DNA of 64,000 nt from Motilimonas eburnea (GTDB lineage Bacteria > Pseudomonadota > Gammaproteobacteria > Enterobacterales > CBDFNC01): the NCBI RefSeq assembly GCF_021295345.1, contig NZ_JAIMJB010000008.1, positions 124,001 through 188,000 on the forward strand, read 5' to 3'. Positions 1-64,000 of the stretch are shown here, piece after piece (the stretch's first letter is position 1; each line of letters opens with the position of its first letter). The notes under the pieces were generated by a model. That model was given only the letters and a program-made list of their open reading frames with translations. It did not search any database and had not been told where the DNA came from. The translations under genes were made by a program, and so were the position numbers.

Positions 1-147
1 GTAGAGGAAAGTACAAAAACCCCCCTTGTTGTAAGTGTTGTCGACGAACAAACTGAGTTAGATGCAGGCTGTTCAGGGCAAAGTAGCGCAAGCGTGGAAA
101 AGCTTTGCGTTGACAAAATCGATGTTGATGCACTCGATTTCACCTGA
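1..147 (+). CDS. C-terminal end of an unknown protein (partial)
   Basis: The first reading frame is open from the window edge to a TGA at 145-147 and encodes 48 residues rich in Val, Asp and Ser. No family is recognised. The start lies outside the window. The same frame stays open after the TGA as far as a TAG at 310-312, and the translation there still looks protein-like, so the gene may be interrupted by a nonsense change. Confidence is low because only a short tail is visible. Confidence 0.35.
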   Translation, partial: VEESTKTPLVVSVVDEQTELDAGCSGQSSASVEKLCVDKIDVDALDFT

Positions 148-150
148 ATA

Positions 151-312
151 TTGGCATCAATCAGCAATATTGAGGCAGGTTATGTTACATCTATATACTA
201 TTGCATTTATGTTACAAAGAGAGATGGTTTTGGCATCAATCACCGTCTTATTAGAAGAGCTTCCGGTTTGTCAGTAGCTAGGTGTTTTGCTTGTAAGTTT
301 GAGAATTTGTAG
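151..312 (+). pseudogene. Open stretch in frame after the TGA at 145
   Basis: This is the same frame as the partial gene at the window edge. It has no ATG and could only start at the TTG at 151. The translation has a protein-like composition (for example GFGINHRLIRRASG and a CxxC-like CFAC near the end) and stops at 310-312. It may be the tail of the upstream gene cut off by a nonsense codon, or a small separate gene. No function is suggested. Confidence 0.25.
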
Positions 313-575
313 CCCGTTATTGACTCTATTAAAAATTCAAGTAGCTCGATAGCTTGTATTATGCGGAATTCATGTGACCTACTGCAAATTTTGACACAAC
401 AGAAGCTCCCAAATGTCTAAAATAGATTTTTCTAAGTGTGAAGAATCTCTCAATATTGCAAATTCGATTTTATTTGTTAAGTGTGGTTATAAATTCTGTT
501 TTTTTGTCTTTGTGTGGTGTTTCAGTTTTTAAAATTCGGAGTTTGATACATTAACATCGCTTGTATCGGTTTTGG

Positions 576-614
576 TTGTCAATTAAACACACAAAAATTG
601 TCACAGAGAGACAA
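576..614. promoter_or_regulatory. TTGTC/GACAA operator-like cluster
   Basis: The half-site TTGTC occurs at 576-580 and again at 598-602. The second copy faces GACAA at 610-614 across a 7-bp spacer. The cluster sits directly upstream of the best promoter candidate for the FlhD/FlhC-like operon, so it is a plausible binding site for a regulator of that operon. The rest of the 313-687 intergenic stretch is AT-rich and shows no gene. Confidence 0.3.
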
Positions 615-622
615 ATTATTTT

Positions 623-651
623 TTGTGTAGATGAAAAAGTAGGCATAAAAT
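623..651 (+). promoter_or_regulatory. Promoter candidate for the FlhD/FlhC-like operon
   Basis: A -35-like TTGTGT (623-628) and a -10-like TAAAAT (646-651) are separated by 17 bp. They end 36 bp before the start codon at 688. A good ribosome binding site, GGAGG, lies at 677-681. Confidence 0.42.
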
Positions 652-687
652 ACACACAGTTATTAAGTTTGGGTTTGGAGGAGTAAA

Positions 688-1020
688 ATGAAGACTTTCG
701 ATGATTCAATAAATTCTTTGAAACAGTTGCAGCTGAAGTTTTTAGTTGCTATGCAAGAAATCTCACAACATGACAGCGAGTTAGCGCAAAATCTTCTTTT
801 TGCAAATAGTTCTGATATAAAACGATTTGCAGATTTACCACGGTCTGATCTGGTTGCAGCCCTTGGTGCGATGTCTCTGCCAATTTTATTTGTGGCTCAT
901 CCAGAAAGTCGGCCACGTAACGTAAGCCATATGCAAAAGTTTGTTGAAGATGTGTCTTGTTTTGATTCACTAAATATTGATTCAGTCTTACCCAGCCTTG
1001 GAACCGTTTCCAAGCATTAG
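688..1020 (+). CDS. FlhD-like subunit of a conjugation master activator
   Basis: A 110-residue cytoplasmic protein. The segment LKFLVAMQEISQHDSELAQ followed by a second helical block ending in LPILFVAH matches the layout of FlhD (about 116 residues). In conjugative elements FlhD/FlhC relatives such as SetD/SetC (SXT/R391) and AcaD/AcaC (IncC) switch on transfer genes. It stands first in a three-gene operon that ends with an FlhC-like gene, with tra genes downstream, which supports this role. The start has a GGAGG ribosome binding site. The family call rests on pattern recognition; the target promoters are unknown. Confidence 0.6.
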   Translation: MKTFDDSINSLKQLQLKFLVAMQEISQHDSELAQNLLFANSSDIKRFADLPRSDLVAALGAMSLPILFVAHPESRPRNVSHMQKFVEDVSCFDSLNIDSVLPSLGTVSKH

Positions 1021-1029
1021 GAGTTTGTC

Positions 1030-1461
1030 ATGAATGCCATCGCTTTACATAACCACATAAGCTTGTTCTCAGATGATGAAGATTTGTACGGCAAAAAAGC
1101 CCATCCGGAAAACCCACGGGTTGCAGAGTTACTAGAATTTGTCCAGCGCGTTCAGCAATCATATTTTGTTCATTTGTACGAGTTAGCTAATGCAGACCCT
1201 GAAATGACTTCAGCTATTTTCAAGGTTCCTCTTAGTGAAGTAAATGATTTTGCAAAACTGGACCCCGTAGATATTCATAATTTTCTATCCGAAATTCCTG
1301 CTTCATTTTTGAGTATTCAACACCAACCATTTAGGTACCAGAGACCTAATTCCCCCCTGTCCAAGTTAGCCGATCTAATCGACAGAAATCAGCTTGTTTT
1401 GAGACGCTCTCATGACTGTGAGGAGCGTTGGTATTACTCTAGTTTAGTTTTGGCGGTGTAA
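1030..1461 (+). CDS. Second FlhD-like protein
   Basis: A 143-residue protein. Residues about 34-90 repeat the FlhD pattern of the gene before it: VQRVQQSYFVHLYELANADP, then a hydrophobic helix and LPxx-like turns. It is longer than FlhD at both ends. It lies 9 bp after the first FlhD-like gene and its stop overlaps the start of the FlhC-like gene (TAATG), so the three are probably made together. Two FlhD-like paralogues with a single FlhC-like partner is not the usual SetDC/AcaDC arrangement; the two may form a mixed complex. The distant similarity is judged by eye. Confidence 0.5.
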   Translation: MNAIALHNHISLFSDDEDLYGKKAHPENPRVAELLEFVQRVQQSYFVHLYELANADPEMTSAIFKVPLSEVNDFAKLDPVDIHNFLSEIPASFLSIQHQPFRYQRPNSPLSKLADLIDRNQLVLRRSHDCEERWYYSSLVLAV

Positions 1462-1985
1462 TGATGGCTATTAACTCTCGAATCCAACGTTTGACGGTGT
1501 ATGAAGACTTACTGCGCCTCGGTGCAAGAAATAACATCATTAAACGCTTCTTCCCATCCCCCCATATTGCAAAGCTCATTGGTGAGGTAGAGCCTGAAAC
1601 ACCTCCTGTGAGAGGTGGGGTTAGAAGGTTTTTATCATCAGATGGCCTCTTGATCGCAAATTCTCTTTATAATCGGCTGGCATATTTAGAGCCTGATAAT
1701 GCAGATGCAAGAAGACAAATAAAGCCTGAAACACTTCTGGCTCTAACAAAGTTCGCTCGATTATCACTGCCTCACCATGCCGGCACCTCCGAAGATATTG
1801 ACTGTAATCGTGTTGCTGTCTTGTTTGACTTGATACGAGAAGGACGGTTTTGTAAAGCGACATGCAACGTTTGTGGTGAATCGTTCTTACGATCGGATGA
1901 TTCAGTTGTGTGTACTTGCGTAAAATGCAAGTTTATTTCAGCAGGGAAAAGTAAGTCTAAGCCCGTTAACAACCCCGAACTGTAA
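1461..1985 (+). CDS. FlhC-like DNA-binding activator subunit
   Basis: A 174-residue protein. The N-terminal LxxLGARNNIIKRFFP resembles the FlhC segment containing LGAR. Near the C-terminus four cysteines in a CxxC...CxCxxC pattern (CNVCGESF ... CTCVKC) match the zinc-binding site of FlhC. FlhC-type proteins bind DNA together with FlhD; here the likely targets are conjugation genes, as for SetC and AcaC. Translation is coupled to the preceding gene by a TAATG overlap; a second ATG follows at once at 1464. This is the most secure call of the three-gene operon. Confidence 0.68.
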   Translation: MMAINSRIQRLTVYEDLLRLGARNNIIKRFFPSPHIAKLIGEVEPETPPVRGGVRRFLSSDGLLIANSLYNRLAYLEPDNADARRQIKPETLLALTKFARLSLPHHAGTSEDIDCNRVAVLFDLIREGRFCKATCNVCGESFLRSDDSVVCTCVKCKFISAGKSKSKPVNNPEL

Positions 1986-2168
1986 TCAACAAAGTGGAGA
2001 TGTGAGCACGGCAAACTGTTTGCAGTGTTTTTTATTTGATATCTTATTGCCATCGTTTCGATGATGTCTTACTATTAGGATATTGAAAAGGTAATCCTAT
2101 GACGTTTTTTGTGGCTTGCTAATTTCCATATTTGTCTTTTGCTCATCATTGACTCAGGAGATGTGCAT

Positions 2169-2882
2169 ATGTTGATTAAATCAGTTGTCTTTGTGGTTGC
2201 GTTACTTTGTTCCTTTGGTTCTTATGCAAAGCAAAGTGAAGCAGAACTGGTAGACTCGTTGGATCGCTATTTAGCAAGTATACAGTTCCATGTTTACGAG
2301 CAAAAAATTGGCGTTTCGAAAAATGGCGTTACAGAAGTTGTTTTCAACATAAAGTTTTCATCGTCAGTGTCGCCTAATGATTTAATTACTCCGTTGTTTG
2401 AAAGCTACATGAGTGGTGGAATGTATATCACCAAACCTCAAAAACAACGAGTAGAATCATTTAATTATAAGCAGCGTCAGGCATTAGCAAGAAAAGGCAA
2501 GCCAATGCCTCTTCATCAACCTAGCGCAGTAGAGTTGGCAATTCCTGTTTCTCTTTTAGACTTTGAAGAGCCAGTAAAAGCGTCGTTTGGTGTGTTTACT
2601 GATACTTGCTTAAATCAAAATATAGACTTAGCAAATGTCTGGTTTACTGATACAGCTTCAGCTGGATTCACGAAGGATGCATTTGATCTAACTTGTGTTT
2701 TTCTTTCCAGATACCCTGCCGCTGACGTGTCTCTATTTGGTTCTACTCAAACCGTTACCCTGGGTTACAACGAAAAAAATCAATATAAAGAGGTCGCTTT
2801 TTTGGTCCCAACATCAATGGTAAAAGGAACTGATTTGGTAAGTAGGCTTGAGGTAAATCCGTTTTATTATTCCCCTAATTAA
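2169..2882 (+). CDS. Exported protein of unknown function upstream of traF
   Basis: A 237-residue protein when started at ATG 2169, which has an AGGAG site at 2155-2159 and gives a clean Sec signal peptide (LIKSVVFVVALLCSFGSYA, cleavage near residue 20). A longer reading from 2109 would bury the signal peptide. The mature part contains two cysteines and no recognised domain. It precedes the tra genes and is followed by a terminator, so it is a separate unit. It may be a periplasmic partner of the transfer system, by position only. Confidence 0.6.
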   Translation: MLIKSVVFVVALLCSFGSYAKQSEAELVDSLDRYLASIQFHVYEQKIGVSKNGVTEVVFNIKFSSSVSPNDLITPLFESYMSGGMYITKPQKQRVESFNYKQRQALARKGKPMPLHQPSAVELAIPVSLLDFEEPVKASFGVFTDTCLNQNIDLANVWFTDTASAGFTKDAFDLTCVFLSRYPAADVSLFGSTQTVTLGYNEKNQYKEVAFLVPTSMVKGTDLVSRLEVNPFYYSPN

Positions 2883-2901
2883 AAAAATTCCTTCCTTTTT
2901 C

Positions 2902-2926
2902 AAGCCTACTTTATGGAGGCTTTTTT
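2902..2926 (+). terminator. Rho-independent terminator
   Basis: AAGCCT (2902-2907) pairs with AGGCTT (2917-2922) around a 9-base loop and is followed by a run of T. It lies 20 bp after the stop codon of the exported protein gene. Confidence 0.75.
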
Positions 2927-3141
2927 CATTTTTGTCGACATGATGCCCCCTTTAACTGGAGCTCCTGTAAAGCAGTCTTAAGTCGCCCCCCTCTGATGAG
3001 AAGATTAGATAATTCTGTCAAAGGCTGGCGTGGCTGTATGGATAGGAAATGTCATTAGAACCATAAAAATAAGCCTTGTAATGAAATTCCCTTAGGTGAT
3101 CTTGAGTCACAATATAGCTTTGTATCTGGGGGGGAATTTCC

Positions 3142-4134
3142 GTGCTTAAGATATTAATGCTAGGGATCATGTTTTGTTCGATTACAGCCTTAGCTGGTAG
3201 TAATGACGATGATGATAATCTGGTGAGAGGGTGGCATTGGTATGAAGAAGTGGAAGAGGTTGAAGCGTTAGAGCCTACACCAACACCAATACCTATGCAG
3301 GGTAAAGAAGAAATCCAGAACTCAAAAGAAATTGAACTCAATGTCGCTTGGCTAAAAGAAAATTTGCCCAAACTCCGAGATAAGGCAATCGAAAGCCCTA
3401 CAGATCAGAACCTTCGTAACTTTTACGGTGCTCAACGATTAATGATCGACATGGGGACTCGGTTTGCCAGTCGGTCTTCAGAGTTTTTTAAATTTAATCC
3501 GGAACTATCAGAGTCAGAAAGAAGGCCTACATCCAATTTTGCACTCTTTTCATACTCAGATGAAGTTGAACGAGGTCGAAAGTCAGTAATGGATAAAGTA
3601 GAAGGCAAAGCTGGCCTTTGGTTCTTCTTCTTATCCGATTGCCCCTATTGTGAAAAAATGGCGAGCGTGCTCCAGATCCTAGAGCGAAAATTCAATTTTG
3701 AAGTTCTCCCTGTATCGCTCGATGGTCGAGGTTTGGTATCTGGCGAGTACCCAGATTTTGTGTATGACCCCAACGGAAAGATGGCCACTAAATTGCAGAT
3801 TACAGCTGCTCCTACAGTGTACCTGGTAACCAAAGATGGGATGGAGTTTTACAATGTGACTCAAAGGCTTGTTAGTGCACAAGAAATGGAAGAAAGGGTG
3901 TTGTTAGTCGCTCGGGAAGCGTCACTGATAACACATGAGCAATTCAATACAGCTAGCGAAATAAAGGACCACTTGACGGTTGATAGAAATGACGGCTTGC
4001 TCAGTATTGATGAAGAAAAACTGCTTAATGATCCTGCCGCGCTAAGCGAATTAATTGAAAGCCGTGTAGGGAACTCACCATCTACTGCCAACCCATTCAC
4101 ACTTTCTAAAGAGGAGTTGATTAATGAAAACTAG
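3142..4134 (+). CDS. traF: TraF, F-type conjugation pilus assembly protein
   Basis: A 330-residue periplasmic protein with a signal peptide at the N-terminus and a thioredoxin-like C-terminal half. It has a CPYC redox motif at residues 167-170 and a cis-proline segment (AAPTVYLV). TraF proteins of SXT/R391-type and F-type systems help assemble the type IV secretion channel and fold disulfide proteins. The gene begins at a GTG preceded by a G-rich site and overlaps traH by 11 bp. The order traF-traH-traG is the classic one. An acidic Asp run and a TPTPIP segment follow the signal peptide. Confidence 0.88.
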   Translation: MLKILMLGIMFCSITALAGSNDDDDNLVRGWHWYEEVEEVEALEPTPTPIPMQGKEEIQNSKEIELNVAWLKENLPKLRDKAIESPTDQNLRNFYGAQRLMIDMGTRFASRSSEFFKFNPELSESERRPTSNFALFSYSDEVERGRKSVMDKVEGKAGLWFFFLSDCPYCEKMASVLQILERKFNFEVLPVSLDGRGLVSGEYPDFVYDPNGKMATKLQITAAPTVYLVTKDGMEFYNVTQRLVSAQEMEERVLLVAREASLITHEQFNTASEIKDHLTVDRNDGLLSIDEEKLLNDPAALSELIESRVGNSPSTANPFTLSKEELINEN

Positions 4135-5587
4135 ACATATGGCTCTCTCGTGTATTGTTTCATTGTGTCTTGGGCTTAGTACCTCTGCCCACTCAGAGAA
4201 TGTGATGAAAGATATTTTTTATAACACGATGGTGAGCACCGAATCCCCCGGAGGCTATAAATCTGCAACTAGGCAGGGGTATAACCTCGGAGGATTTCAA
4301 GCTCGCTATAAATCTCGTCAGATTAGATTAGTCACATTTTCACCTCCTCGAATTAGGGCGTCATGTGGGGGGATTGATGCCTTTGCAGGGGCATTTTCAA
4401 TGATCAGTGGTGAACAATTGGTTCAGTCTGCAAGAGCTCTTGCTCAAGGCGCCGCGACCTATGCCTTTGGGATCGCAATCGATGCGATGTGCCCATCTTG
4501 TGCAGCAGAGATGAAACACCTTAATAAGTGGCTCAATGAGCTAAATAAATTTGCATCTATGTCCTGCAAGGATGCTGCTGAGAAAATTGCTAGTACAGAT
4601 TTTATGTCTGGCTTAAAGGCTGAAGGCGCTAAACGTGAAGCAACAATACTTCCTAATCTTCTCCCAACAGGTATGTTTGATGATTTTATGGCGGGTAAAA
4701 ATGAAACTAATCCATCAAATGCTCAAGATATAAAAGACGCCGGTAAGGAAAAAGAAGCGTCATACAACATCATGTGGCACGCAATGCGCAGCGCCAATCA
4801 ACAAGACTTTCAGATCGATGGGGTGGATAGCTTAACATTCATGGAAATCATGATGTCTTTGACCGGCACAGTTGTGACATGTTTTGACCAGGCTTTGTGT
4901 GGTGATTCCACGGTACTAAATGTCAATACTGATGATGGCAGTGTAAGCAAGGTTTACCCGGGCACATTGAAATTTAAGTCGTTTATTCTTGGGCCTGAAG
5001 CAGAGGGCTATGATAATGGCCGTGTCGAAATGCTTCAATGCTCGGATCCAGACACAACGGATAGGGAAAACAATTGTCTATTTGTGAAACGTGTTGACGT
5101 CGAATTTAAGGGTTTGAAACAACTGTTTTTAGAAATTATTTGGGGGCAAGACCCTTTTACCCCTTCTTCAACTTCGGTAATTGGATACATCCAAGGTAGA
5201 AATGTTGCCATGGACACAAATACATTAAATTTTGTAAGCCATTCGGGAAACGGCTTGGTTCATTCCCTTAGACAAACGTTATTTAATGGTGAGGCGACCA
5301 CCAATACCTACAAATTGGCAGAAATGTATGCCGAGCTTACGGCTTATCAAATAGCTTCAAACTGGCTATCAATGGTTAATACCAAGATTATGCAGCTTGG
5401 TTTTTATAAACCGAAAACAGACAAGCAATTTGTTGAGCCGGCAGACTTAAAAAGTATCAAAGAGCGGGCGATGGCGTTAAATGCAGAAAAGCGTGGCTTT
5501 GAAACTGAAATGCAAAACCGAATGCAATTTCTAACAAACTGGTTAGATTCTCAACGCATTTTGCGGGACTCTGGCTCCGGCAACTAA
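4124..5587 (+). CDS. traH: TraH, conjugation pilus assembly protein
   Basis: A 487-residue exported protein with a Sec signal peptide (cleavage after about residue 24). The early motif RIRASCGGIDAFAGAFS and the later MCPSCAAEM segment are characteristic of TraH. TraH acts in the periplasm with TraF, TraG and others in pilus extension and mating-pair formation. Its length fits the family (about 450-490). Its start lies within the end of traF, and traG follows after 16 bp, so the three form one operon. Confidence 0.9.
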   Translation: MKTRHMALSCIVSLCLGLSTSAHSENVMKDIFYNTMVSTESPGGYKSATRQGYNLGGFQARYKSRQIRLVTFSPPRIRASCGGIDAFAGAFSMISGEQLVQSARALAQGAATYAFGIAIDAMCPSCAAEMKHLNKWLNELNKFASMSCKDAAEKIASTDFMSGLKAEGAKREATILPNLLPTGMFDDFMAGKNETNPSNAQDIKDAGKEKEASYNIMWHAMRSANQQDFQIDGVDSLTFMEIMMSLTGTVVTCFDQALCGDSTVLNVNTDDGSVSKVYPGTLKFKSFILGPEAEGYDNGRVEMLQCSDPDTTDRENNCLFVKRVDVEFKGLKQLFLEIIWGQDPFTPSSTSVIGYIQGRNVAMDTNTLNFVSHSGNGLVHSLRQTLFNGEATTNTYKLAEMYAELTAYQIASNWLSMVNTKIMQLGFYKPKTDKQFVEPADLKSIKERAMALNAEKRGFETEMQNRMQFLTNWLDSQRILRDSGSGN

Positions 5588-5603
5588 TTAAGGGAACGTA
5601 ATT

Positions 5604-8600
5604 ATGGCATCAACTGTTATTTACAGTATCGGAAACATGGAATTTACCATGGCAATGCTTAATGGCGTGGCCCGATTGTATGAAAATCAGTACACGCTTG
5701 GTATTTTTGCTGCTAGCGCGACAATCTTGGCCTTAATGGGTGGGTTTGTCATGAGGTTAGCAGAGCCAGAGTACCCCGCCATAAAAAACTGGCTTTTTGG
5801 CCTAATATTATATGTTGTGTTTGTAAATCCACTCTACACCGTTGATGTAACGGTTGAAAACGTCAGAACTGGAGAAGCTCGCAATGTTGACGGGTTGCCA
5901 CTGTTACCATCATATATGGCTATGATCTCGACGAGCTTTCTATACTTGCTAATTGATAAATATGCGCAAGCATTCTCGGATGTCGATGGGTCTAATCCAC
6001 TGGAAAATTTGAGTATGGACCCTTATCGGGCCTTATCCTCACTACGACACTACAGACCTTCTGCATCAGGAATGCTTGGTATAGTGGGTAAGAGTATGTC
6101 GACTTATGCAAGAAGCTGTCTAGCTCCTGATATTCAACAAGGCGGAACTGGTGCTGTTACTTTTGAGGGGATTGAAAGCGCTAATCCGTCGGCAGTCTGG
6201 GATAGAATGTTTACGAATAATGAGTTGTTGTTTGCTACCTTAAGCGTCCCTCCCGGCATGACATACGCAGTGCCAGCTGGTTCTTATATTGCCAGCTCTC
6301 CAGTTACTTCGACCCCTGAGTATGATCTGGTTGAAATGTCTTGTCCCGCGGCTCATTATGTCGTTGCTCAAATGCTCCGTTCCAATGAATTTAACGATGA
6401 GTTAGAGCTGGATATGAAAGCAAACGGACTTGACTCTGCTGCGTTGAATTCATTCATTAATATCAATGTGTCTGAGTACAGTGGTGCAGAAGATGCCTAT
6501 ACGCTAACCATCGCTGAATTCACAAAATATTTTACCGAGCAAGGGTTAGAGCAAACATCGGTTCAGTACCCTGCAATATATGCCCAGTGGCAAGCAAAAC
6601 AATCTCGCTATTCTCAAATGACAAGTGATCGTGATCTGTTTTTAGAAATGGTGCCCGGGTTGCTTAGCGCATTAGAAGGCTTTGTTTTTTTTATCGTGCC
6701 CGTTATGTCTATCATGCTGCTGTTCGGCATGTATGGCTTGAAAGCGCTCATGAGCTACTTTATGTTGCTGGTATTTATTAACACATGGCCCTTGGTTAGC
6801 ATGATGACTAACTCATATTTGTCGATGGCTATCACTGGACGGTTACATACCACTGGCACGATGAGCAACGCAGTTAATTATGGGAATATAAACTCAACGT
6901 ATGAAACCATCGAAATGTATCTTTCAGTTGGTTCTGTCTTGTCTACCTTGGTTCCAATGTTAACTATGTTTCTGTTATATCGTAACGTGCACAGTATGCT
7001 TGGAATGGCTAATAAGATGGCTCCGAATACCAATGTGAATACTGAATTTGCCAACCCGAGAATGATGTCGCCCGCAACGGACGGTAAATTTAATCAAGGA
7101 GATATTTCTGCCACTTTCAACCATGGCGCTGGTGGTCTTCTTAATAACTCTCACTCTGGCCTCGCTGCCAGTTTGCCAGCGTTATCTATGTCGCAAGGTT
7201 TTAATGCTAGTGCTTCGCAAACACGAGCGAACAATCAAGAAAAATTGTCATCAATGCAAAGTCAATTGAGTAACACTATTAACTCAATAGTGTCATCTGA
7301 AGCTGCGGGTCAATCCAGTATGTCTTCTGGAAGTGAAACGGCTGGTGGAAGAACCCAAACCAGTAGCGCTGACTGGAAACAATTACAGGCATTTGCGAAA
7401 AGCTTAGGTGTTGAATCGGCACAACTAATTGGTTTAGCTGGAGAGTTAGGTGGTTCAGCTGGTGGCCAACTGGGGGGGAGATTAGGCGCTGCATTATCGA
7501 AAATTGGCGCACAATTTAATGCGTCTGGCAAAATCTCAATGACTGATATTGATAAAGAAGCTTTATCCCGACGTTTGGAGGGCTCTCTTAATACCTCTGA
7601 AGGTTCTAGTGCAGCACTTTCAATCATACAAAGGGCTGCTAGATCGGATTCGTTTACGCTCTCAGGTAAAAATACGGAGTCAGCCGCTGAGGCCCGCTCA
7701 ATCGCTCAAACCTATTCTGAATCATTAAAGGAGAGTGAGGCATTCGCAAAAGCGGCATCAACAGCGGCTGGGGCTCTAAGCTCGATCACTTTGGATAACG
7801 GTCGACTTATTTCAGATAGGGATATGGAAAATGCAATTGTAAAGGCAGATGGTGGCCTTGGCTGGGCTTTTGATGGTGTATCAAAAGCAGATATGAGCAG
7901 GCTTACCTCAGGGTTACAGGAGAAAGGGTTTCTCAATAAAAATGAATCTCTTGAAGAGGGCTTAAATCGTCAAATAGCAAGCATAAAGAGAAACAACGAC
8001 CTTGCTGGTTATCAAAATGGAGAGGAAGCAGCTCAAACATATCTCTTCTCTCAACTGTTCCAAGGTGTGTCGAGCAGTGCCGGAGAGAGTACCAGTCAAG
8101 TTCAAGCCGATTCTCGCGTAATGGCTACAATGTTTGGCAATATGAGCCAACGTATCGAAGGTATGAATTTACAGCTTGATACCGCGAGCCGTGCATTTCA
8201 GGCGATTGGTGGTAAGGATGGGATTGTTAACTCGAATATTGATCCCGATGGTACTGTTGGTTCAAAGGTCGAAGAGGGAGCAGCTTTTCACAATCAGAAT
8301 GCAGGCATCATCAGTGCACGGGAAGGTCAGATTGGAGGTATGGCCGCTTCACGAATCCAAGCTGCTCAAGTCTTTGCTCAACAGGGGAATACAGAGGCTC
8401 ATAACGCCTACTTAGAAGGCAAGGATACGGTTGCGAGTGCCTATGAATCTCAATCTAAACACTTGCAGCAATTCGATTCTGCTAATGGAGGAGAACGTGT
8501 TCAAGGGGTTTCTGACACTCAGCGCGTATTTATGAGTAGCCTGAAAGATAAGGTTGATGGTCTCGTTGAAGCTCCTCTTGGTTGGGCTGCAGATAAGCTT

Positions 8601-9788
8601 GTTAAAGATCAGATTATAAATGACATGAAAGAGCAAGGTGCCATTAGCGAAAGAACGGCCCAAGCGCTTCTGGGGGTGGGTGTTGACAAAGAAGGCGGAG
8701 AGCTGTTGTCGAATATGAGTAACCTGGCCATCACAACAAATCTCGCAACTAATGGTACTTATCACCGAAGCGCCGAAGCTCGTGAAGAGATGTTTAAATT
8801 GAATGAACAAATACAGAATGGTTCATTTGATGCGGTTGTTGAAGCTTACCGTAACAGTGGCTTAGCAAATACACCAACCGGCCAAGCTAGTTTGAAGGTT
8901 ATTGAAGATGATTTAGCTCATTATAAGGACCAAATTCAGTCTTTTGTTTCGCAGCAAAATGCTGTTCAGGGTCAGGTCGCTCAAAACATTGAATCAATGG
9001 ATTTATCCAATGGATTTACATCTAAATCAGGTGAATATTTATCCCCAGACGAACTGAAGAATAGGTTAACTGAGCTTGGGAATACCCCTGTAGAGGCGGA
9101 ACGGTTTATCAAAGGAGTCGAACAGGCTGGCACGACTACGTATAGCGGTGCATGGGTTCCAAATTCGCGAATGACGGAAGGTGACAGAATGAATTTTGAG
9201 TTGATTTCGCAATATGGTGGAAAAATTACAGAGGGCATAAGTGATTCGTCAGGGTATATGGGGATATTGTCAAGCGCGTCTGTTGTTGCAAACACTCTTG
9301 AGGGGCGGGATATTCATGATACCCCTGCTTCGTCCCAGCCATCTCAAGCTGTGAATGCAGAGTCTAGTTTGGATAATACTCTAGCGGTGCCCCAGCCATC
9401 TCAAGCAGTGAATGCAGAGTCTAGTTTAGGTAATACTCCTTCGGCGTCCCAGCCATCTCAAGCTGTGAATACAGAGTCTAGTTTGGATAATACCCTAGCG
9501 GTGTCCCAGTCTCATGTTAAATCATCAGAATTTTCAGACTCCGTACTTGGGGAGCAACCAGTAGGAATTCGAACATCTTCAGAAACAGATGTATCGAGCG
9601 GTAAATTTGATCACTCGGAGGGCTTTGGCGTCGCTTCTATATTTAGTGATGGCCAAAGCTATCAAGCGACGAAGTTAGACGCTGCAAATGGCTCGGATGC
9701 AGTTAGGTTGAATAATTCTGGAGCTGGAGAGGCAAATAAATTAAACCGATCAGGTACAGATGAAGGCACAAAATACCAAAGCCTCTAG
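5604..9788 (+). CDS. traG: TraG, mating-pair stabilisation and pilus assembly protein
   Basis: A 1394-residue inner-membrane protein. The N-terminal third (to about residue 470) has several membrane segments, including FVFFIVPVMSIMLLFGMYG and a run near residue 450, as in the TraG_N domain. The long remainder is periplasmic, rich in Ser, Ala and Gln, and resembles the mating-stabilisation and entry-exclusion part of F TraG. It is longer than F TraG (about 940) and SXT TraG (about 1190). Near the C-terminus there are three tandem 19-residue repeats. It follows traH in the same operon; no entry-exclusion gene follows directly. Confidence 0.88.
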   Translation: MASTVIYSIGNMEFTMAMLNGVARLYENQYTLGIFAASATILALMGGFVMRLAEPEYPAIKNWLFGLILYVVFVNPLYTVDVTVENVRTGEARNVDGLPLLPSYMAMISTSFLYLLIDKYAQAFSDVDGSNPLENLSMDPYRALSSLRHYRPSASGMLGIVGKSMSTYARSCLAPDIQQGGTGAVTFEGIESANPSAVWDRMFTNNELLFATLSVPPGMTYAVPAGSYIASSPVTSTPEYDLVEMSCPAAHYVVAQMLRSNEFNDELELDMKANGLDSAALNSFININVSEYSGAEDAYTLTIAEFTKYFTEQGLEQTSVQYPAIYAQWQAKQSRYSQMTSDRDLFLEMVPGLLSALEGFVFFIVPVMSIMLLFGMYGLKALMSYFMLLVFINTWPLVSMMTNSYLSMAITGRLHTTGTMSNAVNYGNINSTYETIEMYLSVGSVLSTLVPMLTMFLLYRNVHSMLGMANKMAPNTNVNTEFANPRMMSPATDGKFNQGDISATFNHGAGGLLNNSHSGLAASLPALSMSQGFNASASQTRANNQEKLSSMQSQLSNTINSIVSSEAAGQSSMSSGSETAGGRTQTSSADWKQLQAFAKSLGVESAQLIGLAGELGGSAGGQLGGRLGAALSKIGAQFNASGKISMTDIDKEALSRRLEGSLNTSEGSSAALSIIQRAARSDSFTLSGKNTESAAEARSIAQTYSESLKESEAFAKAASTAAGALSSITLDNGRLISDRDMENAIVKADGGLGWAFDGVSKADMSRLTSGLQEKGFLNKNESLEEGLNRQIASIKRNNDLAGYQNGEEAAQTYLFSQLFQGVSSSAGESTSQVQADSRVMATMFGNMSQRIEGMNLQLDTASRAFQAIGGKDGIVNSNIDPDGTVGSKVEEGAAFHNQNAGIISAREGQIGGMAASRIQAAQVFAQQGNTEAHNAYLEGKDTVASAYESQSKHLQQFDSANGGERVQGVSDTQRVFMSSLKDKVDGLVEAPLGWAADKLVKDQIINDMKEQGAISERTAQALLGVGVDKEGGELLSNMSNLAITTNLATNGTYHRSAEAREEMFKLNEQIQNGSFDAVVEAYRNSGLANTPTGQASLKVIEDDLAHYKDQIQSFVSQQNAVQGQVAQNIESMDLSNGFTSKSGEYLSPDELKNRLTELGNTPVEAERFIKGVEQAGTTTYSGAWVPNSRMTEGDRMNFELISQYGGKITEGISDSSGYMGILSSASVVANTLEGRDIHDTPASSQPSQAVNAESSLDNTLAVPQPSQAVNAESSLGNTPSASQPSQAVNTESSLDNTLAVSQSHVKSSEFSDSVLGEQPVGIRTSSETDVSSGKFDHSEGFGVASIFSDGQSYQATKLDAANGSDAVRLNNSGAGEANKLNRSGTDEGTKYQSL
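9336..9506 (+). repeat. Three 57-bp tandem repeats in traG
   Basis: Three units (9336-9392, 9393-9449, 9450-9506) each encode a 19-residue block that starts QPSQAVN and ends near NTLAV or NTPSA. The copies differ at a few bases, so the array is not fully fresh. It lies in the hydrophilic C-terminal tail of TraG. Confidence 0.9.
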
Positions 9789-9792
9789 GTGT

Positions 9793-10560
9793 TTACCCCA
9801 AAAAATGTGACCAAGAACGCCAGCCATTATTCCGATAAAATTTATCGGGATTGGCTGGGATATAGTCTGGGCGCCTACCTTCAAGGTTTGCTTCTTTCCA
9901 ATCTCTTAGCGTTATTATCTGCATCTCGTGTGCCCACGCTTTCGCTTCGTTGTACTCATAATAGCGATGTTGTTTTTTCGTAACGTTGCCGGTTAGGAAA
10001 TAGTTCCAGCCTTTCCAATCGGGGTAAAATACCGCGGGCTTATATGGAATATTACTGGGCCGTTTACCTTGCCTGCAAAAGTTCAGCCAGTCCGTCGCTG
10101 TTGCTAAATCAAATTGCTTTACGATTTCCACAGCCTCATTTAGAGGTAGGTACTGACTCGGTTTATCACACAAAAATTCTTTCCAGCCTTCCCATTCATC
10201 TCGGTAGTATAAGTTGGGGTTGGAAGGGATGTGATTGGGCCTTCTGTTTTCCCTGCAGAATTGAACCCACTCTTCAAATGTGTGTATTTTATTGGACTTT
10301 ACAAAATATTTGGCTGCGCGGTAACTAACAAACTCCTTTCTTACTTTACCGAACAAGTCGTTCCAATCTGACCACTGCTCAGTAGTATTTTTTTTGTTAT
10401 AACACCGCGGAGGATCGGAAGGAAGGAAGCTGGGTGAGCTATCATCCTTAACCCATGCTCGGTACTTTGAAACTGAATTTATATTGTGTTCTTTGCAGTA
10501 ATCGCGAAGCTGGGAGAGCGTTAGTTTTTTCGCTCTTTTACTTATAATTTGTTGTGTCAT
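9793..10560 (-). CDS. Four-repeat protein of the integrase-repeat type
   Basis: A 255-residue protein made of four copies of a roughly 60-residue unit. Each ends in a pattern like RPxxIPxNPxxFYxxxWxGWxxFL (SPSFLPSDPP, RPNHIPSNPN, RPSNIPYKPA, RPDYIPANPD). This pattern is known from repeat proteins and from N-terminal extensions of some phage-type integrases in vibrio-like islands, and may bind nucleic acid. The gene converges with traG, only 4 bp from its stop. A strong imperfect hairpin (9820-9858) lies inside its 3' end. No catalytic motif is visible. Confidence 0.6.
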   Translation of the reverse strand: MTQQIISKRAKKLTLSQLRDYCKEHNINSVSKYRAWVKDDSSPSFLPSDPPRCYNKKNTTEQWSDWNDLFGKVRKEFVSYRAAKYFVKSNKIHTFEEWVQFCRENRRPNHIPSNPNLYYRDEWEGWKEFLCDKPSQYLPLNEAVEIVKQFDLATATDWLNFCRQGKRPSNIPYKPAVFYPDWKGWNYFLTGNVTKKQHRYYEYNEAKAWAHEMQIITLRDWKEANLEGRRPDYIPANPDKFYRNNGWRSWSHFLG

Positions 10561-10665
10561 AAGCCAATGAGCCCGTTTTGGCTAAAAGATGTTAGCCTCA
10601 AAAGCAATCAACCTGAGGCTGTTTGTGTCAAATCTTGTACCGTTTCACACTATATTTTACATACA

Positions 10666-10935
10666 TTATAATAGCTTAGTGTGCTGATTATGGCTTAAAT
10701 TAATAGTAATTTTAGGGTTGTTCACAAAATTCAATAGCTTTTCTTGAGCCTCCTTCTCGCTTTTGTGAAGCAATGGCCAAAGGAACGTTGTCCCACCGAC
10801 TTTAACATATGATTTGAAACAATTATTGTTTATTGGTTCAACAATGATCTGAACGAAAGCCTGTTTAGAACGGATTAATGCTTTTCGGATATTGGCTACG
10901 TTGTTTGTAAGGTAAGAGCACTCGGTTTCAATCAT
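10666..10935 (-). CDS. Small hypothetical protein
   Basis: An 89-residue protein started at the ATG at 10933-10935, which has an AGAGGT ribosome binding site. A longer reading upstream lacks one. It is basic and soluble with no recognised domain. It stands alone between the repeat protein and a divergently transcribed gene. It is listed because of its good start and normal composition; its function is unknown. Confidence 0.5.
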   Translation of the reverse strand: MIETECSYLTNNVANIRKALIRSKQAFVQIIVEPINNNCFKSYVKVGGTTFLWPLLHKSEKEAQEKLLNFVNNPKITINLSHNQHTKLL

Positions 10936-11086
10936 ATAGACCTCTTTTGTTATTATTATTGTCGTTCGAATCATTTTACATGCGCAGTTACACCCAGTTT
11001 TCATTGGCAAAGCAATAATGCTTGTTCTAATGTGCTTTTGCTTGTTTTTTTTACTTTATTATCTCATTCGAGTCTAAGGGGATGAT

Positions 11087-12121
11087 ATGAGTAGAGATAT
11101 AGACAACTTTTTACGCGACAAAGTTTACCCAAAAATTCATATTTATCAGCTTGTTGCGTTAAAACCCTTAATTCGAAGCCCTCATAAAAGTGAGTGTTCG
11201 ATTGACTGTCCTTCCTGTGGTCAAACAATGCATCATCATAAAGGTCGCGGGGATGTTACGTGCATCAACTGCGGTAACTGGTCTCTATTTGATCTTCACT
11301 TGGCTTTGGGGTTTACCAGTGAGTTTGCATTGCGCTCACTGTGTGATGCAGTAAGTGAGCGATTACCCGCATGGTGCTTTACAGCGGATGCATTTTGGTC
11401 TCGCTTAAAAACGTTGAAAAACGTCTTAAATAGAGAAGCTGTGTATCTACAAACGCTTGTTAGTCAGGGGGCTATACCCGAAAAAATCCCCCATGTGAAT
11501 ATAGGAGGATGGTCACCAGGGCACAACAGTAGTGGTGAATATAAATCGATTTTAGAGCCTTCTTTTGTGGTTCCATTCTTTGGTAAGTTTGGATTAAATT
11601 TGGCTTATATTTCGCTTGATGAAGTGGCTAAGTTTGATGTTGGGAATTTGATTTCCACTAAATTTGTAAATCCTGAACCATGGCCAATATTGTTTCGAAG
11701 ACATAAGAATAATACTAAATCTCAGTCTGAACCTTTGGTTACCAGCCACCTCCTTCTCGCGATTTACTTACTGTCTTTTGGAATGCCGTGTCTCTATATT
11801 CACCGAGCCTGCCATTACTCCGATCCCTGTTATGCGTTAAGTGGCGACCCGGTTATAAGGTTTGCCAATTTGCCTTGTGTGAATTTAATAAATTTTGGAA
11901 GCTTGAGATTGTTTGAAATAGCAGAGCGATTACTAGAGGCCTGGAAGGGCTCATCTATGCCTGTAGCTCAAGTTACCTTGGATGCTTCAACGGACAATAT
12001 GACCGCACAGGATGTTGTTGAATTTGTCGTGCTGCGTGCTTTACAAGGTACTGTTGATACCGACGTTATATGTAATGAGTTGGCGGCGAAAGGAGTACAG
12101 CTTTGTATCCAGCAAAGGTAA
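11087..12121 (+). CDS. Hypothetical protein with an N-terminal zinc ribbon
   Basis: A 344-residue protein. Residues about 40-63 form a CPSCG...CINCG zinc ribbon followed by SLFDLHLAL, which resembles the CHC2 or primase-type zinc fingers of mobile-element replication and transfer proteins. The remainder is not recognised. A G-rich ribosome binding site precedes the ATG. It is the first of three overlapping genes (12103 and 12522 follow), an operon of unknown function inside the conjugative block. DNA or RNA binding is an inference from the zinc ribbon alone. Confidence 0.55.
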   Translation: MSRDIDNFLRDKVYPKIHIYQLVALKPLIRSPHKSECSIDCPSCGQTMHHHKGRGDVTCINCGNWSLFDLHLALGFTSEFALRSLCDAVSERLPAWCFTADAFWSRLKTLKNVLNREAVYLQTLVSQGAIPEKIPHVNIGGWSPGHNSSGEYKSILEPSFVVPFFGKFGLNLAYISLDEVAKFDVGNLISTKFVNPEPWPILFRRHKNNTKSQSEPLVTSHLLLAIYLLSFGMPCLYIHRACHYSDPCYALSGDPVIRFANLPCVNLINFGSLRLFEIAERLLEAWKGSSMPVAQVTLDASTDNMTAQDVVEFVVLRALQGTVDTDVICNELAAKGVQLCIQQR

Positions 12122-12525
12122 TGATCAAGAGCTTAGATTCTAACCGTTTATTCAGGTTACATATAGCCATTTTTGCTTATTTCGAGTGCGCAGAAATGAG
12201 TCTCAATCAGGTGACATTTAGCATCTTCACTAAACCAAATCATCTTGAGTTCTCTGCTGTATGTGAGCCCGGCTATAGACATTTACTAACTGTTGATTGC
12301 GCTGCATCGTCACGGTTTGATGTTTTTGGTCATGTCGATAGCGAGGGGAAAAAGGCGCAGTTTATGCTGTTGTTGTTGGATAAGCTGGGCGAGATTGATG
12401 AGTCGCTTTGTAACTTAATTGGTCGTGAAATGATGATATCGAGTTTAGCCTCCCTACTCACGTCTCATGAATACCTAATCGTTACAATTATTGGTTTATT
12501 AGAAGAAAAGGAGGTCACAGTATGA
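12103..12525 (+). CDS. Hypothetical protein
   Basis: A 140-residue protein with no recognised domain. The TTG at 12103 has an AAGGAG site 7 bp upstream, so it is favoured over the ATG at 12121 that overlaps the previous stop. It overlaps both neighbours, so translation is probably coupled. Its function is unknown. Confidence 0.5.
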   Translation: MYPAKVMIKSLDSNRLFRLHIAIFAYFECAEMSLNQVTFSIFTKPNHLEFSAVCEPGYRHLLTVDCAASSRFDVFGHVDSEGKKAQFMLLLLDKLGEIDESLCNLIGREMMISSLASLLTSHEYLIVTIIGLLEEKEVTV

Positions 12526-12959
12526 TTTGTTTTTGTTGGCGATTACTCCGTGATTGTGTCTGGGCTCGCTACTTAGTGATTTTAGCTTCAATCGTTGATT
12601 TTGTACTTATTTTAGGGGTTATGAACTCTTACAGGTTATATGGTATGTCGTTTACTTTATCCCCCGCAGTTGTACTCGGTTTGATTATTGTGGTTTGTGC
12701 CAGCTACACCAAGGAGATCAGGATAGACGAAGGTATCCTGTCAGTTTGTCATTGTCTGTTTGGTTTTCGTGTTTACAAAGGGATGACTATCAACGTAGGA
12801 AGCACGGATGGTATACAGCTTTGTTTATCAGGTGCTTATCGTGACGAATACTGTATGTCATTTAACAACGTAATCATTGCGTTTTTTATTTTAAGGTCAG
12901 GCTTCTTGGTATCTAAAACAGGTGAGATTTTTGGTGCTAGCGGTCCAGATATTCACTAA
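12522..12959 (+). CDS. Small membrane protein
   Basis: A 145-residue protein with two N-terminal transmembrane helices (about residues 17-35 and 45-60) followed by a domain with an EIRIDEG segment that could form a small beta barrel, as in PH-like membrane proteins. Its ATG overlaps the stop of the preceding gene (ATGA), with AAGGAGG upstream. It is the last gene of the three-gene operon. Its function is unknown. Confidence 0.55.
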   Translation: MICFCWRLLRDCVWARYLVILASIVDFVLILGVMNSYRLYGMSFTLSPAVVLGLIIVVCASYTKEIRIDEGILSVCHCLFGFRVYKGMTINVGSTDGIQLCLSGAYRDEYCMSFNNVIIAFFILRSGFLVSKTGEIFGASGPDIH

Positions 12960-13042
12960 ACAATCCAAAATAAGGTTTGTGTTGAAATTGTGTCGCTGAC
13001 TTTTCGAGTAATCTTTTAACTTTCTTTCATAGGAGTTTGTTT

Positions 13043-13753
13043 ATGAAAAAGTCGTTTTTGGCCTGTGCATTGATTTCTTTACCTGCTCTATCGATGGACT
13101 TAGCCTCTGTATCAGCAAGTATATCAAAAAATTTAGCAACACTTGACCTATCTGTAGTTTCGGTATCTGAATCTGCTGTTAGCGGTATTTACGAAGTAAA
13201 TACCGGGAGTTCTATTATCCATGTTTCAGAAGATGGGCAATATGTATTTTCTGGCGATCTCTTTCAATTTACTAACAGCGGTATTGAAAACTTATCAGCA
13301 ACCAAGCGAGGTAAGTTAACATTGAACGAGGTTTATAATGAGAAACTGGACCCCATCAAATATCCAGCCCCTAATGAGCGATATGAGATTACAGTCTTTA
13401 CGGATAGCAGTTGCAGTTATTGTCAAAAGCTGCATGCTGATATGCAGGGTTATAATGATTTAGGAATAACTATCCGGTACCTCGCTTTCCCCAGAGGGGG
13501 GCTGAACAGTCCTGCTTATTCAGACATGGTTTCAGTTTGGTGCTCCGATAACCGAAACGAAGCGATGGATCGTATTAAAGGTGGTGGGAGTATTGCCGCA
13601 ATTGATTGCGATAATCAGATTAACTTACAGTACGAACTTGGTGTTAAATTAGGTGTACAAGGGACGCCTGCGGTTATAATGCCGAATGGCAAGTTAGTTC
13701 CTGGCTACGCCCCTCCTCAAAAAGTGTTATCAATGATAAAACAGAACCTCTGA
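13043..13753 (+). CDS. dsbC: DsbC-like periplasmic disulfide isomerase
   Basis: A 236-residue exported protein with a short signal peptide, an N-terminal dimerisation region and a thioredoxin-fold domain carrying CSYC at residues 124-127 and a cis-proline QGTPAV. DsbC relatives are regular members of F-type and SXT-type transfer regions, where they fold cysteine-rich pilus and channel proteins such as TraH, TraN and TraU. The ATG at 13043 has an AGGAG site; the apparent TTG start 6 bp earlier is less likely. It is a stand-alone gene ending in a hairpin. Confidence 0.85.
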   Translation: MKKSFLACALISLPALSMDLASVSASISKNLATLDLSVVSVSESAVSGIYEVNTGSSIIHVSEDGQYVFSGDLFQFTNSGIENLSATKRGKLTLNEVYNEKLDPIKYPAPNERYEITVFTDSSCSYCQKLHADMQGYNDLGITIRYLAFPRGGLNSPAYSDMVSVWCSDNRNEAMDRIKGGGSIAAIDCDNQINLQYELGVKLGVQGTPAVIMPNGKLVPGYAPPQKVLSMIKQNL

Positions 13754-13760
13754 TTATGTT

Positions 13761-13781
13761 GCCCTTGGCATAGCCAGGGGC
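13761..13781. terminator. Hairpin between convergent genes
   Basis: GCCCTTGGC (13761-13769) and GCCAGGGGC (13773-13781) form a 9-bp stem with one G-T pair and a 3-base loop. It lies between the convergent ends of the dsbC-like gene and the minus-strand exported-protein gene. No T-run follows on either side, so termination is only likely. Confidence 0.45.
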
Positions 13782-13804
13782 GTTACCGTCTGTTTGGGCA
13801 AATG

Positions 13805-14905
13805 CTAAATTCTTTCACTCATTACAATCCGCGTTATTGGCTTAGGTTTGATGACGGCAAGATCACGCTTTGTTAGGTTCAAGAATGTCGCTCTGTAAGA
13901 GCCCTTGGTTGAGAATGAATAGCTAATCATGCCACCCGAGCTAATATCAGATTCTGTCAAACTGTGCCTACTTTTATGGTTACCCAGTCTAATATCAATA
14001 TAAAAACTTTTACTGTGGATGTATTCGCGAAAGTAGTTTGCTTCGGGGCGGGCAGCCCGGCCATAAAACACGATTTCGTTATTTTTTGGGCTAGGCAGCA
14101 AGCTTAGTTGCTCAAAAGCTGTTAGCTTAGGTACATCAAATTGATAACTTACATCAAATACGACTTTGTAAAAGCCGTTTAACATTTCTTCAACTTCAAT
14201 TGGTGAATAGACCAACTTAACATGCTGGTTTAAGCCATGGATAAGATTCGTGTGGAATTTCGCGACATCAATGCGTAGGGCAGAATTAGTGTTATTGGCA
14301 AGATCTAATAGAGATCCGGCGGCAGCTTCCTTGCTAGATAACTGATAGATTTCACTAATTTTGCTGTTTAGCCTGAGGACGTTGGCAGCACCTTCTTTGT
14401 TGCAGCATTGAACGGTTTCATTTTCCAAAACCCGCCAGAGTTGTTCAATTTGCCGCCGGGCGAGGCTAAGCTGTTTTCTTGCATCGTTGTTGTTGTAAAT
14501 GGCATCAAGTTGGGTTTTAAAGCTCTGCTCGTCTAATTGTACTTCACCCACTGCATCAATTTTAAACGCACTTCCAACAGGAGTGATATTTTCCTTAATG
14601 ATTCTTGCTTTAGTGACACTGCTGCTAATTGTCATAATATCTTCGATTAGCTCACTATCCATTTCGTTGTAACGCAGACGGCTTTTACTCTCTATATACA
14701 CTCCAAGTTTTTCAACAGCTAGCGAGCGAATCTTTAATAGGATGTTATTTCTAGCTTGCGTTAGGGACTCACTTTCACTGGCGTAGTAGTTAGTTTCAAC
14801 GAGAACTGTTTTGTGTGGTTCCGCTTTGTGTGGTTCCGCGTTGGCCGCTAAGCTATGGACTGCAAAGAAGCTGATAATAGAGAATGTACATAATGATCTA
14901 AACAT
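13805..14905 (-). CDS. Exported protein with an LPP20/FlgT-like N-terminal region
   Basis: A 366-residue protein with a signal peptide (cleavage near ANAEP). Residues about 35-120 have the pattern of alternating helix and strand (LTQARNNILLKIRSLAVEKL, then GVYIESKSRLR) seen in LPP20 or FlgT N-terminal domains. The C-terminal part is not recognised. A 15-bp tandem duplication after the signal peptide repeats AEPHK. It is transcribed against the flanking genes, so it is its own unit. The domain assignment is a suggestion only. Confidence 0.5.
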   Translation of the reverse strand: MFRSLCTFSIISFFAVHSLAANAEPHKAEPHKTVLVETNYYASESESLTQARNNILLKIRSLAVEKLGVYIESKSRLRYNEMDSELIEDIMTISSSVTKARIIKENITPVGSAFKIDAVGEVQLDEQSFKTQLDAIYNNNDARKQLSLARRQIEQLWRVLENETVQCCNKEGAANVLRLNSKISEIYQLSSKEAAAGSLLDLANNTNSALRIDVAKFHTNLIHGLNQHVKLVYSPIEVEEMLNGFYKVVFDVSYQFDVPKLTAFEQLSLLPSPKNNEIVFYGRAARPEANYFREYIHSKSFYIDIRLGNHKSRHSLTESDISSGGMISYSFSTKGSYRATFLNLTKRDLAVIKPKPITRIVMSERI

Positions 14906-15072
14906 AAGCTCTCCTTTCTTTAATATTGTCTATCTTAACCGCTAAAAAAAGATGCGCTACCGATAAAAAGGTACAAATCACTTGGCTTGCCAAAAACGGG
15001 CCTTCTAATGCAAGTTTAATGTCCCATTCAGAGGTAGGCTATCGTTATTGATTGAGTTTTTTGGATTTACAT

Positions 15073-15345
15073 ATGATGCATGTAGTTAACGTTCTAAAGT
15101 GGATTGGAGGCATATTCTTTTTTCTGGCAACGTGGCTAGCTCCTACAGTTTTTGCTGTATTGATTGTTGACTTGTTCCGCTATCCCGACAGTTATTTCGG
15201 TGTGTCCACTATCGAGCTATTGGAGGCGATGGTAAGTTTGATTAATCCTTGCTTGATTCTTCTTCTGATTATTAGAGTTGCTTGTGCAACCAGCCCTGTA
15301 CTATCTAAGTCATCATCTATGAAGTGGGTATGGAAGCATGATTAA
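15073..15345 (+). CDS. Small membrane protein
   Basis: About 90 residues with two hydrophobic helices (WIGGIFFFLATWLAPTVFAV and LINPCLILLLIIRV). The start is uncertain: ATG 15073 is used, with ATG 15076 and TTG 15052 as alternatives; none has a strong ribosome binding site. Its stop overlaps the next gene by 8 bp, so it opens the unknown operon at 15-17 kb. Its function is unknown. Confidence 0.45.
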   Translation: MMHVVNVLKWIGGIFFFLATWLAPTVFAVLIVDLFRYPDSYFGVSTIELLEAMVSLINPCLILLLIIRVACATSPVLSKSSSMKWVWKHD

Positions 15346-16126
15346 GGTGCTTCAGGTTCTAGTCATATTGCTTTGTTCATTTAAAGTGAGTGCATGGCCA
15401 AGTTGGTCTCTAGTCTCGATCACTGAGTCCGCGGTAAAGTCTATGCCAAATAGTTTTGTTGTAGTTTTGAATGAAATTTCTACGACTGTACTGGTTAATA
15501 CAACCAGCGTGCTCGCACCAAAAGGCGCGAGTGATTTTACTGTATTGGTAAATATGCTTGGTATTGAGCGAGGTCAAGAATATCGGCCTTTAACATTTCA
15601 CATAGCCGATGAGTTGCAACACGTAGGCTCTGTATGCCGCCCATCATTCTTGCTTAGTACAAAAGAGCAAGCTTCAACTCGTTTGATTTCTGCAAGTAAT
15701 TGTATCGAGATGGTTGAAACGGATCGCGAGCTTGTTATGGTTTTGGCCATGGCTTCGTTGGCAATGTCAGATTTACATGACCCGCTCATATTTGATGGTC
15801 ATGAGCGTTTACCAAATGATACTTGGGGTAGGGTTGTGCGGAATAACCAAAGACTACACATAGCTTACAAGTTGGCGTTTAAGAAGCACAGTCCTCTAAA
15901 TGTAAATGTGGAGTCGATTGTTCCAAGCGCAATAGCCATGGACTCACAAGCATTGCTTAGCATTATCGATGACGAATCATTTACTGGAAGTAAAGATTTG
16001 ATGGAGCTGCAATATGAACAGTTTTACCAAGATCAGATTATTGCTGCATCGCGCAGGTTAAGTAGCTTAATGTCGGCTGCTTTATCTACATCTCCAACAT
16101 TTCTAATGTTATCTGCAAATAATTGA
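15338..16126 (+). CDS. Exported hypothetical protein
   Basis: A 262-residue protein with an N-terminal signal peptide (IKVLQVLVILLCSFKVSA). The mature part has two cysteines (near CRPSF and SNCIE) that could form a disulfide, and no recognised domain. It lies in a tight run of genes at 15.1-17.1 kb, one membrane protein before it and two after. The group may be a membrane complex of the element, by position only. Confidence 0.55.
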   Translation: MIKVLQVLVILLCSFKVSAWPSWSLVSITESAVKSMPNSFVVVLNEISTTVLVNTTSVLAPKGASDFTVLVNMLGIERGQEYRPLTFHIADELQHVGSVCRPSFLLSTKEQASTRLISASNCIEMVETDRELVMVLAMASLAMSDLHDPLIFDGHERLPNDTWGRVVRNNQRLHIAYKLAFKKHSPLNVNVESIVPSAIAMDSQALLSIIDDESFTGSKDLMELQYEQFYQDQIIAASRRLSSLMSAALSTSPTFLMLSANN

Positions 16127-16133
16127 GGTGCTT

Positions 16134-16589
16134 ATGTCATATGTTCACAAGAGAACCGATTTATCTTCGATTCAGTACCGTGCCAGCTCATGCAAGTCTT
16201 CAGTTAAAAGCTTGACAGCGCTGCCTGTGTGCCTATTGCTATTTAGCACTGTTTTCTTGGTTCTTGGTCTTGCGTACAAGTTCGGGCCAGAACGATTACT
16301 TAGTTTCGATACTTCGCCGGTTGCATCGATGCACAAAATGGCTATAGCAGATCTTGTTGGGTCATGGTCTAACCATGAAGATAATTCTGACTGGTTCACG
16401 TTACAAAATAACGGCTCATTGACTTATATCGTTGAAGGAGCGCATCGCTCAGCTGTGATTGATTTTGATGGTTATGAGTTGACCATCTCAACGTCATCAC
16501 GGATTAGACATTTTGTGGTTAGCCCTGATGGCTCGCTGCTTGAGAATGTTAAAGGTTATGGTTTGGTTAAATCTTACACCAAAAAATAA
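16134..16589 (+). CDS. Single-pass membrane protein with a small C-terminal domain
   Basis: A 151-residue protein. One transmembrane helix lies at about residues 31-50 and a C-terminal domain of about 75 residues (starting LVGSWSNHEDNSDWFTLQ) looks like the lipocalin-type small barrels that begin with GxW. The ATG at 16134 has a GAGG site; a GTG 6 bp upstream is too close to it. It sits between two other membrane or exported proteins. Its function is unknown. Confidence 0.5.
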   Translation: MSYVHKRTDLSSIQYRASSCKSSVKSLTALPVCLLLFSTVFLVLGLAYKFGPERLLSFDTSPVASMHKMAIADLVGSWSNHEDNSDWFTLQNNGSLTYIVEGAHRSAVIDFDGYELTISTSSRIRHFVVSPDGSLLENVKGYGLVKSYTKK

Positions 16590-16603
16590 TGTAAGGAGTG
16601 GTA

Positions 16604-17122
16604 ATGAATATCTGGATAATAATTGGATCTATCCCTCTTGTTTTAATCGCCCTATATTTTCGGTCACAGGATAACAGCCGAAGCAAAAAACATCTCAGTC
16701 ATGATAAGGAGGGGGCCCATAGTAGTTTCGAGTTAGTTGATGTGGATATCCCTAAAGAAGTTGTTGAGCAGCCACCAAAGCGTACTTTGTTGTTACTGGA
16801 TATTGTCGCAAAGTTTCAAGGCGAGTTAGAACACGAATATGGCATTGCCTATGGATATAGCTTTGAGCAACTTGACAGTGTTAGTGGTAATGAGTGTGAG
16901 TTACTTAATTTATCCCTTTATTACTTAACACCTGAACAAGTTGGGGAGCAGGTAAGGCTTAGGGGGTGGCCTATAAGGAAAGTAGATATACAGGAACTGT
17001 CTGCAGAGTTGGTATTAGCCCGGCAATGGCTACACAACCGAAAATTGAAAATATCTGATTTAAGGGGTTTTGCTCTCAATGAACAAGTAGATAATGGATT
17101 AGCATCACGTAGCGCCTTTTGA
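16604..17122 (+). CDS. Membrane-anchored hypothetical protein
   Basis: A 172-residue protein with one N-terminal transmembrane helix (WIIIGSIPLVLIALYF) and a charged cytoplasmic or periplasmic region. An AAGGAG site at 16593-16598 places the start at ATG 16604. It is the last gene of the 15-17 kb run. No domain is recognised. Confidence 0.5.
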   Translation: MNIWIIIGSIPLVLIALYFRSQDNSRSKKHLSHDKEGAHSSFELVDVDIPKEVVEQPPKRTLLLLDIVAKFQGELEHEYGIAYGYSFEQLDSVSGNECELLNLSLYYLTPEQVGEQVRLRGWPIRKVDIQELSAELVLARQWLHNRKLKISDLRGFALNEQVDNGLASRSAF

Positions 17123-17186
17123 TAAATAATGTATTGTTTTCATCTTTATCAAAGGCAAAAATCTTGCCTGATATAGTGGGTGATAT

Positions 17187-17894
17187 ATGAGTGCTGAGTT
17201 AAATCCAGTATTATCGATGAATGAGAAATTTGGCGTTAAGTACCTTCGAGTTTGCTTTGTTAAAACGCATAACGATAGCAAGCGCGTTTCCGCGGAGATA
17301 TCGGTTGATATAAAGCCAGGTAAAGAGCGCACGCAGCGAGTTCGGAAATCTTTTTCCGTGTCGCGCCTGGGATTATCTTCATCCGTCATTGCTGCTGTAG
17401 AGTTGATTGCTCAGGCTCTTTCACTAAACGTAGTGCAGCGTGAGCAAGTGTTGTGTTATGTCTCGAAGTCAGAATTTCTTGAGGAATTATGGAGCCGAAT
17501 ATATTCAACATTACCAAATGATTGTTATTTGCATAGCCATCAAGATTTGATTAGCGATGCGAAAGCTCGGTTCATAACATACAAAATAACTTCTCGAAAG
17601 TGCACTATTTTTTGGAACGGGATAAGGCGTAATAAGCGCGTAGTTGACAAATTTAATTTGGTAGACGCTTTTGCTGATGCGGTGGTCGAGGTGCTTCCCA
17701 GGCTATTAATTGACTACGATAAAGATGAGTTAGCTTTGTATATAAATTCAGTATATTTGGCTAATATGCACGCTTGTGCTAGAGCGATAGAGCTTGACCC
17801 GGATGAAGTATTACCTGGTATAAAGGAGTGGCAACTAATAGTAAACTCGAGAATTTTGAAAGAATCAGAATCACTGAGTTTGTATGTAGCCTAA
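17187..17894 (+). CDS. Hypothetical soluble protein
   Basis: A 235-residue protein with many basic residues in the first 75 positions (KPGKERTQRVRKSFSVSR) and no recognised motif. It could bind nucleic acid, but nothing in it shows this. It is separated from neighbours by 64 and 127 bp and is probably its own unit. The start is the ATG following a weak site. Confidence 0.45.
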   Translation: MSAELNPVLSMNEKFGVKYLRVCFVKTHNDSKRVSAEISVDIKPGKERTQRVRKSFSVSRLGLSSSVIAAVELIAQALSLNVVQREQVLCYVSKSEFLEELWSRIYSTLPNDCYLHSHQDLISDAKARFITYKITSRKCTIFWNGIRRNKRVVDKFNLVDAFADAVVEVLPRLLIDYDKDELALYINSVYLANMHACARAIELDPDEVLPGIKEWQLIVNSRILKESESLSLYVA

Positions 17895-18021
17895 TGGTGT
17901 AGAGTTGCACTTTATTATTGCTTGGAATGCCAAAAATAGTTATGCCATTGAAACAACAAGACTGAATTATTTTGTATATATAATATGAGTAAATATTATC
18001 AATAAATTACGGAGTTTTGTT

Positions 18022-18357
18022 ATGAATCTCTCAGTTAGTTTGTTGCTAGGGCTTATGTCGTCAATTGCTGTTGCCGGTTATCCATTGGATAACCATCGTT
18101 TCGAGCCAGAGTGTGCTAAGTGTGACCAGTTGGATAAGGAGCTAGTAATTATTAGGCATGCAAAATGCGGACTGGAGTTATCAACTAAATCTCAGGCTGA
18201 TATTAAATTTTACGATCCAATTTACATATATTCTATTCAATTTTTAAAGAAAAATGGTGATGAAAACTACCACCATCTCATTGATAACCTCTATGGGACG
18301 GTTGTTTGTGAAAATAGTTTTCTCTGGTTAAAAGGTTTAAAGTCGTTAGAGAGTTAG
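18022..18357 (+). CDS. Small exported cysteine-containing protein
   Basis: A 111-residue protein with a signal peptide (MNLSVSLLLGLMSSIAVAG) and four cysteines (CAKC, then two more) in the mature part. Such small exported proteins are common in transfer regions rich in disulfide chaperones. GGAG lies upstream of the ATG. The next gene begins 5 bp after its stop. Its function is unknown. Confidence 0.5.
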   Translation: MNLSVSLLLGLMSSIAVAGYPLDNHRFEPECAKCDQLDKELVIIRHAKCGLELSTKSQADIKFYDPIYIYSIQFLKKNGDENYHHLIDNLYGTVVCENSFLWLKGLKSLES

Positions 18358-18362
18358 CAAAA

Positions 18363-18551
18363 ATGGAACTTTGTATATTAACAGTTTTTCAAGGTGCAAT
18401 CATCGTGGTGTTTAGTGTTTGGAGCACTATTCAAATTGGGACTATAACCTTTTTAAATTCAATGTTGATCATAATTTCATTCGTCATGGGCCTGCTGGTA
18501 ATGCTTTGGGGGGGGGTAGCTGGGCTTAACTTGTTTTGGTTGCTTTACTAA
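18363..18551 (+). CDS. Small membrane protein
   Basis: A 62-residue protein that is almost entirely two hydrophobic helices. It starts 5 bp after the preceding small exported protein and is probably translated with it. No family is recognised; the composition is right for an inner-membrane subunit or regulator. Confidence 0.42.
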   Translation: MELCILTVFQGAIIVVFSVWSTIQIGTITFLNSMLIIISFVMGLLVMLWGGVAGLNLFWLLY

Positions 18552-18559
18552 TATGTGTA

Positions 18560-19057
18560 TCAATTCTTGGCTTGTTCTGAAATGAGTTTGATAAGATAAT
18601 TATCCAAAGTTAGTGACTCGTCATTTGCTTTGTTATATTGAGATACTTTTTTTGTCAATATGGCGTATGTTTCTGCACTGATTTCAATCGTCTTTTTCGT
18701 TAGCTTTACCCGTTTTCTGGCTATCTGCTTGCGAACTTCTCGCCATCCGTCTTCTTCCATGTATTTGTAGAGCAATCCATTAAAGTCATCCAAAGCTGCT
18801 TCCAGTGCGGGCTCGTCACGTTGCCGCTTTGATGAGTGCTTAATGAGTTTATCCCAAGCAGCTTTAAGCTCTGACTGGGGCTCAAATAGTAAATAGTCTG
18901 AGCGGTCTCGAAACTCAGGTTTGTAATAATAAACCCGGCCGTGGTTCTTTCGACGCACACCGACATTGATCAGCATATTGCTAATGATGCTGTAAGCGAC
19001 ATCAATTTCGTCAACATTGAGCATGGATAGCTTGCCATTGCCGTGCCAGTAATGCAT
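18560..19057 (-). CDS. Hypothetical protein following the KfrA-like gene
   Basis: A 165-residue protein, basic in the C-terminal half. The segment KTIEISAETYAILTKKVSQY followed by LDNYLIKLI has the shape of a short ribbon-helix-helix or other DNA-binding segment. It lies 4 bp after the KfrA-like gene, so the two are an operon. It may cooperate with KfrA in partition or regulation; that is inference from position. Confidence 0.5.
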   Translation of the reverse strand: MHYWHGNGKLSMLNVDEIDVAYSIISNMLINVGVRRKNHGRVYYYKPEFRDRSDYLLFEPQSELKAAWDKLIKHSSKRQRDEPALEAALDDFNGLLYKYMEEDGWREVRKQIARKRVKLTKKTIEISAETYAILTKKVSQYNKANDESLTLDNYLIKLISEQAKN

Positions 19058-19061
19058 TTAC

Positions 19062-20156
19062 CTAGCTCTCCTTGCTTTGTTTAGCAAGGTCAGTAAGGCG
19101 CTCTTCCAAGGCTGAAATCTTATCGCGGGCACTATCATTGGCTGACTCCAATTGCTTGATCAGCTTTTCATTGCCGGCAATGGTTGTTTCAAAACGGGCA
19201 ATGGTTTTATCTGCTTCCCGTACCTGCTCAGTCAGCTTGGCTTTAAGCTCGTCAACTTGCTTAGTTTCGCTGTTAAGCTGGGACATCAAAGATGCAGTAT
19301 TACTCTTAGCGTTATCCAGATCTTTTCGCAGTGCAATTACTTCATTGCTGGCGTTCTGACTGGCTTGCTCCGCTTTGGCTAATGCTGCGCGCAAGCTGGT
19401 TTGTTGCTCATTGTAATTGTTGATGAGCTCTTGATTGCCCTTAAGCGTGGCCTCATATCGTGCAATTTCTTTGTTCAGCGAGGCTATAGTGTCGTTCGCA
19501 GCTTTGTTCTGTGACATTAAAGACTCAGATTGAAGCTTAACCTCGTTAACGTATTTTTCGTTTCCTTCAACTCGCAATTCTGCCTTAGCAACCTCGGTCC
19601 TAAGCTGCTCGTTTGTTTGAGATAGCGTTTGGTTGCTTGCTTTGCTTTCATTAAGTTGTTGGCGTAACTCGTTAACGGTAGCTTGGTTGGCTTCTCGCTC
19701 TTTTTCTAAATCTTGCTTGGCCTTGGCAGCCATCAGTTGCAGCTCTCGCTCAAGTTCGACGATGGTTTTCTCTTTTTGCTCTAGCACAGCTGATTGCTTG
19801 ATGTGTTTATCTTCAAGTTTGCTCAGATCATCAAGGGCGGCATCGCGCTGCTCAATGGCACTATCCGCTTTATCTTTATATCGCTGCTCGGCTTCAACAC
19901 TGAAGCGAGAAATTTCTTCCATGAATGATTTGGTGAATGTGGCCGAAAAACCGAGTTTGTCATAGAGGGACTTTTGAGTAGCTTCCAGCTCATCACGCCA
20001 GTTAGCAAAGTATTTATGAATGGTACTGGTGCTTTTGACTTCTGGGATCATATTGAGCACAAGTCGAACGCTTGGCTTCGTGCCCTGGCTATACAGATCG
20101 TTACAGATAGAGGTTACTTTATCTTGCAGCGTATCCGAATTCAGTTTGTCACTCAT
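19062..20156 (-). CDS. KfrA-like DNA-binding coiled-coil protein
   Basis: A 364-residue protein. Residues 1-90 resemble the KfrA N-terminal DNA-binding domain (pattern DKVTSICNDLYSQGTKPSVR ... STIHKYFANW). The rest is a long coiled coil with heptad-like Leu, Gln, Glu and Ala. KfrA proteins of broad-host-range plasmids bind their own promoter and aid stable maintenance. The start at 20156 matches the conserved N-terminus; the 10 extra residues upstream do not. A perfect palindrome lies about 70 bp upstream and is a likely operator. Confidence 0.75.
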   Translation of the reverse strand: MSDKLNSDTLQDKVTSICNDLYSQGTKPSVRLVLNMIPEVKSTSTIHKYFANWRDELEATQKSLYDKLGFSATFTKSFMEEISRFSVEAEQRYKDKADSAIEQRDAALDDLSKLEDKHIKQSAVLEQKEKTIVELERELQLMAAKAKQDLEKEREANQATVNELRQQLNESKASNQTLSQTNEQLRTEVAKAELRVEGNEKYVNEVKLQSESLMSQNKAANDTIASLNKEIARYEATLKGNQELINNYNEQQTSLRAALAKAEQASQNASNEVIALRKDLDNAKSNTASLMSQLNSETKQVDELKAKLTEQVREADKTIARFETTIAGNEKLIKQLESANDSARDKISALEERLTDLAKQSKES

Positions 20157-20223
20157 TGATGGCCTGCCTTGAAGGAAGATATTCACGTTATGACAAAATA
20201 TACACCATCACCGAACATAGAAC

Positions 20224-20246
20224 AAGAACGAACAGTGTTCGTTCTT
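20224..20246. promoter_or_regulatory. Palindromic operator candidate upstream of kfrA
   Basis: AAGAACGAACA (20224-20234) and TGTTCGTTCTT (20236-20246) are perfect inverted repeats around a single G. The site lies about 67 bp upstream of the KfrA-like start codon, where an autoregulatory site is expected. The rest of the 20247-20609 gap is AT-rich, with another small palindrome (GTACAA/TTGTAC, 20408-20425) and a TATAAT at 20511-20516 but no gene. Confidence 0.55.
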
Positions 20247-20609
20247 TTGGGGTGTTAGCTTGCTAGAGAAGGTAGCTAAGCTGTTTAGGAACAATACAGT
20301 TTGCACGCCAATTACAAACTGAATACAAAACATAGTGTTAGGTTCTGTGGTTTTTGCAGGACGGGGGGGGAACTTAAGGCAATACCAAGCCCACAATTCT
20401 CGTTAGTGTACAAGCTTAATTGTACCGATTGCTGTAAGTGCCTGATCAACTTCTCTAGGTGTGTACTGACTATATTGTGCGAAAACACTAAGTATATTTC
20501 ACTAAAATTTTATAATATTGTGATAAGTTGATTTAGATCAGGGTGGGTAGAGTGGGTCGCACTATAGTAGCGAACACTGTTGACATTAATGTTAAAAAAT
20601 GGAGAAAAT

Positions 20610-21167
20610 ATGAAAGCATCATCAATTATTGCTGGCGTCATAGCTTTGACTGGACTGACAGCGGCGCAAGCAACGACAGTTGTGGAGTCAGGTCTTTCAA
20701 GCAACATTATTGAAAGATATACCCTGAAGCAACAAAAAGAAGTGTTTGAATTTTCAAGAACTAATGCTTCATTTGTAATGGATTATATTTCCAGCTGGAA
20801 AGATGCAACAGATGAAAGTAAAGAAAAGATGACTAAAGATTTTCTTGCGAGATTTACAGAAGCTGTGTCTACTGAATTTTCAAATAAAGATATCAATGTT
20901 CAGCTGCTCTTAAGTCAAACGATTGGCAATGCGCACAACTTATTATTAGAAAGAAATCAAGAGCAAGATTTCAGTAAAGAAATCACGGAAATTCATAACT
21001 ATATTCAAAAAATCGTGTATGAGCACACAGGTAAGTTGGTGATTACCGAGTATGCTGCTACGGACACGATTTGGCCACAGCATGGTGCTCACTTCCCAAA
21101 TAAAGTAAATCCAGATCCTGATTTATTTGATCAGTTCAAAAATTATTTTAGTAGCTTGTTCTCATAA
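20610..21167 (+). CDS. Secreted substrate candidate of a radical SAM system
   Basis: A 185-residue protein with a Sec signal peptide (cleavage after about residue 21, AQA) and no cysteine. GGAG at 20601-20604 selects ATG 20610. The C-terminal 31 residues hold four aromatic-X-Asn/Gln tripeptides (WPQ 155-157, FPN 162-164, FDQ 173-175, FKN 176-178). Comparable tripeptides are the target of three-residue cyclophane-forming radical SAM/SPASM enzymes. A terminator-like hairpin and two radical SAM genes follow directly, so it is probably the modified product. It is not a typical short precursor, and no homology was checked. Confidence 0.55.
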   Translation: MKASSIIAGVIALTGLTAAQATTVVESGLSSNIIERYTLKQQKEVFEFSRTNASFVMDYISSWKDATDESKEKMTKDFLARFTEAVSTEFSNKDINVQLLLSQTIGNAHNLLLERNQEQDFSKEITEIHNYIQKIVYEHTGKLVITEYAATDTIWPQHGAHFPNKVNPDPDLFDQFKNYFSSLFS

Positions 21168-21185
21168 CTTTCATACATATGGAGT

Positions 21186-21212
21186 GGGGTCAATATATTG
21201 CCCCCAATTTTT
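21186..21212 (+). terminator. Terminator or attenuator before the radical SAM genes
   Basis: GGGG (21186-21189) pairs with CCCC (21201-21204), with CAATA/TATTG forming the inner stem, followed by AATTTTT ending at 21212. It sits between the substrate gene and the first radical SAM gene. Partial read-through would keep the enzymes below the substrate. It also covers the TTG at 21198, which argues for ATG 21213 as the enzyme start. Confidence 0.6.
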
Positions 21213-22232
21213 ATGCTGACCATCATTGTTAAGCTCACTAATGAATGTAACCTAAGTTGTTCCTATTGTTATAGAGATACTAATGATAAGGGAGCAATAT
21301 CGATTGTAAACATAGTTCGACTAATTAAACAAATTGATGAGATAGGAAAAGATGAAGTAACAATGATTTGGCATGGTGGTGAGCCAACAATGCTTGGTGC
21401 TGACTATTTTAGTTCTGTTTTTTCTGCTCAAAATAAACTGAAAACTAAGTTTACCAATAAAATGCAAACGAACTTAGTTTCAATCCCAAATAGACTTTTA
21501 GATCTATTAATTCAAGAGGGGGTTGACTTAGGTATTAGCATTGATATCCCACTTATAAAGCATGACAAGAATAGGCTTTTATTGTCTGGTGAGGGCTCTG
21601 TAGGCCGGGTAGTTAAAAATCTAAATAAGATTAGAGAAAGGAATGTTCCATTATGCGTTGTAAGTGTTGTAAGTGATAAAGATATCGCTGCGGATGATGT
21701 GATAGATTTCATTGAGGGTTTTTGCCCTGATAGCATCAGTCTTAACGCAGATTTCAATGCTACAGAAATAGTAATAAATAGCAACCTAGTTTTTGATTTA
21801 TATTCCTATAAGCTTTCTAGTGACTGCAGTACGTATATTAGAGAAGTTGATACACTTATCTCAATGTTTTCCCCGGTAGGACGAAAAGGGTTTTGTCATT
21901 ATCAAAGCGATTTCTGTGGGAAAGATTATCTTTCAGTTGATGTAAATGGCAATATATATATTTGTTGTGACAAATTAATTGGGGATACAGATTTTTTGAT
22001 TGGAAATATGTTTTCAGATGATTTGAAAACCATTCTAGATTCGGATAGATATAAGTCTACCTTGCAAAAGCTTCAGTCTCAGAGAGCCAAATGCACTGAG
22101 GGATGTTCAATATCAAAATCATGTAATGGTGGCTGCATATGCGATAATAAAAGTATAAAAAAAAATGAAATATGTAGTCAAAGGGTGGAGTCTGTAGAGC
22201 GTATCAGAAATGATTTTTTGGAGAGGTCTTAG
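21213..22232 (+). CDS. Radical SAM/SPASM protein 1
   Basis: A 339-residue enzyme. CNLSCSYC at residues 12-19 supplies the three ligands of the radical SAM [4Fe-4S] cluster, and WHGGEPTMLG follows. The C-terminal SPASM region has cysteines in CHYQSDFCG, CCDK, CTEGC and CNGGC for auxiliary clusters. Such enzymes remodel peptides or proteins by radical chemistry. A second paralogue overlaps its end by 1 bp. The substrate is probably the secreted protein encoded upstream. The reaction type is not visible. Confidence 0.85.
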   Translation: MLTIIVKLTNECNLSCSYCYRDTNDKGAISIVNIVRLIKQIDEIGKDEVTMIWHGGEPTMLGADYFSSVFSAQNKLKTKFTNKMQTNLVSIPNRLLDLLIQEGVDLGISIDIPLIKHDKNRLLLSGEGSVGRVVKNLNKIRERNVPLCVVSVVSDKDIAADDVIDFIEGFCPDSISLNADFNATEIVINSNLVFDLYSYKLSSDCSTYIREVDTLISMFSPVGRKGFCHYQSDFCGKDYLSVDVNGNIYICCDKLIGDTDFLIGNMFSDDLKTILDSDRYKSTLQKLQSQRAKCTEGCSISKSCNGGCICDNKSIKKNEICSQRVESVERIRNDFLERS

Positions 22233-23401
22233 TGGGTTTTTCAACTGGAAATACATTTTGCGTCATTATGAAGTCAACCTTTGATTGCAATCTTAACTGT
22301 AGTTATTGTTACCAAAAAGGTGTATCAAAAGGATCAAGTTATCCGAGAATGATGCCTTTACTCATAATTAAAAAAACTATCGAAAAGTTTCGTGATGCCG
22401 GCTATAAAAGGTTAGAGTTACAGTGGATTGGAGGAGAGACGACCCTTCCGGGGATTAAGTATTTTCGAGACATATTTGATCTATCGAGAATGTACTCTGA
22501 TAACAGCTTTCAAGTCTTTAATCGGGTTCAATCTAATTGTACTTTACTCAATGAAAGTTGGTTTTCCGCTTTATCAGATTTTTCAGATGTATTTGACCTA
22601 TCCATTAGTTACGATGTGTATTTAGATTACTTTGAAACTATTCAAGAAATGCCAGAGAAAAAGTCTCGTCTTATTTTTAATAAGATAGAGAATAACATTG
22701 ATAGACTGGTGGAGGATGCTGTGGATTTTGGTGTTCTTGTTACAGTAGATCTTGAACGAAATATATCTCCAAGAGAAATGTTTGACAAACTAATTCAGAA
22801 AGGAATAAGGAAAATTGCATTCCAACTTAATTACTCACACGTATTTGACTTTGGCATTAGCAGTAAAGGTGATTTGTACATAGATTTCTTAAAGGAAATG
22901 TTTAAATTTCAGTATGAGCATAATTTAAGGAATGTAAAAGATAAAGTGTATATTCGAGAATCACTTTACCTCCAAAGATACATCCAAAGCAATGAATATT
23001 CAGCATCGTCATGCCACAATCACGCATCACTTTGTAATAGCTACATGTGGTCGATCGACACGAATGGTGATGTTTATGGAACATGTGACTCTTTTGTTAG
23101 AAACTTTGATGATAAAGTTGAAAGTATTATAATTGGGAATATTGCTGTAGAGTCTGTTGAAGGCATAATGTTTGGCGAAAAGCATCAAAGGTTGCAGGAA
23201 GTTTTTTTCAATCTGAGAAATGAAAGTAAGTGTCTTAAGTGTAGTTTTTATAAATTTTGTAATGGGGGTTGCCCTGTTTACAAGTCGGAAAACAATAGTT
23301 TGGAAACCTTTAATGATAAAAGTGGTTATTGCAATTATATGAGGAAGTATTTTTCCTTAATTGAAAATGAAGATGTTAATTTTTTTCATAGCGCAATATA
23401 G
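22232..23401 (+). CDS. Radical SAM/SPASM protein 2
   Basis: A 389-residue enzyme that starts at a GTG overlapping the stop of the first. CNLNCSYC at residues 19-26 is the radical SAM cluster site; WIGGETTLPG takes the place of the usual GGEP. The C-terminal SPASM cysteines include CDSF, CLKCSFYKFC and CNGGCP. It is a diverged paralogue of the enzyme before it, so the pair may act on different residues or as a complex. The role and substrate are inferred from the operon only. Confidence 0.83.
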   Translation: MGFSTGNTFCVIMKSTFDCNLNCSYCYQKGVSKGSSYPRMMPLLIIKKTIEKFRDAGYKRLELQWIGGETTLPGIKYFRDIFDLSRMYSDNSFQVFNRVQSNCTLLNESWFSALSDFSDVFDLSISYDVYLDYFETIQEMPEKKSRLIFNKIENNIDRLVEDAVDFGVLVTVDLERNISPREMFDKLIQKGIRKIAFQLNYSHVFDFGISSKGDLYIDFLKEMFKFQYEHNLRNVKDKVYIRESLYLQRYIQSNEYSASSCHNHASLCNSYMWSIDTNGDVYGTCDSFVRNFDDKVESIIIGNIAVESVEGIMFGEKHQRLQEVFFNLRNESKCLKCSFYKFCNGGCPVYKSENNSLETFNDKSGYCNYMRKYFSLIENEDVNFFHSAI

Positions 23402-23416
23402 CTTAAGAGGCATCGA

Positions 23417-24220
23417 ATGAAAACTTCAAGTTTGGACTTTGTGCCCCAGCAGTATACCGAAAAAGTTAGATGTGCATACGAGTTATTCTATGATGATTTT
23501 TCACTCTCCTTTGATGTGGTTGTTAGTAATGAACCATTTCCTAATGTTTTGTTTTGTGAGGGAAAGAATTGTCAGTATGTTGATAATGTAGTGACTATTG
23601 GCATTGATCATTTAGATGATGATATCGATAGCATTGCATACAAGCTAAAGCACGAGCATATTCATTGGCTAGTCAACTCACTATTGGGGTTCCGTCCTTT
23701 GGCTGCTTTTAATGAAGGTATCGCTGTTGCATTGGCTGATTGGACTTTTAGAGAAAAGAAATTGGGGTTCAATCAGCATAACCTATGCAGAGAGATAATG
23801 TCTCGTAGCAAGTTGATACCAATGGAAACTTTGCTTAACAATCGTTTATATCATGGTTTACGTCATGATGTACGTGTAGATTTACAATTTGGTTCTTTCT
23901 GTAAATTTTATATTGACAAAATTGGACTTGTTAAATGTTGTGAATTATTTCAAAATGTTTCGATTGATTTCCATAAGCCATCAGCACAAGTAATGATTTC
24001 GGAGTTTATTTTTCAGTGGAAGCAAATGTTAGCAACCTTGAATGAAGAACCATTAAGTGCCAAGTTCTTTGGTAGGTTAAACCTAAATCAAGTCATTAGA
24101 TGTTCGAGTCACCATTGTTCCCGTTGTTCGTTTCCTATAAACATAGATGAACTTGAATGCGGAGTATGTGGAGCAATGAATACGCAAAGTAGTTTTGAAT
24201 TGGATTTGAGCAAGTATTAG
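23417..24220 (+). CDS. Gluzincin-type metallopeptidase with C-terminal zinc ribbon
   Basis: A 267-residue protein. HEHIH at residues 79-83 fits HExxH, and Glu100 in FNEGIAVALAD is the expected third zinc ligand, as in peptidase MA-type gluzincins. A C-terminal CSRC...CGVCG zinc ribbon ends the protein. No signal peptide or membrane segment is seen, so it is probably cytoplasmic. It lies 15 bp after the second radical SAM gene and is likely to process or check the modified protein. It could instead be a non-protease member of the fold. Confidence 0.65.
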   Translation: MKTSSLDFVPQQYTEKVRCAYELFYDDFSLSFDVVVSNEPFPNVLFCEGKNCQYVDNVVTIGIDHLDDDIDSIAYKLKHEHIHWLVNSLLGFRPLAAFNEGIAVALADWTFREKKLGFNQHNLCREIMSRSKLIPMETLLNNRLYHGLRHDVRVDLQFGSFCKFYIDKIGLVKCCELFQNVSIDFHKPSAQVMISEFIFQWKQMLATLNEEPLSAKFFGRLNLNQVIRCSSHHCSRCSFPINIDELECGVCGAMNTQSSFELDLSKY

Positions 24221-24467
24221 GCTTTATTACCACTAGCCTTGATTAGCTCTAAATGCACAATGAACAACCACCAAAGCGGACTTGGTAACACCTCTTCATT
24301 AAATCATCCGTGATGGCTTAACTGTCGCATTCTTGAGACCGATAGCCGGGTTTTAAAAGATCGTTAACCGCTAAGTTCTTTCGCGTGTTTGCCCTAGCAG
24401 CGATAACGCCCTGATCCGTAATGTGGTTTTATTGCTGTGTTCCTTCTGTCGGTTGGCTGTTGTAAGA

Positions 24468-25688
24468 ATGTTAAAGGACAAGGTTTTGAATAAGCTTAAG
24501 ATAATTTTACCTATTGTGGTGTTAGGGTTAGGTATTGCAGGTTATATGGGCCTCGCTTCTTTGCAGCAACCGCCGCAGCAAAAGCCGCCGGAAACCAAAT
24601 TGGTGCAAGTCAGTGTGGTTGAAAACCAATTTCAGCCTATGACCCTAACGGTTGCCTCTTACGGTGTGGTTAAAGCCAAGTATGAAACCGATTTGGTGGC
24701 GCAGGTGGGCGGTGAGCTAACTTATCTTGCCCCTGAGTTTATTCGTGGTGGTTTGGTGCAGCAGGGCCAAGTGCTTGCCAAGATTGATCCCAGTGATTAT
24801 GAGGTGGCGTTAATTCAAGCCAAAGCCAATGTGGCCGCCGCTAAAGCTGCGTTAGTACAAGAAGTGGCTTATGGTAAGGTGGCTAAGGAGCAATGGTCAG
24901 ATATTAAAAGCAAATTACCAACCGAGTTGAGCCTGCGTAAACCGCAATTAGAGCAAGAAAAAGCCCGTCTAAAGTCAGCCGAGGCCAGTCTCAAACAAGC
25001 TCAGCGTAACCTTGACCGCACCGTGATCCGTGCTCCTTACGATGCATTAATTGCCAGTCGTCATATTGGCCCTGGTGGTTATGCTGCGCCTGGTGCGTTA
25101 TTGGGCCGTATCTTAAGCACCGAGTTTGCTGAGGTGCGCTTACCGCTAGCACAACAAGAATTTAATTTCTTAGACAATCAAGGGATGGGCGCGCAAGTGC
25201 TGTTGACCTTAGGTCAGGATATTTTTCATGCCAAGGTGGTGCGCAACGAAGGCGTCATCGATGATTCCAGTCGCATGGCCTATTTGGTGGCAGAAATCCC
25301 CGACCCTTATGGTCGCAGCAAGGGGGGAGCTAGCTTGCCCTTTGGTAGCTATGTGACAGCCGAAATTGAAGGTATCAACGCGGGTATGGTGAGCGTGTTG
25401 CCGCGTCATTTGGTGACCGACGGCAAGGTGGCGGTATTAACGCCGGAGCGTACTTTGGCTTATCGTGAGGTGGAGGTGCTGCGCTTTAATGCCGGTGAAG
25501 CCGTGATCACCGCAGGTTTAGAGCAGGGCGATAAAGTGATTAACTCGGCACTCGATTATGCCTTACCGGGCATGGCGCTAGATTGGGTCGATGATCCTGA
25601 GCGCGGTGCAGAGCAGGTGGAGCCAAACCCAGAGTCTAACACTAAGCTCGCGGGCGATGCCGCCAGTGCAACGACGGTAGAGGGTTAA
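24468..25688 (+). CDS. RND efflux periplasmic adaptor (membrane fusion protein)
   Basis: A 406-residue lipid- or membrane-anchored adaptor. An N-terminal membrane segment (IILPIVVLGLGIAGYMGLA) is followed by the barrel-sandwich halves (DLVAQVGGELTYLAPEF and the TVIRAPYDALIASRH block) around a coiled-coil hairpin. It links the inner-membrane pump to an outer-membrane channel. The start is uncertain: ATG 24468 is used; an in-frame TTG at 24486 is possible. The pump gene follows 2 bp after the stop. Base and codon use is visibly richer in G+C than the flanks. Confidence 0.87.
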   Translation: MLKDKVLNKLKIILPIVVLGLGIAGYMGLASLQQPPQQKPPETKLVQVSVVENQFQPMTLTVASYGVVKAKYETDLVAQVGGELTYLAPEFIRGGLVQQGQVLAKIDPSDYEVALIQAKANVAAAKAALVQEVAYGKVAKEQWSDIKSKLPTELSLRKPQLEQEKARLKSAEASLKQAQRNLDRTVIRAPYDALIASRHIGPGGYAAPGALLGRILSTEFAEVRLPLAQQEFNFLDNQGMGAQVLLTLGQDIFHAKVVRNEGVIDDSSRMAYLVAEIPDPYGRSKGGASLPFGSYVTAEIEGINAGMVSVLPRHLVTDGKVAVLTPERTLAYREVEVLRFNAGEAVITAGLEQGDKVINSALDYALPGMALDWVDDPERGAEQVEPNPESNTKLAGDAASATTVEG

Positions 25689-25690
25689 GC

Positions 25691-28600
25691 ATGCTAGACA
25701 CCAACAAAGGGGTCATTGCTTGGTTTACCCGTAACAGTGTCGCAGCCAATCTGTTAATGATCATGATTGTCGTCGGTGGTTTGCTCACAGCGGGCACGAT
25801 ACGTAAGCAGTTCTTTCCGCAAATCGAAGTGAATTGGATCAAGTTCACCGCTGCCTTACCCGGTGCCGCGCCACAAGAAGTGGAAGAAGGCATCATCACC
25901 AAATTTGAAGATGCCATCGAGCAAGTGCAGGGTTTAGAGCGCGTTATCGCCTATGCCAACTTGGGTTATGCCACCACTTATATCAAGGTCAATGACGACT
26001 ATGATGCCAGCTTAGTGTTGGACGAAGTGAAGGCGGCGTTTGATAGCGTGTCTAACTTTCCAACGGAGATGGAAGGCCAGCAAATTGAGCGCATTAAGAT
26101 GCGCCAAGATGTCATGTATATCAGTTTGTTTGGCGATCTTTCCCCGCGTGAGTTGAAGCACACAGGTAAGCTGATTTTTGATGAAATCCGCCAACTGCCG
26201 GGCGTGAGCATTACCGAGTTTTATGGTGGCTTGGAGGATGAAATCTCCATTGCCTTGAGTAAGGACAAACTCAGAGAATACGGCTTAAGTTTCAATCAAG
26301 TGGCCAATGCGGTGCGTAGTCATTCCGGCAATATGTCGGCGGGTGGCATTCGTGCGCAAAATGGTTACATTAATTTACGTGTTGCCAATCAAGCCTATAG
26401 CGCGGCTGATTTTGGCAATATTCCCTTGCTGACTCACCGTGATGGCTCAGTGCTGACTTTAGGTGATGTAGCTGACATCACCGATGGCCTAGCCCAAGGC
26501 CTACATTATTCGCGTTTTAACGGCCATAACTCGGTCACCTTTTACGTGGGCGCCGCCGAAGATCAAAGCCTGACCGTGGTGGCCGATACGGTTAAACGTT
26601 ATATCGAAACCAAGCAAACTCAGTTACCTAAGGGCCTTGAGCTAGCGCCTTGGGTGGACATGACCTACTACCTTGAGGGCCGGTTAGAGCTCATGCTCGA
26701 CAGCATGAAAAGTGGTGCTGTGCTGGTGTTCTTGATGTTGGCGTTATTCCTGCGGGTGCGCTTAGCATTTTGGGTGATGATGGGGTTACCGGTTTGTTTC
26801 TTGGGCACCTTATTCTTAATGCCCTTGAGCATGATAGACGTCACCATTAACGTGGTGAGCTTGTTTGCCTTTATCTTGGTATTGGGTGTGGTGGTAGATG
26901 ATGCCATCGTGATGGGCGAAAGTGCCCACAGTGAAACCCAGCGTCATGGTCATCATATTGACGCCGTGATCAGCGGGGTAAAACGTGTGGCCATGCCCGC
27001 GACCTTTGGCGTGTTAACCACGATTGCGGCCTTCTTGCCTTTGGTGCTCGATGACGGCCCGACTGCCGCCTTTGGTCAAGCCATCGGCTATGTGGTGATC
27101 TTGTGTTTGCTGTTTTCCTTGGTGGAATCTAAGTTAATTTTGCCTGCCCATTTGGCCGCAATGAAACCGCCGAAGCAAGTGCGTCCCGGCTCGCGTAATC
27201 CCTTGGACTGGTTAAGGCTGTTGGTAAACTGGCTGCAAGCTAAGGTCAATCTGGGTCTAAATTGGCTGATAACCGATGTTTATCGCCCTTGTTTAACTCG
27301 TGCGGTCGGTTACCGCTATACCTTGATCATGCTGTTTATCAGCCTGATTTTAGTGTGTGCCGGTTTGTATCAAGGCGGCGTGGTGCGCTTTGTTGGCCAG
27401 CCGAAAATCCCCCATGATTTTCCAACTATCAGTTTGACCATGAACGCCGATGCCTCGGAGCAAGCCACCTTAGACATGGCGCTAAAAATCGAGCAAGCTT
27501 TGAAGCAGGTGGACCAAGACCTTGAAGCCGAGTTTGGCCAAGTGATGATCTCTGACATGCAGGTAGACTTACGTGGCCGCACACAAGCCGAGATTTTAGT
27601 GCGCTTGGTTGAGCCAGAGCTAAGACCCATGAACACCTTTGCCTTGGCTGAGCGCTGGCATCAAGCCATCCCGCCCTTGCCGGGGATGAAATCACTCACC
27701 ATAGAAGACAACTTATTTGGTAATGAGCGCGATGATGGTGATATCAGCTTTCGTTTACAAGGCACAGATCAGCAACAAATGGATGCGGTGGTGGCCAAGC
27801 TAAAGCAGCATTTAAACAGCTTAGCTGGGGTTAACAATGTAAACGACAGTAGCCAAAGCCACAGTCAGGAAGTGCTGTTTACCCTTAAACCGCAAGCTCA
27901 TAGCCTAGGCTTAAGCTTGGCGAATATTGCCATTCAGGTGAATCAAAGCTTTTATGGCTTAGAGCTGCAAAGAGTGATCCGCGGGGGGGATGAGGTACGT
28001 GTTATGTTGCGCTACCCTGAACAGCAGCGTAATAGCATCAGCCATGTTAACAAGGTCTTGATCCAAACCGCTCAAGGGGTGCAAGTGCCCTTGTCTGAGG
28101 TGGCGCAGGTTAGCTTTGTTGATGGCTTAAGCCAAATTCGTCGTGAGAATGGCCGCCAAACCGTCAGCGTGTGGGCGTCAATTGATGCCAGCCAAGCCGA
28201 ACCGTTTAAACTGGCGCAAGATGTACGCGATAACTTCCTGCCACAATTATTGTTGCAATACCCTAGGGTGAGCACCGAAGTCGCGGGCAGCATAGCTCAG
28301 CAAATTGAGAATACCAATGAGCAGCTGCGTAACTTCGCCTTGTCTATGCTGTTGGTGTACGCTTTACTCGCTATCCCTTTAAAGTCTTACGCCCAGCCCT
28401 TGATGATAATGGCGGTGATCCCGTTTGGCATTATTGGCTCGGTGGCGGGCCATCAGCTTATGGGCATAGATTTAAGCTCGTTATCCTTGTTTGGCATTAT
28501 TGCCGCGGCGGGGGTAGTGGTGAATGACTCGCTGGTGATGGTGGATGATATAAACAAGAATCGCCATGTGGATCGGACATCGACACAACCATTGGCGGCC

Positions 28601-28885
28601 ATCGTCGTGGCCTCGGGCTGTCGTCGTTTTCGCGCGATTTTACTCACCTCGCTGACCACCTTTATCGGCTTAATGCCGATCATGATGGAAACCAGCATGC
28701 AGGCACAAATGGTGATCCCAATGGCGGTCAGTCTAGCCTACGGTGTACTCTTCTCAACCGTGGTGACCTTGTTCCTGATCCCTTGTTTGTATCTGTTTAT
28801 TGATGACATCAAACAGGTTGCGAGGCGTATTCGTGGTATTAAGCCAGAGCAAAATCAAGAAGATGGGTTGTTAGAGCGTCACTGA
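25691..28885 (+). CDS. RND efflux pump permease (AcrB family)
   Basis: A 1064-residue inner-membrane antiporter of normal length for the family. It has the twelve-helix pattern in two halves, including VLGVVVDDAIVMGE with the paired Asp residues of transmembrane helix 4 and FGIIAAAGVVVNDSLVMVDD in the second half. It drives export of drugs, metals or lipophilic compounds using the proton gradient. It is cotranscribed with the adaptor. No outer-membrane factor gene lies in the window, so it probably uses a shared TolC. The substrate cannot be told. Confidence 0.93.
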   Translation: MLDTNKGVIAWFTRNSVAANLLMIMIVVGGLLTAGTIRKQFFPQIEVNWIKFTAALPGAAPQEVEEGIITKFEDAIEQVQGLERVIAYANLGYATTYIKVNDDYDASLVLDEVKAAFDSVSNFPTEMEGQQIERIKMRQDVMYISLFGDLSPRELKHTGKLIFDEIRQLPGVSITEFYGGLEDEISIALSKDKLREYGLSFNQVANAVRSHSGNMSAGGIRAQNGYINLRVANQAYSAADFGNIPLLTHRDGSVLTLGDVADITDGLAQGLHYSRFNGHNSVTFYVGAAEDQSLTVVADTVKRYIETKQTQLPKGLELAPWVDMTYYLEGRLELMLDSMKSGAVLVFLMLALFLRVRLAFWVMMGLPVCFLGTLFLMPLSMIDVTINVVSLFAFILVLGVVVDDAIVMGESAHSETQRHGHHIDAVISGVKRVAMPATFGVLTTIAAFLPLVLDDGPTAAFGQAIGYVVILCLLFSLVESKLILPAHLAAMKPPKQVRPGSRNPLDWLRLLVNWLQAKVNLGLNWLITDVYRPCLTRAVGYRYTLIMLFISLILVCAGLYQGGVVRFVGQPKIPHDFPTISLTMNADASEQATLDMALKIEQALKQVDQDLEAEFGQVMISDMQVDLRGRTQAEILVRLVEPELRPMNTFALAERWHQAIPPLPGMKSLTIEDNLFGNERDDGDISFRLQGTDQQQMDAVVAKLKQHLNSLAGVNNVNDSSQSHSQEVLFTLKPQAHSLGLSLANIAIQVNQSFYGLELQRVIRGGDEVRVMLRYPEQQRNSISHVNKVLIQTAQGVQVPLSEVAQVSFVDGLSQIRRENGRQTVSVWASIDASQAEPFKLAQDVRDNFLPQLLLQYPRVSTEVAGSIAQQIENTNEQLRNFALSMLLVYALLAIPLKSYAQPLMIMAVIPFGIIGSVAGHQLMGIDLSSLSLFGIIAAAGVVVNDSLVMVDDINKNRHVDRTSTQPLAAIVVASGCRRFRAILLTSLTTFIGLMPIMMETSMQAQMVIPMAVSLAYGVLFSTVVTLFLIPCLYLFIDDIKQVARRIRGIKPEQNQEDGLLERH

Positions 28886-28942
28886 ATCTAATTCTGTAGA
28901 TACACTGTTCAAGCTAAAGTTTTTTCTGAAATTGAATTTTTT

Positions 28943-29086
28943 CTAATTATGAGTTGGAGTATCCCCTAATGTCGGAGTCTTACTACTGGTGTCATCTTTA
29001 GCAGCGCTTTCAGTGCCACATGCGGTCAGACCCAAAGAAAGTGAGAGCGCAATAGACACTAGTTTTTTATTTTCATAGTTTATCAT
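28943..29086 (-). CDS. Small lipoprotein
   Basis: A 47-residue protein with a lipobox (LGLTACG) after a short hydrophobic stretch, then a polar tail ending TPTHN. It is too short for automatic prediction but reads cleanly on the minus strand. The ribosome binding site is weak. It may be an envelope-stress or lysis-type lipoprotein; nothing identifies a role. Confidence 0.45.
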   Translation of the reverse strand: MINYENKKLVSIALSLSLGLTACGTESAAKDDTSSKTPTLGDTPTHN

Positions 29087-29152
29087 CCAAAAAGCCCGAT
29101 TTCAGATAATAAGTGCGACATTCATGGAAAGGCGTAGAAGAATGAGTGCAAA

Positions 29153-29845
29153 CTAACGCTTGCTGCAGTTGTCCGGGTCAGCAGCAAAGTAATAAGCTTT
29201 GGTCTGCTGGTAAGCCTGTTGGTAAGCCGCCTGCTCTGAGCTGGCCTGTTTGATGGCCTTTTCATTTACTGAGAGCAGAATAAACAGGCCGGAGAAGCGT
29301 TTGTCCTCTTTTACCTCATAGTCTGAGCTGCGGCGGTAAAAGGTTGGCTCAGTGATCACCCAGTGGCGACCTTTTTCGGTTTTAAAATCAAATCGCTCTT
29401 TCAGCATGCCTATGGTCTGGGTAGCGTATTGGTAATCGGATTTGCGAGGCGTTAAATAGTGCCAGCTGTAGGTATAGCGCTGGTCATTGATGAAGGGCAC
29501 CTGTTCTTTCTTGTAAAAGGAGTCGTTTTTAACCGCCGTCGCGGCTATGTTTTCTTTGGCCGGCTGCTCATTCAGGTAACGATATTGGCGGGCTGCGGCT
29601 TCTCCGGCGGTTTTTCTCAGCGCCTGTTGAAACAGGCGGTCGTGTTGTAGATAGTCAGAAAAGCCCTCGCCGTTCTCCCATTTTCGAATACAGACAAAGT
29701 AGTTTTTATAAGGGAACTGGTCGAGACTAAATACCTGAGTGCTATTTATCGTCACCTTTTTATACGCATTCATGGTGGCGGGTATGGCCTTGTTCGCAAA
29801 CAACAAGGTACTCAGGCTTAGCGCCAGCATCAGTGGTTTATTCAT
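29153..29845 (-). CDS. Exported hypothetical protein
   Basis: A 230-residue protein with a signal peptide (NKPLMLALSLSTLLFANKAIPA) and a basic, tyrosine-rich mature part. GGGAG upstream selects ATG 29845 over one 24 bp further out. It has a helical, Gln-rich C-terminus ending in a single cysteine segment (DPDNCSKR). No family is recognised. The 29870-30199 stretch upstream holds no gene and only AT-rich DNA. Confidence 0.5.
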   Translation of the reverse strand: MNKPLMLALSLSTLLFANKAIPATMNAYKKVTINSTQVFSLDQFPYKNYFVCIRKWENGEGFSDYLQHDRLFQQALRKTAGEAAARQYRYLNEQPAKENIAATAVKNDSFYKKEQVPFINDQRYTYSWHYLTPRKSDYQYATQTIGMLKERFDFKTEKGRHWVITEPTFYRRSSDYEVKEDKRFSGLFILLSVNEKAIKQASSEQAAYQQAYQQTKAYYFAADPDNCSKR

Positions 29846-30199
29846 CAGAAACTCCCAGTGAAAAGGCATAAATTACCATAAAAAAAATATCAAACAGTGA
29901 TAAGTTAGACAGTTTCGGGGGGCTATTCTAGGAAAGATAAAAAGCTAGGGTAGGAATGTGGGTAGGCTTAACATCATAGCTAGTTTACGCGTATGCCACT
30001 GCGGTGGAATGTAATAACAATCGTCATCACATCACTGACTGGCGGCCTTGAAGGTTTGTTTCTTATCTATTTATCTGAGGAAATTAGGTATTATACCAAG
30101 CAGGTTAGAAAGTGTGACAAAAGTCATCGACGTCAACAAAAATAGCGTCTAAGATTTTCAGATTGTCGCCTAGGCCTTATACGCAAGCTGAGATTAGTT

Positions 30200-30673
30200 A
30201 TGAATAAAACGCTACTTGTTATCTTATTCCCTATCGCTCTCTCCTCTTGCGGAGGAAGTAAGGTTGAGATAGCTATTGACCCCTTTCAAATTCAATATCA
30301 AAGAGTTAGCAATTGGAAAGTGTTCTGTGATGTGCCCTATAAAATAACAAACTACACAGACAACAACCTTAAGTTTAAAGCTAACATCAAAACCGACAGC
30401 GGCGTTAGGTTAAATTCTAGACCGGAAACTTTCTCGATAAATCATAACTCTAATATGCAAGGTGTAATAACTAGCTCATTTAGGAGTTGGGATGATTGCA
30501 ATCTGCTCTACGAAAGTGCAAAAGAGTCTAGTTCATTCTTGATTGAACTTTATAATGGGTGCCCGTTCGAAGGTATGTCTGATAAAGAGTGTGCTGAGTC
30601 TATATCCATTGTTCAGAGTGATGTAGGTATACCAGTAGCCGAAGCTAAAAAGCGAGAAGTTCGCCCAAATTAA
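30200..30673 (+). CDS. Lipoprotein of unknown function
   Basis: A 157-residue protein with a lipobox (IALSSCGG, cysteine at residue 17) and a beta-rich mature domain with three further cysteines. It should sit on the outer membrane. There is no clear operon partner; a truncated lipoprotein and transposase remnants lie downstream. Its function is unknown. Confidence 0.55.
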   Translation: MNKTLLVILFPIALSSCGGSKVEIAIDPFQIQYQRVSNWKVFCDVPYKITNYTDNNLKFKANIKTDSGVRLNSRPETFSINHNSNMQGVITSSFRSWDDCNLLYESAKESSSFLIELYNGCPFEGMSDKECAESISIVQSDVGIPVAEAKKREVRPN

Positions 30674-30742
30674 AAACACTTTGAGTCTGTCCAGACTGGG
30701 CTGGATAAACATATTTATTTAGCTATCATCAATGGACGAATT

Positions 30743-30871
30743 ATGAAGCCGATTACCACATTAAGCCTTGCCGTATTATTCGGTGCCAGTCTAGTGGCTT
30801 GCTCAGAGCAAACCACACCAGCCGAAAGTAAACGCCCCATGATCCCACGGGCTGATGTTGCTAATGTTTGA
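30743..30871 (+). pseudogene. N-terminal remnant of a lipoprotein gene
   Basis: A 42-residue reading frame with a signal peptide and lipobox (GASLVACSE) that stops as the IS66-like remnant begins. The short length and the stop exactly at the junction suggest that the 3' part was lost on insertion or deletion. It could equally be a short lipoprotein. Its original function is unknown. Confidence 0.45.
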
Positions 30872-31123
30872 AGTTCCAAGGCAGAAGTAAATCGATATCT
30901 GACTCCGCTTTTGCCAGCTCTTTTATGCACTTGACCATATAGTCGTAGAGGATGAGACCGTTGGCTTTCGCGGTTTCAACGATGCTGTGCTCGCTTCAGC
31001 TCCGTTAGGGTTGGTCGAGAAGAGCCAGTTCTTTCTCCCAATGACCAGCGATTTTATTGCGCGTTCAGCGCGGTTGTTGTCTATCGATATATGGCCGTCA
31101 TCGATATAGCGGATGACGGCCAT
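30866..31123 (-). mobile_element. IS66-family transposase remnant (frameshifted)
   Basis: The minus strand encodes the C-terminal part of an IS66 TnpC transposase: [20 protein letters not shown], then IGRKNWLF. The frame then shifts near 30985 and continues as [13 protein letters not shown] and LLPWNF in another frame. The catalytic core is missing, so it is a dead fragment. The remnant abuts a piece of a second transposase. Confidence 0.75.
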
Positions 31124-31548
31124 TGGCCGAGCGTGTATTTTATCGCCTTACCCAGCGGGCTAGACTCTATCACTTGTTGAGTTGCCCAGTGCTACGCATT
31201 CTCACTGACAGAGGAACCGAATATTGCGGTAAAGTTGAACATCACGATTATCAGCTATATTTGGCAATTAACGATATCGATCATACAAAAACGAAGGCAA
31301 TGTCACCACAGACCAATGGCATCTGTGAGCGCTTTCATAAGACGATATTGCAAGAGTTCTATCAGGTTACATTCCGTAAGAAACTGTATGGCTCACTCGA
31401 AGAGCTGCAAAAGGATCTGGACGAGTGGATGAATTATTACAATAATGAACGCACACATCAGGGCAAAGTATGTTGTGGCAGAACGCCACTAGAAACATTA
31501 CTTGATGGTAAAAAGATTTGGGCAGAAAAGAATTTGGCTCAAATCTAA
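31123..31548 (+). mobile_element. IS3/IS481-type transposase C-terminal fragment
   Basis: The protein end carries the integrase-core pattern ILTDRGTEYCG (second catalytic Asp), SPQTNGICERFH (catalytic Glu) and the tail WMNYYNNERTHQGK with CGRTPLETL. The N-terminal third, including the first catalytic Asp, is missing. It meets the IS66-like remnant at about 31123, so the pair records nested insertion and deletion beside the RiPP locus. Confidence 0.78.
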
Positions 31549-31639
31549 GCTGACAACGGCACCATTAAAAATGGGTAACTGTCAGATCAAGTCTGAGCTA
31601 GTACAGTTTAGCAGTGTTAGTTTTTATCCATTCGGTGCT

Positions 31640-33730
31640 CTAGTATAGCTCTTCAGCTTTATTCGATACCTCTTGAAGTTCACCACTTTCCAGGCGAATA
31701 ACCCGGTCGGCAGAACGGATCGTTTCCGGTCGGTGAGCAATAATCACACGGGTGATATTTAGACTCTTCAAAACCTCATTCACTCGCTGTTCGGAATTAA
31801 TATCTAAATGTGAAGTGGCTTCATCAAGGAACAATATTCTGGGCTGTTGGTACAGAGCTCTGGCGAGTAAAAGTCGCTGTTTTTGACCACCTGATAGTGC
31901 TGCTCCCATATCCCCTATCATAGAATTATATTGCATTGGCATTGCCTGAATATCTTTATGCAATGCAGCCATCTTGGCACAATGGATGACACGCTGGATA
32001 TCAAGGCCGGGATCGAACTGGGCAATATTCTCAGCGATTGAGCCAGATAAAAGCTCATCATCTTGCATAACTGCGGCTATTTGCTGCCTGTACTGTCTCT
32101 GTCCCAGCTGATTGGCTGGCAGGCCATCCAGTAATACTTTTCCTTCTGAAGGCTGATAAAGTCCAAGCATTATTTTCATAAGGGAGGTTTTGCCTCCACC
32201 AGAGGGGCCTACAATTGCGACAGACTCTCCCGCACGGATTTTAAGGTCGATATTTTGAAACAGCCATGGCTCACCGGTGGCATAACGAAAACTCACCTGA
32301 GAAAGCGCCAGCTTTCCCTGAAGAGTATGTGATGACACCGCTTCCAGATGTTTCTCTTGCTCTGTCATTGCAATGTCAGCTAATCGCTCCAGGTGCAGAC
32401 CCAGCATTTTAAACTCTATCAGCTTGTCGACTAATGAAGAGAAACGTTGAGTAAGCTGTCCCTTATATGACAGAAAGGCCATTAGCATTCCAACCGAAAA
32501 TGTCTGTGTGGTGTCAGTTGCCATGATAAGCTGTGCGCCGAGATAGACCACTAAAATGTTTTCTACTCCAAACAACAGAGAATTAGCAATACGATAACCA
32601 ATGTTTAGGCGTTCAATACGTACTCCCAGGTTCAGGGCCTCCATATAGTGATTTTGCCACAAAGCCTGACGCGACGTTTCTATCCCGAAAAGCTTGATCG
32701 TTTGAACGCCACGCACGCTTTCCATAAAGTTTGATTGCTCTTTTGCACCCGCAACTATCACTTCTTCTGATAAGGCCCTGAGTGGGCGATACCAGCAAAG
32801 ACGGATCACCAAATATAGCCCCATTGCTATGCAAACCACCGAAGCAAGCGTTGGGCTGTATATGAAAATCATACATAATGTAGTGATGGCCATCATCCCA
32901 TCTATGATAGCTTCAACCATTGCATTGGTTATCATCCGCTTTACGTGTTGTAATGACCCAAAGCGGGATACCACGTCGCCAATGTGCCGTTTAGCAAAAT
33001 AATCCAGAGGCAGCCGGAGCATGTGATGAAATAAGTTAAATGCCAGTTGTTGATTAAGGCTGGCGCCCAAATGCACCACCACATAACCACGAAAAGCCGT
33101 TGTCGCCACATTGAAAAGAAGCAGCATAGAAAAGCCAAGTGCTAATACAGTCAACAGGCTTTGGTCATAACCTACTACGACTTCATCTAGCACCAGCTGC
33201 ATGTAGTACGGCATAGCCAATGCAAAAATTTGTAAGATCATAGATAACAGAAGTAACTGAATTAATATTGGCTTAAGCCCGGTTACCCTTGACATAAACT
33301 GGGACAGTTTCATCTGCTTCCGTACATCTTTTTTCTCGAACCCTGGCGCAGGTGTAAGCTCAAGTGCAATACCAGTAAAGTGGTTGCTGGCTTCTTCCAG
33401 AGTGAGCACACGCCTTCCCATTGCCGGATCCTGAATAACAATTTTGCTGCGTGAAACAGACTCCAGAACGACAAAGTGATTCATGTCCCAATGCAAAATG
33501 CATGGCCGTTTTAATTGTTTTAATTGGTCTAGCTCAAGTTTCAATGCCCGGCCGGATAGCTTCAGAGCATCTGCAATCCCCATCAGCTGCTGCATATGCA
33601 TGCCTTTTAAGGTTTGCGGGTGTTGCTGTCTTAAACTAATCAGATCACTCTTATAACCGTAGTGATCTGCCACCATCGCGAGACAAGCCAGGCCACACTC
33701 TGCGGCTTCGGATTGTAGAATCGTTTTCAA
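31640..33730 (-). CDS. Peptidase-containing ABC exporter (C39 type)
   Basis: A 696-residue transporter with three parts: an N-terminal C39 peptidase with catalytic Cys12, His85 and Asp101; a six-helix membrane domain; and an ATPase with Walker A (GPSGGGKTS), signature LSGGQ, Walker B (ILFLDEATS) and a switch His. Such exporters cut double-glycine leaders and export the product (CvaB type). It is the last gene of the minus-strand locus that holds a double-glycine precursor. The start is a TTG with AGGAAG upstream. Confidence 0.92.
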   Translation of the reverse strand: MKTILQSEAAECGLACLAMVADHYGYKSDLISLRQQHPQTLKGMHMQQLMGIADALKLSGRALKLELDQLKQLKRPCILHWDMNHFVVLESVSRSKIVIQDPAMGRRVLTLEEASNHFTGIALELTPAPGFEKKDVRKQMKLSQFMSRVTGLKPILIQLLLLSMILQIFALAMPYYMQLVLDEVVVGYDQSLLTVLALGFSMLLLFNVATTAFRGYVVVHLGASLNQQLAFNLFHHMLRLPLDYFAKRHIGDVVSRFGSLQHVKRMITNAMVEAIIDGMMAITTLCMIFIYSPTLASVVCIAMGLYLVIRLCWYRPLRALSEEVIVAGAKEQSNFMESVRGVQTIKLFGIETSRQALWQNHYMEALNLGVRIERLNIGYRIANSLLFGVENILVVYLGAQLIMATDTTQTFSVGMLMAFLSYKGQLTQRFSSLVDKLIEFKMLGLHLERLADIAMTEQEKHLEAVSSHTLQGKLALSQVSFRYATGEPWLFQNIDLKIRAGESVAIVGPSGGGKTSLMKIMLGLYQPSEGKVLLDGLPANQLGQRQYRQQIAAVMQDDELLSGSIAENIAQFDPGLDIQRVIHCAKMAALHKDIQAMPMQYNSMIGDMGAALSGGQKQRLLLARALYQQPRILFLDEATSHLDINSEQRVNEVLKSLNITRVIIAHRPETIRSADRVIRLESGELQEVSNKAEELY

Positions 33731-33811
33731 CTGGGTAATCTTCCTAATACGATTGGTATTGCTCCAATGCTTTGTTTTTTGATGCTATTTCAGCACTTTC
33801 TGCCTGCCCAG

Positions 33812-35056
33812 CTAAACTAATATGCCACGTAAACTAAGCAGTGGCTCAAACAGCCATTCAACCAGCGAGCGCTTATCAATAAGAATTTCAGCTTCCAGTA
33901 ACATCCCGGCCTGAAGAGGCATCACCTTTCCATAGGCCTGAATGCCTTGCTTGTTGAGTTTTGCTTTTACCCGGTATACTGGCTCTGTAAAACGTATTGG
34001 CAATGTGACTTCGTTGGGCAGTAAAATATTCTCTGATGTTTCAAATATGTTCGCATCAAGCATGCCAAACTTTTGATATGGAAAGGCTTCAAGTTTGATT
34101 TTTGTCTCTTGCCCTTCTTCAATAAAGCCAAATGCACGGGTTGGGATGAAAAGCTCAGCGTACAATTCAGCCCCTTCGGGTAACAGGCTTACCATATATT
34201 GCTGTGGTTTGAGTAGCTGCCCTTCCTTAACATCAAGTACTGTAACCCGCCCGGATTTTGACGCAGAAATGATCACCTCTTTCTGGCCAGTCAAAGCTGT
34301 TAGCCGTGCCCGAGCTTTGGATTCATTCAATTGTAATTTCTGAAGCTCGGTTTCCAGCTCAAGTGGTAATCGTTCAGTTGTAAGGTTGAGCTCTTGTCTC
34401 TCAAGCTCTAATCTTGTTTGATTCAAATGAAACTTCGAGATCTCTTGTTCCAGAGAGAGCAAAAGGTCCTGCTGGTTTTCAACCATCTGTTTATTTGCAA
34501 AGCCATCAGCATGCAAATTATCTAAACGATTTAATTGTTTTTTTGCTAGTTTAAGTCTTGATTGAGTTTGCTGAGCCTGTAATTGGTGAAGCTGGATTTG
34601 GGTGTTCAGGTTATTTATTCTTTTTTCGTATTCTTTTGCTCGCTTTTGATAAATAAGTAGTAGTTTATTTTGCTGTGCCTGAATGATAGCTAATTGCTGA
34701 TGAATTTCATTTCTTTGCAAATTATTTAGATCATCTCCGGAAGCTGTGCGGTGACGGTACTCTAGCTTAAACATTGGCTGGCCTGCCTCTAGGTGCTGTC
34801 CTTCTTTTACAAACATCTGGGAAACATATGCGCTACCTGGAGCAAAGATTTTGATGATCCCCTGGTTGGGGATTAGGTATCCGTTGACTTTCTGTTTTTT
34901 ATGATAGTTTGAGCTTGTAAGAAATGCTGTACTAGTAATTAGCATAACAACAAGCAAAAGAAAAAATACTTTGTAACTTAGAGGTTGAGCCAAATTGACG
35001 TCGCCCCAAAGTTTGTCATGCTGATTTTTACTGACTTCTTTTCTAAATAATGACAC
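33812..35056 (-). CDS. HlyD-family export adaptor (CvaA type)
   Basis: A 414-residue protein with one N-terminal membrane helix (about residues 26-48), a lipoyl-like half-barrel, a long coiled coil (Gln- and Leu-rich, about residues 95-245) and the returning beta domain. It links the C39 ABC exporter to an outer-membrane channel in type I secretion. It lies 81 bp upstream of the exporter gene. The start is a GTG. The channel is presumably a host TolC. Confidence 0.88.
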   Translation of the reverse strand: MSLFRKEVSKNQHDKLWGDVNLAQPLSYKVFFLLLVVMLITSTAFLTSSNYHKKQKVNGYLIPNQGIIKIFAPGSAYVSQMFVKEGQHLEAGQPMFKLEYRHRTASGDDLNNLQRNEIHQQLAIIQAQQNKLLLIYQKRAKEYEKRINNLNTQIQLHQLQAQQTQSRLKLAKKQLNRLDNLHADGFANKQMVENQQDLLLSLEQEISKFHLNQTRLELERQELNLTTERLPLELETELQKLQLNESKARARLTALTGQKEVIISASKSGRVTVLDVKEGQLLKPQQYMVSLLPEGAELYAELFIPTRAFGFIEEGQETKIKLEAFPYQKFGMLDANIFETSENILLPNEVTLPIRFTEPVYRVKAKLNKQGIQAYGKVMPLQAGMLLEAEILIDKRSLVEWLFEPLLSLRGILV

Positions 35057-35247
35057 AGGGTATACTACCTGAAAAAAGGTGTGACTTTAACTGTTTGATA
35101 AAGGTTTTAAATTGCCTCTTGATTATATCTTCATTTGATGTTTATCATTGCAAGAGTCCTTATTCTGTATTTTTCGTATTAACTGCATACTCGCCATCTG
35201 ATCTTACAAACCATATCCCATATCCTAGGCTCAAGGGGGTAAGGTTA

Positions 35248-36696
35248 TCAGCAAATTTTACCTGCTATGTACCCAAATACAGAGCCTAACATTAATCCGG
35301 TGCCACCAGCATAATTATGATAGTGTGCCCCTCCTACTATTTCACCACACGCATACAGTCCTTTTATTGGAGTGTTATTTGAAGATAATACTTGAGCGTG
35401 TTCATTTATTTTTATTCCACCGTAGGTGAAGGTTAACCCTGTAACTACGGGACATATGAAAAAAGGAGGTTGAATGATTTTTATTGACCAGTTTGACTTA
35501 GGGATAAGTAACCCATTTGTAGTTAGTCCGTCTTTCTTCACAAACTCACTGGATTCAACTTCAATTGAGGCGTTAAACTCATCTATCTCCTTGGCTAAGG
35601 TATCTTCTCTAATACCAAAATGACTAGCTAATTTTGATAATTCATTAGAGCAAACCATCCCACTGTTCACAAAATACCCCTTAGGTAGTAAGGCGGCTGT
35701 TCTACTGTCAAATATTTGATAACAAATTCTATTTGGCTGCTTTAAAATTTCACCACCAAGTTTTGCATACAGGAAATTTGGATTATCTTCACCTTCATCA
35801 AAGAATCTTTTACCTACTTGGTTGACTGTTATTCCTAAATTAAAACAATACCTCGAGTTGAGTTGAACTTGTTCATGATCACCTGGTAATGAGTAAGGCG
35901 AAATATTAACTCCTTGGGGAGTTGAATGACAACCCTTTTTATCTCCGTAAAATATTGCCCCGGCTTTTATAGCAGCGTAAATCCCTTCGCCTGTGTTAAA
36001 GGGAACCCCTCGAACCGGAACATTTGACCACAAAAAACCAAGATTTTCTGCAACCTTTAATGAGTTAGCCTGAAAACCACCACACGCAAGCACTATTGAT
36101 TTACATAAAATATTATTTTCAATAATGGTGTTGTTTGTTGAAAATGAAACTCCAGCAATGGTTGAGTTATCGAAAATGATATTGTTAAGCTTGCTTTCGT
36201 ATAATATTTTCACTCCCAATGACTCAGCTACGGAGAAATTTTTTTCTTGTAAAGTTGCTCCTCCTCCTTTAATCCTTATAGGAACACTTCCCTCGAGAAT
36301 ATTCGGTTTAACTTCCCATCTATGGCCGAGAGAATATAACCACTTTATAACATTGTAGGAGTGTTCCGATAACGTTTTAGATAGCTCTTGGCATGCCATA
36401 CCCTTCGAGGATTTCATAATATCATCGTAAAAATTACTTGGCGAGTATGGGTAATATTTCGACTTAATAAGCATTTCTGTTTGCTTTGGGCAATCAGTTA
36501 ACTCACATAGTTCAAACAAGTTAGAATGAGTAAACCTGAAGTTCATTGTTAAGCTACTGTTACCACCCCTGTTTACTTTAGGGCTTTTTTCGAGAATTAC
36601 AACAGATTTACCCTTTTGTGCAGCTGAAATTGCTGCGCATAAACCCGCGTTACCAGCACCAATAACAACTACATCACAACTAATAGTTTTTATCAT
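35248..36696 (-). CDS. FAD-dependent oxidoreductase of the RiPP locus
   Basis: A 482-residue flavoprotein. The N-terminal VVVIGAGNAGLCAA is a Rossmann FAD-binding motif, followed by LEKSPKVNRGGNSS; the C-terminal GLYACGEIVGGAHYHNYAGG is typical of the fumarate reductase/tricarballylate dehydrogenase (TcuA-like) family. It could desaturate or oxidise the peptide. The start at ATG 36696 overlaps the GNAT stop (ATGA). A flavoenzyme of this family in a peptide-maturation operon is unusual. Confidence 0.82.
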   Translation of the reverse strand: MIKTISCDVVVIGAGNAGLCAAISAAQKGKSVVILEKSPKVNRGGNSSLTMNFRFTHSNLFELCELTDCPKQTEMLIKSKYYPYSPSNFYDDIMKSSKGMACQELSKTLSEHSYNVIKWLYSLGHRWEVKPNILEGSVPIRIKGGGATLQEKNFSVAESLGVKILYESKLNNIIFDNSTIAGVSFSTNNTIIENNILCKSIVLACGGFQANSLKVAENLGFLWSNVPVRGVPFNTGEGIYAAIKAGAIFYGDKKGCHSTPQGVNISPYSLPGDHEQVQLNSRYCFNLGITVNQVGKRFFDEGEDNPNFLYAKLGGEILKQPNRICYQIFDSRTAALLPKGYFVNSGMVCSNELSKLASHFGIREDTLAKEIDEFNASIEVESSEFVKKDGLTTNGLLIPKSNWSIKIIQPPFFICPVVTGLTFTYGGIKINEHAQVLSSNNTPIKGLYACGEIVGGAHYHNYAGGTGLMLGSVFGYIAGKIC

Positions 36697-37382
36697 TTTT
36701 GCTTTGACCACTCTAACCTTACAAACTCACCGACTTCTATAAAACCAAAGCTATTATATAGATTAATAGCTGTTTCATTTCTTGCATCAACGTGTAGGAA
36801 ATTTGCTAATCTCCTATCACATAGCTCCTGTAATAAAATTGAAGAATGCCCACGTCTTCTATGATGAGGGCTAGTATAAACATAGCTGATACATCTATAA
36901 TTAAAAATGCTACGCGTTGCTGCAGCCATGCTAATGGCTCTTCCCTTCTCCTCGTAAAATATAAAGTCATTCTCGTTTTTTTGTAGCACTTTGATTGCAT
37001 CAATATCACTTATTTCTCTATTTAAAACATCATTGTAAAATGCTCTTACTAAGGAAATCTTAGAGCGATCTAAGTTGTTATCTTTTTTGTTATGATTTTT
37101 TATTTCAATATTTTTGTGAAAAATTTTTATGTTACTCTTTGAAATGTTGTTAATATTGTTCTTGGTTAGTTTTTCTGAAACAAAGTCTAATAAATCAACA
37201 CGAAACTCTATAGCGGAAAAATTAACTGCGAAAATATTAATACATTTCTCTAGATCTTCTATAGAGCAATCTCTATGTATAATTATGTTTTTTTTGTGAT
37301 GCCTAACTAACGATTCGCTCAGTGGCCATTCAAGTCGGCTAGCATCAGGGTTATAATAACGGTTGTTGAGTAATTTGTTCAT
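36693..37382 (-). CDS. GNAT N-acetyltransferase
   Basis: A 229-residue protein. The C-terminal half has the GNAT motif A (YTSPHHRRRGHSSILLQEL) and the end motif HVDARNETAINLYNSFGF. The N-terminal half is not recognised. Its start overlaps the YcaO stop (TAATG) and its stop overlaps the FAD gene. In a RiPP locus it probably acetylates the N-terminus or a side chain of the product or gives self-immunity. Confidence 0.82.
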   Translation of the reverse strand: MNKLLNNRYYNPDASRLEWPLSESLVRHHKKNIIIHRDCSIEDLEKCINIFAVNFSAIEFRVDLLDFVSEKLTKNNINNISKSNIKIFHKNIEIKNHNKKDNNLDRSKISLVRAFYNDVLNREISDIDAIKVLQKNENDFIFYEEKGRAISMAAATRSIFNYRCISYVYTSPHHRRRGHSSILLQELCDRRLANFLHVDARNETAINLYNSFGFIEVGEFVRLEWSKQK

Positions 37383-38362
37383 TAGCAAAATGGATCTTCA
37401 ATTGTAAATCTAGAAAACTTTCTCCTACAACTTAGCTTATCCTCAGCTTCTGCAATTCTCACTCTGCAAAGGTATAAACCTTCATTGTCAAATAGGTCAT
37501 AGATAGAGATGTTTGGCTTGGAGGAGAATGTATTTTCTAAAATTGTATTTGCATTGAAATCAATGTGGCGATCGACATTGTTTTTTGTTCCTCTAATTTT
37601 CTTATCTAATTCAAGCAGTATTTTAGAGCTCTCAAAATCGAAAATTCTATTTAACTTCAATAATGATTCATTATTGTTCCCGTGATCAGCTCGTGGAATG
37701 TTTACGCAAAAATTACAATATAAATGCAAAGATTCAGCTTTAGATTTTTCCATTGCTTCATTAATGCTACTTCGCACAGATGAGCCAAAATATACTCTTT
37801 CATCACAAATAAAACAAGCAATTACAAAAGGTATGCTTTCATTTATGATATAATAGTTAATAACTTGGTTGTGTGCGATATATTCAGTATCAATTAGGTA
37901 GAGGCCTTTTTCATAGTACCAAGCTTCACACAGCAGGTGTCTTTCTATAACTTCAAAGAGTGCATTTACAATGGCACAATCTCTATCCTCGTGAATGGCC
38001 AAACCATTAGCAGAGGTTATCCTTTTTCCATCTTTATCAAATTGCCTAATTAAAATATTCGAAGCCGGAGTAAAACCTACACTTAACCCAGAGTAATAAC
38101 ATCGACCCTCAAAACCTTTTGATAACCTTTCAGGTGAAAAAAAACATTCATGCGATAGCATTCTCTCAAGGATTTCAAACGATGATATTTTAATGCATTT
38201 TTCTTCATCGTATCCCTCTGAATGACCATGAAAGGCTTCTGTTTTTTTATCAATCGTAATTGCAGCAGTGCTATCAACAATAATAAGATTACTTATTGAT
38301 GGGTGATTATAAATAAACGAGACAATAGGGACTCCATAAAATATCAGTTCTACTCTCTTCAT
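37382..38362 (-). CDS. YcaO-family peptide backbone-modifying protein
   Basis: A 326-residue protein. TSANGLAIHE followed by ALFEVIERH and an earlier FEILERML match the ATP-binding core of YcaO enzymes, which activate amide backbones to make azolines, thioamides or amidines. It is shorter than many YcaO proteins and ends DPFC without the proline-rich tail of azoline-forming members. The start at 38362 overlaps the preceding stop (ATGA); an ATG 12 bp earlier is possible. No E1-like or azoline oxidase partner is visible, which argues against a standard azole pathway. Confidence 0.75.
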   Translation of the reverse strand: MKRVELIFYGVPIVSFIYNHPSISNLIIVDSTAAITIDKKTEAFHGHSEGYDEEKCIKISSFEILERMLSHECFFSPERLSKGFEGRCYYSGLSVGFTPASNILIRQFDKDGKRITSANGLAIHEDRDCAIVNALFEVIERHLLCEAWYYEKGLYLIDTEYIAHNQVINYYIINESIPFVIACFICDERVYFGSSVRSSINEAMEKSKAESLHLYCNFCVNIPRADHGNNNESLLKLNRIFDFESSKILLELDKKIRGTKNNVDRHIDFNANTILENTFSSKPNISIYDLFDNEGLYLCRVRIAEAEDKLSCRRKFSRFTIEDPFC

Positions 38363-39336
38363 AGCATTGAACATTCGTTAAAGGAGTCTCGTATCTTCTT
38401 GCCATTCTCAGTGAAATTTGCTTTATCTGAAAGCACTTCATTAATCCCTATTTCTAGTTGTAGGCGGCATAACTGTAACCTGTCTCTAAACCTTTTATCA
38501 TAACCATTTAAAGATGCGGTTTTAAAGAAACGTACCATTCGAGATAATACAAATGTTGCATGAAACACTCCTCGCAGTGGACGCATTTCGTTCCTGATTG
38601 GTGCTCTAAATATTTTCTCATCGTCACAGTTTAAGGTTAGTTTATCAAGATGAAATAATGCCTCAAGCTTGAGGTGAGACACTTCATGAATTATATGTTC
38701 AATCCAATAAGCTACTTGATCGTCTTCTTTTTCTGGAACTCTAAGCCAAATTGCACCGAATACTTTTGATGAAGTATCTCCCCGCAGGACCCTGCCTTGA
38801 AATATCTTTATGTCGGTTAGGTAAGCTTCAACCTCAGAATAAATACATGGTGTCTGCTCCTTTATCAAATTCAAGGCCACTTCAATATTTTTTTTGTGAA
38901 AGTCCAATTCGGAATTATTTAATATGGGTCTAACGATTGTCGATTCATTCCTAATGTTTTTTCGCTCATAGCTCCTCAGGTAATTTATGTAGTTCCACTC
39001 CCAATCTTCTGAACAAATACTTGATATTTCAATTTTCTCACTTATTATCTCGTTTCCTATTGCAATCTTAATTTTTGATAATGAATCAAGAATTCCTGTA
39101 ATGTCACCAGACTTCATGGAGCATGACAATTCATAGAATGCAAAAATGAACTTCGGTGACAATTTTTTTTCGTTAACGATAGAATCGAGTATTTCATTTA
39201 TATCCGATAATTCTAAACCCAGTTTGGTTTCACACATCGAAGTGTAGATCTTCCATAAGTCAACTTGAAATTCACGAAGCTTCCTTGCTGTTGATTTGTT
39301 TGCCTTAGGGTTTGGTATAGAAGTAAAAATTTCCAT
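38359..39336 (-). CDS. HExxH peptide-modification protein (TIGR04267-like)
   Basis: A 325-residue protein. HEVSH at residues 217-221 in a long helix (IEHIIHEVSHLKLEAL) and a following C-terminal helical segment fit the HExxH-motif putative peptide modification family. Members of this group occur in peptide-maturation loci, and some have been reported as iron/2-oxoglutarate-type hydroxylases rather than proteases. It is the first enzyme gene after the precursor and the attenuator. An AGGA site lies upstream of ATG 39336. The chemistry here is unknown. Confidence 0.72.
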   Translation of the reverse strand: MEIFTSIPNPKANKSTARKLREFQVDLWKIYTSMCETKLGLELSDINEILDSIVNEKKLSPKFIFAFYELSCSMKSGDITGILDSLSKIKIAIGNEIISEKIEISSICSEDWEWNYINYLRSYERKNIRNESTIVRPILNNSELDFHKKNIEVALNLIKEQTPCIYSEVEAYLTDIKIFQGRVLRGDTSSKVFGAIWLRVPEKEDDQVAYWIEHIIHEVSHLKLEALFHLDKLTLNCDDEKIFRAPIRNEMRPLRGVFHATFVLSRMVRFFKTASLNGYDKRFRDRLQLCRLQLEIGINEVLSDKANFTENGKKIRDSFNECSML

Positions 39337-39512
39337 TATTGGCAAAGTCCTAAAAAATTAATAAAAGTAGTTTTTTACACATAAAGGATGTTTTCGAAAC
39401 TGTTATAATTCCAAAATGGGAAGCGTGGGTATGAAAGGTATTACGCATGCGAAAATGGCTAAAGGTTCTTTTCTAATTTGAACAAAATTAAAGACACTAA
39501 TTAAAGTTGAAA

Positions 39513-39534
39513 AGGCACCAACTTGGTAGTGCCT
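39513..39534 (-). terminator. Attenuator after the RiPP precursor gene
   Basis: AGGCAC (39513-39518) and GTGCCT (39529-39534) form a stem with a further inner pairing (CCAA/TTGG). On the minus strand a TTTT run follows. It lies 11 bp after the precursor stop and before the enzyme genes, so part of the transcripts should end here and favour the precursor. Confidence 0.6.
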
Positions 39535-39545
39535 AAATTCAATTG

Positions 39546-39734
39546 CTAGTCTTCTTGCATATTTACAGCAGGGGCGGTAGCTAGTGAGTCTAAATTGACA
39601 AAATCAACAGCCACAACTGATGACAAATCAACTTTATTACCAAACTGTATCTGATAATCAGAAGTTGATGAAACGGTTTGTGAAGCAAAGCCTCCCGAAA
39701 CTTTTTGGATTTCTTCTTTATTTATTTTTTTCAT
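39546..39734 (-). CDS. RiPP precursor with double-glycine leader
   Basis: A 62-residue peptide. The leader, residues 1-15, ends in the classic double-glycine site of class II bacteriocin and RiPP leaders (NKEEIQKVSGG). The 47-residue core holds six Ser, three Thr and five Asp, one Tyr and no Cys, with a repeat-like Val/Ser/Asp centre (SSVVAVDFVNLDS). GGAA upstream selects ATG 39734. It lies at the head of an operon with HExxH, YcaO, GNAT, FAD and C39-exporter genes, so it is very probably their substrate. Confidence 0.85.
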   Translation of the reverse strand: MKKINKEEIQKVSGGFASQTVSSTSDYQIQFGNKVDLSSVVAVDFVNLDSLATAPAVNMQED

Positions 39735-39776
39735 ATTTCCATATACCTTGATACTATTTAATATTTCATTTTTAAA

Positions 39777-39805
39777 ATAAACGCGTGACAAAATATTTTG
39801 TGTCA
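39777..39805 (-). promoter_or_regulatory. Promoter and palindrome upstream of the precursor
   Basis: On the minus strand TTGACA reads from 39805 to 39800, with a -10-like T-rich hexamer near 39780. The 14-bp perfect palindrome ACAAAATATTTTGT (39788-39801) overlaps the -35 element, so it is a good operator candidate for the RiPP operon. Confidence 0.45.
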
Positions 39806-39897
39806 AAGTTTTATCACTTATTTACAAAAAAATAGTATCATTTGTTCTGGATCAATGCAATGGTAAATGCTTGAGTTATTTATCAAATGTGGGTCTT

Positions 39898-39996
39898 GCA
39901 ATTGAGGAGCTGGTTGGTGCTGTGTTGGTCGAACGCAATCGGACACCTTTAGTTGAGATATTTGAAGTCTACTGCTGCAGAGCCTCTGCTCGTTAA
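39898..39996 (+). pseudogene. Decayed LysR-type regulator fragment
   Basis: A 33-codon stretch reads AIEELVGAVLVERNRTP, like the wing region of a LysR helix-turn-helix (ELEELVGxxLVERxR), then loses the pattern. There is no start and no continuing regulator, so it is a fragment. The surrounding 39806-40180 stretch shows no intact gene. Confidence 0.3.
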
Positions 39997-40180
39997 CTGT
40001 AATCGCTCAACACCGTAGCAATGCACGCAACACCTAAAAAGCAAATAACCACATAGCGCGCCACCTTGCTGATTGACAATGTGCTCTGTTCTAACTTTTA
40101 ACAGCAGGATAGTTTATTTTAGTTAGCCTTTGCAGTTGTTTTCCCTGATGATAAATTAGTAGCTTGATAAGCACTTCTTG

Positions 40181-40259
40181 TCCACAGTGTATAGTTAGTG
40201 GCTTGCCCCTGATATTACTTGCCCTTCCCTCTCAGGTGTTATCTATCCACAGTGTATAG
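40181..40259. repeat. Two direct repeats, DnaA-box-like
   Basis: TCCACAGTGTATAG occurs at 40181-40194 and 40246-40259, 65 bp apart, extended by similar bases on both sides. Each begins with a near match to TTATCCACA (TTGTCCACA, CTATCCACA). Partial CCCTGATA half-sites lie between and near them. They may be accessory protein sites of the recombinase region or of an origin. Confidence 0.4.
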
Positions 40260-40324
40260 ATTGTGATTTCTGTGAAATCTGTAATGTTAACCAGAATAAC
40301 TACCCTACTATATTTCATATCTAA

Positions 40325-40358
40325 TTTACCCCTGATAATGGTGTTTATCAGGGGTAAA
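40325..40358. other. 14-6-14 palindrome, recombination-core-like
   Basis: TTTACCCCTGATAA (40325-40338) and TTATCAGGGGTAAA (40345-40358) are perfect inverted repeats around the six-base centre TGGTGT. Two arms of this size around a short centre is the geometry of tyrosine-recombinase crossover sites (dif 11-6-11, loxP 13-8-13). It ends one base before a -35 element, so it could also be an operator. No T-run follows. Confidence 0.5.
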
Positions 40359-40359
40359 G

Positions 40360-40388
40360 TTGTGCTATCTTAAAGACTTGGGTATAAT
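40360..40388 (+). promoter_or_regulatory. Promoter of the recombinase unit
   Basis: TTGTGC (40360-40365) and a consensus TATAAT (40383-40388) are 17 bp apart. The first gene starts 24 bp downstream. The adjacent palindrome would allow repression by the recombinase or another protein. Confidence 0.65.
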
Positions 40389-40411
40389 GGCTTGTTTTTG
40401 GCAATCCGTGT

Positions 40412-41059
40412 GTGCCGGTCAGCCATCTCCGATCTGTTATCCAATTTTCCACCAGCACCTTTGAGGTCTTTGTGAACGATCACCAATTTGAAGTCATGCG
40501 ACAGCTTGTGATGAATTGTTTGCTTCATTTGTATTTGGATGTGGCCAGCAGCCATGGTTATGTGCCGATGGCGAAACGAAATACGATCATCATTAAATTT
40601 TTAAAAACAAGGCTAGCCCAGTCAGCTTACCAACCGGTGAAGAAAAGCGGTCGAACTTTGTTGGCTCAGTGCCGGCGTGCTAACGCCAATGCAGAAAAAG
40701 AATTGCTGACCCTCTATCAAACTTATCACCCCAAGAGTGAGCTGAATGATTGTGATCGCCTCTATGCTTTACTGTCAAAGATGGACATTGAGTATGGGAT
40801 CCAGTCGGACTTGGTTCAGGACTCTGAGGCGCCCAAGGTAGCCGATGTGTTATACCTATTGCCCGAGCATATCGAACATTGTTTTGACGACGCGAGTAAC
40901 CAAATTGCCCCTATATCAGTGTTGCTCGAATCAAGAAAACATCGTGAAATCATGAGGTTAGTTGAAGGTGCTGGGGCGTTTAAAGTGGGTTTGGTGGAAG
41001 AAAATCAGCAGGCGAAGCAAGCCCATTATCAACTGCATCCCGCCACTGTCACGTTATGA
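40412..41059 (+). CDS. Hypothetical partner of the tyrosine recombinase
   Basis: A 215-residue soluble protein with no recognised domain. The start is a GTG 24 bp after the promoter -10. It precedes the integrase gene by 68 bp, and the region between has no terminator, so they are probably cotranscribed. It may be a recombination directionality or replication factor, by position only. Confidence 0.5.
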   Translation: MPVSHLRSVIQFSTSTFEVFVNDHQFEVMRQLVMNCLLHLYLDVASSHGYVPMAKRNTIIIKFLKTRLAQSAYQPVKKSGRTLLAQCRRANANAEKELLTLYQTYHPKSELNDCDRLYALLSKMDIEYGIQSDLVQDSEAPKVADVLYLLPEHIEHCFDDASNQIAPISVLLESRKHREIMRLVEGAGAFKVGLVEENQQAKQAHYQLHPATVTL

Positions 41060-41127
41060 CATTGTAGGTGATGTGGAAATCTGACAGCAGAAATAGGGAA
41101 TGTCGATTTAAGGCATGAGGTCGAAAT

Positions 41128-42429
41128 ATGACAAAATTGGTAGTGTCACAACAAGACAGCAACGGTGTCATTGATAGCCAGTTAATGACCCGGTTGGCCG
41201 AAGAAGGCAATGTCGAACGCCTACGGATCATGTCTGATGAGTTCATCAAACAAGGCGGCGATGTTGGTGATATACCTGAACTGGTGGCACTGTACCAGCG
41301 CAATTTTGATGCCTCGATCATCCATTCTGGCCTTGAGCCAAATTCGCTGCGTGCGTTTAAATCGGCGCTTGGTTTGTTTCAAGCATACTGCGATGAATTG
41401 GATGTACCATGGTTACCCGCGACCACAGGAACAGTGAAAAACTATTTACAATACCGTGGCCAACATGTGAAAAAGGCGACCCTTGGCCGTGATCGTTGGA
41501 TGATTTCATTGGCGCATCAATGGGCGGGCGCACCCGATCCGACAGCCAGTATAGAAATACGCAAGTTACTAAAAAATATCGCTATTCAGCGCAGAGCAGA
41601 AGAAAATATTGACGCAGTGGGAGTGCGCAACAAGCAGGTTTTTGATGCAGACCAAGCCTCCCCTTTTCGTGAAATCTACCTCGATACCTTGCATGAACTC
41701 TGGCACGAAAGCACCCATATTTATACGCTGCGTAACCTAACTTTACTGACCGTGGCCTATGAAACGCTGCTCCGGGAAAGTGAGTTGGTGCGTATAAAAA
41801 TCCCCCATATAACCAGTGAAGTTGAGAAAGATGAGGACGGCCAATTGGTTGAGCATTGGCGGGTTGTTATCTATGAAACTAAGAAGAAAAAAGGGGAAAT
41901 GGACTTTGCCCCATTATCGACTCGCTGTATTAATTTGATTGAAGCCTACCTTCGTTTGTCAGGCAGAAGCTTGGATGATAACGGATTTTTGTTTGTCCGT
42001 CACAAGCGGCCGACATTAGAAATCCAAGCAAAATCAGTTGGCGTGGATGCCACTGGCGCCGAAGTGTTTGAACAACTTCCGCAGCGGCCCCACATCCATG
42101 CCGACTATGTTGATGAGATCTTTCAAAAGGGCTGGTTAGCCTTGTTCAATGATCCCAAAAAGGTCACTGATGAAAATGCGGATAAAGTCATTTACCGACA
42201 AAATCTACCCGTTGGCGCATTGGTGGGCAAAATTAGGCGGCCACCTGAGCCATGGTCAGGCCACAGTGCGCGTGTAGGCGCTTGCCAAGACTTACTGGCC
42301 GCTGGTGAGTTAGTGCCTGATGTGCAAATGGCCGGACGTTGGGCCGATGCCGGTATGATCACTTACTATGGCCGCGGCATTCTCCAGCAGAAGAATGCCA
42401 TGGGTAGGCGCCGATCGCATAAAAAATGA
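41128..42429 (+). CDS. Tyrosine recombinase (integrase)
   Basis: A 433-residue protein with an N-terminal SAM-like domain (residues about 50-140). The catalytic region has Arg216 (LLRESELVR), HSAR at 379-382, Trp405 and the nucleophile Tyr near 413-414 (ITYYGR). Tyrosine recombinases integrate or resolve DNA at short inverted sites. It is longer than phage integrases such as XerC. Its site may be the palindrome at 40325-40358. There is no excisionase-like gene next to it. Confidence 0.87.
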   Translation: MTKLVVSQQDSNGVIDSQLMTRLAEEGNVERLRIMSDEFIKQGGDVGDIPELVALYQRNFDASIIHSGLEPNSLRAFKSALGLFQAYCDELDVPWLPATTGTVKNYLQYRGQHVKKATLGRDRWMISLAHQWAGAPDPTASIEIRKLLKNIAIQRRAEENIDAVGVRNKQVFDADQASPFREIYLDTLHELWHESTHIYTLRNLTLLTVAYETLLRESELVRIKIPHITSEVEKDEDGQLVEHWRVVIYETKKKKGEMDFAPLSTRCINLIEAYLRLSGRSLDDNGFLFVRHKRPTLEIQAKSVGVDATGAEVFEQLPQRPHIHADYVDEIFQKGWLALFNDPKKVTDENADKVIYRQNLPVGALVGKIRRPPEPWSGHSARVGACQDLLAAGELVPDVQMAGRWADAGMITYYGRGILQQKNAMGRRRSHKK

Positions 42430-42492
42430 CTTTTCTATTGTGATTCAAATCCATACGTGTCGATATAAAAATTGATATATTGATTTTAATTA

Positions 42493-43053
42493 ATGACACT
42501 TCAAGGCCATTCAATTATGAGCTCAATCAAAAAAGGTGAACTTGCAATGGTAATCTGCGATGTGATCAAATCGGATTGGTCCATGGATATGAAAAAGAAC
42601 ATATTGGAAAAGCAATTACTATGGGGCCGATACCGCCCACGAGTTTATACCAATGACGATCTACCACCTGATGCAATTTGGTTTTCTCGTAAGGCTGAGA
42701 AAACCTACAAACAAAATGTAAAAAATGGGGCTATAAATAAGAGAGATCGATACAAAGGATTAATTAGAGAGCATTTAGTACCTCGCACTGTTATTTTTAA
42801 TGAGCTTCTTAAGATTAAACGCATTACCCCCAAAAAAGTTGATGATCTGCTCAGTGAGCTACTCATCATCGTAGTTGTAACAAAAGATGAAGATAGAAAA
42901 TTAGATCAAACTGGATTGAGAAGCAAAATGCCTGAAGGTTGGTGCTATGGCGATGACCCATTTCAACGGCATAAAGCTGCAGGGATTGTAAAAGTGGATT
43001 GGATACCTGAAACATTGGCGGAGCGTTATAAGAGGCATGGAATAGAGTATTAA
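42493..43053 (+). CDS. Hypothetical protein
   Basis: A 186-residue protein. Three in-frame ATGs lie at 42493, 42517 and 42547; the middle one has an AAGG site. The composition is basic and charged with no clear domain, and the tail LAERYKRHGIEY is not recognised. It follows the integrase after 63 bp and may be cargo. Confidence 0.42.
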   Translation: MTLQGHSIMSSIKKGELAMVICDVIKSDWSMDMKKNILEKQLLWGRYRPRVYTNDDLPPDAIWFSRKAEKTYKQNVKNGAINKRDRYKGLIREHLVPRTVIFNELLKIKRITPKKVDDLLSELLIIVVVTKDEDRKLDQTGLRSKMPEGWCYGDDPFQRHKAAGIVKVDWIPETLAERYKRHGIEY

Positions 43054-43120
43054 AACGTTTATCTTCGCCATGTATCTCTGTGTGGGTACTTTGGATATTC
43101 TGGATTTATAGGTGTATAAA

Positions 43121-43876
43121 ATGGATGTAAAAAGTGAACTATTAAGCGTTTGGAATTTCTTCGTCTTGATGATTTGCGATTGCCTTAAGATAGTTATTGT
43201 ATTCTTAGTCGCTTACTTTTTTACTGCATTTTTCTCGTTATTACCTATGCTTGACGTTAAGCCAATTATCGATATTCTCAGTAATTGGTCGCTTCTCTTT
43301 TTGTTTTGTATCCTTACTTTATCAGGTCTTATTCGAGTAACCCAGGCATTGCTCAGGGAGGTTTTCCCTAGAAAAGATTCTTTTCTAACTGGCCATATTG
43401 ATATACAGGTTGCTTCTATGAATGCTTGTAAGAATCTTAAGGTTCAAGCATTGAGGGTAAATACAGCTTTATTTAGAGATGACTTTGTAAAGGCTATCCA
43501 TGGCATTGAAAAGATAGATTTTTTATTTTTACGGCCCTTTGATCAACCAAGGACTGACTGGGAGATTGATCATAACAAAAAGCTAGAGTTAACAATGAGG
43601 AAGCTTGATGAGGATATTATTCCAGAAGCACAGAAAAAAAATCATACTATATCGGTTAGATTTATTGATGAGGTACCGACAAAGAATGTGTTTATTTATG
43701 ATGATAAGGTTGCCCACATAAAACAATATAATAAAAAAAGCAACTCTTGCGAGAGCTCCCCAATATCTATCCACTCAATAGAAAGGGACTCTCGCTCCTT
43801 TGCAAAAGTTCTTCAACAATTTTATACAACCTCTGCCTCATCTATTGATAGTGCAGATTTTTATAAAAATGAATAG
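43121..43876 (+). CDS. Two-helix membrane protein
   Basis: A 251-residue protein with two hydrophobic helices in the first 75 residues (FFVLMICDCLKIVIVFLVAY and SLLFLFCILTLSG), then a cytoplasmic or periplasmic domain of about 170 residues. ATG 43121 is used; a GTG 9 bp upstream has AGG next to it. No family is recognised. Single-gene membrane-plus-domain proteins of this type are often defence or surface genes in islands, but nothing here shows it. Confidence 0.48.
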   Translation: MDVKSELLSVWNFFVLMICDCLKIVIVFLVAYFFTAFFSLLPMLDVKPIIDILSNWSLLFLFCILTLSGLIRVTQALLREVFPRKDSFLTGHIDIQVASMNACKNLKVQALRVNTALFRDDFVKAIHGIEKIDFLFLRPFDQPRTDWEIDHNKKLELTMRKLDEDIIPEAQKKNHTISVRFIDEVPTKNVFIYDDKVAHIKQYNKKSNSCESSPISIHSIERDSRSFAKVLQQFYTTSASSIDSADFYKNE

Positions 43877-43917
43877 GTGTCGAGATGTGATTATGCGTTA
43901 TGAACCTGCAAAGTAAA

Positions 43918-43960
43918 AAGACCGAACGATATAGCTTAATAGCTATAATGGTTCGGCCTT
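43918..43960 (-). terminator. Terminator of the minus-strand gene
   Basis: CCGAAC (43922-43927) pairs with GTTCGG (43951-43956), with ATAGCT/AGCTAT as the inner stem and AAG/CTT outside a mismatch. On the minus strand the stem is followed by TTTTT. It lies about 230 bp downstream of the HTH protein gene (44189-44974) and would end that transcript. The 43961-44188 stretch shows no gene. Confidence 0.55.
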
Positions 43961-44188
43961 ACCCACCCCTGACCCTAGTGTACCTTGAATCATTTCAGTT
44001 ACTTGCCTCAGCGTTTTCACCTAGTCTATGACCGATTACAAGGTCGTCCGAATGATACCCATACACGACCCCTGCCTTATGTTGAGTTGGGGTGGTGCTC
44101 AAATTGAAAGGTACCCATGTCATGAGCTGGAACACAGCTCTGGCTTGAGGATTAAGCACCTCAATTTAGCTATTGGGGAAATCGAATA

Positions 44189-44974
44189 TTAAAATGGCAA
44201 CAATTCACTTTGCAAGCCTAATTTCATTATTTTTTGATAGAAGGCAAACTCCATGGTATTTGGTATATGCTTATTAAATAATTTGGATTTAGTCTTGGCA
44301 GATTCTGGATCCAGTATGTAATCAAAAATGTTGTTCCCATCAGCTAGACTACTCGTTAATGCAGTAAAATCCTTCACTAGGGTGTTGATGCTTGCACAGT
44401 CGGTCACCTGAATGCAATGCCAATTGGCTTCCTCAATATCACTCCATTCCAAATTTCTAGTTTCACCATTTATTGCACTAAATCGAGTGGGAGCGAATGT
44501 ATTTTCTTGAAAATTTGTCTGATCCATTGTTGATAGTCGAAGGAAACCAGCTCGGCATTGCAGTAGTATCTTAAAGGTTCCTTGGTTTTCAAGAATGATT
44601 ACGCGCACCACGCTAGCTGTCTTATATCTACCATGAAATGGAGTAATTAGCTTTAGCTTAATCTGATGTTTGAAAATAATATCGCCAGTAAACTTCATAT
44701 ATTTCTTCTGCTCAACTCCATGCTCATCGACAAGGGACTGTATGAATAGGTGCTCAAGTTGACGCTTAAGGTGCTGGCCATAGTTATTGATGAAGTATCG
44801 CATTTGACGCTCAGTGGCTAATGCGTGTCCATTGAGCCAACGAGAGGCTAATGAACTGGAAGACCCTTGTAAACCTGCTTTTTTTTCGATGTCTTTGTTT
44901 GTATAACCACCTTCCTGCTTGGCAATTTTTAGCAATTGCCTCGTATGCTTATACTTTTTAGTCGTTTCCTTCAT
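44189..44974 (-). CDS. Putative HTH-containing regulator
   Basis: A 261-residue protein. The N-terminal part (RQLLKIAKQEGGYTNKDIEK to RWLNGHALATERQMRYF) resembles a helix-turn-helix of the Cro/phage-repressor kind. The C-terminal two thirds show no recognised domain. The start at 44974 is chosen by the conserved beginning. It stands alone between a terminator and a small gene. Regulatory role is an inference. Confidence 0.42.
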   Translation of the reverse strand: MKETTKKYKHTRQLLKIAKQEGGYTNKDIEKKAGLQGSSSSLASRWLNGHALATERQMRYFINNYGQHLKRQLEHLFIQSLVDEHGVEQKKYMKFTGDIIFKHQIKLKLITPFHGRYKTASVVRVIILENQGTFKILLQCRAGFLRLSTMDQTNFQENTFAPTRFSAINGETRNLEWSDIEEANWHCIQVTDCASINTLVKDFTALTSSLADGNNIFDYILDPESAKTKSKLFNKHIPNTMEFAFYQKIMKLGLQSELLPF

Positions 44975-45098
44975 GATTAACCATATGTAATTAAACAATA
45001 AACCGATGGGTAGTTAACCATCGGTATCTTATTAAGTCATCTACTAAGCCATCCTGGTCGTAAAGGTTGTGAACTATCGCCCAGTCATGGACTAGCAA

Positions 45099-45245
45099 TT
45101 ACTTTTTGCCGTTGTAACGTGGATTATTAGGGTTCAACTGGTTTGCTCGATTGTCTAACGCTTTCTGATATGCGTCGTTGTGACCAGAAGTACCTTTGTT
45201 TCTATTGGCTTGATTTGCTTTGTGGTTGTTTTGTGTGTTGCTCAT
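45099..45245 (-). CDS. Small Asn/Gly-rich hydrophilic protein
   Basis: A 48-residue protein, rich in Asn, Lys and Gln (SNTQNNHKANQANRNKGTSG), with a strong AAGGAGAGC site ahead of ATG 45245. Similar tiny polar proteins recur in marine gammaproteobacteria, but I cannot name a function. The low-complexity composition suggests a disordered protein. Confidence 0.5.
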   Translation of the reverse strand: MSNTQNNHKANQANRNKGTSGHNDAYQKALDNRANQLNPNNPRYNGKK

Positions 45246-45471
45246 AGTTTGCTCTCCTTCATTTAATGAATGAGGTAAGTTTATACAGGTTCGAAGATTG
45301 GCAACGATGATTGATAAGTGATTATTCAATGATTTTTAGTGATTCTGAGTGATTGGCGTCAAACATGATGATTAAATTGGAATTTTCTTGGATACGCTGG
45401 CTAATGTGTATATGATTTCTCTTTGATGTTTTCGCCGCCGATGTGGCACTTATTGAGCCAATGGAGCTTGT

Positions 45472-45714
45472 ATGTCAGCAACCAGCAAGGCATTTGAGGA
45501 AGGGTTTAACTCTTGTTTAAACACTCCCTATCGAAATCCTTATCCAGAGGATTCGAACGAGTTTAACGACTACGAGCGAGGTCGCACGCAAAAACTTAAA
45601 CGTTCTAGTGGCTATCTGTCTGAGCATGACTTTTTGCCTGATAATTTTTTTGTCGAACGCCGCCCTAAGCCGCAGGAGACTCCCAACCGATATGCTAAAG
45701 CAAAGTACAAATAA
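45472..45714 (+). CDS. RMF-like small protein
   Basis: An 80-residue protein. The pattern AFEEGFNSCLN...NPYP...EFNDYERGR resembles ribosome modulation factor (RMF, 55 residues) and its CrpP-like relatives, with a GF...C...NPY and a final aromatic-x-x-Gly helix. RMF binds the ribosome in stationary phase. Here it may affect ribosomes or an effector of the island. Its extra charged C-terminal tail differs from RMF. The call is by eye. Confidence 0.45.
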   Translation: MSATSKAFEEGFNSCLNTPYRNPYPEDSNEFNDYERGRTQKLKRSSGYLSEHDFLPDNFFVERRPKPQETPNRYAKAKYK

Positions 45715-46074
45715 CAGATTTCAGGTTACTACTACAATCATTTTATAACTATACTTCACTATGGGCGCGGGTCATTTTGACTTACCTTACCGCCCTTGTT
45801 CTGCATCGAATGTTGTTGGAATAGTTCGCTACTTCAACACTTCGAGTGGGCAGAAAGCCGTAACTTGAAATGCCGATTTGCAATGCTTTGAGGTTTAGGA
45901 CGTAATCCGCCGAGTTGATACCATATAGTGCATGTTCTTTAACAACCATATTTTTATCTTGATAGTTAAGTTATTGTATTTATAGGTTCTTATCTATCAC
46001 TTTAGAAATTTGGTTAAATTGGATATAGATAGCTAACCAACTGTGCTAGCTCATTATTCTGGTGAATTTACTCA
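45715..46074 (+). promoter_or_regulatory. CRISPR leader region
   Basis: A 360-bp AT-rich gene-free stretch before the first repeat. The array direction (degenerate repeat at the far end) puts the leader here. TTGATA elements with weak -10 boxes lie near 45960-46000, but no single promoter is clear. A CACTAT-GGGCGCGGGT sequence near 45750 is vaguely repeat-like. No tracrRNA anti-repeat was found by eye. Confidence 0.5.
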
Positions 46075-46522
46075 GTGCACTATCGGGTGTGTGGCTAGTA
46101 AGAAGCATTTGCATGGAGCCGTTGTAACCTTGCAGTGCACTATCGGGTGTGTGGCTAGTAAGAACATGGTGATGAAGTCAACCGAAAACTCCCGGTGCAC
46201 TATCGGGTGTGTGGCTAGTAAGGCAGTGTGCTTTTATTGCCTCCCGACGTCAATGTGCACTATCGGGTGTGTGGCTAGTAAGATCACCATCGCCAAAGAT
46301 AGGATTATTATCGTGTGCACTATCGGGTGTGTGGCTAGGAAGTTACAGCAATTTTCTACACCAACACCACTTGCGTGCACTATCGGGTGTGTGGCTAGTA
46401 AGTATGATGGTGAGCGTGTCCGGCAAGCAAAACGGTGCACTATCGGGTGTGTGGCTAGTAAGTGTAGGCTCAACTTTGCTCATATCCCCCTCACGTGCAC
46501 TATCGGGTGTGGGAGGTGTATA
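46075..46522 (+). CRISPR. CRISPR array, 28-bp repeats and 32-bp spacers
   Basis: Seven full repeats start at 46075, 46135, 46195, 46255, 46315, 46375 and 46435, spaced exactly 60 bp, with seven unrelated 32-bp spacers. Each repeat begins GTGCACTATC and ends GGCTAGTAAG; the fifth has one T-to-G change. An eighth repeat at 46495 keeps its first 17 bases and then diverges, so the array reads left to right. Length and spacing equal those of type I-F arrays, and about 17 of 28 bases agree with the well-known P. aeruginosa I-F repeat. The array runs into the nuclease gene. Confidence 0.95.
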
Positions 46523-48024
46523 TGCCGAGAACTAAAACGCCTAAAGGCATGGTCAGCGTATATAAGGCCTACCGATTTGAGCTGCATAATTTGTCTAAAT
46601 CTAAGGTACGATCTCTTTACAAAACCTTCGTCCAATCAGACATGGCTTATTACAAAGCCTTAGCGCTTTGCGAAGAAGATGCTAACCACATATTAACGCT
46701 CGAGACTAAGAGTGAGAAAAATAAGCGTTTTGGTCAACTGCAAAAAAAACTACAAGCTATAGTGAAACCCCTACCTTTTGGTAGCGCATTAAAAGCATCG
46801 GTCATTGAAACGGTAAAGCAGCAAGTCAGTTCTTATGTTGAACTAAAACTTTCTGGTCAGAATGCCGGGTACCCATCAAAGGAAAGCCATGCCATTGATT
46901 ATGAGTTTTGGCTGAATCAGCTTCTTTTATCTGTGGACCTTGAAAGGGAGAGTGAGGCACGAGACGCACTCTCAATGAAAAACTATTCGAAATACCGACC
47001 GCTATCGTTCGAGAAACACCGCATAGGTGATGGTTTCAAGATCTACCAAGATGATAAAGGCCGATTGTTTGCTTTTCTTAATTTGTGGAACAGCCATGAT
47101 AAGCGTGCCAGCAAAATCCAAATGGACATGATAGATACTAAGAGTGGTGAGCGGTGCCAAGAAAGTACCTCCTTAGGTATGCTAGTTCCTCTTTCTTTTT
47201 CTGAAAAACAACGTGATGCCTTGTCTAAGGGTCAAGCGCAAACGGCTAAATTAGTTGCAACCGAAGATGGGCGGTTTTTCTTGATGGTCAGTGTGCTATT
47301 TCAAGTTAGAAAGCAGGAAGCAGCGTGTATCATGGGGGTAGATCGAGGTTTCGATGAGTTAGCTACATTTTCAGTTAGGGATAGCTCATCTGGTAAAGTG
47401 TTCGTAACAGGCTCTTTGTCCGGGCATAACCTTCGCCAGCACCAAAGAAAGTTAGAGGCAAAACAAAAGTTAGATCAAAAGTTAGGAAAGCGTTATATCT
47501 CAGGCTGGTCAAATTACTCTCTCAATTTGATGCACCACGTCGCTAATGAAATAGTGTCTATTGCTGATAAATATAAGTGCCAAGTTGTACTTGAGGACCT
47601 ATCCAGCATTAAGAACAACCCTCACATGAAAAGGCCTAAAGGGGCTAGAAAAAGTAATTTTTCACGCATGTTGTCCCGCCAGCAATATGGTCGCCTAGAG
47701 TTCCTACTAGGCTATAAGCTTGCTTGCATGGGGCTACCTCCACCAAAGCTTGTTCGAGCGGCCTACACGAGCGTAACTTGCCCCAAATGCGGTCATGCTG
47801 ATAAGAATAATAGGCCGCCACATAGAAGAGATACGTTTTGCTGTACAAATAGCCCTTGCCAGTATCAAGAGCATGCCGACATTGTTGGCGCTCATAATGT
47901 AGCTGGCAAGTTCATCTGGTATGAGAGTGTTAAGTCAAAGATGAAAAAAGGCCATCCTCTGCCAGAGCAGCATCAATACTCATATTGGCTAAGGCAAAAC
48001 CTTGTGCTGGAGGCTGGTAAATAG
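46522..48024 (+). CDS. Cas12/TnpB-like RuvC nuclease linked to the array
   Basis: A 500-residue protein, the size of a miniature type V effector. The split RuvC triad is intact: Asp274 (MGVDRGF), Glu358 (VVLEDLSS) and Asp453 (HADIVGAHN). A zinc finger lies between the last two (CPKC at 420-423, CC at 440-441, Cys446). An RNA-guided DNA nuclease is expected. The ATG follows a GGGAGGTG site at 46511-46518; the GTG at 46495 is inside the degenerate repeat and is not the start. No Cas1, Cas2, Cas4 or Cas6 gene is visible in the window. No IS605 tnpA or ends are seen, so it is not a plain transposon TnpB. Its subtype within the V-U/Cas12 group is not assigned. Confidence 0.85.
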   Translation: MPRTKTPKGMVSVYKAYRFELHNLSKSKVRSLYKTFVQSDMAYYKALALCEEDANHILTLETKSEKNKRFGQLQKKLQAIVKPLPFGSALKASVIETVKQQVSSYVELKLSGQNAGYPSKESHAIDYEFWLNQLLLSVDLERESEARDALSMKNYSKYRPLSFEKHRIGDGFKIYQDDKGRLFAFLNLWNSHDKRASKIQMDMIDTKSGERCQESTSLGMLVPLSFSEKQRDALSKGQAQTAKLVATEDGRFFLMVSVLFQVRKQEAACIMGVDRGFDELATFSVRDSSSGKVFVTGSLSGHNLRQHQRKLEAKQKLDQKLGKRYISGWSNYSLNLMHHVANEIVSIADKYKCQVVLEDLSSIKNNPHMKRPKGARKSNFSRMLSRQQYGRLEFLLGYKLACMGLPPPKLVRAAYTSVTCPKCGHADKNNRPPHRRDTFCCTNSPCQYQEHADIVGAHNVAGKFIWYESVKSKMKKGHPLPEQHQYSYWLRQNLVLEAGK

Positions 48025-48231
48025 TGGAGTGGCTCGTTTGGTTATCAAGTGTTTGAAACGCTTAACTGCATGAGTTTCGGTATAGGTTATAATTTTCATT
48101 GACATAACGCAGTCTAAACTTTATCTTTTATTGACGGTTTGCGCCACCAGTCAGTCCACAGACAAAGCGAAATGCAGCGCTGAATCAGAACTCCATCTGT
48201 TAATAATTGAGTATCACTCTTCTTGTGATAT

Positions 48232-49236
48232 GTGGACGCACAAGAATATCAGGTGCTTAATTATATGTTTACTTTCCCTACCTTAAACCAAGCGAAAGCG
48301 CACTCAAAATACCTATCGCAAGTTATTGGCATCAAGCGTACCCATGCGCAAGAAATTGTGGCATTTATTCACAAACAAAATACTTGGGCTGAGCTAGTCA
48401 TGCTGTGTAAAGACTTGGGCGGAACCCTGTTGAGTGATAATAGCCATTTTCCTACTCTATATTGCTCCCAAGAAACTATCGCAAGGTTTGATAGTGTTAT
48501 TTCGAAGTACCGGAAAGCTATTGATGACATCATCGCAGTCAGTCCAAAAGTACATGACAGTTTGCTTACTCGAATTTCTAATAAGGATTACCACCGGATT
48601 TCAGGTTCAATTGTTGGGAGTTTGCTTGATGAGATCGAGGGTTATGAAAGCTATCGCTCTAGCACTGCAGAAAATGTATTGTTTTGCTTAAATTTTTGGG
48701 ACGACTCTGTTTTTAAGGCTATTTACAACCGAAATACCAAATGTAACAACCCTACTCTAAGCCCCGAGTTTTTGCCCCAACATTTTTATGCCTATTACAA
48801 CTTCAAAGGGAAGAGTGTTGATATTTCGTGTCGGGAGTGGGATTTGAACCTAGAAAGGCCTAGTAAACTTAAGCGATCCTCTAATGCCGTTGATGAGCGC
48901 TCATTTCAAGAGTCGATTTGTACTAGAAAATGGTTTAAGCCCTATATGATTGGGTACTTGAAAATGATTTGCCAGCATTTTCGAATGGCAGGGTTTAGCG
49001 GCAATATTCGGATCCACAAAATTCTTAACTATTCTGCAAATAACCATAAAACGGGCATCAGAGACGATTACTATCATGATGAAATTGCAGGTTTGTTTGA
49101 TGCTCTTATCAAACTTGGAGGGCGGTACGTTCGTGAAAAAGGGGCCGGAGGGGAGCTACTCGATATCGATTGTTTGGAAATCTCATTTTTTGCTGATGGA
49201 ACAAATCAGTGGATGATCGGGGAGAGCACTATATGA
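48232..49236 (+). CDS. Hypothetical protein next to the CRISPR nuclease
   Basis: A 334-residue protein. Its first part (LNQAKAHSKYLSQVIGIKRT then AQEIVAFIHKQNTWAELVML) resembles the N-terminal repeat of mobile-element proteins sometimes annotated as glyoxalase-related. The start is uncertain: GTG 48232 or ATG 48265 (Met12). It overlaps the next gene by 4 bp. The 48025-48231 gap holds no gene. A role with the CRISPR nuclease is possible but unproven. Confidence 0.48.
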   Translation: MDAQEYQVLNYMFTFPTLNQAKAHSKYLSQVIGIKRTHAQEIVAFIHKQNTWAELVMLCKDLGGTLLSDNSHFPTLYCSQETIARFDSVISKYRKAIDDIIAVSPKVHDSLLTRISNKDYHRISGSIVGSLLDEIEGYESYRSSTAENVLFCLNFWDDSVFKAIYNRNTKCNNPTLSPEFLPQHFYAYYNFKGKSVDISCREWDLNLERPSKLKRSSNAVDERSFQESICTRKWFKPYMIGYLKMICQHFRMAGFSGNIRIHKILNYSANNHKTGIRDDYYHDEIAGLFDALIKLGGRYVREKGAGGELLDIDCLEISFFADGTNQWMIGESTI

Positions 49237-50054
49237 ATGCTCTGAAAAAGTATGTACTTCAACGGTTTAATGCGATGTCTAAACCAGAGCGCATTTACAT
49301 TATTTGCAAAATTACAGAAACTGATTTTTATAAAGATTATTGTCTGAAAAACCGAAACAGAGTAGTACATTTCTACCTGTATAATAACGCAATAAATGCT
49401 TATTTAGTGAGATACTTCGAAGGTGGTACTATCCATGGTAGGCGCAGTCCTTTTGATCAAACGCATGAAAATGATCGGTTAAGCCTTATTACATACCAAT
49501 TACCTTCAACGGTTTTCATTCATTCAAAGGACTCCTCTTTTGAGCCTTTGTTTCATAAGGTTAAAACTACCGAGCTCGTTCGCCCCTTCAAAGTTAAACA
49601 GTATGAATCCGCGATGATCAAAGCATGGTTAAAAGCACAGCCCTTCCTAGCTTCTAGCTCTATGGATCCCCAAGGAAGCTATTCGCTCGCTAGGCTTAAT
49701 TACTCCAATGTTTTCTCAAGTAAACAAGATGTCTATTTTATTTTGGATGAAGAAAATAGTATGGTGAAAATAGGCATTACCTCTGATTTAAAGAATAGGC
49801 TTAAGGCTATTAAAGCGCAGTATCGGACAGGGGACCTTGAGGTAGTATCTGTTGTGCATGCTGGTGGTGTTGAGGTTGAGCGTTTTCTTCATCACTATTT
49901 TTCTGATCTTCAAGTCAAGCAAGCAGGTAAGGGAAATGAGTGGTTTCATTACTGTGAAGTTCTATACGAATTTATTCGCTCGCTAAATGAATGTCCCATT
50001 AAAAGTGAGTTTATCGCGAAGCTAATGCAAAAGACTTCGGCTGCAGTTGCTTAG
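49233..50054 (+). CDS. GIY-YIG/MUG113-like protein
   Basis: A 273-residue protein. The C-terminal VYFILDEENSMVKIGITSDLK followed by RL, then the ERFLHHYF segment, resembles the GIY-YIG/T5orf172-MUG113 nuclease fold found in phages and islands. The N-terminal part is not recognised. The start ATG overlaps the previous stop (ATGA) and has a GGGGAG site, so the two are translated together. A DNA-cleaving role is plausible. Confidence 0.52.
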   Translation: MNALKKYVLQRFNAMSKPERIYIICKITETDFYKDYCLKNRNRVVHFYLYNNAINAYLVRYFEGGTIHGRRSPFDQTHENDRLSLITYQLPSTVFIHSKDSSFEPLFHKVKTTELVRPFKVKQYESAMIKAWLKAQPFLASSSMDPQGSYSLARLNYSNVFSSKQDVYFILDEENSMVKIGITSDLKNRLKAIKAQYRTGDLEVVSVVHAGGVEVERFLHHYFSDLQVKQAGKGNEWFHYCEVLYEFIRSLNECPIKSEFIAKLMQKTSAAVA

Positions 50055-50067
50055 CATCGCTATTTCG

Positions 50068-51312
50068 TTAGCACCTAATCTTCGGTATATGTCGCCAATT
50101 GGTCGTGTACTGCGGCGACAAATATTCGCGCCGCATATCCCATTTCTGCTCGATGCCCTCGCCTGCTAGCAAGGCCGTGCCATTACCAAACCGATTATTG
50201 ATAGCATCGAGGCATTGCATGAGCTTGGGGTTACTCCTGTCTTTGGCAAATATATCCAACTGGACATTGCACTCACTGCGAAGCTCCACCAGCCCAATGC
50301 CCGCTCGATAATAAGGTACACCTGGCTTAAAGAGCTGGTGGATATTCTCTCGCACTGCACCTGCTATCACTGAGGTGTCATTGGTTGGTACCTCGAACCG
50401 GTGCAAGATTTTAAATGACTGCGGCGTTTCATCGAATGATGACGAAGCGGCAAAACCAATTAATTGCTGCGCAACACTACCTTGATCGCGTAATTTCTTG
50501 GCTGCAATCGCACAGTGTTTCGCTAAGGCTTGGTATAAGCTTTCAATGTCGGTAATTCGCTCGCCAAACGAGCGTGTTGACCAGATCTGTTGTTTATCCG
50601 CTCTAACCGTATCCCATTCTTTAACAGGCTCCCCGTTGAGCTCGCGTACCGTCTGCTCAAGTAAAATATTGAAATTTGTTTTGGCGTGCTTTGGTGGCCA
50701 TTTAGCTAAATCAATGGCTTTGTGAATATTAAATAGCTTGAGCCGTTTGGCTATGCGCCTACCAACTCCCCAAACATCTTCAACGTCCATCTGTGACAAT
50801 ATTGCTTCCCGCTGTTGTGATGACTCAATAAAGCAAACCCCATGGTAACCGCGGATCTTCTTAGCTGCGTGATTAGCAGCTTTGGCCAACGTGATGGTCT
50901 CACCGATGCCAACGCACACCGGTAGCCTTAACTCGGTCCAAATACGCCTTCGGATATCGGCGCCAAGCTGCAGTAGGTTTTTTTGCCCACTTAAATCCGC
51001 AAAGCTCTCATCGATGCTGTAAATATGGACGTTGGGTGAGTATTCTGAGATCAAACTGGCAAAGCGCATTGAGAGATCGCTATACAGCTCGTAGTTGGAG
51101 CTTCTTACAATTACCTTGTGCTTTTCACATAACTCTTTGATTTGGAAATAAGGAGCGAACCGAGGGATGTTTAATTCTTTAGCTTGCCGATTTAATGCTG
51201 CAACACAACCATCATTATTAGTTAATACTATCAATGGTTTCCCTCTGTTATGAGGCTCGAAAACGACCTCGGCAGAGGGATAGAAAGAATTGACATCGGT
51301 AAGTGCGATCAA
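50068..51312 (-). CDS. umuC: UmuC, Y-family DNA polymerase V subunit
   Basis: A 414-residue error-prone polymerase. Asp6 and DE at 101-102 (YSIDESFADLSG) are the catalytic acidic residues; the little-finger and C-terminal parts are complete. It bypasses DNA damage with UmuD'. The start is a TTG with GAGAAC upstream. A LexA box lies 21 bp upstream, so it is SOS-controlled. No umuD precedes it; UmuD would have to come from another locus. Mobile elements often carry umuDC or rumAB. Confidence 0.9.
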   Translation of the reverse strand: MIALTDVNSFYPSAEVVFEPHNRGKPLIVLTNNDGCVAALNRQAKELNIPRFAPYFQIKELCEKHKVIVRSSNYELYSDLSMRFASLISEYSPNVHIYSIDESFADLSGQKNLLQLGADIRRRIWTELRLPVCVGIGETITLAKAANHAAKKIRGYHGVCFIESSQQREAILSQMDVEDVWGVGRRIAKRLKLFNIHKAIDLAKWPPKHAKTNFNILLEQTVRELNGEPVKEWDTVRADKQQIWSTRSFGERITDIESLYQALAKHCAIAAKKLRDQGSVAQQLIGFAASSSFDETPQSFKILHRFEVPTNDTSVIAGAVRENIHQLFKPGVPYYRAGIGLVELRSECNVQLDIFAKDRSNPKLMQCLDAINNRFGNGTALLAGEGIEQKWDMRREYLSPQYTTNWRHIPKIRC

Positions 51313-51332
51313 TGGTTGTTCTCAAATTTTAA

Positions 51333-51348
51333 CTGTGTATTTATACAG
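51333..51348. promoter_or_regulatory. LexA box of umuC
   Basis: CTGT (51333-51336) and ACAG (51345-51348) flank an 8-bp AT-rich centre, the full CTGT-N8-ACAG consensus of gammaproteobacterial LexA sites. It lies 21-36 bp upstream of the umuC start codon. Confidence 0.85.
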
Positions 51349-51494
51349 TGTATTTTAGCGCATCTTTGGATTTTTCGGCAACGCCCTGTTGGGTAGCGTC
51401 AGCATGCTCACCTAGGCTCATTTTTTTTGGAATTGCTTTCTACTGATAATTGATGTCAAATACTTATCAATAACATTTTTATCAGGAGGTTATT

Positions 51495-51767
51495 TTGAGG
51501 CTTTTGACATTATTGGCTTGCTCTCTAGTTATTTTAGGCTGCGGGCAAGAGACGAAAGAAGAAATAAAGACAGTCGATTTCTATGTCGAACAGACAGAAG
51601 ATCGGTTGCAAAAGATTGCTGAGTGCAAGAATAATCCAGGTGAGCTAATGGCTACACCAAATTGCATTAACGCCGTGGCTGCAGAAAAAAAAGTAAACAA
51701 CCCAGTGGGCAGCTATAAGGAATTTAGCTCTGACGCGCTCGATAAAGTGCGAAAGCAATCTTCTTAA
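51495..51767 (+). CDS. eexN: EexN-like entry-exclusion lipoprotein
   Basis: A 90-residue lipoprotein with a lipobox (LVILGCGQ). Its mature part has VDFYVEQTEDRLQKIAEC and CKNNPGELMATPNCINA, typical of EexN family proteins, which block entry of related conjugative elements. AGGAGG upstream selects the TTG at 51495. It lies apart from the tra genes of the window start, so it may belong to another element or to the same element further round. Confidence 0.72.
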   Translation: MRLLTLLACSLVILGCGQETKEEIKTVDFYVEQTEDRLQKIAECKNNPGELMATPNCINAVAAEKKVNNPVGSYKEFSSDALDKVRKQSS

Positions 51768-52066
51768 GCTTAATGACAAACAATGAAGCCTAGCGATGCC
51801 TGAGCGGCAGCGCTATCATGCGTAAACTTTGCTACGGAACAAGCTCAGAGCGTGAAGATAAGTTTCGTTTATACTTGTTAGCAGTGATACAAACAAGCAA
51901 GAAGCGAGGATTAATTGCACTCAAAATGTTTGAAGCGATAGTCACCTCTATGATGAAAAAGATGAATACCCAGGTGTTTTTGGGTTGATATCTGATTACC
52001 CAAGTTGAGACTGGTGAAAGGTTGCCGTATTATCATCCTATTATGGGGTCTAACTAAGGAGAGAAA

Positions 52067-52390
52067 GTGAGTAGCATTCCAAACGTTGAAGATTGGAAGT
52101 GGTTTCATTTTTTGTATGCGATAGGTGTTCCTATTTGTGTCGGCGCTTTCTTTCTTGAGCAGACCCCATTAATTGGCGAGTTATTCTGGATTCCCTTCGG
52201 GTTTGGCCTTGCAGCATTCGGTGGTTTTGGACAGGCTGCATCAAAACGAAGACCTTTCCGACGGAACGGAATGCGCGGCTATGAAGCTTACCTTCAATTT
52301 AACCCAATCAGTGTATCTATGCTTTGTGTATCGTTAATTGGGTTTTCTATTTCTGCATATGCGTTCACTGAGCATTTTAAAGTAGGTTAA
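52067..52390 (+). CDS. Small membrane protein
   Basis: A 107-residue protein with two or three hydrophobic helices (FHFLYAIGVPICVGAFF, WIPFGFGLAAFGGFGQA and a C-terminal one) and a basic loop (SKRRPFRRNG). The GTG start has GGAGAG upstream. No family is recognised. The 51768-52066 stretch before it holds no gene. Confidence 0.45.
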   Translation: MSSIPNVEDWKWFHFLYAIGVPICVGAFFLEQTPLIGELFWIPFGFGLAAFGGFGQAASKRRPFRRNGMRGYEAYLQFNPISVSMLCVSLIGFSISAYAFTEHFKVG

Positions 52391-52531
52391 ACTTTGACTT
52401 AAGCGTGTTCGAATAGTTCAAGGGAGTCCCGTAGCCGTTAATTTACCGTGTAACGTGGCCTGTGGTAGCTTTGGTATTGAGTTGTCCACCTTTTAACAGG
52501 ACGTTATCAAAATTCGAGACTGGAGAGTAAT

Positions 52532-53176
52532 GTGCTGCCAAAAAAACAAAAAGGATTGAGCCGTTTATCTCTGTTTTACAGTAAGAGTCGGGTAAAAAAT
52601 ATACGAAATAAGTTTTATTCTAAAGCTCAGTGCTTTAGAGCCAACTTTTCGAACACCTCACTTGTGAATGTTAATTTTAAAGGGGCCACATTAACCAAAT
52701 GTAGTTTTAAAAACGCAGAGTTTTCACATGTTGAATTTCTGGGCTCAAACTTGAAAAAGTCTAACTTCACTAATGCTAAGTTTAAGCACTGTGTGTTTTC
52801 AGCAGCATTGCTGAAAAAAAGCAACTTCAAAGGCTGTACATTTAAAAACTGTATTTTTGTGAATACAAATGTGAATGTGGCTAAAAATATGAATATTGGT
52901 GAGGGTAATCGCTTCTACTCACAACATCCATCACCTGTTTTATCAGGAAGTACAATGAAATTGTTTGACGAAATGAGATTTCATCCCAAAATTCACAATA
53001 GCCGCGTGTTGCATTTAAAGAGTGGTAAATTAAACTCATTAACACTATTTAGTCTGCTTGAGCGGCTCGGTGAAGATAAAGTCGCTTTAGGTCTCAAAAA
53101 ACTGAATGGCTCCTTACCTTATCGAATTGTTACTGCTAATGGGTTATGCAACGCAATTGACAAGGCAAGTCGATAG
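52532..53176 (+). CDS. Pentapeptide-repeat protein
   Basis: A 214-residue protein with about ten pentapeptide units in residues about 34-120 (ANFSN, VNFKG, CSFKN, SNFTN, SNFKG and others), each with an aromatic at the centre. The repeats form a right-handed beta helix. Such proteins (Qnr, McbG and others) can mimic DNA and protect gyrase, but many have other roles. The last 90 residues are not recognised. The GTG start has GGAGAG nearby. Confidence 0.75.
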   Translation: MLPKKQKGLSRLSLFYSKSRVKNIRNKFYSKAQCFRANFSNTSLVNVNFKGATLTKCSFKNAEFSHVEFLGSNLKKSNFTNAKFKHCVFSAALLKKSNFKGCTFKNCIFVNTNVNVAKNMNIGEGNRFYSQHPSPVLSGSTMKLFDEMRFHPKIHNSRVLHLKSGKLNSLTLFSLLERLGEDKVALGLKKLNGSLPYRIVTANGLCNAIDKASR

Positions 53177-53278
53177 AGTTAGCCTACATCTGTCCCGCCC
53201 CATTCAATCGAGAGATTGAAAAGTATAGGAGATTAGTGGGGACTCGATTCAATAACTGGCATTCGAGAGGGGGTAGCT

Positions 53279-53386
53279 ATGGTAGGAAATCTTTGCACGA
53301 TCTTTGGTTTTATTAGCTTAATCACAGTTAACTGTTTAGACCTTTTTATTATTAGTGAACACTCTCGATTGTTTGGGGCTAAGTAA
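53279..53386 (+). CDS. 35-residue membrane protein
   Basis: A very short gene with a strong GAGAGGGGG ribosome binding site. The peptide is one hydrophobic helix (CTIFGFISLITVNCLDLFII) with a polar tail. It could be a toxin-like or regulatory small membrane protein. No partner is evident. Confidence 0.35.
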   Translation: MVGNLCTIFGFISLITVNCLDLFIISEHSRLFGAK

Positions 53387-53499
53387 TCTTAAATACTTTC
53401 AACCCGCTTCACAGTACATCCTTCTAAGTTAAAATACCAATGCTGAAACCTTGCGCTAATAAACTGGGGCAAATGTGAGCAATTCATTTCAATAAACCA

Positions 53500-54105
53500 T
53501 TACATGCCGATACTTTCAAGCCCCGTGATTTGGTTGTGGCGATTAACTGTGATGATATGAATACCAGTATGCTTCATTAATGGTCGCTCTCTCCACTGCC
53601 GGGCTAGGTCAAGAAACTTTGGCGATTCGGGAATTGCGACAGCCAAAATGTCTTCTCCATTGGCATGCTCGACCGTCATTAATTGTCCAATTGCTTCCCG
53701 GATTAGAGGATACTCTTTTGAGCCTGGTTTACTTACCATGGGGCCTTTTTTCGATTCAACTCGAAGCGTATAACCATTTATAAGGTTCGAGACTAGGTCA
53801 CCCTCTCCTGGTGTCGAATGAATAATGATACCTTGGGAAAAGTCTTTATTAATGAACTTGCATTGCCATTTTTCATCTTGCTCCAGACCAATCCAACCTT
53901 CCGCATTCAAGAACTCGATAATTGGAAAGACAATATTTGAGCCAACCTTTACTTGTGCCCCATCAATAGCACATATCACGTCATCATTTGTATAAGAGCC
54001 TCTGATTAAGTACATCGCTAGCCTAAGTGTCACCTCTGCCTCTGGCATTCTATCTTTAGGTATCACGGAATCTCCTGAATATGTTCGACTATTGCTCCTA
54101 CCCAT
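53500..54105 (-). CDS. Putative PD-(D/E)XK nuclease-like protein
   Basis: A 201-residue protein. Asp in GEGD, then ExK in RVESKKG, then REAIGQLM fit the PD-(D/E)XK nuclease core with a Gln motif. It lies 102 bp downstream of the start-side of the large ATPase gene on the same strand, after its stop. It may be a partner effector or an independent nuclease. The N-terminal part (IPKDRMPEAEVTLRLAMYLI) is not recognised. Confidence 0.5.
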   Translation of the reverse strand: MGRSNSRTYSGDSVIPKDRMPEAEVTLRLAMYLIRGSYTNDDVICAIDGAQVKVGSNIVFPIIEFLNAEGWIGLEQDEKWQCKFINKDFSQGIIIHSTPGEGDLVSNLINGYTLRVESKKGPMVSKPGSKEYPLIREAIGQLMTVEHANGEDILAVAIPESPKFLDLARQWRERPLMKHTGIHIITVNRHNQITGLESIGM

Positions 54106-54207
54106 TAGCTTTTGCGCAAGCTAGAGGGCTCTTGTTTCTACCGCCTCAAGCACGCTTTGGGGCGTTCTTCGTTTGTACTTGGGCCATCTGTTGTACCCAT
54201 TGTCAGG

Positions 54208-57200
54208 TCACGATTTACTGGGTTTAGAAACGTCCAACACAAACACATCGATGAGTCCTTTTAGTTGTGCCGGTAGCGTTGCTTCAATACAGCTTTTTAA
54301 CTGTTGAGCACTTTTTATCCCATGTTTTTGTTTCTGTTCAACTTTGACATTTTCACCAAACCAAATCACGAGGTATATGCCTTGATGCTCGGCATCTGGG
54401 TGGATGGAGTAACGTTCAAATAGTTGAGCAGATGCTGCTGAATATAGGTCTTTATGCCATTGCCCTTTGGCTTCAATAACAAGCAATCGCCTTTTGCCAT
54501 CAATCACTTTCGATGCCGTTATATCGATTCTATTTTGATTTTTGGTCTGATGCTCTGACGTAATAATTATGCTTTTTGGGGTGAGTGCCAAGCTAAGACG
54601 TTCGGCGACGATCTCAACAGATGCAACTTCGCCTAAATTGATGTCATTACCGTTGGTATCTACTTTATAAAAGCGATTTGCTGCATTGAACTCTCCACCA
54701 TTAATATCCTTTTGATAGTTCAATAGCTCTTGAAGCACTAGCTGGCGCAACCCTTCAACCGTGACCACAGCATTGTTGTCTAATAAATCTACGATTTGTT
54801 TAGGCGCTGGTGGCTCAAAATCTCTCAGCGCTTTTTTCCGAAACTGTTCGGCTTGTATGCTCTTCAACTCTCGATGAATGTCTGCAAATCGTGGATCTGC
54901 TAAAAGTCGACCAAGAACAGGGATTGCTTCATCTGGGTTATCTTTACCAATTGACCAGACGATTTCTTTAAGGAATCGATAGGCCTTCTCTTCGATAGGA
55001 TCGTGTGTGCCATAACTGCTCGGAAGGTGTACTTTTGGCAAGGCATCGAGAATAGCTTCTACCTTGTTAGATGTAAGCATTGGCCATTGTGAATAATCAC
55101 TGAATCTGCCGGAATACTCATTGAACAGCAATACGGAGTTTTTATCAGACTTTAACCAATTAAAATACGGCTCAGCCTCTTCTAGGTTCAGGAAGTAGAA
55201 AGCGCGAACAAACCAGAATTTTCGGCTTTGCTTGAGCTCATCATCCAATGCCCCCTGCTTTGAAGGCAATAACTCCGAACATCGACTACGAATGATTTGT
55301 TTTAGTTGTTCTTTAGTTCCGTAATCAACCGCCGTATTAAAAAGAGAGTTCAGAGCATTATGTCCGATAGTATTAAAACGCTCAAGCCAGTCAATGGATA
55401 GCTTGGCTCGTAAAGGACTGAATATCTCGTCGTCAATTAATATATCGACCTCTGGGTAGAGACATTGAGGCTGCGTTAATTGAGGCTCAAGGTATTCTCG
55501 TAGAAATTGCTCTGCAGAGCCGGTGTCAGGAAAGATTAAGCGATCTACTTCAGCTTTAAGAGCATCGCATTCGCTTGCTTCAACGGCATCAAAGTTCATC
55601 TGTAAGTTTGTTCTCAGTGCTTTTAACAATGAGGGTTTGACACCTTCTAAATTTCCGCAATCACGCAATATCTCAAGGCAAGCCGCAAAGAGGATAGTCT
55701 CGGCGTATAAACCTTTGGAAGCACATTGCAATTCAGCCAGTGTTTTCAGATTAGGAACGTGTGGTTCAACAAAGTCGAGGCAGTTTTTTAGTGCATTTCG
55801 AACAAGCTGCTCATCGCCAAATTCTGTTTCAATACGCTCTGGTTTGTAAAGAACGAGCTCGGCAAAGCGAACCAAGTAGCCCCAGTGCCGGCCACTTTCC
55901 ACCAAAGCGCGGTTGTTTTGAACATAGTTTATGTTTTTCGTGTGTCGCAGCCTATCTTTTCGTTGCTTTCGCTTCATTCGTCGACGGTGTTTGGCGTTTC
56001 GCTTTAGGTTGTCCTTATGTTCCCACACCGGCGTTTGCCTGTTTTGTAAGGCCCAAGCCCGCATAAATTCAGGTTTTTGCAAGGCTTGAAGGCGCATTTT
56101 GCGACGCAAATAATCTGGCCCTAATTTGCCTTTTGCATGATGATAGTGGTGTCGGGGCAGAAAGTTTATCCACAATTCGAGGTTGTTGTTCTTAAACGCC
56201 AAATCAACAATATAATTAACATCATCAAGGTTTAGACGAAGGCCGGCATGTGAGTAATGACCACCAAACACGTGTACCTCAGCATGAAAAATACGGTCCC
56301 GATCCGCAAGTTGTCCGAAAACATGAGCGATGATTTCTTGGCGTAAGGTTTGGTTTTGTTGTAGAAATTTTACCGAGATGATGTCCTGGGTGTTTACTTG
56401 CCCCGGAAAATTGAGGTTTTCAATCCATTGCCAGATACGTAAGGCTTCAAAAGGTGGTTTAGCCAGCTCACAATAGCGATCTAGCATTGACCCCATGATT
56501 TTGCTGATCCCTGTTCTACAGTCACACTCATAGGCTTCTTTTCCGCAAGTACAGGCCAAGTCTTTACTCATTGAATCTAAAAGCCATTCGATGGTTTCTA
56601 GATTTAAACGATCTATTAATCGCTTAACAAAATAGCGCCCTCCGAGTGTCCCCTCAAAGCGTCTTCGATGGTTAGGGTAAAGGTTGAAGCAACTACGAAA
56701 GAATACTTCAAGCTCACTCGGACTAAATGTGTCTGGCCCAAGCTCTACGATTGCATCTGCTGCTACATGCAATGACGAATGAGTCGCTTCCGTTATCAAC
56801 GCTTTCAAATCTGAACGGAAGTTGTAGTCATCAATATTCAATAGGCAGTTCTTTGCTAAGAATCGAACATGCTTTTTTTCGCCGGGTGCTAATAGTAACT
56901 CACGTAATTCTATTACTAACCACTTCTCGGCTTTGGAGCCTACTAAAAGTTCAAGTAGCAAGTTTTTCAAGTGCCCGTCACCGTCATCAGTGATAATTGG
57001 CTTTATTTCATCGATGGTTTCTTTGGTAAAAAATCCGACTACGCTAAACCTACGCCAGAAGTCTCCCCTTCGAAAGTATGGATCAGAGGCTTCAACTTGC
57101 TTTAATCGGGATATAAGAAGCCTTTTTGAAGATGGCGTGAGCTGGGAAGGGTCGCCGTTTGCAAGTACCGCGTATGGATCAAGCTCAATAGCGCGTTCTT

Positions 57201-58242
57201 GGATTGAATTATCGCCCAATGAGGCCATCCAACCAAGTAAACCGCGCAATTCATCTCGAACCGTGGAGTTTGGAGCGATAATCGGCAAACATTGAATCAA
57301 AGTTAAAGGGTCTGATGGACAGGAAATACGCTTAACGAGATAGCTTGCAGCACAATATTCAGCAACAATCTTATGAACGGGTCGATGCTGGTCGGCATGA
57401 TCACCTGGCTTGAAAAGACGAGTTGCTAATATAGGTCTCGCCCCGACATTCTTAACGTTCAATAGTGAGCTAAGTAAGGGGTACATCCTGTCTTCGCTTG
57501 CTTCGCTTACTCCAACCCCTTCAGTACCAGACAATAATAGTTTTGCAAAGATTTCTGACGATAGGATAACTTTGTCTTCAATTGACAGAGGCGAAACAGT
57601 TTTGGTTGCTGGGTTAGCTTCTTTAGCTAAACGTGTCACGGCTTGAGTAAAAATTGAACGCTTGTCGGTAAAATGTCCATTGCTCTCAGTGTAGGCATCG
57701 GCAAACATCTTCAGAAACTGTGGATTTGGGAGAATAGGCTCCAATGCAAATCTGGCAACCTCGCTCCGAAATGCAGCAAAATCACCTTTCTGCAAGTGGT
57801 GCGTATAAATCTCCTGTTGCTCCGAATCATCAAACTCGCAGATTCTGACAAGTAATGGAGCATGGCCAAGAAATTGTTCAAAATTATTGGTGGCTGAGTG
57901 AGCCCATTCACTGGATCTGCTTGAAATAATGACTTTCGTCGGCTCGGCTTTGCAAACCTGAGCAAGTAGTTCATAAATACCTGCGCTATCAACCTTGGCG
58001 AGCTCATCAAAGGCATCAATGACTAAAGGAATCTCTGCTTGGTCAGGCCCCTTGTAGCGAAAGGCACTTGCTGTCACTTCTTTAACGCCAAGCTTTTTTG
58101 CCAAGCTCTTCAGGAGCTCTGTCTTTCCAGCCCCAGGTTCAGCCAAAATGACAATGTAGTTGGATGTTTCTAGTAACTCAGTCTCTGTGTACGTGTTATC
58201 ACCAACAGAAAGTCTACGTTCGAGGTAAAAGGGCTGATTCAT
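54208..58242 (-). CDS. NACHT/STAND ATPase with C-terminal nuclease-like domain
   Basis: A 1344-residue protein. Walker A (AEPGAGKT, residues 34-41) and a Walker B-like LVIDAFDEL (73-81) mark an N-terminal NACHT-type NTPase. A long helical middle follows. Near the C-terminus Asp in NRIDI (about 1240), ExK in VIEAKGQW (1257-1259) and QLFERY fit a PD-(D/E)XK nuclease. NACHT-nuclease fusions in islands are usually antiviral sensors that cut DNA on infection. Unlike Avs proteins, the nuclease-like domain is at the C-terminus. Defence is inferred from fold and setting. Confidence 0.7.
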   Translation of the reverse strand: MNQPFYLERRLSVGDNTYTETELLETSNYIVILAEPGAGKTELLKSLAKKLGVKEVTASAFRYKGPDQAEIPLVIDAFDELAKVDSAGIYELLAQVCKAEPTKVIISSRSSEWAHSATNNFEQFLGHAPLLVRICEFDDSEQQEIYTHHLQKGDFAAFRSEVARFALEPILPNPQFLKMFADAYTESNGHFTDKRSIFTQAVTRLAKEANPATKTVSPLSIEDKVILSSEIFAKLLLSGTEGVGVSEASEDRMYPLLSSLLNVKNVGARPILATRLFKPGDHADQHRPVHKIVAEYCAASYLVKRISCPSDPLTLIQCLPIIAPNSTVRDELRGLLGWMASLGDNSIQERAIELDPYAVLANGDPSQLTPSSKRLLISRLKQVEASDPYFRRGDFWRRFSVVGFFTKETIDEIKPIITDDGDGHLKNLLLELLVGSKAEKWLVIELRELLLAPGEKKHVRFLAKNCLLNIDDYNFRSDLKALITEATHSSLHVAADAIVELGPDTFSPSELEVFFRSCFNLYPNHRRRFEGTLGGRYFVKRLIDRLNLETIEWLLDSMSKDLACTCGKEAYECDCRTGISKIMGSMLDRYCELAKPPFEALRIWQWIENLNFPGQVNTQDIISVKFLQQNQTLRQEIIAHVFGQLADRDRIFHAEVHVFGGHYSHAGLRLNLDDVNYIVDLAFKNNNLELWINFLPRHHYHHAKGKLGPDYLRRKMRLQALQKPEFMRAWALQNRQTPVWEHKDNLKRNAKHRRRMKRKQRKDRLRHTKNINYVQNNRALVESGRHWGYLVRFAELVLYKPERIETEFGDEQLVRNALKNCLDFVEPHVPNLKTLAELQCASKGLYAETILFAACLEILRDCGNLEGVKPSLLKALRTNLQMNFDAVEASECDALKAEVDRLIFPDTGSAEQFLREYLEPQLTQPQCLYPEVDILIDDEIFSPLRAKLSIDWLERFNTIGHNALNSLFNTAVDYGTKEQLKQIIRSRCSELLPSKQGALDDELKQSRKFWFVRAFYFLNLEEAEPYFNWLKSDKNSVLLFNEYSGRFSDYSQWPMLTSNKVEAILDALPKVHLPSSYGTHDPIEEKAYRFLKEIVWSIGKDNPDEAIPVLGRLLADPRFADIHRELKSIQAEQFRKKALRDFEPPAPKQIVDLLDNNAVVTVEGLRQLVLQELLNYQKDINGGEFNAANRFYKVDTNGNDINLGEVASVEIVAERLSLALTPKSIIITSEHQTKNQNRIDITASKVIDGKRRLLVIEAKGQWHKDLYSAASAQLFERYSIHPDAEHQGIYLVIWFGENVKVEQKQKHGIKSAQQLKSCIEATLPAQLKGLIDVFVLDVSKPSKS

Positions 58243-58519
58243 ATAAACAAAATACGTTCTTGAAAGCTGCAGTTAAGCCTGTTGTAACAAAGGTATTGAT
58301 TACAAAAGGCTTATATCTCTAATGTGGGTCTTATTGGAGCTATCATCAGTGATTACTGAAAATTGGTCAACGAGTTGAAGTGATCGTCTACTTGAAATTT
58401 GATACTAAATGCCTTGCTTGTCACAAATTTGACCGACCACCCGCAAAAAAAACAATATCCCGGGCACAAATAACAGTACCTGCTAACATAAACACTCTTA
58501 TTAACAAAAAGGATATTAG

Positions 58520-59734
58520 ATGAATATAGCCGTGACACCACAAACACTTAGCGAAGACCATGATATCCAGATTGATGTCGAGGGTGTTCTGAGCGTCTTA
58601 CAGGAAGTTCCGGTACCCGGCTTTGCCGAAGTCCTTGCTCCGCTCAATGCCATTCTTGCCCTGACCGCACCCGATCCGTTTGATGAGGTGAATAGAAAGC
58701 TGGATGAGGCCAACCAGAAACTGGATAACATGTTTGGCGTCATTATCAGCGCACTGGATAAAAATGATATTCAGCAAGCCGTGATTAATGCCAAAGCTGA
58801 ATTTAAGCTGTTAGCGACCGCCATCAACCAATCAGTTGAAGATAACCAGACTCTCCCCGCCAACCGCGCCAGAGATTATTTTGAGAATATCTTTAAGTGC
58901 TTCGAAAGTTGCTTGGAAAATTCCAGAAGCTATATCACCCAGTTCAATAAACACCACAAGGAAATATCTGAACCATTAAGCGAACGGATCGGCAAGTATA
59001 TGTATGCGCTTGAGCAATGCCAGGAAGGTTATACCGTCTTAATTGAGGCCGCTCGCAACATTCAGTCATTCCACACCATTTATCCGGCTCTATGTGACGA
59101 TGACAAGGACTGGCACACGCTTTATGCAGAGATAAACAAGAATGTCACGTCGTGCTCTGAAGCTTATAAGACCTTCATTGGGGATAATGCTAAACATTAT
59201 CCCACCAATATCGCGCCTATTATGGCCAATACTCCAGTGACCATCCTACAATCCAATAAATCTGGTCGCTATCTCTACTGGGACACCAAAGATAAGAAAA
59301 AAGCTTACAGTGGTGATAGTCATTATGGGGATACCTACAGCGGCTCCTACTATCTGCTAGGGTGGAAAAAACTGGATAAAGCACCGACAACCGACAGTTA
59401 CAAGTTTAAGTTTGTTAATTTGTCCAACCCCGACAACACTGATCGCCCTAAGTGGGGAATAATGATTGAAGATAATGGGAGTACGCCATGCTTTATGGGC
59501 GCAACAGCACTGCAGCTCTGCCTTAACCATGGCAATCATTATTATATCTCGACCAAACAGGGCGGGCCGGTGGATGACCGGGCCAGACAGTGGATTGTTG
59601 ACATCAATAGTGATGGTACCCTGACCTTTGGTTTAAGTGATATCTCCTATATGAAGAAGGGCAATATGCGAGAGAACTGGGGCCACTTCACTATTGAAGA
59701 CAAAGACTCCAATAACCGCTTTACTGTCAGCTGA
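58520..59734 (+). CDS. Putative toxin with helical and beta-trefoil-like parts
   Basis: A 404-residue protein without signal peptide. Residues about 1-230 are helical with amphipathic heptads and could form a pore-forming bundle. Residues about 235-404 (ending FTIEDKDSNNRFTV) begin with TPVTILQSNKSGRYLYWD, like a lectin-type beta-trefoil. AAAAAGG upstream selects ATG 58520. The gene reads richer in G+C than its neighbours. A toxin or lectin role is a guess from layout. Confidence 0.4.
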   Translation: MNIAVTPQTLSEDHDIQIDVEGVLSVLQEVPVPGFAEVLAPLNAILALTAPDPFDEVNRKLDEANQKLDNMFGVIISALDKNDIQQAVINAKAEFKLLATAINQSVEDNQTLPANRARDYFENIFKCFESCLENSRSYITQFNKHHKEISEPLSERIGKYMYALEQCQEGYTVLIEAARNIQSFHTIYPALCDDDKDWHTLYAEINKNVTSCSEAYKTFIGDNAKHYPTNIAPIMANTPVTILQSNKSGRYLYWDTKDKKKAYSGDSHYGDTYSGSYYLLGWKKLDKAPTTDSYKFKFVNLSNPDNTDRPKWGIMIEDNGSTPCFMGATALQLCLNHGNHYYISTKQGGPVDDRARQWIVDINSDGTLTFGLSDISYMKKGNMRENWGHFTIEDKDSNNRFTVS

Positions 59735-59751
59735 ACCTCTTCGTCATCGCA

Positions 59752-59771
59752 CCCGCCAGCAGTAAGGCGGG
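59752..59771 (+). terminator. GC-rich hairpin after the toxin-like gene
   Basis: CCCGCC (59752-59757) pairs with GGCGGG (59766-59771) across an 8-base loop, 17 bp after the stop. No T-run follows, so it may be only a weak terminator. Confidence 0.4.
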
Positions 59772-59853
59772 CGCTACCCAAAACCAAATGTGATTGTAAA
59801 AAAGTGGCAACGCTATACGGTTTATTGTTGTTTGAGCTTACTTTTACTAGATT

Positions 59854-60201
59854 TTATTTATTTAAAATACAATGGTTTAGCAATTGCTTTTCAATATTTT
59901 GTTGTTGTGAAGCAATGACTCTGCATTGTATAGAAACATTTTCATTGTCGATTACTTGATAAAATAAGCGGAGACCGTTGGCTTTATGCTCTCTTATTGA
60001 TTGGATGCCCAGAGCTAATAACGCTGTCGAAATAGGCGGTGCCAGCGGATCCTCTTTGACAAGGGCTTCAAAGCTGTTAATTGTTTTTTGCACGTTATCT
60101 ATGGCTTGGATCTCACCTAGACACTCAGCTTGATAATCAATCAGTTGGTTCGCTAATTGGTGGAAAGTTGCTGTGTACTCAACTTGGGGTATTTGCTTCA
60201 T
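59854..60201 (-). CDS. RelE/ParE-family toxin
   Basis: A 115-residue protein with the RelE/ParE pattern: helical start, then GLRLFYQVIDNENVSIQCRV and a C-terminal segment ending EKQLL. It overlaps the end of the antitoxin gene. ATG 60201 has AAAAGG 8 bp upstream; a GTG at 60210 is too close to it. As in other type II pairs the toxin inhibits translation or gyrase when the antitoxin is lost; which one is not shown. Confidence 0.75.
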   Translation of the reverse strand: MKQIPQVEYTATFHQLANQLIDYQAECLGEIQAIDNVQKTINSFEALVKEDPLAPPISTALLALGIQSIREHKANGLRLFYQVIDNENVSIQCRVIASQQQNIEKQLLNHCILNK

Positions 60202-60460
60202 CGTTATCACCTTTTAGCAACGCCTTTCTTTTGGCTAACTTGTCCTTGAAAGTTTCACTTGATAACACTCGATTATGTCTATCATCACTTTCGGAAAATG
60301 AAATTAACTTCAGTAGCGCGATGGCTTCTTCACGCTTCTTTCTTTCTTGATATGACTCGATGACGTAAGCTGGTTTGCCATTTTGTGTGATTGTCATTGG
60401 CTCATCAAGATCCAATGTTGCTGCATTCTTTTTTAGGTAACTAATTGTTTCTATTCGCAT
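60179..60460 (-). CDS. Phd/YefM-like antitoxin
   Basis: A 93-residue protein starting RIETISYLKKNAATLDLDEP and followed by MTITQNGKPAYVIESY, the Phd/YefM fold with an operator-binding N-terminal part and a disordered C-terminus that binds the toxin. It precedes and overlaps the toxin gene. ATG 60460 is chosen by the conserved start. The pair stabilises mobile DNA. Confidence 0.77.
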   Translation of the reverse strand: MRIETISYLKKNAATLDLDEPMTITQNGKPAYVIESYQERKKREEAIALLKLISFSESDDRHNRVLSSETFKDKLAKRKALLKGDNDEANTPS

Positions 60461-60693
60461 ATCAAATCTCTTTTTCGTTATCAATGTTCGCAGGTTTTCG
60501 TTGGGGCTCTTTAATAGTATCAGTGTTAATTGGGTGGGTCAAATTTGGTCTATATGTGGTCTTTTTGTGCCCGCAATACTTGATATAAACACCTGACTTC
60601 ATTTCAACCCCCAAAATAATCATCGCGCTGAAAATTTGGGGCGCGCTTCCAAGGTATGCTAATTGCTCAAATTGATTTTTCTGGACTATAGCT

Positions 60694-61146
60694 ATGAAAA
60701 AGTACCTTAAAGCACCATCCATTTTTATCCGTCGGTCTGGCAAACTTGTTTATTATTCTTCGATTGCCTTTGGCGGGTTTCTCTTCTATCAACTTCTGAG
60801 TTCGGCGTTTACTGCTGCTGGGTTGTTTTTCGATCCTCTCACGCGCTTCTTGTTAACAATTGAAATTTTTGTTGTTTGGTTCGGTGGCATCTGCTGTGTT
60901 AAAGCGTACTGGGAAAAAAGAAAGGAAATGCTTAAAGAAATCGAAAAAAAGCAAAAGCTGGCCATTGTGAACAGCGCTTGGGTCGCCAACATTAACGGGA
61001 CATGCCCGGAAAATGAAATCGTCAGTGCTCAACATGCCAGCGGCCAAATGAGCTGGAACAAAAGAGCCGATAGCCTTGATTGGTCATTGGCTGCAGATGA
61101 TCCGATAGTTAATTGGTTACCAAAGAAAAAAGATTGCTTGAAGTGA
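60694..61146 (+). CDS. Membrane protein of unknown function
   Basis: A 150-residue protein with two membrane helices (YYSSIAFGGFLFYQLLSSAF and FLLTIEIFVVWFGGICCV), then a short charged coiled coil and a polar C-terminus. No family is recognised. It is transcribed away from the toxin-antitoxin pair. Confidence 0.48.
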   Translation: MKKYLKAPSIFIRRSGKLVYYSSIAFGGFLFYQLLSSAFTAAGLFFDPLTRFLLTIEIFVVWFGGICCVKAYWEKRKEMLKEIEKKQKLAIVNSAWVANINGTCPENEIVSAQHASGQMSWNKRADSLDWSLAADDPIVNWLPKKKDCLK

Positions 61147-61164
61147 CTTAGTGCTCGCCATTTT

Positions 61165-61956
61165 TCAAGCGAGCACACCTTCAAATGCTTCACTGAAATC
61201 AAAAAACCAACTTGGATTGTATTGTTTCAAGGAAGTTAACTGGCTGACAAAGGTTGGCCAATCAGATCGATATTTGGGTCGTTCGAGGCTAGGGAATGCT
61301 TTGCATATTTGAGCTATCGAATAGTTTGTTTGACCGCACAACAGCCGGTACGAAGACATAGAGCGCGCTATATCTTGCTGCCAATAAGAGTTATTTTTCT
61401 GGTCTTCATCACCCTGCACTTCAACGAGATAGGCAAAAGTGGGGTAAAGTTCGTCGTGAAAGAAGAAAGGGATTGAATTCGGAGGGATACGCTTTTTAAC
61501 ATAGTCGCCGGTTAAGGCTTGTTGCGGTGTCAATCCACTAGCAATGCGATTGCGATAGGTGTGTATGTTAACACCAAATACCCTTGCGGCTTCATTTTGC
61601 GAAGGGTATTTCTGTCCGAATATGACAACAGGCGTCCTGTGGGGTCTGCCAGCTCTGAAAACGAGCTCAAGCGCTTCTTCAACGCTCCAGCCTAACTTAT
61701 TAACACGCTCTTTGGCTATTCTAGGCTCCACACCAAAATGACGACATGCCGCTGAAAAGGTGCTAAATACGGTCTCTCCGACCCGCGTTAACTTGGCATT
61801 GTAGAGACTTTTGGGGTGTCCGGGTAGCTCTAATGCTTGCTCTATAGTCCAGCCCGCTTTTAATCTTTTTCTGACTTTGATTGGCGGGATTTTGTGAGCG
61901 ATGGCGGCACTGCGTATGCTTCGATACTCAACCCCTTCGATATTAACGGGTTTCAT
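61165..61956 (-). CDS. Repeat HTH-like DNA-binding protein
   Basis: A 263-residue protein. Three units of the shape YxSxxAAxxxxIxxxxVxxRxxxGWTxEQAL (residues about 10-44, 60-96 and 115-148) resemble the small helix-turn-helix units of NUMOD1-like or homing-enzyme DNA-binding proteins. A C-terminal domain of about 110 residues is not recognised. AGGATAAG lies upstream of the ATG. It may bind island DNA; no nuclease motif is visible. Confidence 0.5.
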   Translation of the reverse strand: MKPVNIEGVEYRSIRSAAIAHKIPPIKVRKRLKAGWTIEQALELPGHPKSLYNAKLTRVGETVFSTFSAACRHFGVEPRIAKERVNKLGWSVEEALELVFRAGRPHRTPVVIFGQKYPSQNEAARVFGVNIHTYRNRIASGLTPQQALTGDYVKKRIPPNSIPFFFHDELYPTFAYLVEVQGDEDQKNNSYWQQDIARSMSSYRLLCGQTNYSIAQICKAFPSLERPKYRSDWPTFVSQLTSLKQYNPSWFFDFSEAFEGVLA

Positions 61957-62160
61957 TTCTTATCCTATTTTTTCCAAGCATTGATTAGGTATTACAGCAA
62001 ATCCAATTCAGTAATTGTTGCAATACGGGGAGTGTTTTGGGCTTGTTAATGAAAATATTGGTGACTTTGCTTGGATATACTGCGCTTCACTCAAACATTG
62101 ATTGTTCGAATTGTTAAAATCGCGGTAGGTGATTTCTTAAGTTCCGAGTTGGAGGGTGTT

Positions 62161-62574
62161 TTGGGATATTATTTGTCGATCGCTGGTGGCTCCACTGTGA
62201 TGGTGCGAGTCCCCTCTTTTCCTCAAGAAAACTTTCACATTAGCCAGTTAGACGCGGCCGTGGCCAGAAGGGATGAGTTGTGTCGTCAAATTGGCAGAGA
62301 CCCTTATCAGAATCCAAACAATAACAAACGTTTGGTAAAGGTAAACCACTCCGATAAAAAGCATAGTGATTTGCCTCCTGGCATCACACGCGTTATTAAA
62401 AAGGTGGTTTTAGGTACTGGTGAAGAACGCCAATACTGCACCATCAGTGTCACCGCCGCAGGTAAGATTAAACGGTACGCGACGTTAAGGAGAGGCGAAG
62501 ATGCCGCTATTAAGCTTGCTGTTAAGTGGCGAGAAGCTGTGTTGTTGCAACATGGCTTGAAATCTTCATTTTAA
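62161..62574 (+). CDS. AP2-like DNA-binding protein (start uncertain)
   Basis: A 137-residue protein when started at TTG 62161, which has a GGAGGG site; an earlier TTG at 62071 gives 167 residues. The C-terminal part (GITRVIKKVVLGTGEERQYC, then KIKRYATLRRGEDAAIKLAV) resembles the AP2 domain of island-borne DNA-binding proteins. Some relatives are homing-type partners. Its role is unknown. Confidence 0.45.
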   Translation: MGYYLSIAGGSTVMVRVPSFPQENFHISQLDAAVARRDELCRQIGRDPYQNPNNNKRLVKVNHSDKKHSDLPPGITRVIKKVVLGTGEERQYCTISVTAAGKIKRYATLRRGEDAAIKLAVKWREAVLLQHGLKSSF

Positions 62575-62810
62575 CTGAGCTACTCGACATTTTGGTCGCC
62601 TAACCTCTACCGCTACCCTAAGACCTTTCCCGCGTGGATTTCATTTCAAACCCCAAATTAGCCCTCACAGTGAAAATATTATGCGTTTGAGCTTGGTAAA
62701 ATGGCTTAACTAGAGGTTGGATTTTCAGCTGAGTTATCCGAGCTCATAATCACATTTTGCCAATGACTTACGTGCGCAGAAGAATTGCCCAACAGCATAC
62801 AGGACGCCCC

Positions 62811-63113
62811 ATGAACGCTAAATCTACTTTGCTCCAGACCTTCTCAGAGGTTCATCGCTTAGAGACACCCCCTGCTTGCATTATGGTTAATCCATATTGG
62901 CCACCTTTCGGCTTGTCTCGCATTTCAAGGGGCATGCTTGGTCATCTCAACGGAATAATTCAGCCTATGAAGGCGGGATATATTAAGCCCTTGCCTCTCA
63001 TGATTATTGATATTGGCCACTATAGACCAACTGCCTGCCCTGAAAGGCTCGGCAAGGTCAGAGAGAATATTGTCAGTTACCAAAACCTATCTATTTCTGG
63101 AACGATTATCTAA
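62811..63113 (+). CDS. Hypothetical protein
   Basis: A 100-residue reading frame from ATG 62811 with no clear ribosome binding site, rich in Pro, Ile and Tyr. It has no recognised domain. The frame can be extended to an ATG at 62763. It is listed only because it is the longest frame in the 62575-63227 gap. Confidence 0.3.
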   Translation: MNAKSTLLQTFSEVHRLETPPACIMVNPYWPPFGLSRISRGMLGHLNGIIQPMKAGYIKPLPLMIIDIGHYRPTACPERLGKVRENIVSYQNLSISGTII

Positions 63114-63227
63114 CGGTTTATAGGTGTGCTGTGACAAATAGGCGGTAGCACCTCTCATTGAGTGCGATAGATTCAAAATCCCTATATCAAGTTCTCCTTG
63201 GTGAGACATAAATCAAGAGGTGTAAGT

Positions 63228-63638
63228 ATGACTGCAAAGCAAGGGCATGATTGCGCATTAAATAGCAGTTCAGAAACGCTTATTGGAGCCTATTTAGGAC
63301 TTGCGTTAGTTACAATTTTTCAAGTATTGGACTGGCTATTGTTGGTGTCGACGTCAGAACGCTTATTTCCTACTTCAACGGTATCCTTGCTTCAGTTGTT
63401 GAGCCTTGTGCCGTTTGTGTTAGTGCTACAACACGGTAAATGCAAGCGGCTCCATTGTGTATTTTGCATCGGGCTATTCAGTTTGCTCGCTTGGACAAAT
63501 GCCGAGGTGAACACACTGCAATCCGGGAATTTTAGTTTGTTTCAGCCTTCTGTTTTGCTGCCACTCTCACTAGCGGCTTTCGTGAGCGTTGCTAGCATCT
63601 TTAATTGCTTCGTTTCACCTAAGAAGGCACTTGAATGA
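63228..63638 (+). CDS. Small membrane protein
   Basis: A 136-residue protein with four hydrophobic helices. AGAGGTG upstream selects ATG 63228; the start 30 bp earlier has none. The last helix is close to the C-terminus. Its stop overlaps a possible ATG at 63635 of the next gene (ATGA). No family is recognised. Confidence 0.5.
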   Translation: MTAKQGHDCALNSSSETLIGAYLGLALVTIFQVLDWLLLVSTSERLFPTSTVSLLQLLSLVPFVLVLQHGKCKRLHCVFCIGLFSLLAWTNAEVNTLQSGNFSLFQPSVLLPLSLAAFVSVASIFNCFVSPKKALE

Positions 63639-63706
63639 TCGTATCAATAGCTGTTCAGTTGGAAAAAATTTTAGATTGGAATATCAAAAACAGAGGGGGA
63701 CACGTT

Positions 63707-64000
63707 ATGTCAACTTACACTGTTAATAAATTAACAACGGAGATTGTTGATTTTGGCGAGATAAATCAGCATTACGTCGTCAGCGAGATTGAAAAAGGCG
63801 GGAAAACCATAGGGTCTTATCAAAGTTTGCTTGAGTATGATCTATCGCTTCAACCCGAGCATTGTGTAAAAGATTTAGGCGATGAATGCTCACACTTAAA
63901 TCTTGTCGAGGATATAGACGACATTGATTTTCTTGATGAAGTCGATTGTTGCCACAGGGGTTTTTATTGGCAAAATCACGTTAAAAAACAGGTAGGAGGT
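63707..64000 (+). CDS. Unknown protein, cut by the window end
   Basis: 98 codons are visible and the frame is still open at the end. It is acidic (a run of Asp and Glu around EDIDDIDFLDE) and has three Cys in the last third. The AGAGGGGGAC site selects ATG 63707; an in-frame ATG at 63635 overlaps the previous stop and is the alternative. No family is recognised from the visible part. Confidence 0.5.
   Translation, partial: MSTYTVNKLTTEIVDFGEINQHYVVSEIEKGGKTIGSYQSLLEYDLSLQPEHCVKDLGDECSHLNLVEDIDDIDFLDEVDCCHRGFYWQNHVKKQVGG

Follow-up and report, generated by a model that had tools for sequence, protein, structure and literature searches.

The window analysed here, a stretch of 64,000 nucleotides, belongs to a contig (C70) of the Motilimonas eburnea genome that is 211,353 bp long and whose first and last 127 bases are identical; this makes a circular marine plasmid with a length of about 211.2 kb the most likely reading. 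Genes for TraF, TraH and TraG_N lie on the same plasmid (window positions 3142-9788). The parts of the CRISPR locus described below, from 45779 to 48024, are on the forward (+) strand. A repeat search found seven complete 28-bp CRISPR repeats (46075..46462) that start at 46075, 46135, 46195, 46255, 46315, 46375 and 46435, with a period of 60 and with spacers 1-6 between them; the fifth repeat differs from the others at one base. Spacer 7, the last one (46463..46494), is followed by a truncated eighth repeat (46495..46511), which is intact over its first 17 bases and decays into the ribosome-binding region of an effector gene. Each of the seven spacers is 32 nt long. These results confirm the first-pass annotation, which had described a seven-spacer 28/32 array directly 5′ of the gene for a 500-residue RuvC nuclease, and add the truncated eighth repeat. 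When the whole genome was searched with the repeat, allowing up to three mismatches, 7/7 matches fell inside the window array, and thus no other array with this repeat was found. As a negative control, the reversed pattern gave no match.

The adjoining gene (46522..48024, with the ATG at 46522 and the stop codon ending at 48024) encodes a TnpB/Cas12-type effector of 500 amino acids, and its ribosome-binding site, read by eye, is of the GGAGG type and lies where the eighth repeat decays. The protein shows the hallmark of type V systems, a single effector with a C-terminal RuvC nuclease that has a D-E-D triad and a zinc ribbon. The catalytic residues Asp274 (codon at 47341..47343), Glu358 (47593..47595) and Asp453 (47878..47880) are each invariant in 4/4 aligned family members, the window protein being one of the four. 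The nearest library models are those of Cas12u3, Cas12f and TnpB. The PADLOC Cas12u3 model matches residues 15-463 (E 3.6e-23), the Pfam Cas12f1-like TNB model matches with an E-value of 2.7e-11, the NCBIfam Cas12f2 model gives 86.5 bits, far under its 450-bit cut-off, and TnpB models match as well. Matches to solved structures fall mainly in the C-terminal half of the effector, the best being 9nzq (C-terminal part, E 5.7e-14). Among the scanned open reading frames neighbouring the effector, none matched the TnpA families of Pfam and NCBIfam. Elsewhere on the plasmid (C70 198312-199415) there is a second TnpB-type gene which, judged from its translation, looks ordinary.

Three relatives of the effector were found. 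Using tblastn, we identified one at 60.2% identity on the Pseudoalteromonas spongiae plasmid NZ_CP023400 and one at 55.9% identity in phage J2-1, and a search of viral contigs gave a third at 55% identity in an uncultivated virus (L012). The P. spongiae plasmid has a 28/32 array of eight repeats, the last one decayed, directly 5′ of the relative's gene, L012 also has a 28/32 array, and J2-1 has none, so that arrays are linked to the effector at 3/4 family loci. Since a 60%-identical protein on the Pseudoalteromonas plasmid adjoins its own 28/32 array, the pairing of array and effector is not due to chance. No further relatives were found in the genome-contig collection, and the M. eburnea genome itself was the sole match both among 394 genomes of the order (E up to 1e-40) and among 369 genomes of the class (E up to 1e-30). 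No tnpA is annotated beside the P. spongiae plasmid relative or the J2-1 relative. The main text of a Pseudoalteromonas phage survey that covers J2-1 and the related phage HM1 contains neither of the terms TnpB and Cas12 (PMC10232697, term search).

To place the family, a tree was built from 15 sequences, namely four family members, two Salinibacter sequences and nine sampled TnpBs, with no type V subtype references among them. The four family proteins formed one clade with a support of 99/99, and the nine sampled TnpBs fell outside it, which sets the nuclease apart from these TnpBs, a placement that the first-pass annotation had left to be tested. Within the clade, J2-1 and L012 were grouped (97/96), and the window and plasmid proteins were grouped weakly (82/67). 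The two Salinibacter sequences stood next to the family clade (90/87); the phage sequence of this pair had been trimmed by 120 residues of an upstream frame. The relatives in Salinibacter phages, of which 182 records match the effector, and on plasmid pSR16 are distant (24-26% identity). Two Salinibacter loci that were examined (L010:5897-6314 and L098:4803-5117) have their own arrays 3′ of the gene with a spacing of about 61-71, and no significant anti-repeat was found for the Salinibacter array (87/200 shuffles were as good).

Upstream of the window array lies a tracrRNA-like non-coding RNA (45779..45934, ends approximate) that is conserved at all four family loci with a mean column identity of 67%; it is located 5′ of the array in the window and on the plasmid, and 3′ of the gene in L012 and J2-1. 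RNAalifold predicted 13 consensus pairs, 7/13 of them with changes on both sides. Single-sequence folds were not unusual (z -0.83 to +1.34), and an Rfam search of the RNA gave one chance-level match only, elsewhere. The RNA ends in an anti-repeat (45914..45934) that is predicted from duplex energy to pair with repeat positions 1-9 and 12-16; this segment was picked from the alignment and the complementarity together, after the complementarity had been seen. The pairing of each repeat with its own anti-repeat amounts to -19.1 kcal/mol in the window, -17.9 on the plasmid and -18.6 in L012, in contrast to -3.4 to -12.5 kcal/mol when repeats and anti-repeats are swapped among the three array loci (the window anti-repeat gives -3.4 with the plasmid repeat and -4.5 with the L012 repeat). 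The correct assignment totals -55.6 kcal/mol, and the next best of the six possible assignments -35.6. As a control, 0/2000 shuffled repeats paired as well at each array locus, and 0 (window), 3 (plasmid) and 0 (L012) of 2000 shuffled anti-repeats did. The order of the helix is alike across loci, with 7-10 pairs, a small loop and then more pairs. With the full-length RNA, the duplexes of the window and the plasmid hardly stood out from shuffles (64 and 70 of 500 were as good), and 1/500 was as good for L012. Pairing at -19.6 kcal/mol is likewise predicted between the L012 repeat and the anti-repeat of J2-1, as expected from their close kinship. Taken together, the best reading of this RNA with its co-varying anti-repeat is a putative tracrRNA.

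Phage J2-1 shows what the family looks like when the array is missing. The J2-1 record contains one 28-nt unit within four substitutions of the L012 repeat; one other site, isolated and elsewhere, lies at the 7-substitution limit of the search, and the 3′ half of the repeat was found once. Read by eye, an anti-repeat of the L012 type is continued directly by the 3′ half of the repeat, which would fuse tracrRNA and repeat. The trinucleotide CAC at the join is common to anti-repeat and repeat, a pattern compatible with a single deletion in an ancestor of the L012 type. The homology between J2-1 and phage HM1 restarts exactly at the first base 3′ of the repeat-like unit and thereby provides an independent marker of where the scaffold ends and the guide starts. 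The predicted J2-1 guide is thus flanking phage sequence, the first 31 bases of which are identical in HM1. Where J2-1 has the nuclease insert, HM1 has other open frames (L026:1615-3196), which suggests a variable cargo site. In L012, the stretch after the last repeat (L012:2778-2940) resembles, on inspection by eye, the 3′ end of a phage gene, and the last L012 repeat may therefore also give a flank-derived guide. No relative of the L012 flank was found in the phage collection.

The HM1 match to the J2-1 guide is preceded by TTATTCC, and from it CC was inferred as the protospacer-adjacent motif (PAM) before any protospacer had been found. Two window spacers then matched prophages of the congener G001. 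Spacer 4 (46283..46314) is identical at 29/32 positions to an inovirus-type prophage, in a 515-aa gene flanked by a GPA-type replication gene and a gene of the Zot family. Spacer 6 (46403..46434) is identical at 30/32 positions to part of a prophage with capsid and tape-measure genes, the match lying in its tail tube gene. Both protospacers have a 5′-CC flank and both mismatch at spacer base 1. The HM1 target and the two strong protospacers thus share 5′-CC, the I-F PAM, at a background frequency of CC of 0.039-0.059, and 0.0002-0.0015 matches of at least 29/32 are expected by chance. CC was present in 3/7 of the candidate protospacer sites compared, and in 3/4 of those with at least 26/32 identities. 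The third site with CC (G003:C45, 26/32) lies inside an ssb gene and may not be a true target; the weak candidates without CC were found in G009 (27/32), G130 (24/32), G156 (24/32) and G257 (23/32), and further weak matches in G087 (20 nt), G003:C4 and G382. In these searches of 394 genomes no more than two candidates were scored for each genome, and weaker targets may be missed. The phage and plasmid records held no credible target for the window array or the P. spongiae plasmid array, and the latter had no credible protospacer in the 394 genomes either. In the M. eburnea genome itself, apart from the array, spacer matches were weak only (E 0.138 or worse). Seeds of 21 nt from the first two window spacers had no match in IMG/VR, and 20-nt seeds of L012 matched L012 alone.

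The first-pass annotation had called the array I-F-style from its geometry, and this is now supported by a leader in register with the repeat, by five repeat steps and by the CC PAM. For comparison, 40 stretches were taken from 39 of the 83 Cas6f-positive genomes of the order; 32 of them held arrays, nearly all with a period of 60. From the 26 arrays with a consensus of at least 28 nt, giving 21 distinct repeats, an I-F repeat consensus was derived. The window repeat agrees with this consensus at 14/28 positions and with the best single I-F repeat at 17, which is above shuffles (P 0.0006). Against the I-F repeats its mean is 13.7 forward and 11.7 in the reverse-complement control, the reverse complement of the plasmid repeat beats the forward strand (14.5 vs 13.4), and the L012 and J2-1 units are identical to the consensus at 11/28 positions. 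Since the reverse-complement control is high, the repeat likeness alone is weak. The window leader (46005..46074) was scored against 22 I-F leaders anchored at the repeat, leaving out arrays with fewer than five units, a short consensus, or an N or a short flank. Its mean score was 3.9 (shuffles -2.4), reached by 0/400 dinucleotide shuffles and 0/504 AT-rich genomic 70-mers; the corresponding counts were 0/400 and 0/504 for L012, and 1/400 and 2/504 for the plasmid. With the best single I-F leader, the window counts were still 0/400 and 0/504, and the results were weaker for L012 (20/400 and 2/504) and the plasmid (29/400 and 19/504). The IHF consensus was present only in the L012 leader. At the level of sequence, the leader is thus stronger evidence of I-F likeness than repeat identity.

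A preprint on I-F Cas1-2/3 gives, in one of its passages, five conserved purine-pyrimidine steps for I-F repeats, at positions 1-2, 5-6, 8-9, 17-18 and 20-21, and four such steps, in inverted repeats, in its main text (PMC12259127). The window repeat keeps 5/5 of these steps (0.0013 of shuffles), the plasmid repeat four (0.0149) and the L012 repeat four (0.0185), while the decayed eighth repeat keeps three and the J2-1 unit two of the five. The I-F adaptation features present in the window sequence are the leader, the five repeat steps, the 32-bp spacers and the CC PAM. The repeat has the I-F length of 28 bp and lacks the I-F stem used by Cas6f; its predicted hairpin has -4.2 kcal/mol vs -8.6 for the I-F consensus, and forms at other positions.

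The Pfam models of Cas1 (PF01867) and Cas6f/Csy4 (PF09618) matched nothing in the whole genome, which is 99.95% complete, and this extends to the genome the earlier observation that the window has no cas1 or cas6. As a control, the same searches in 14 genomes found Cas1 in 9 and Cas6f in 1; Cas6f is found in 83/394 genomes of the order, including 1/3 congeners. The first-pass annotation had proposed that the effector borrows both spacer capture and RNA processing from a host I-F system. The first part agrees with the leader, the repeat steps and the CC PAM; the second is not supported, as the I-F stem is missing and a tracrRNA-like RNA is found instead. RNA processing by Cas6f was accordingly rejected, the Cas6f gene also being undetected. 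As to the host, the strain itself is an improbable lender, since Cas1 and Cas6f were not found in it; spacers would have to be borrowed elsewhere, in hosts such as those among the 83/394 with Cas6f, and there would be no acquisition by detectable machinery now. For adaptation in trans there is a precedent in VI-B systems, which use II-C Cas1 (PMC8092290).

We therefore favour, with a probability of roughly 0.7, a plasmid-borne minimal type V-like system in which a TnpB-related effector would act with a tracrRNA and crRNAs beside 5′-CC, and which would have no adaptation genes of its own and be loadable by host I-F Cas1-Cas2/3. In such a system, the single-protein RuvC nuclease would work with the tracrRNA (45779-45934) and the crRNAs of the adjoining array; the anti-repeat would pair with the 5′ part of the repeat, and the 3′ part would carry the spacer. 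The RNAs, if expressed, would probably be matured by RNase III or by the effector, and the complex would be expected to cut DNA beside 5′-CC. A host type I-F Cas1-Cas2/3 could load spacers in trans through the leader, the repeat and the PAM, and the plasmid would presumably gain by keeping phages out of its host. Counting against this reading are the finding of three array loci only, the failure to detect Cas1 and Cas6f in the genome, the low repeat identity to the I-F consensus with its high reverse-complement control, the weak full-length duplex results at two loci, the weaker best-single-leader results of the plasmid and L012, the presence of CC at 3/7 candidate sites, and the plasmid array without a credible protospacer.

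Part of this reading would fail if the system were an independent type V-like one that had come to its 28/32 geometry and CC PAM by convergence and whose array is filled by an unknown non-I-F integrase. The lack of any observed acquisition, the missing I-F stem and the 11/28 identities of the L012 and J2-1 units to the I-F consensus would fit, but leader, repeat steps, geometry and PAM jointly point to I-F, and we regard convergence as unlikely. The same I-F leader, geometry, repeat steps and CC PAM would also be expected of an orphan type I-F array that serves a host I-F Cascade, next to a TnpB-like gene that is unrelated or uses another guide, and phages and archaeal viruses do carry mini-arrays used with host systems, according to PMC11656645. 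Such an orphan would not account for a repeat without the I-F stem, for the pairing of array and effector at three loci whose diverged repeats each have a matching anti-repeat, or for a genome in which Cas6f was not found, so that this explanation seems distinctly unlikely. Still less probable is an ordinary or decaying TnpB beside an array that is a passive fossil from which no guide is processed: the decayed eighth repeat, the failure to find adaptation genes and the matches to TnpB models would suit it, but the triad is kept in 4/4 aligned proteins, the seven repeats are nearly perfect, spacers match phages, the tracrRNA co-varies, the family proteins group with 99/99 support to the exclusion of the nine sampled TnpBs, and the annotation shows no tnpA next to the relatives on the plasmid and in J2-1. 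An open +1 frame does cross the window array, 60 being divisible by 3, and would suit a repeat-containing protein gene mistaken for an array; this can practically be dismissed, since all six frames of the plasmid array contain stops and two spacers match phage genes.

Within the favoured reading of a type V-like system loaded by I-F integrases, the J2-1 form looks like a TnpB-style or homing use of the nuclease. The direction of change may have been from TnpB to CRISPR or a reversal; the array-bearing outgroup favours reversal, and its arrays may be independent. J2-1 may thus represent a reversal in which one deletion joined the anti-repeat to the last repeat. Somewhat short of even odds, in our estimate, is the broader idea of a switching family, which in J2-1 would use one guide against flanking sequence, much as in homing, and on plasmids and in another phage would use an array; this array would have become a counterfeit I-F array (leader, repeat steps and PAM), to be loaded by the I-F integrases of any host entered.

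Known systems close to this one include the type V-U candidates, with PADLOC Cas12u3 (V-U3) as the nearest library model; with these the window shares a TnpB-like effector of about 500 aa beside an array with no adaptation genes found; the likeness rests on the E-value of the model match and is distant, and the window differs in its I-F-type leader, 28/32 array and CC PAM. Type V-F (Cas12f) shares a compact RuvC effector with a tracrRNA, but Cas12f has a T-rich PAM, from which the CC PAM of the window differs. IS200/IS605 TnpB with its omega RNA resembles J2-1 in having the RNA 3′ of the gene and a flank-derived guide, whereas the window guides come from an array, 3/4 family loci have arrays, and no tnpA is annotated beside the J2-1 gene. 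TranC systems are defined as being guided by a CRISPR array and by transposon-derived RNA alike, which would be the same idea as in the window system, and an I-F-type array is not known to occur among them. These transposon-CRISPR intermediates, in which the omega RNA is split into a tracrRNA and an array, were reportedly described by Jin et al. 2025 (Cell 188:6283). With VI-B, which uses II-C Cas1, the window shares an effector without adaptation genes whose array is filled by another type; here a type V-like system would be filled by I-F, as leader, repeat and PAM suggest. IV-A3 is likewise said to have an effector without adaptation genes and an array filled by another type. About 50 independent TnpB-to-CRISPR events are inferred in a passage of PMC12669027, so this kind of system is already known; in the open-licence literature searched we met no type V system with an I-F leader, repeat steps and PAM.

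The tracrRNA-like RNA, the array-less phage relative and the plasmid carrier go beyond the first-pass annotation. The family pairs an array-less form with a fused RNA and array forms at 55-60% protein identity, and bears on how TnpB-like nucleases became CRISPR effectors and on how effectors without adaptation genes are supplied with spacers. For this family, a flank-derived guide with a matching allele (HM1) and two spacers with phage matches are known, and the nuclease is predicted to be type V-like, to have a C-rich PAM and to receive its spacers from type I-F Cas1-Cas2/3.

A promoter and terminator scan of the locus stayed near chance level. Directly 3′ of the effector there are two genes (48232-50054), one without a Pfam or NCBIfam match and the other with a T5orf172/GIY-YIG-like domain, followed by a Y-family DNA polymerase of the UmuC type (50068-51312); a Y-family polymerase is also found on the P. 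spongiae plasmid, about 5.6 kb from that plasmid's array. Further along, 54208-58242 encodes a protein of 1344 aa with a match to STAND/NACHT-type NTPases and possibly a role in defence. At 21198-39345, the window carries peptide-modification-like genes, including two radical SAM/SPASM genes, YcaO, a C39 peptidase ABC transporter and HlyD.
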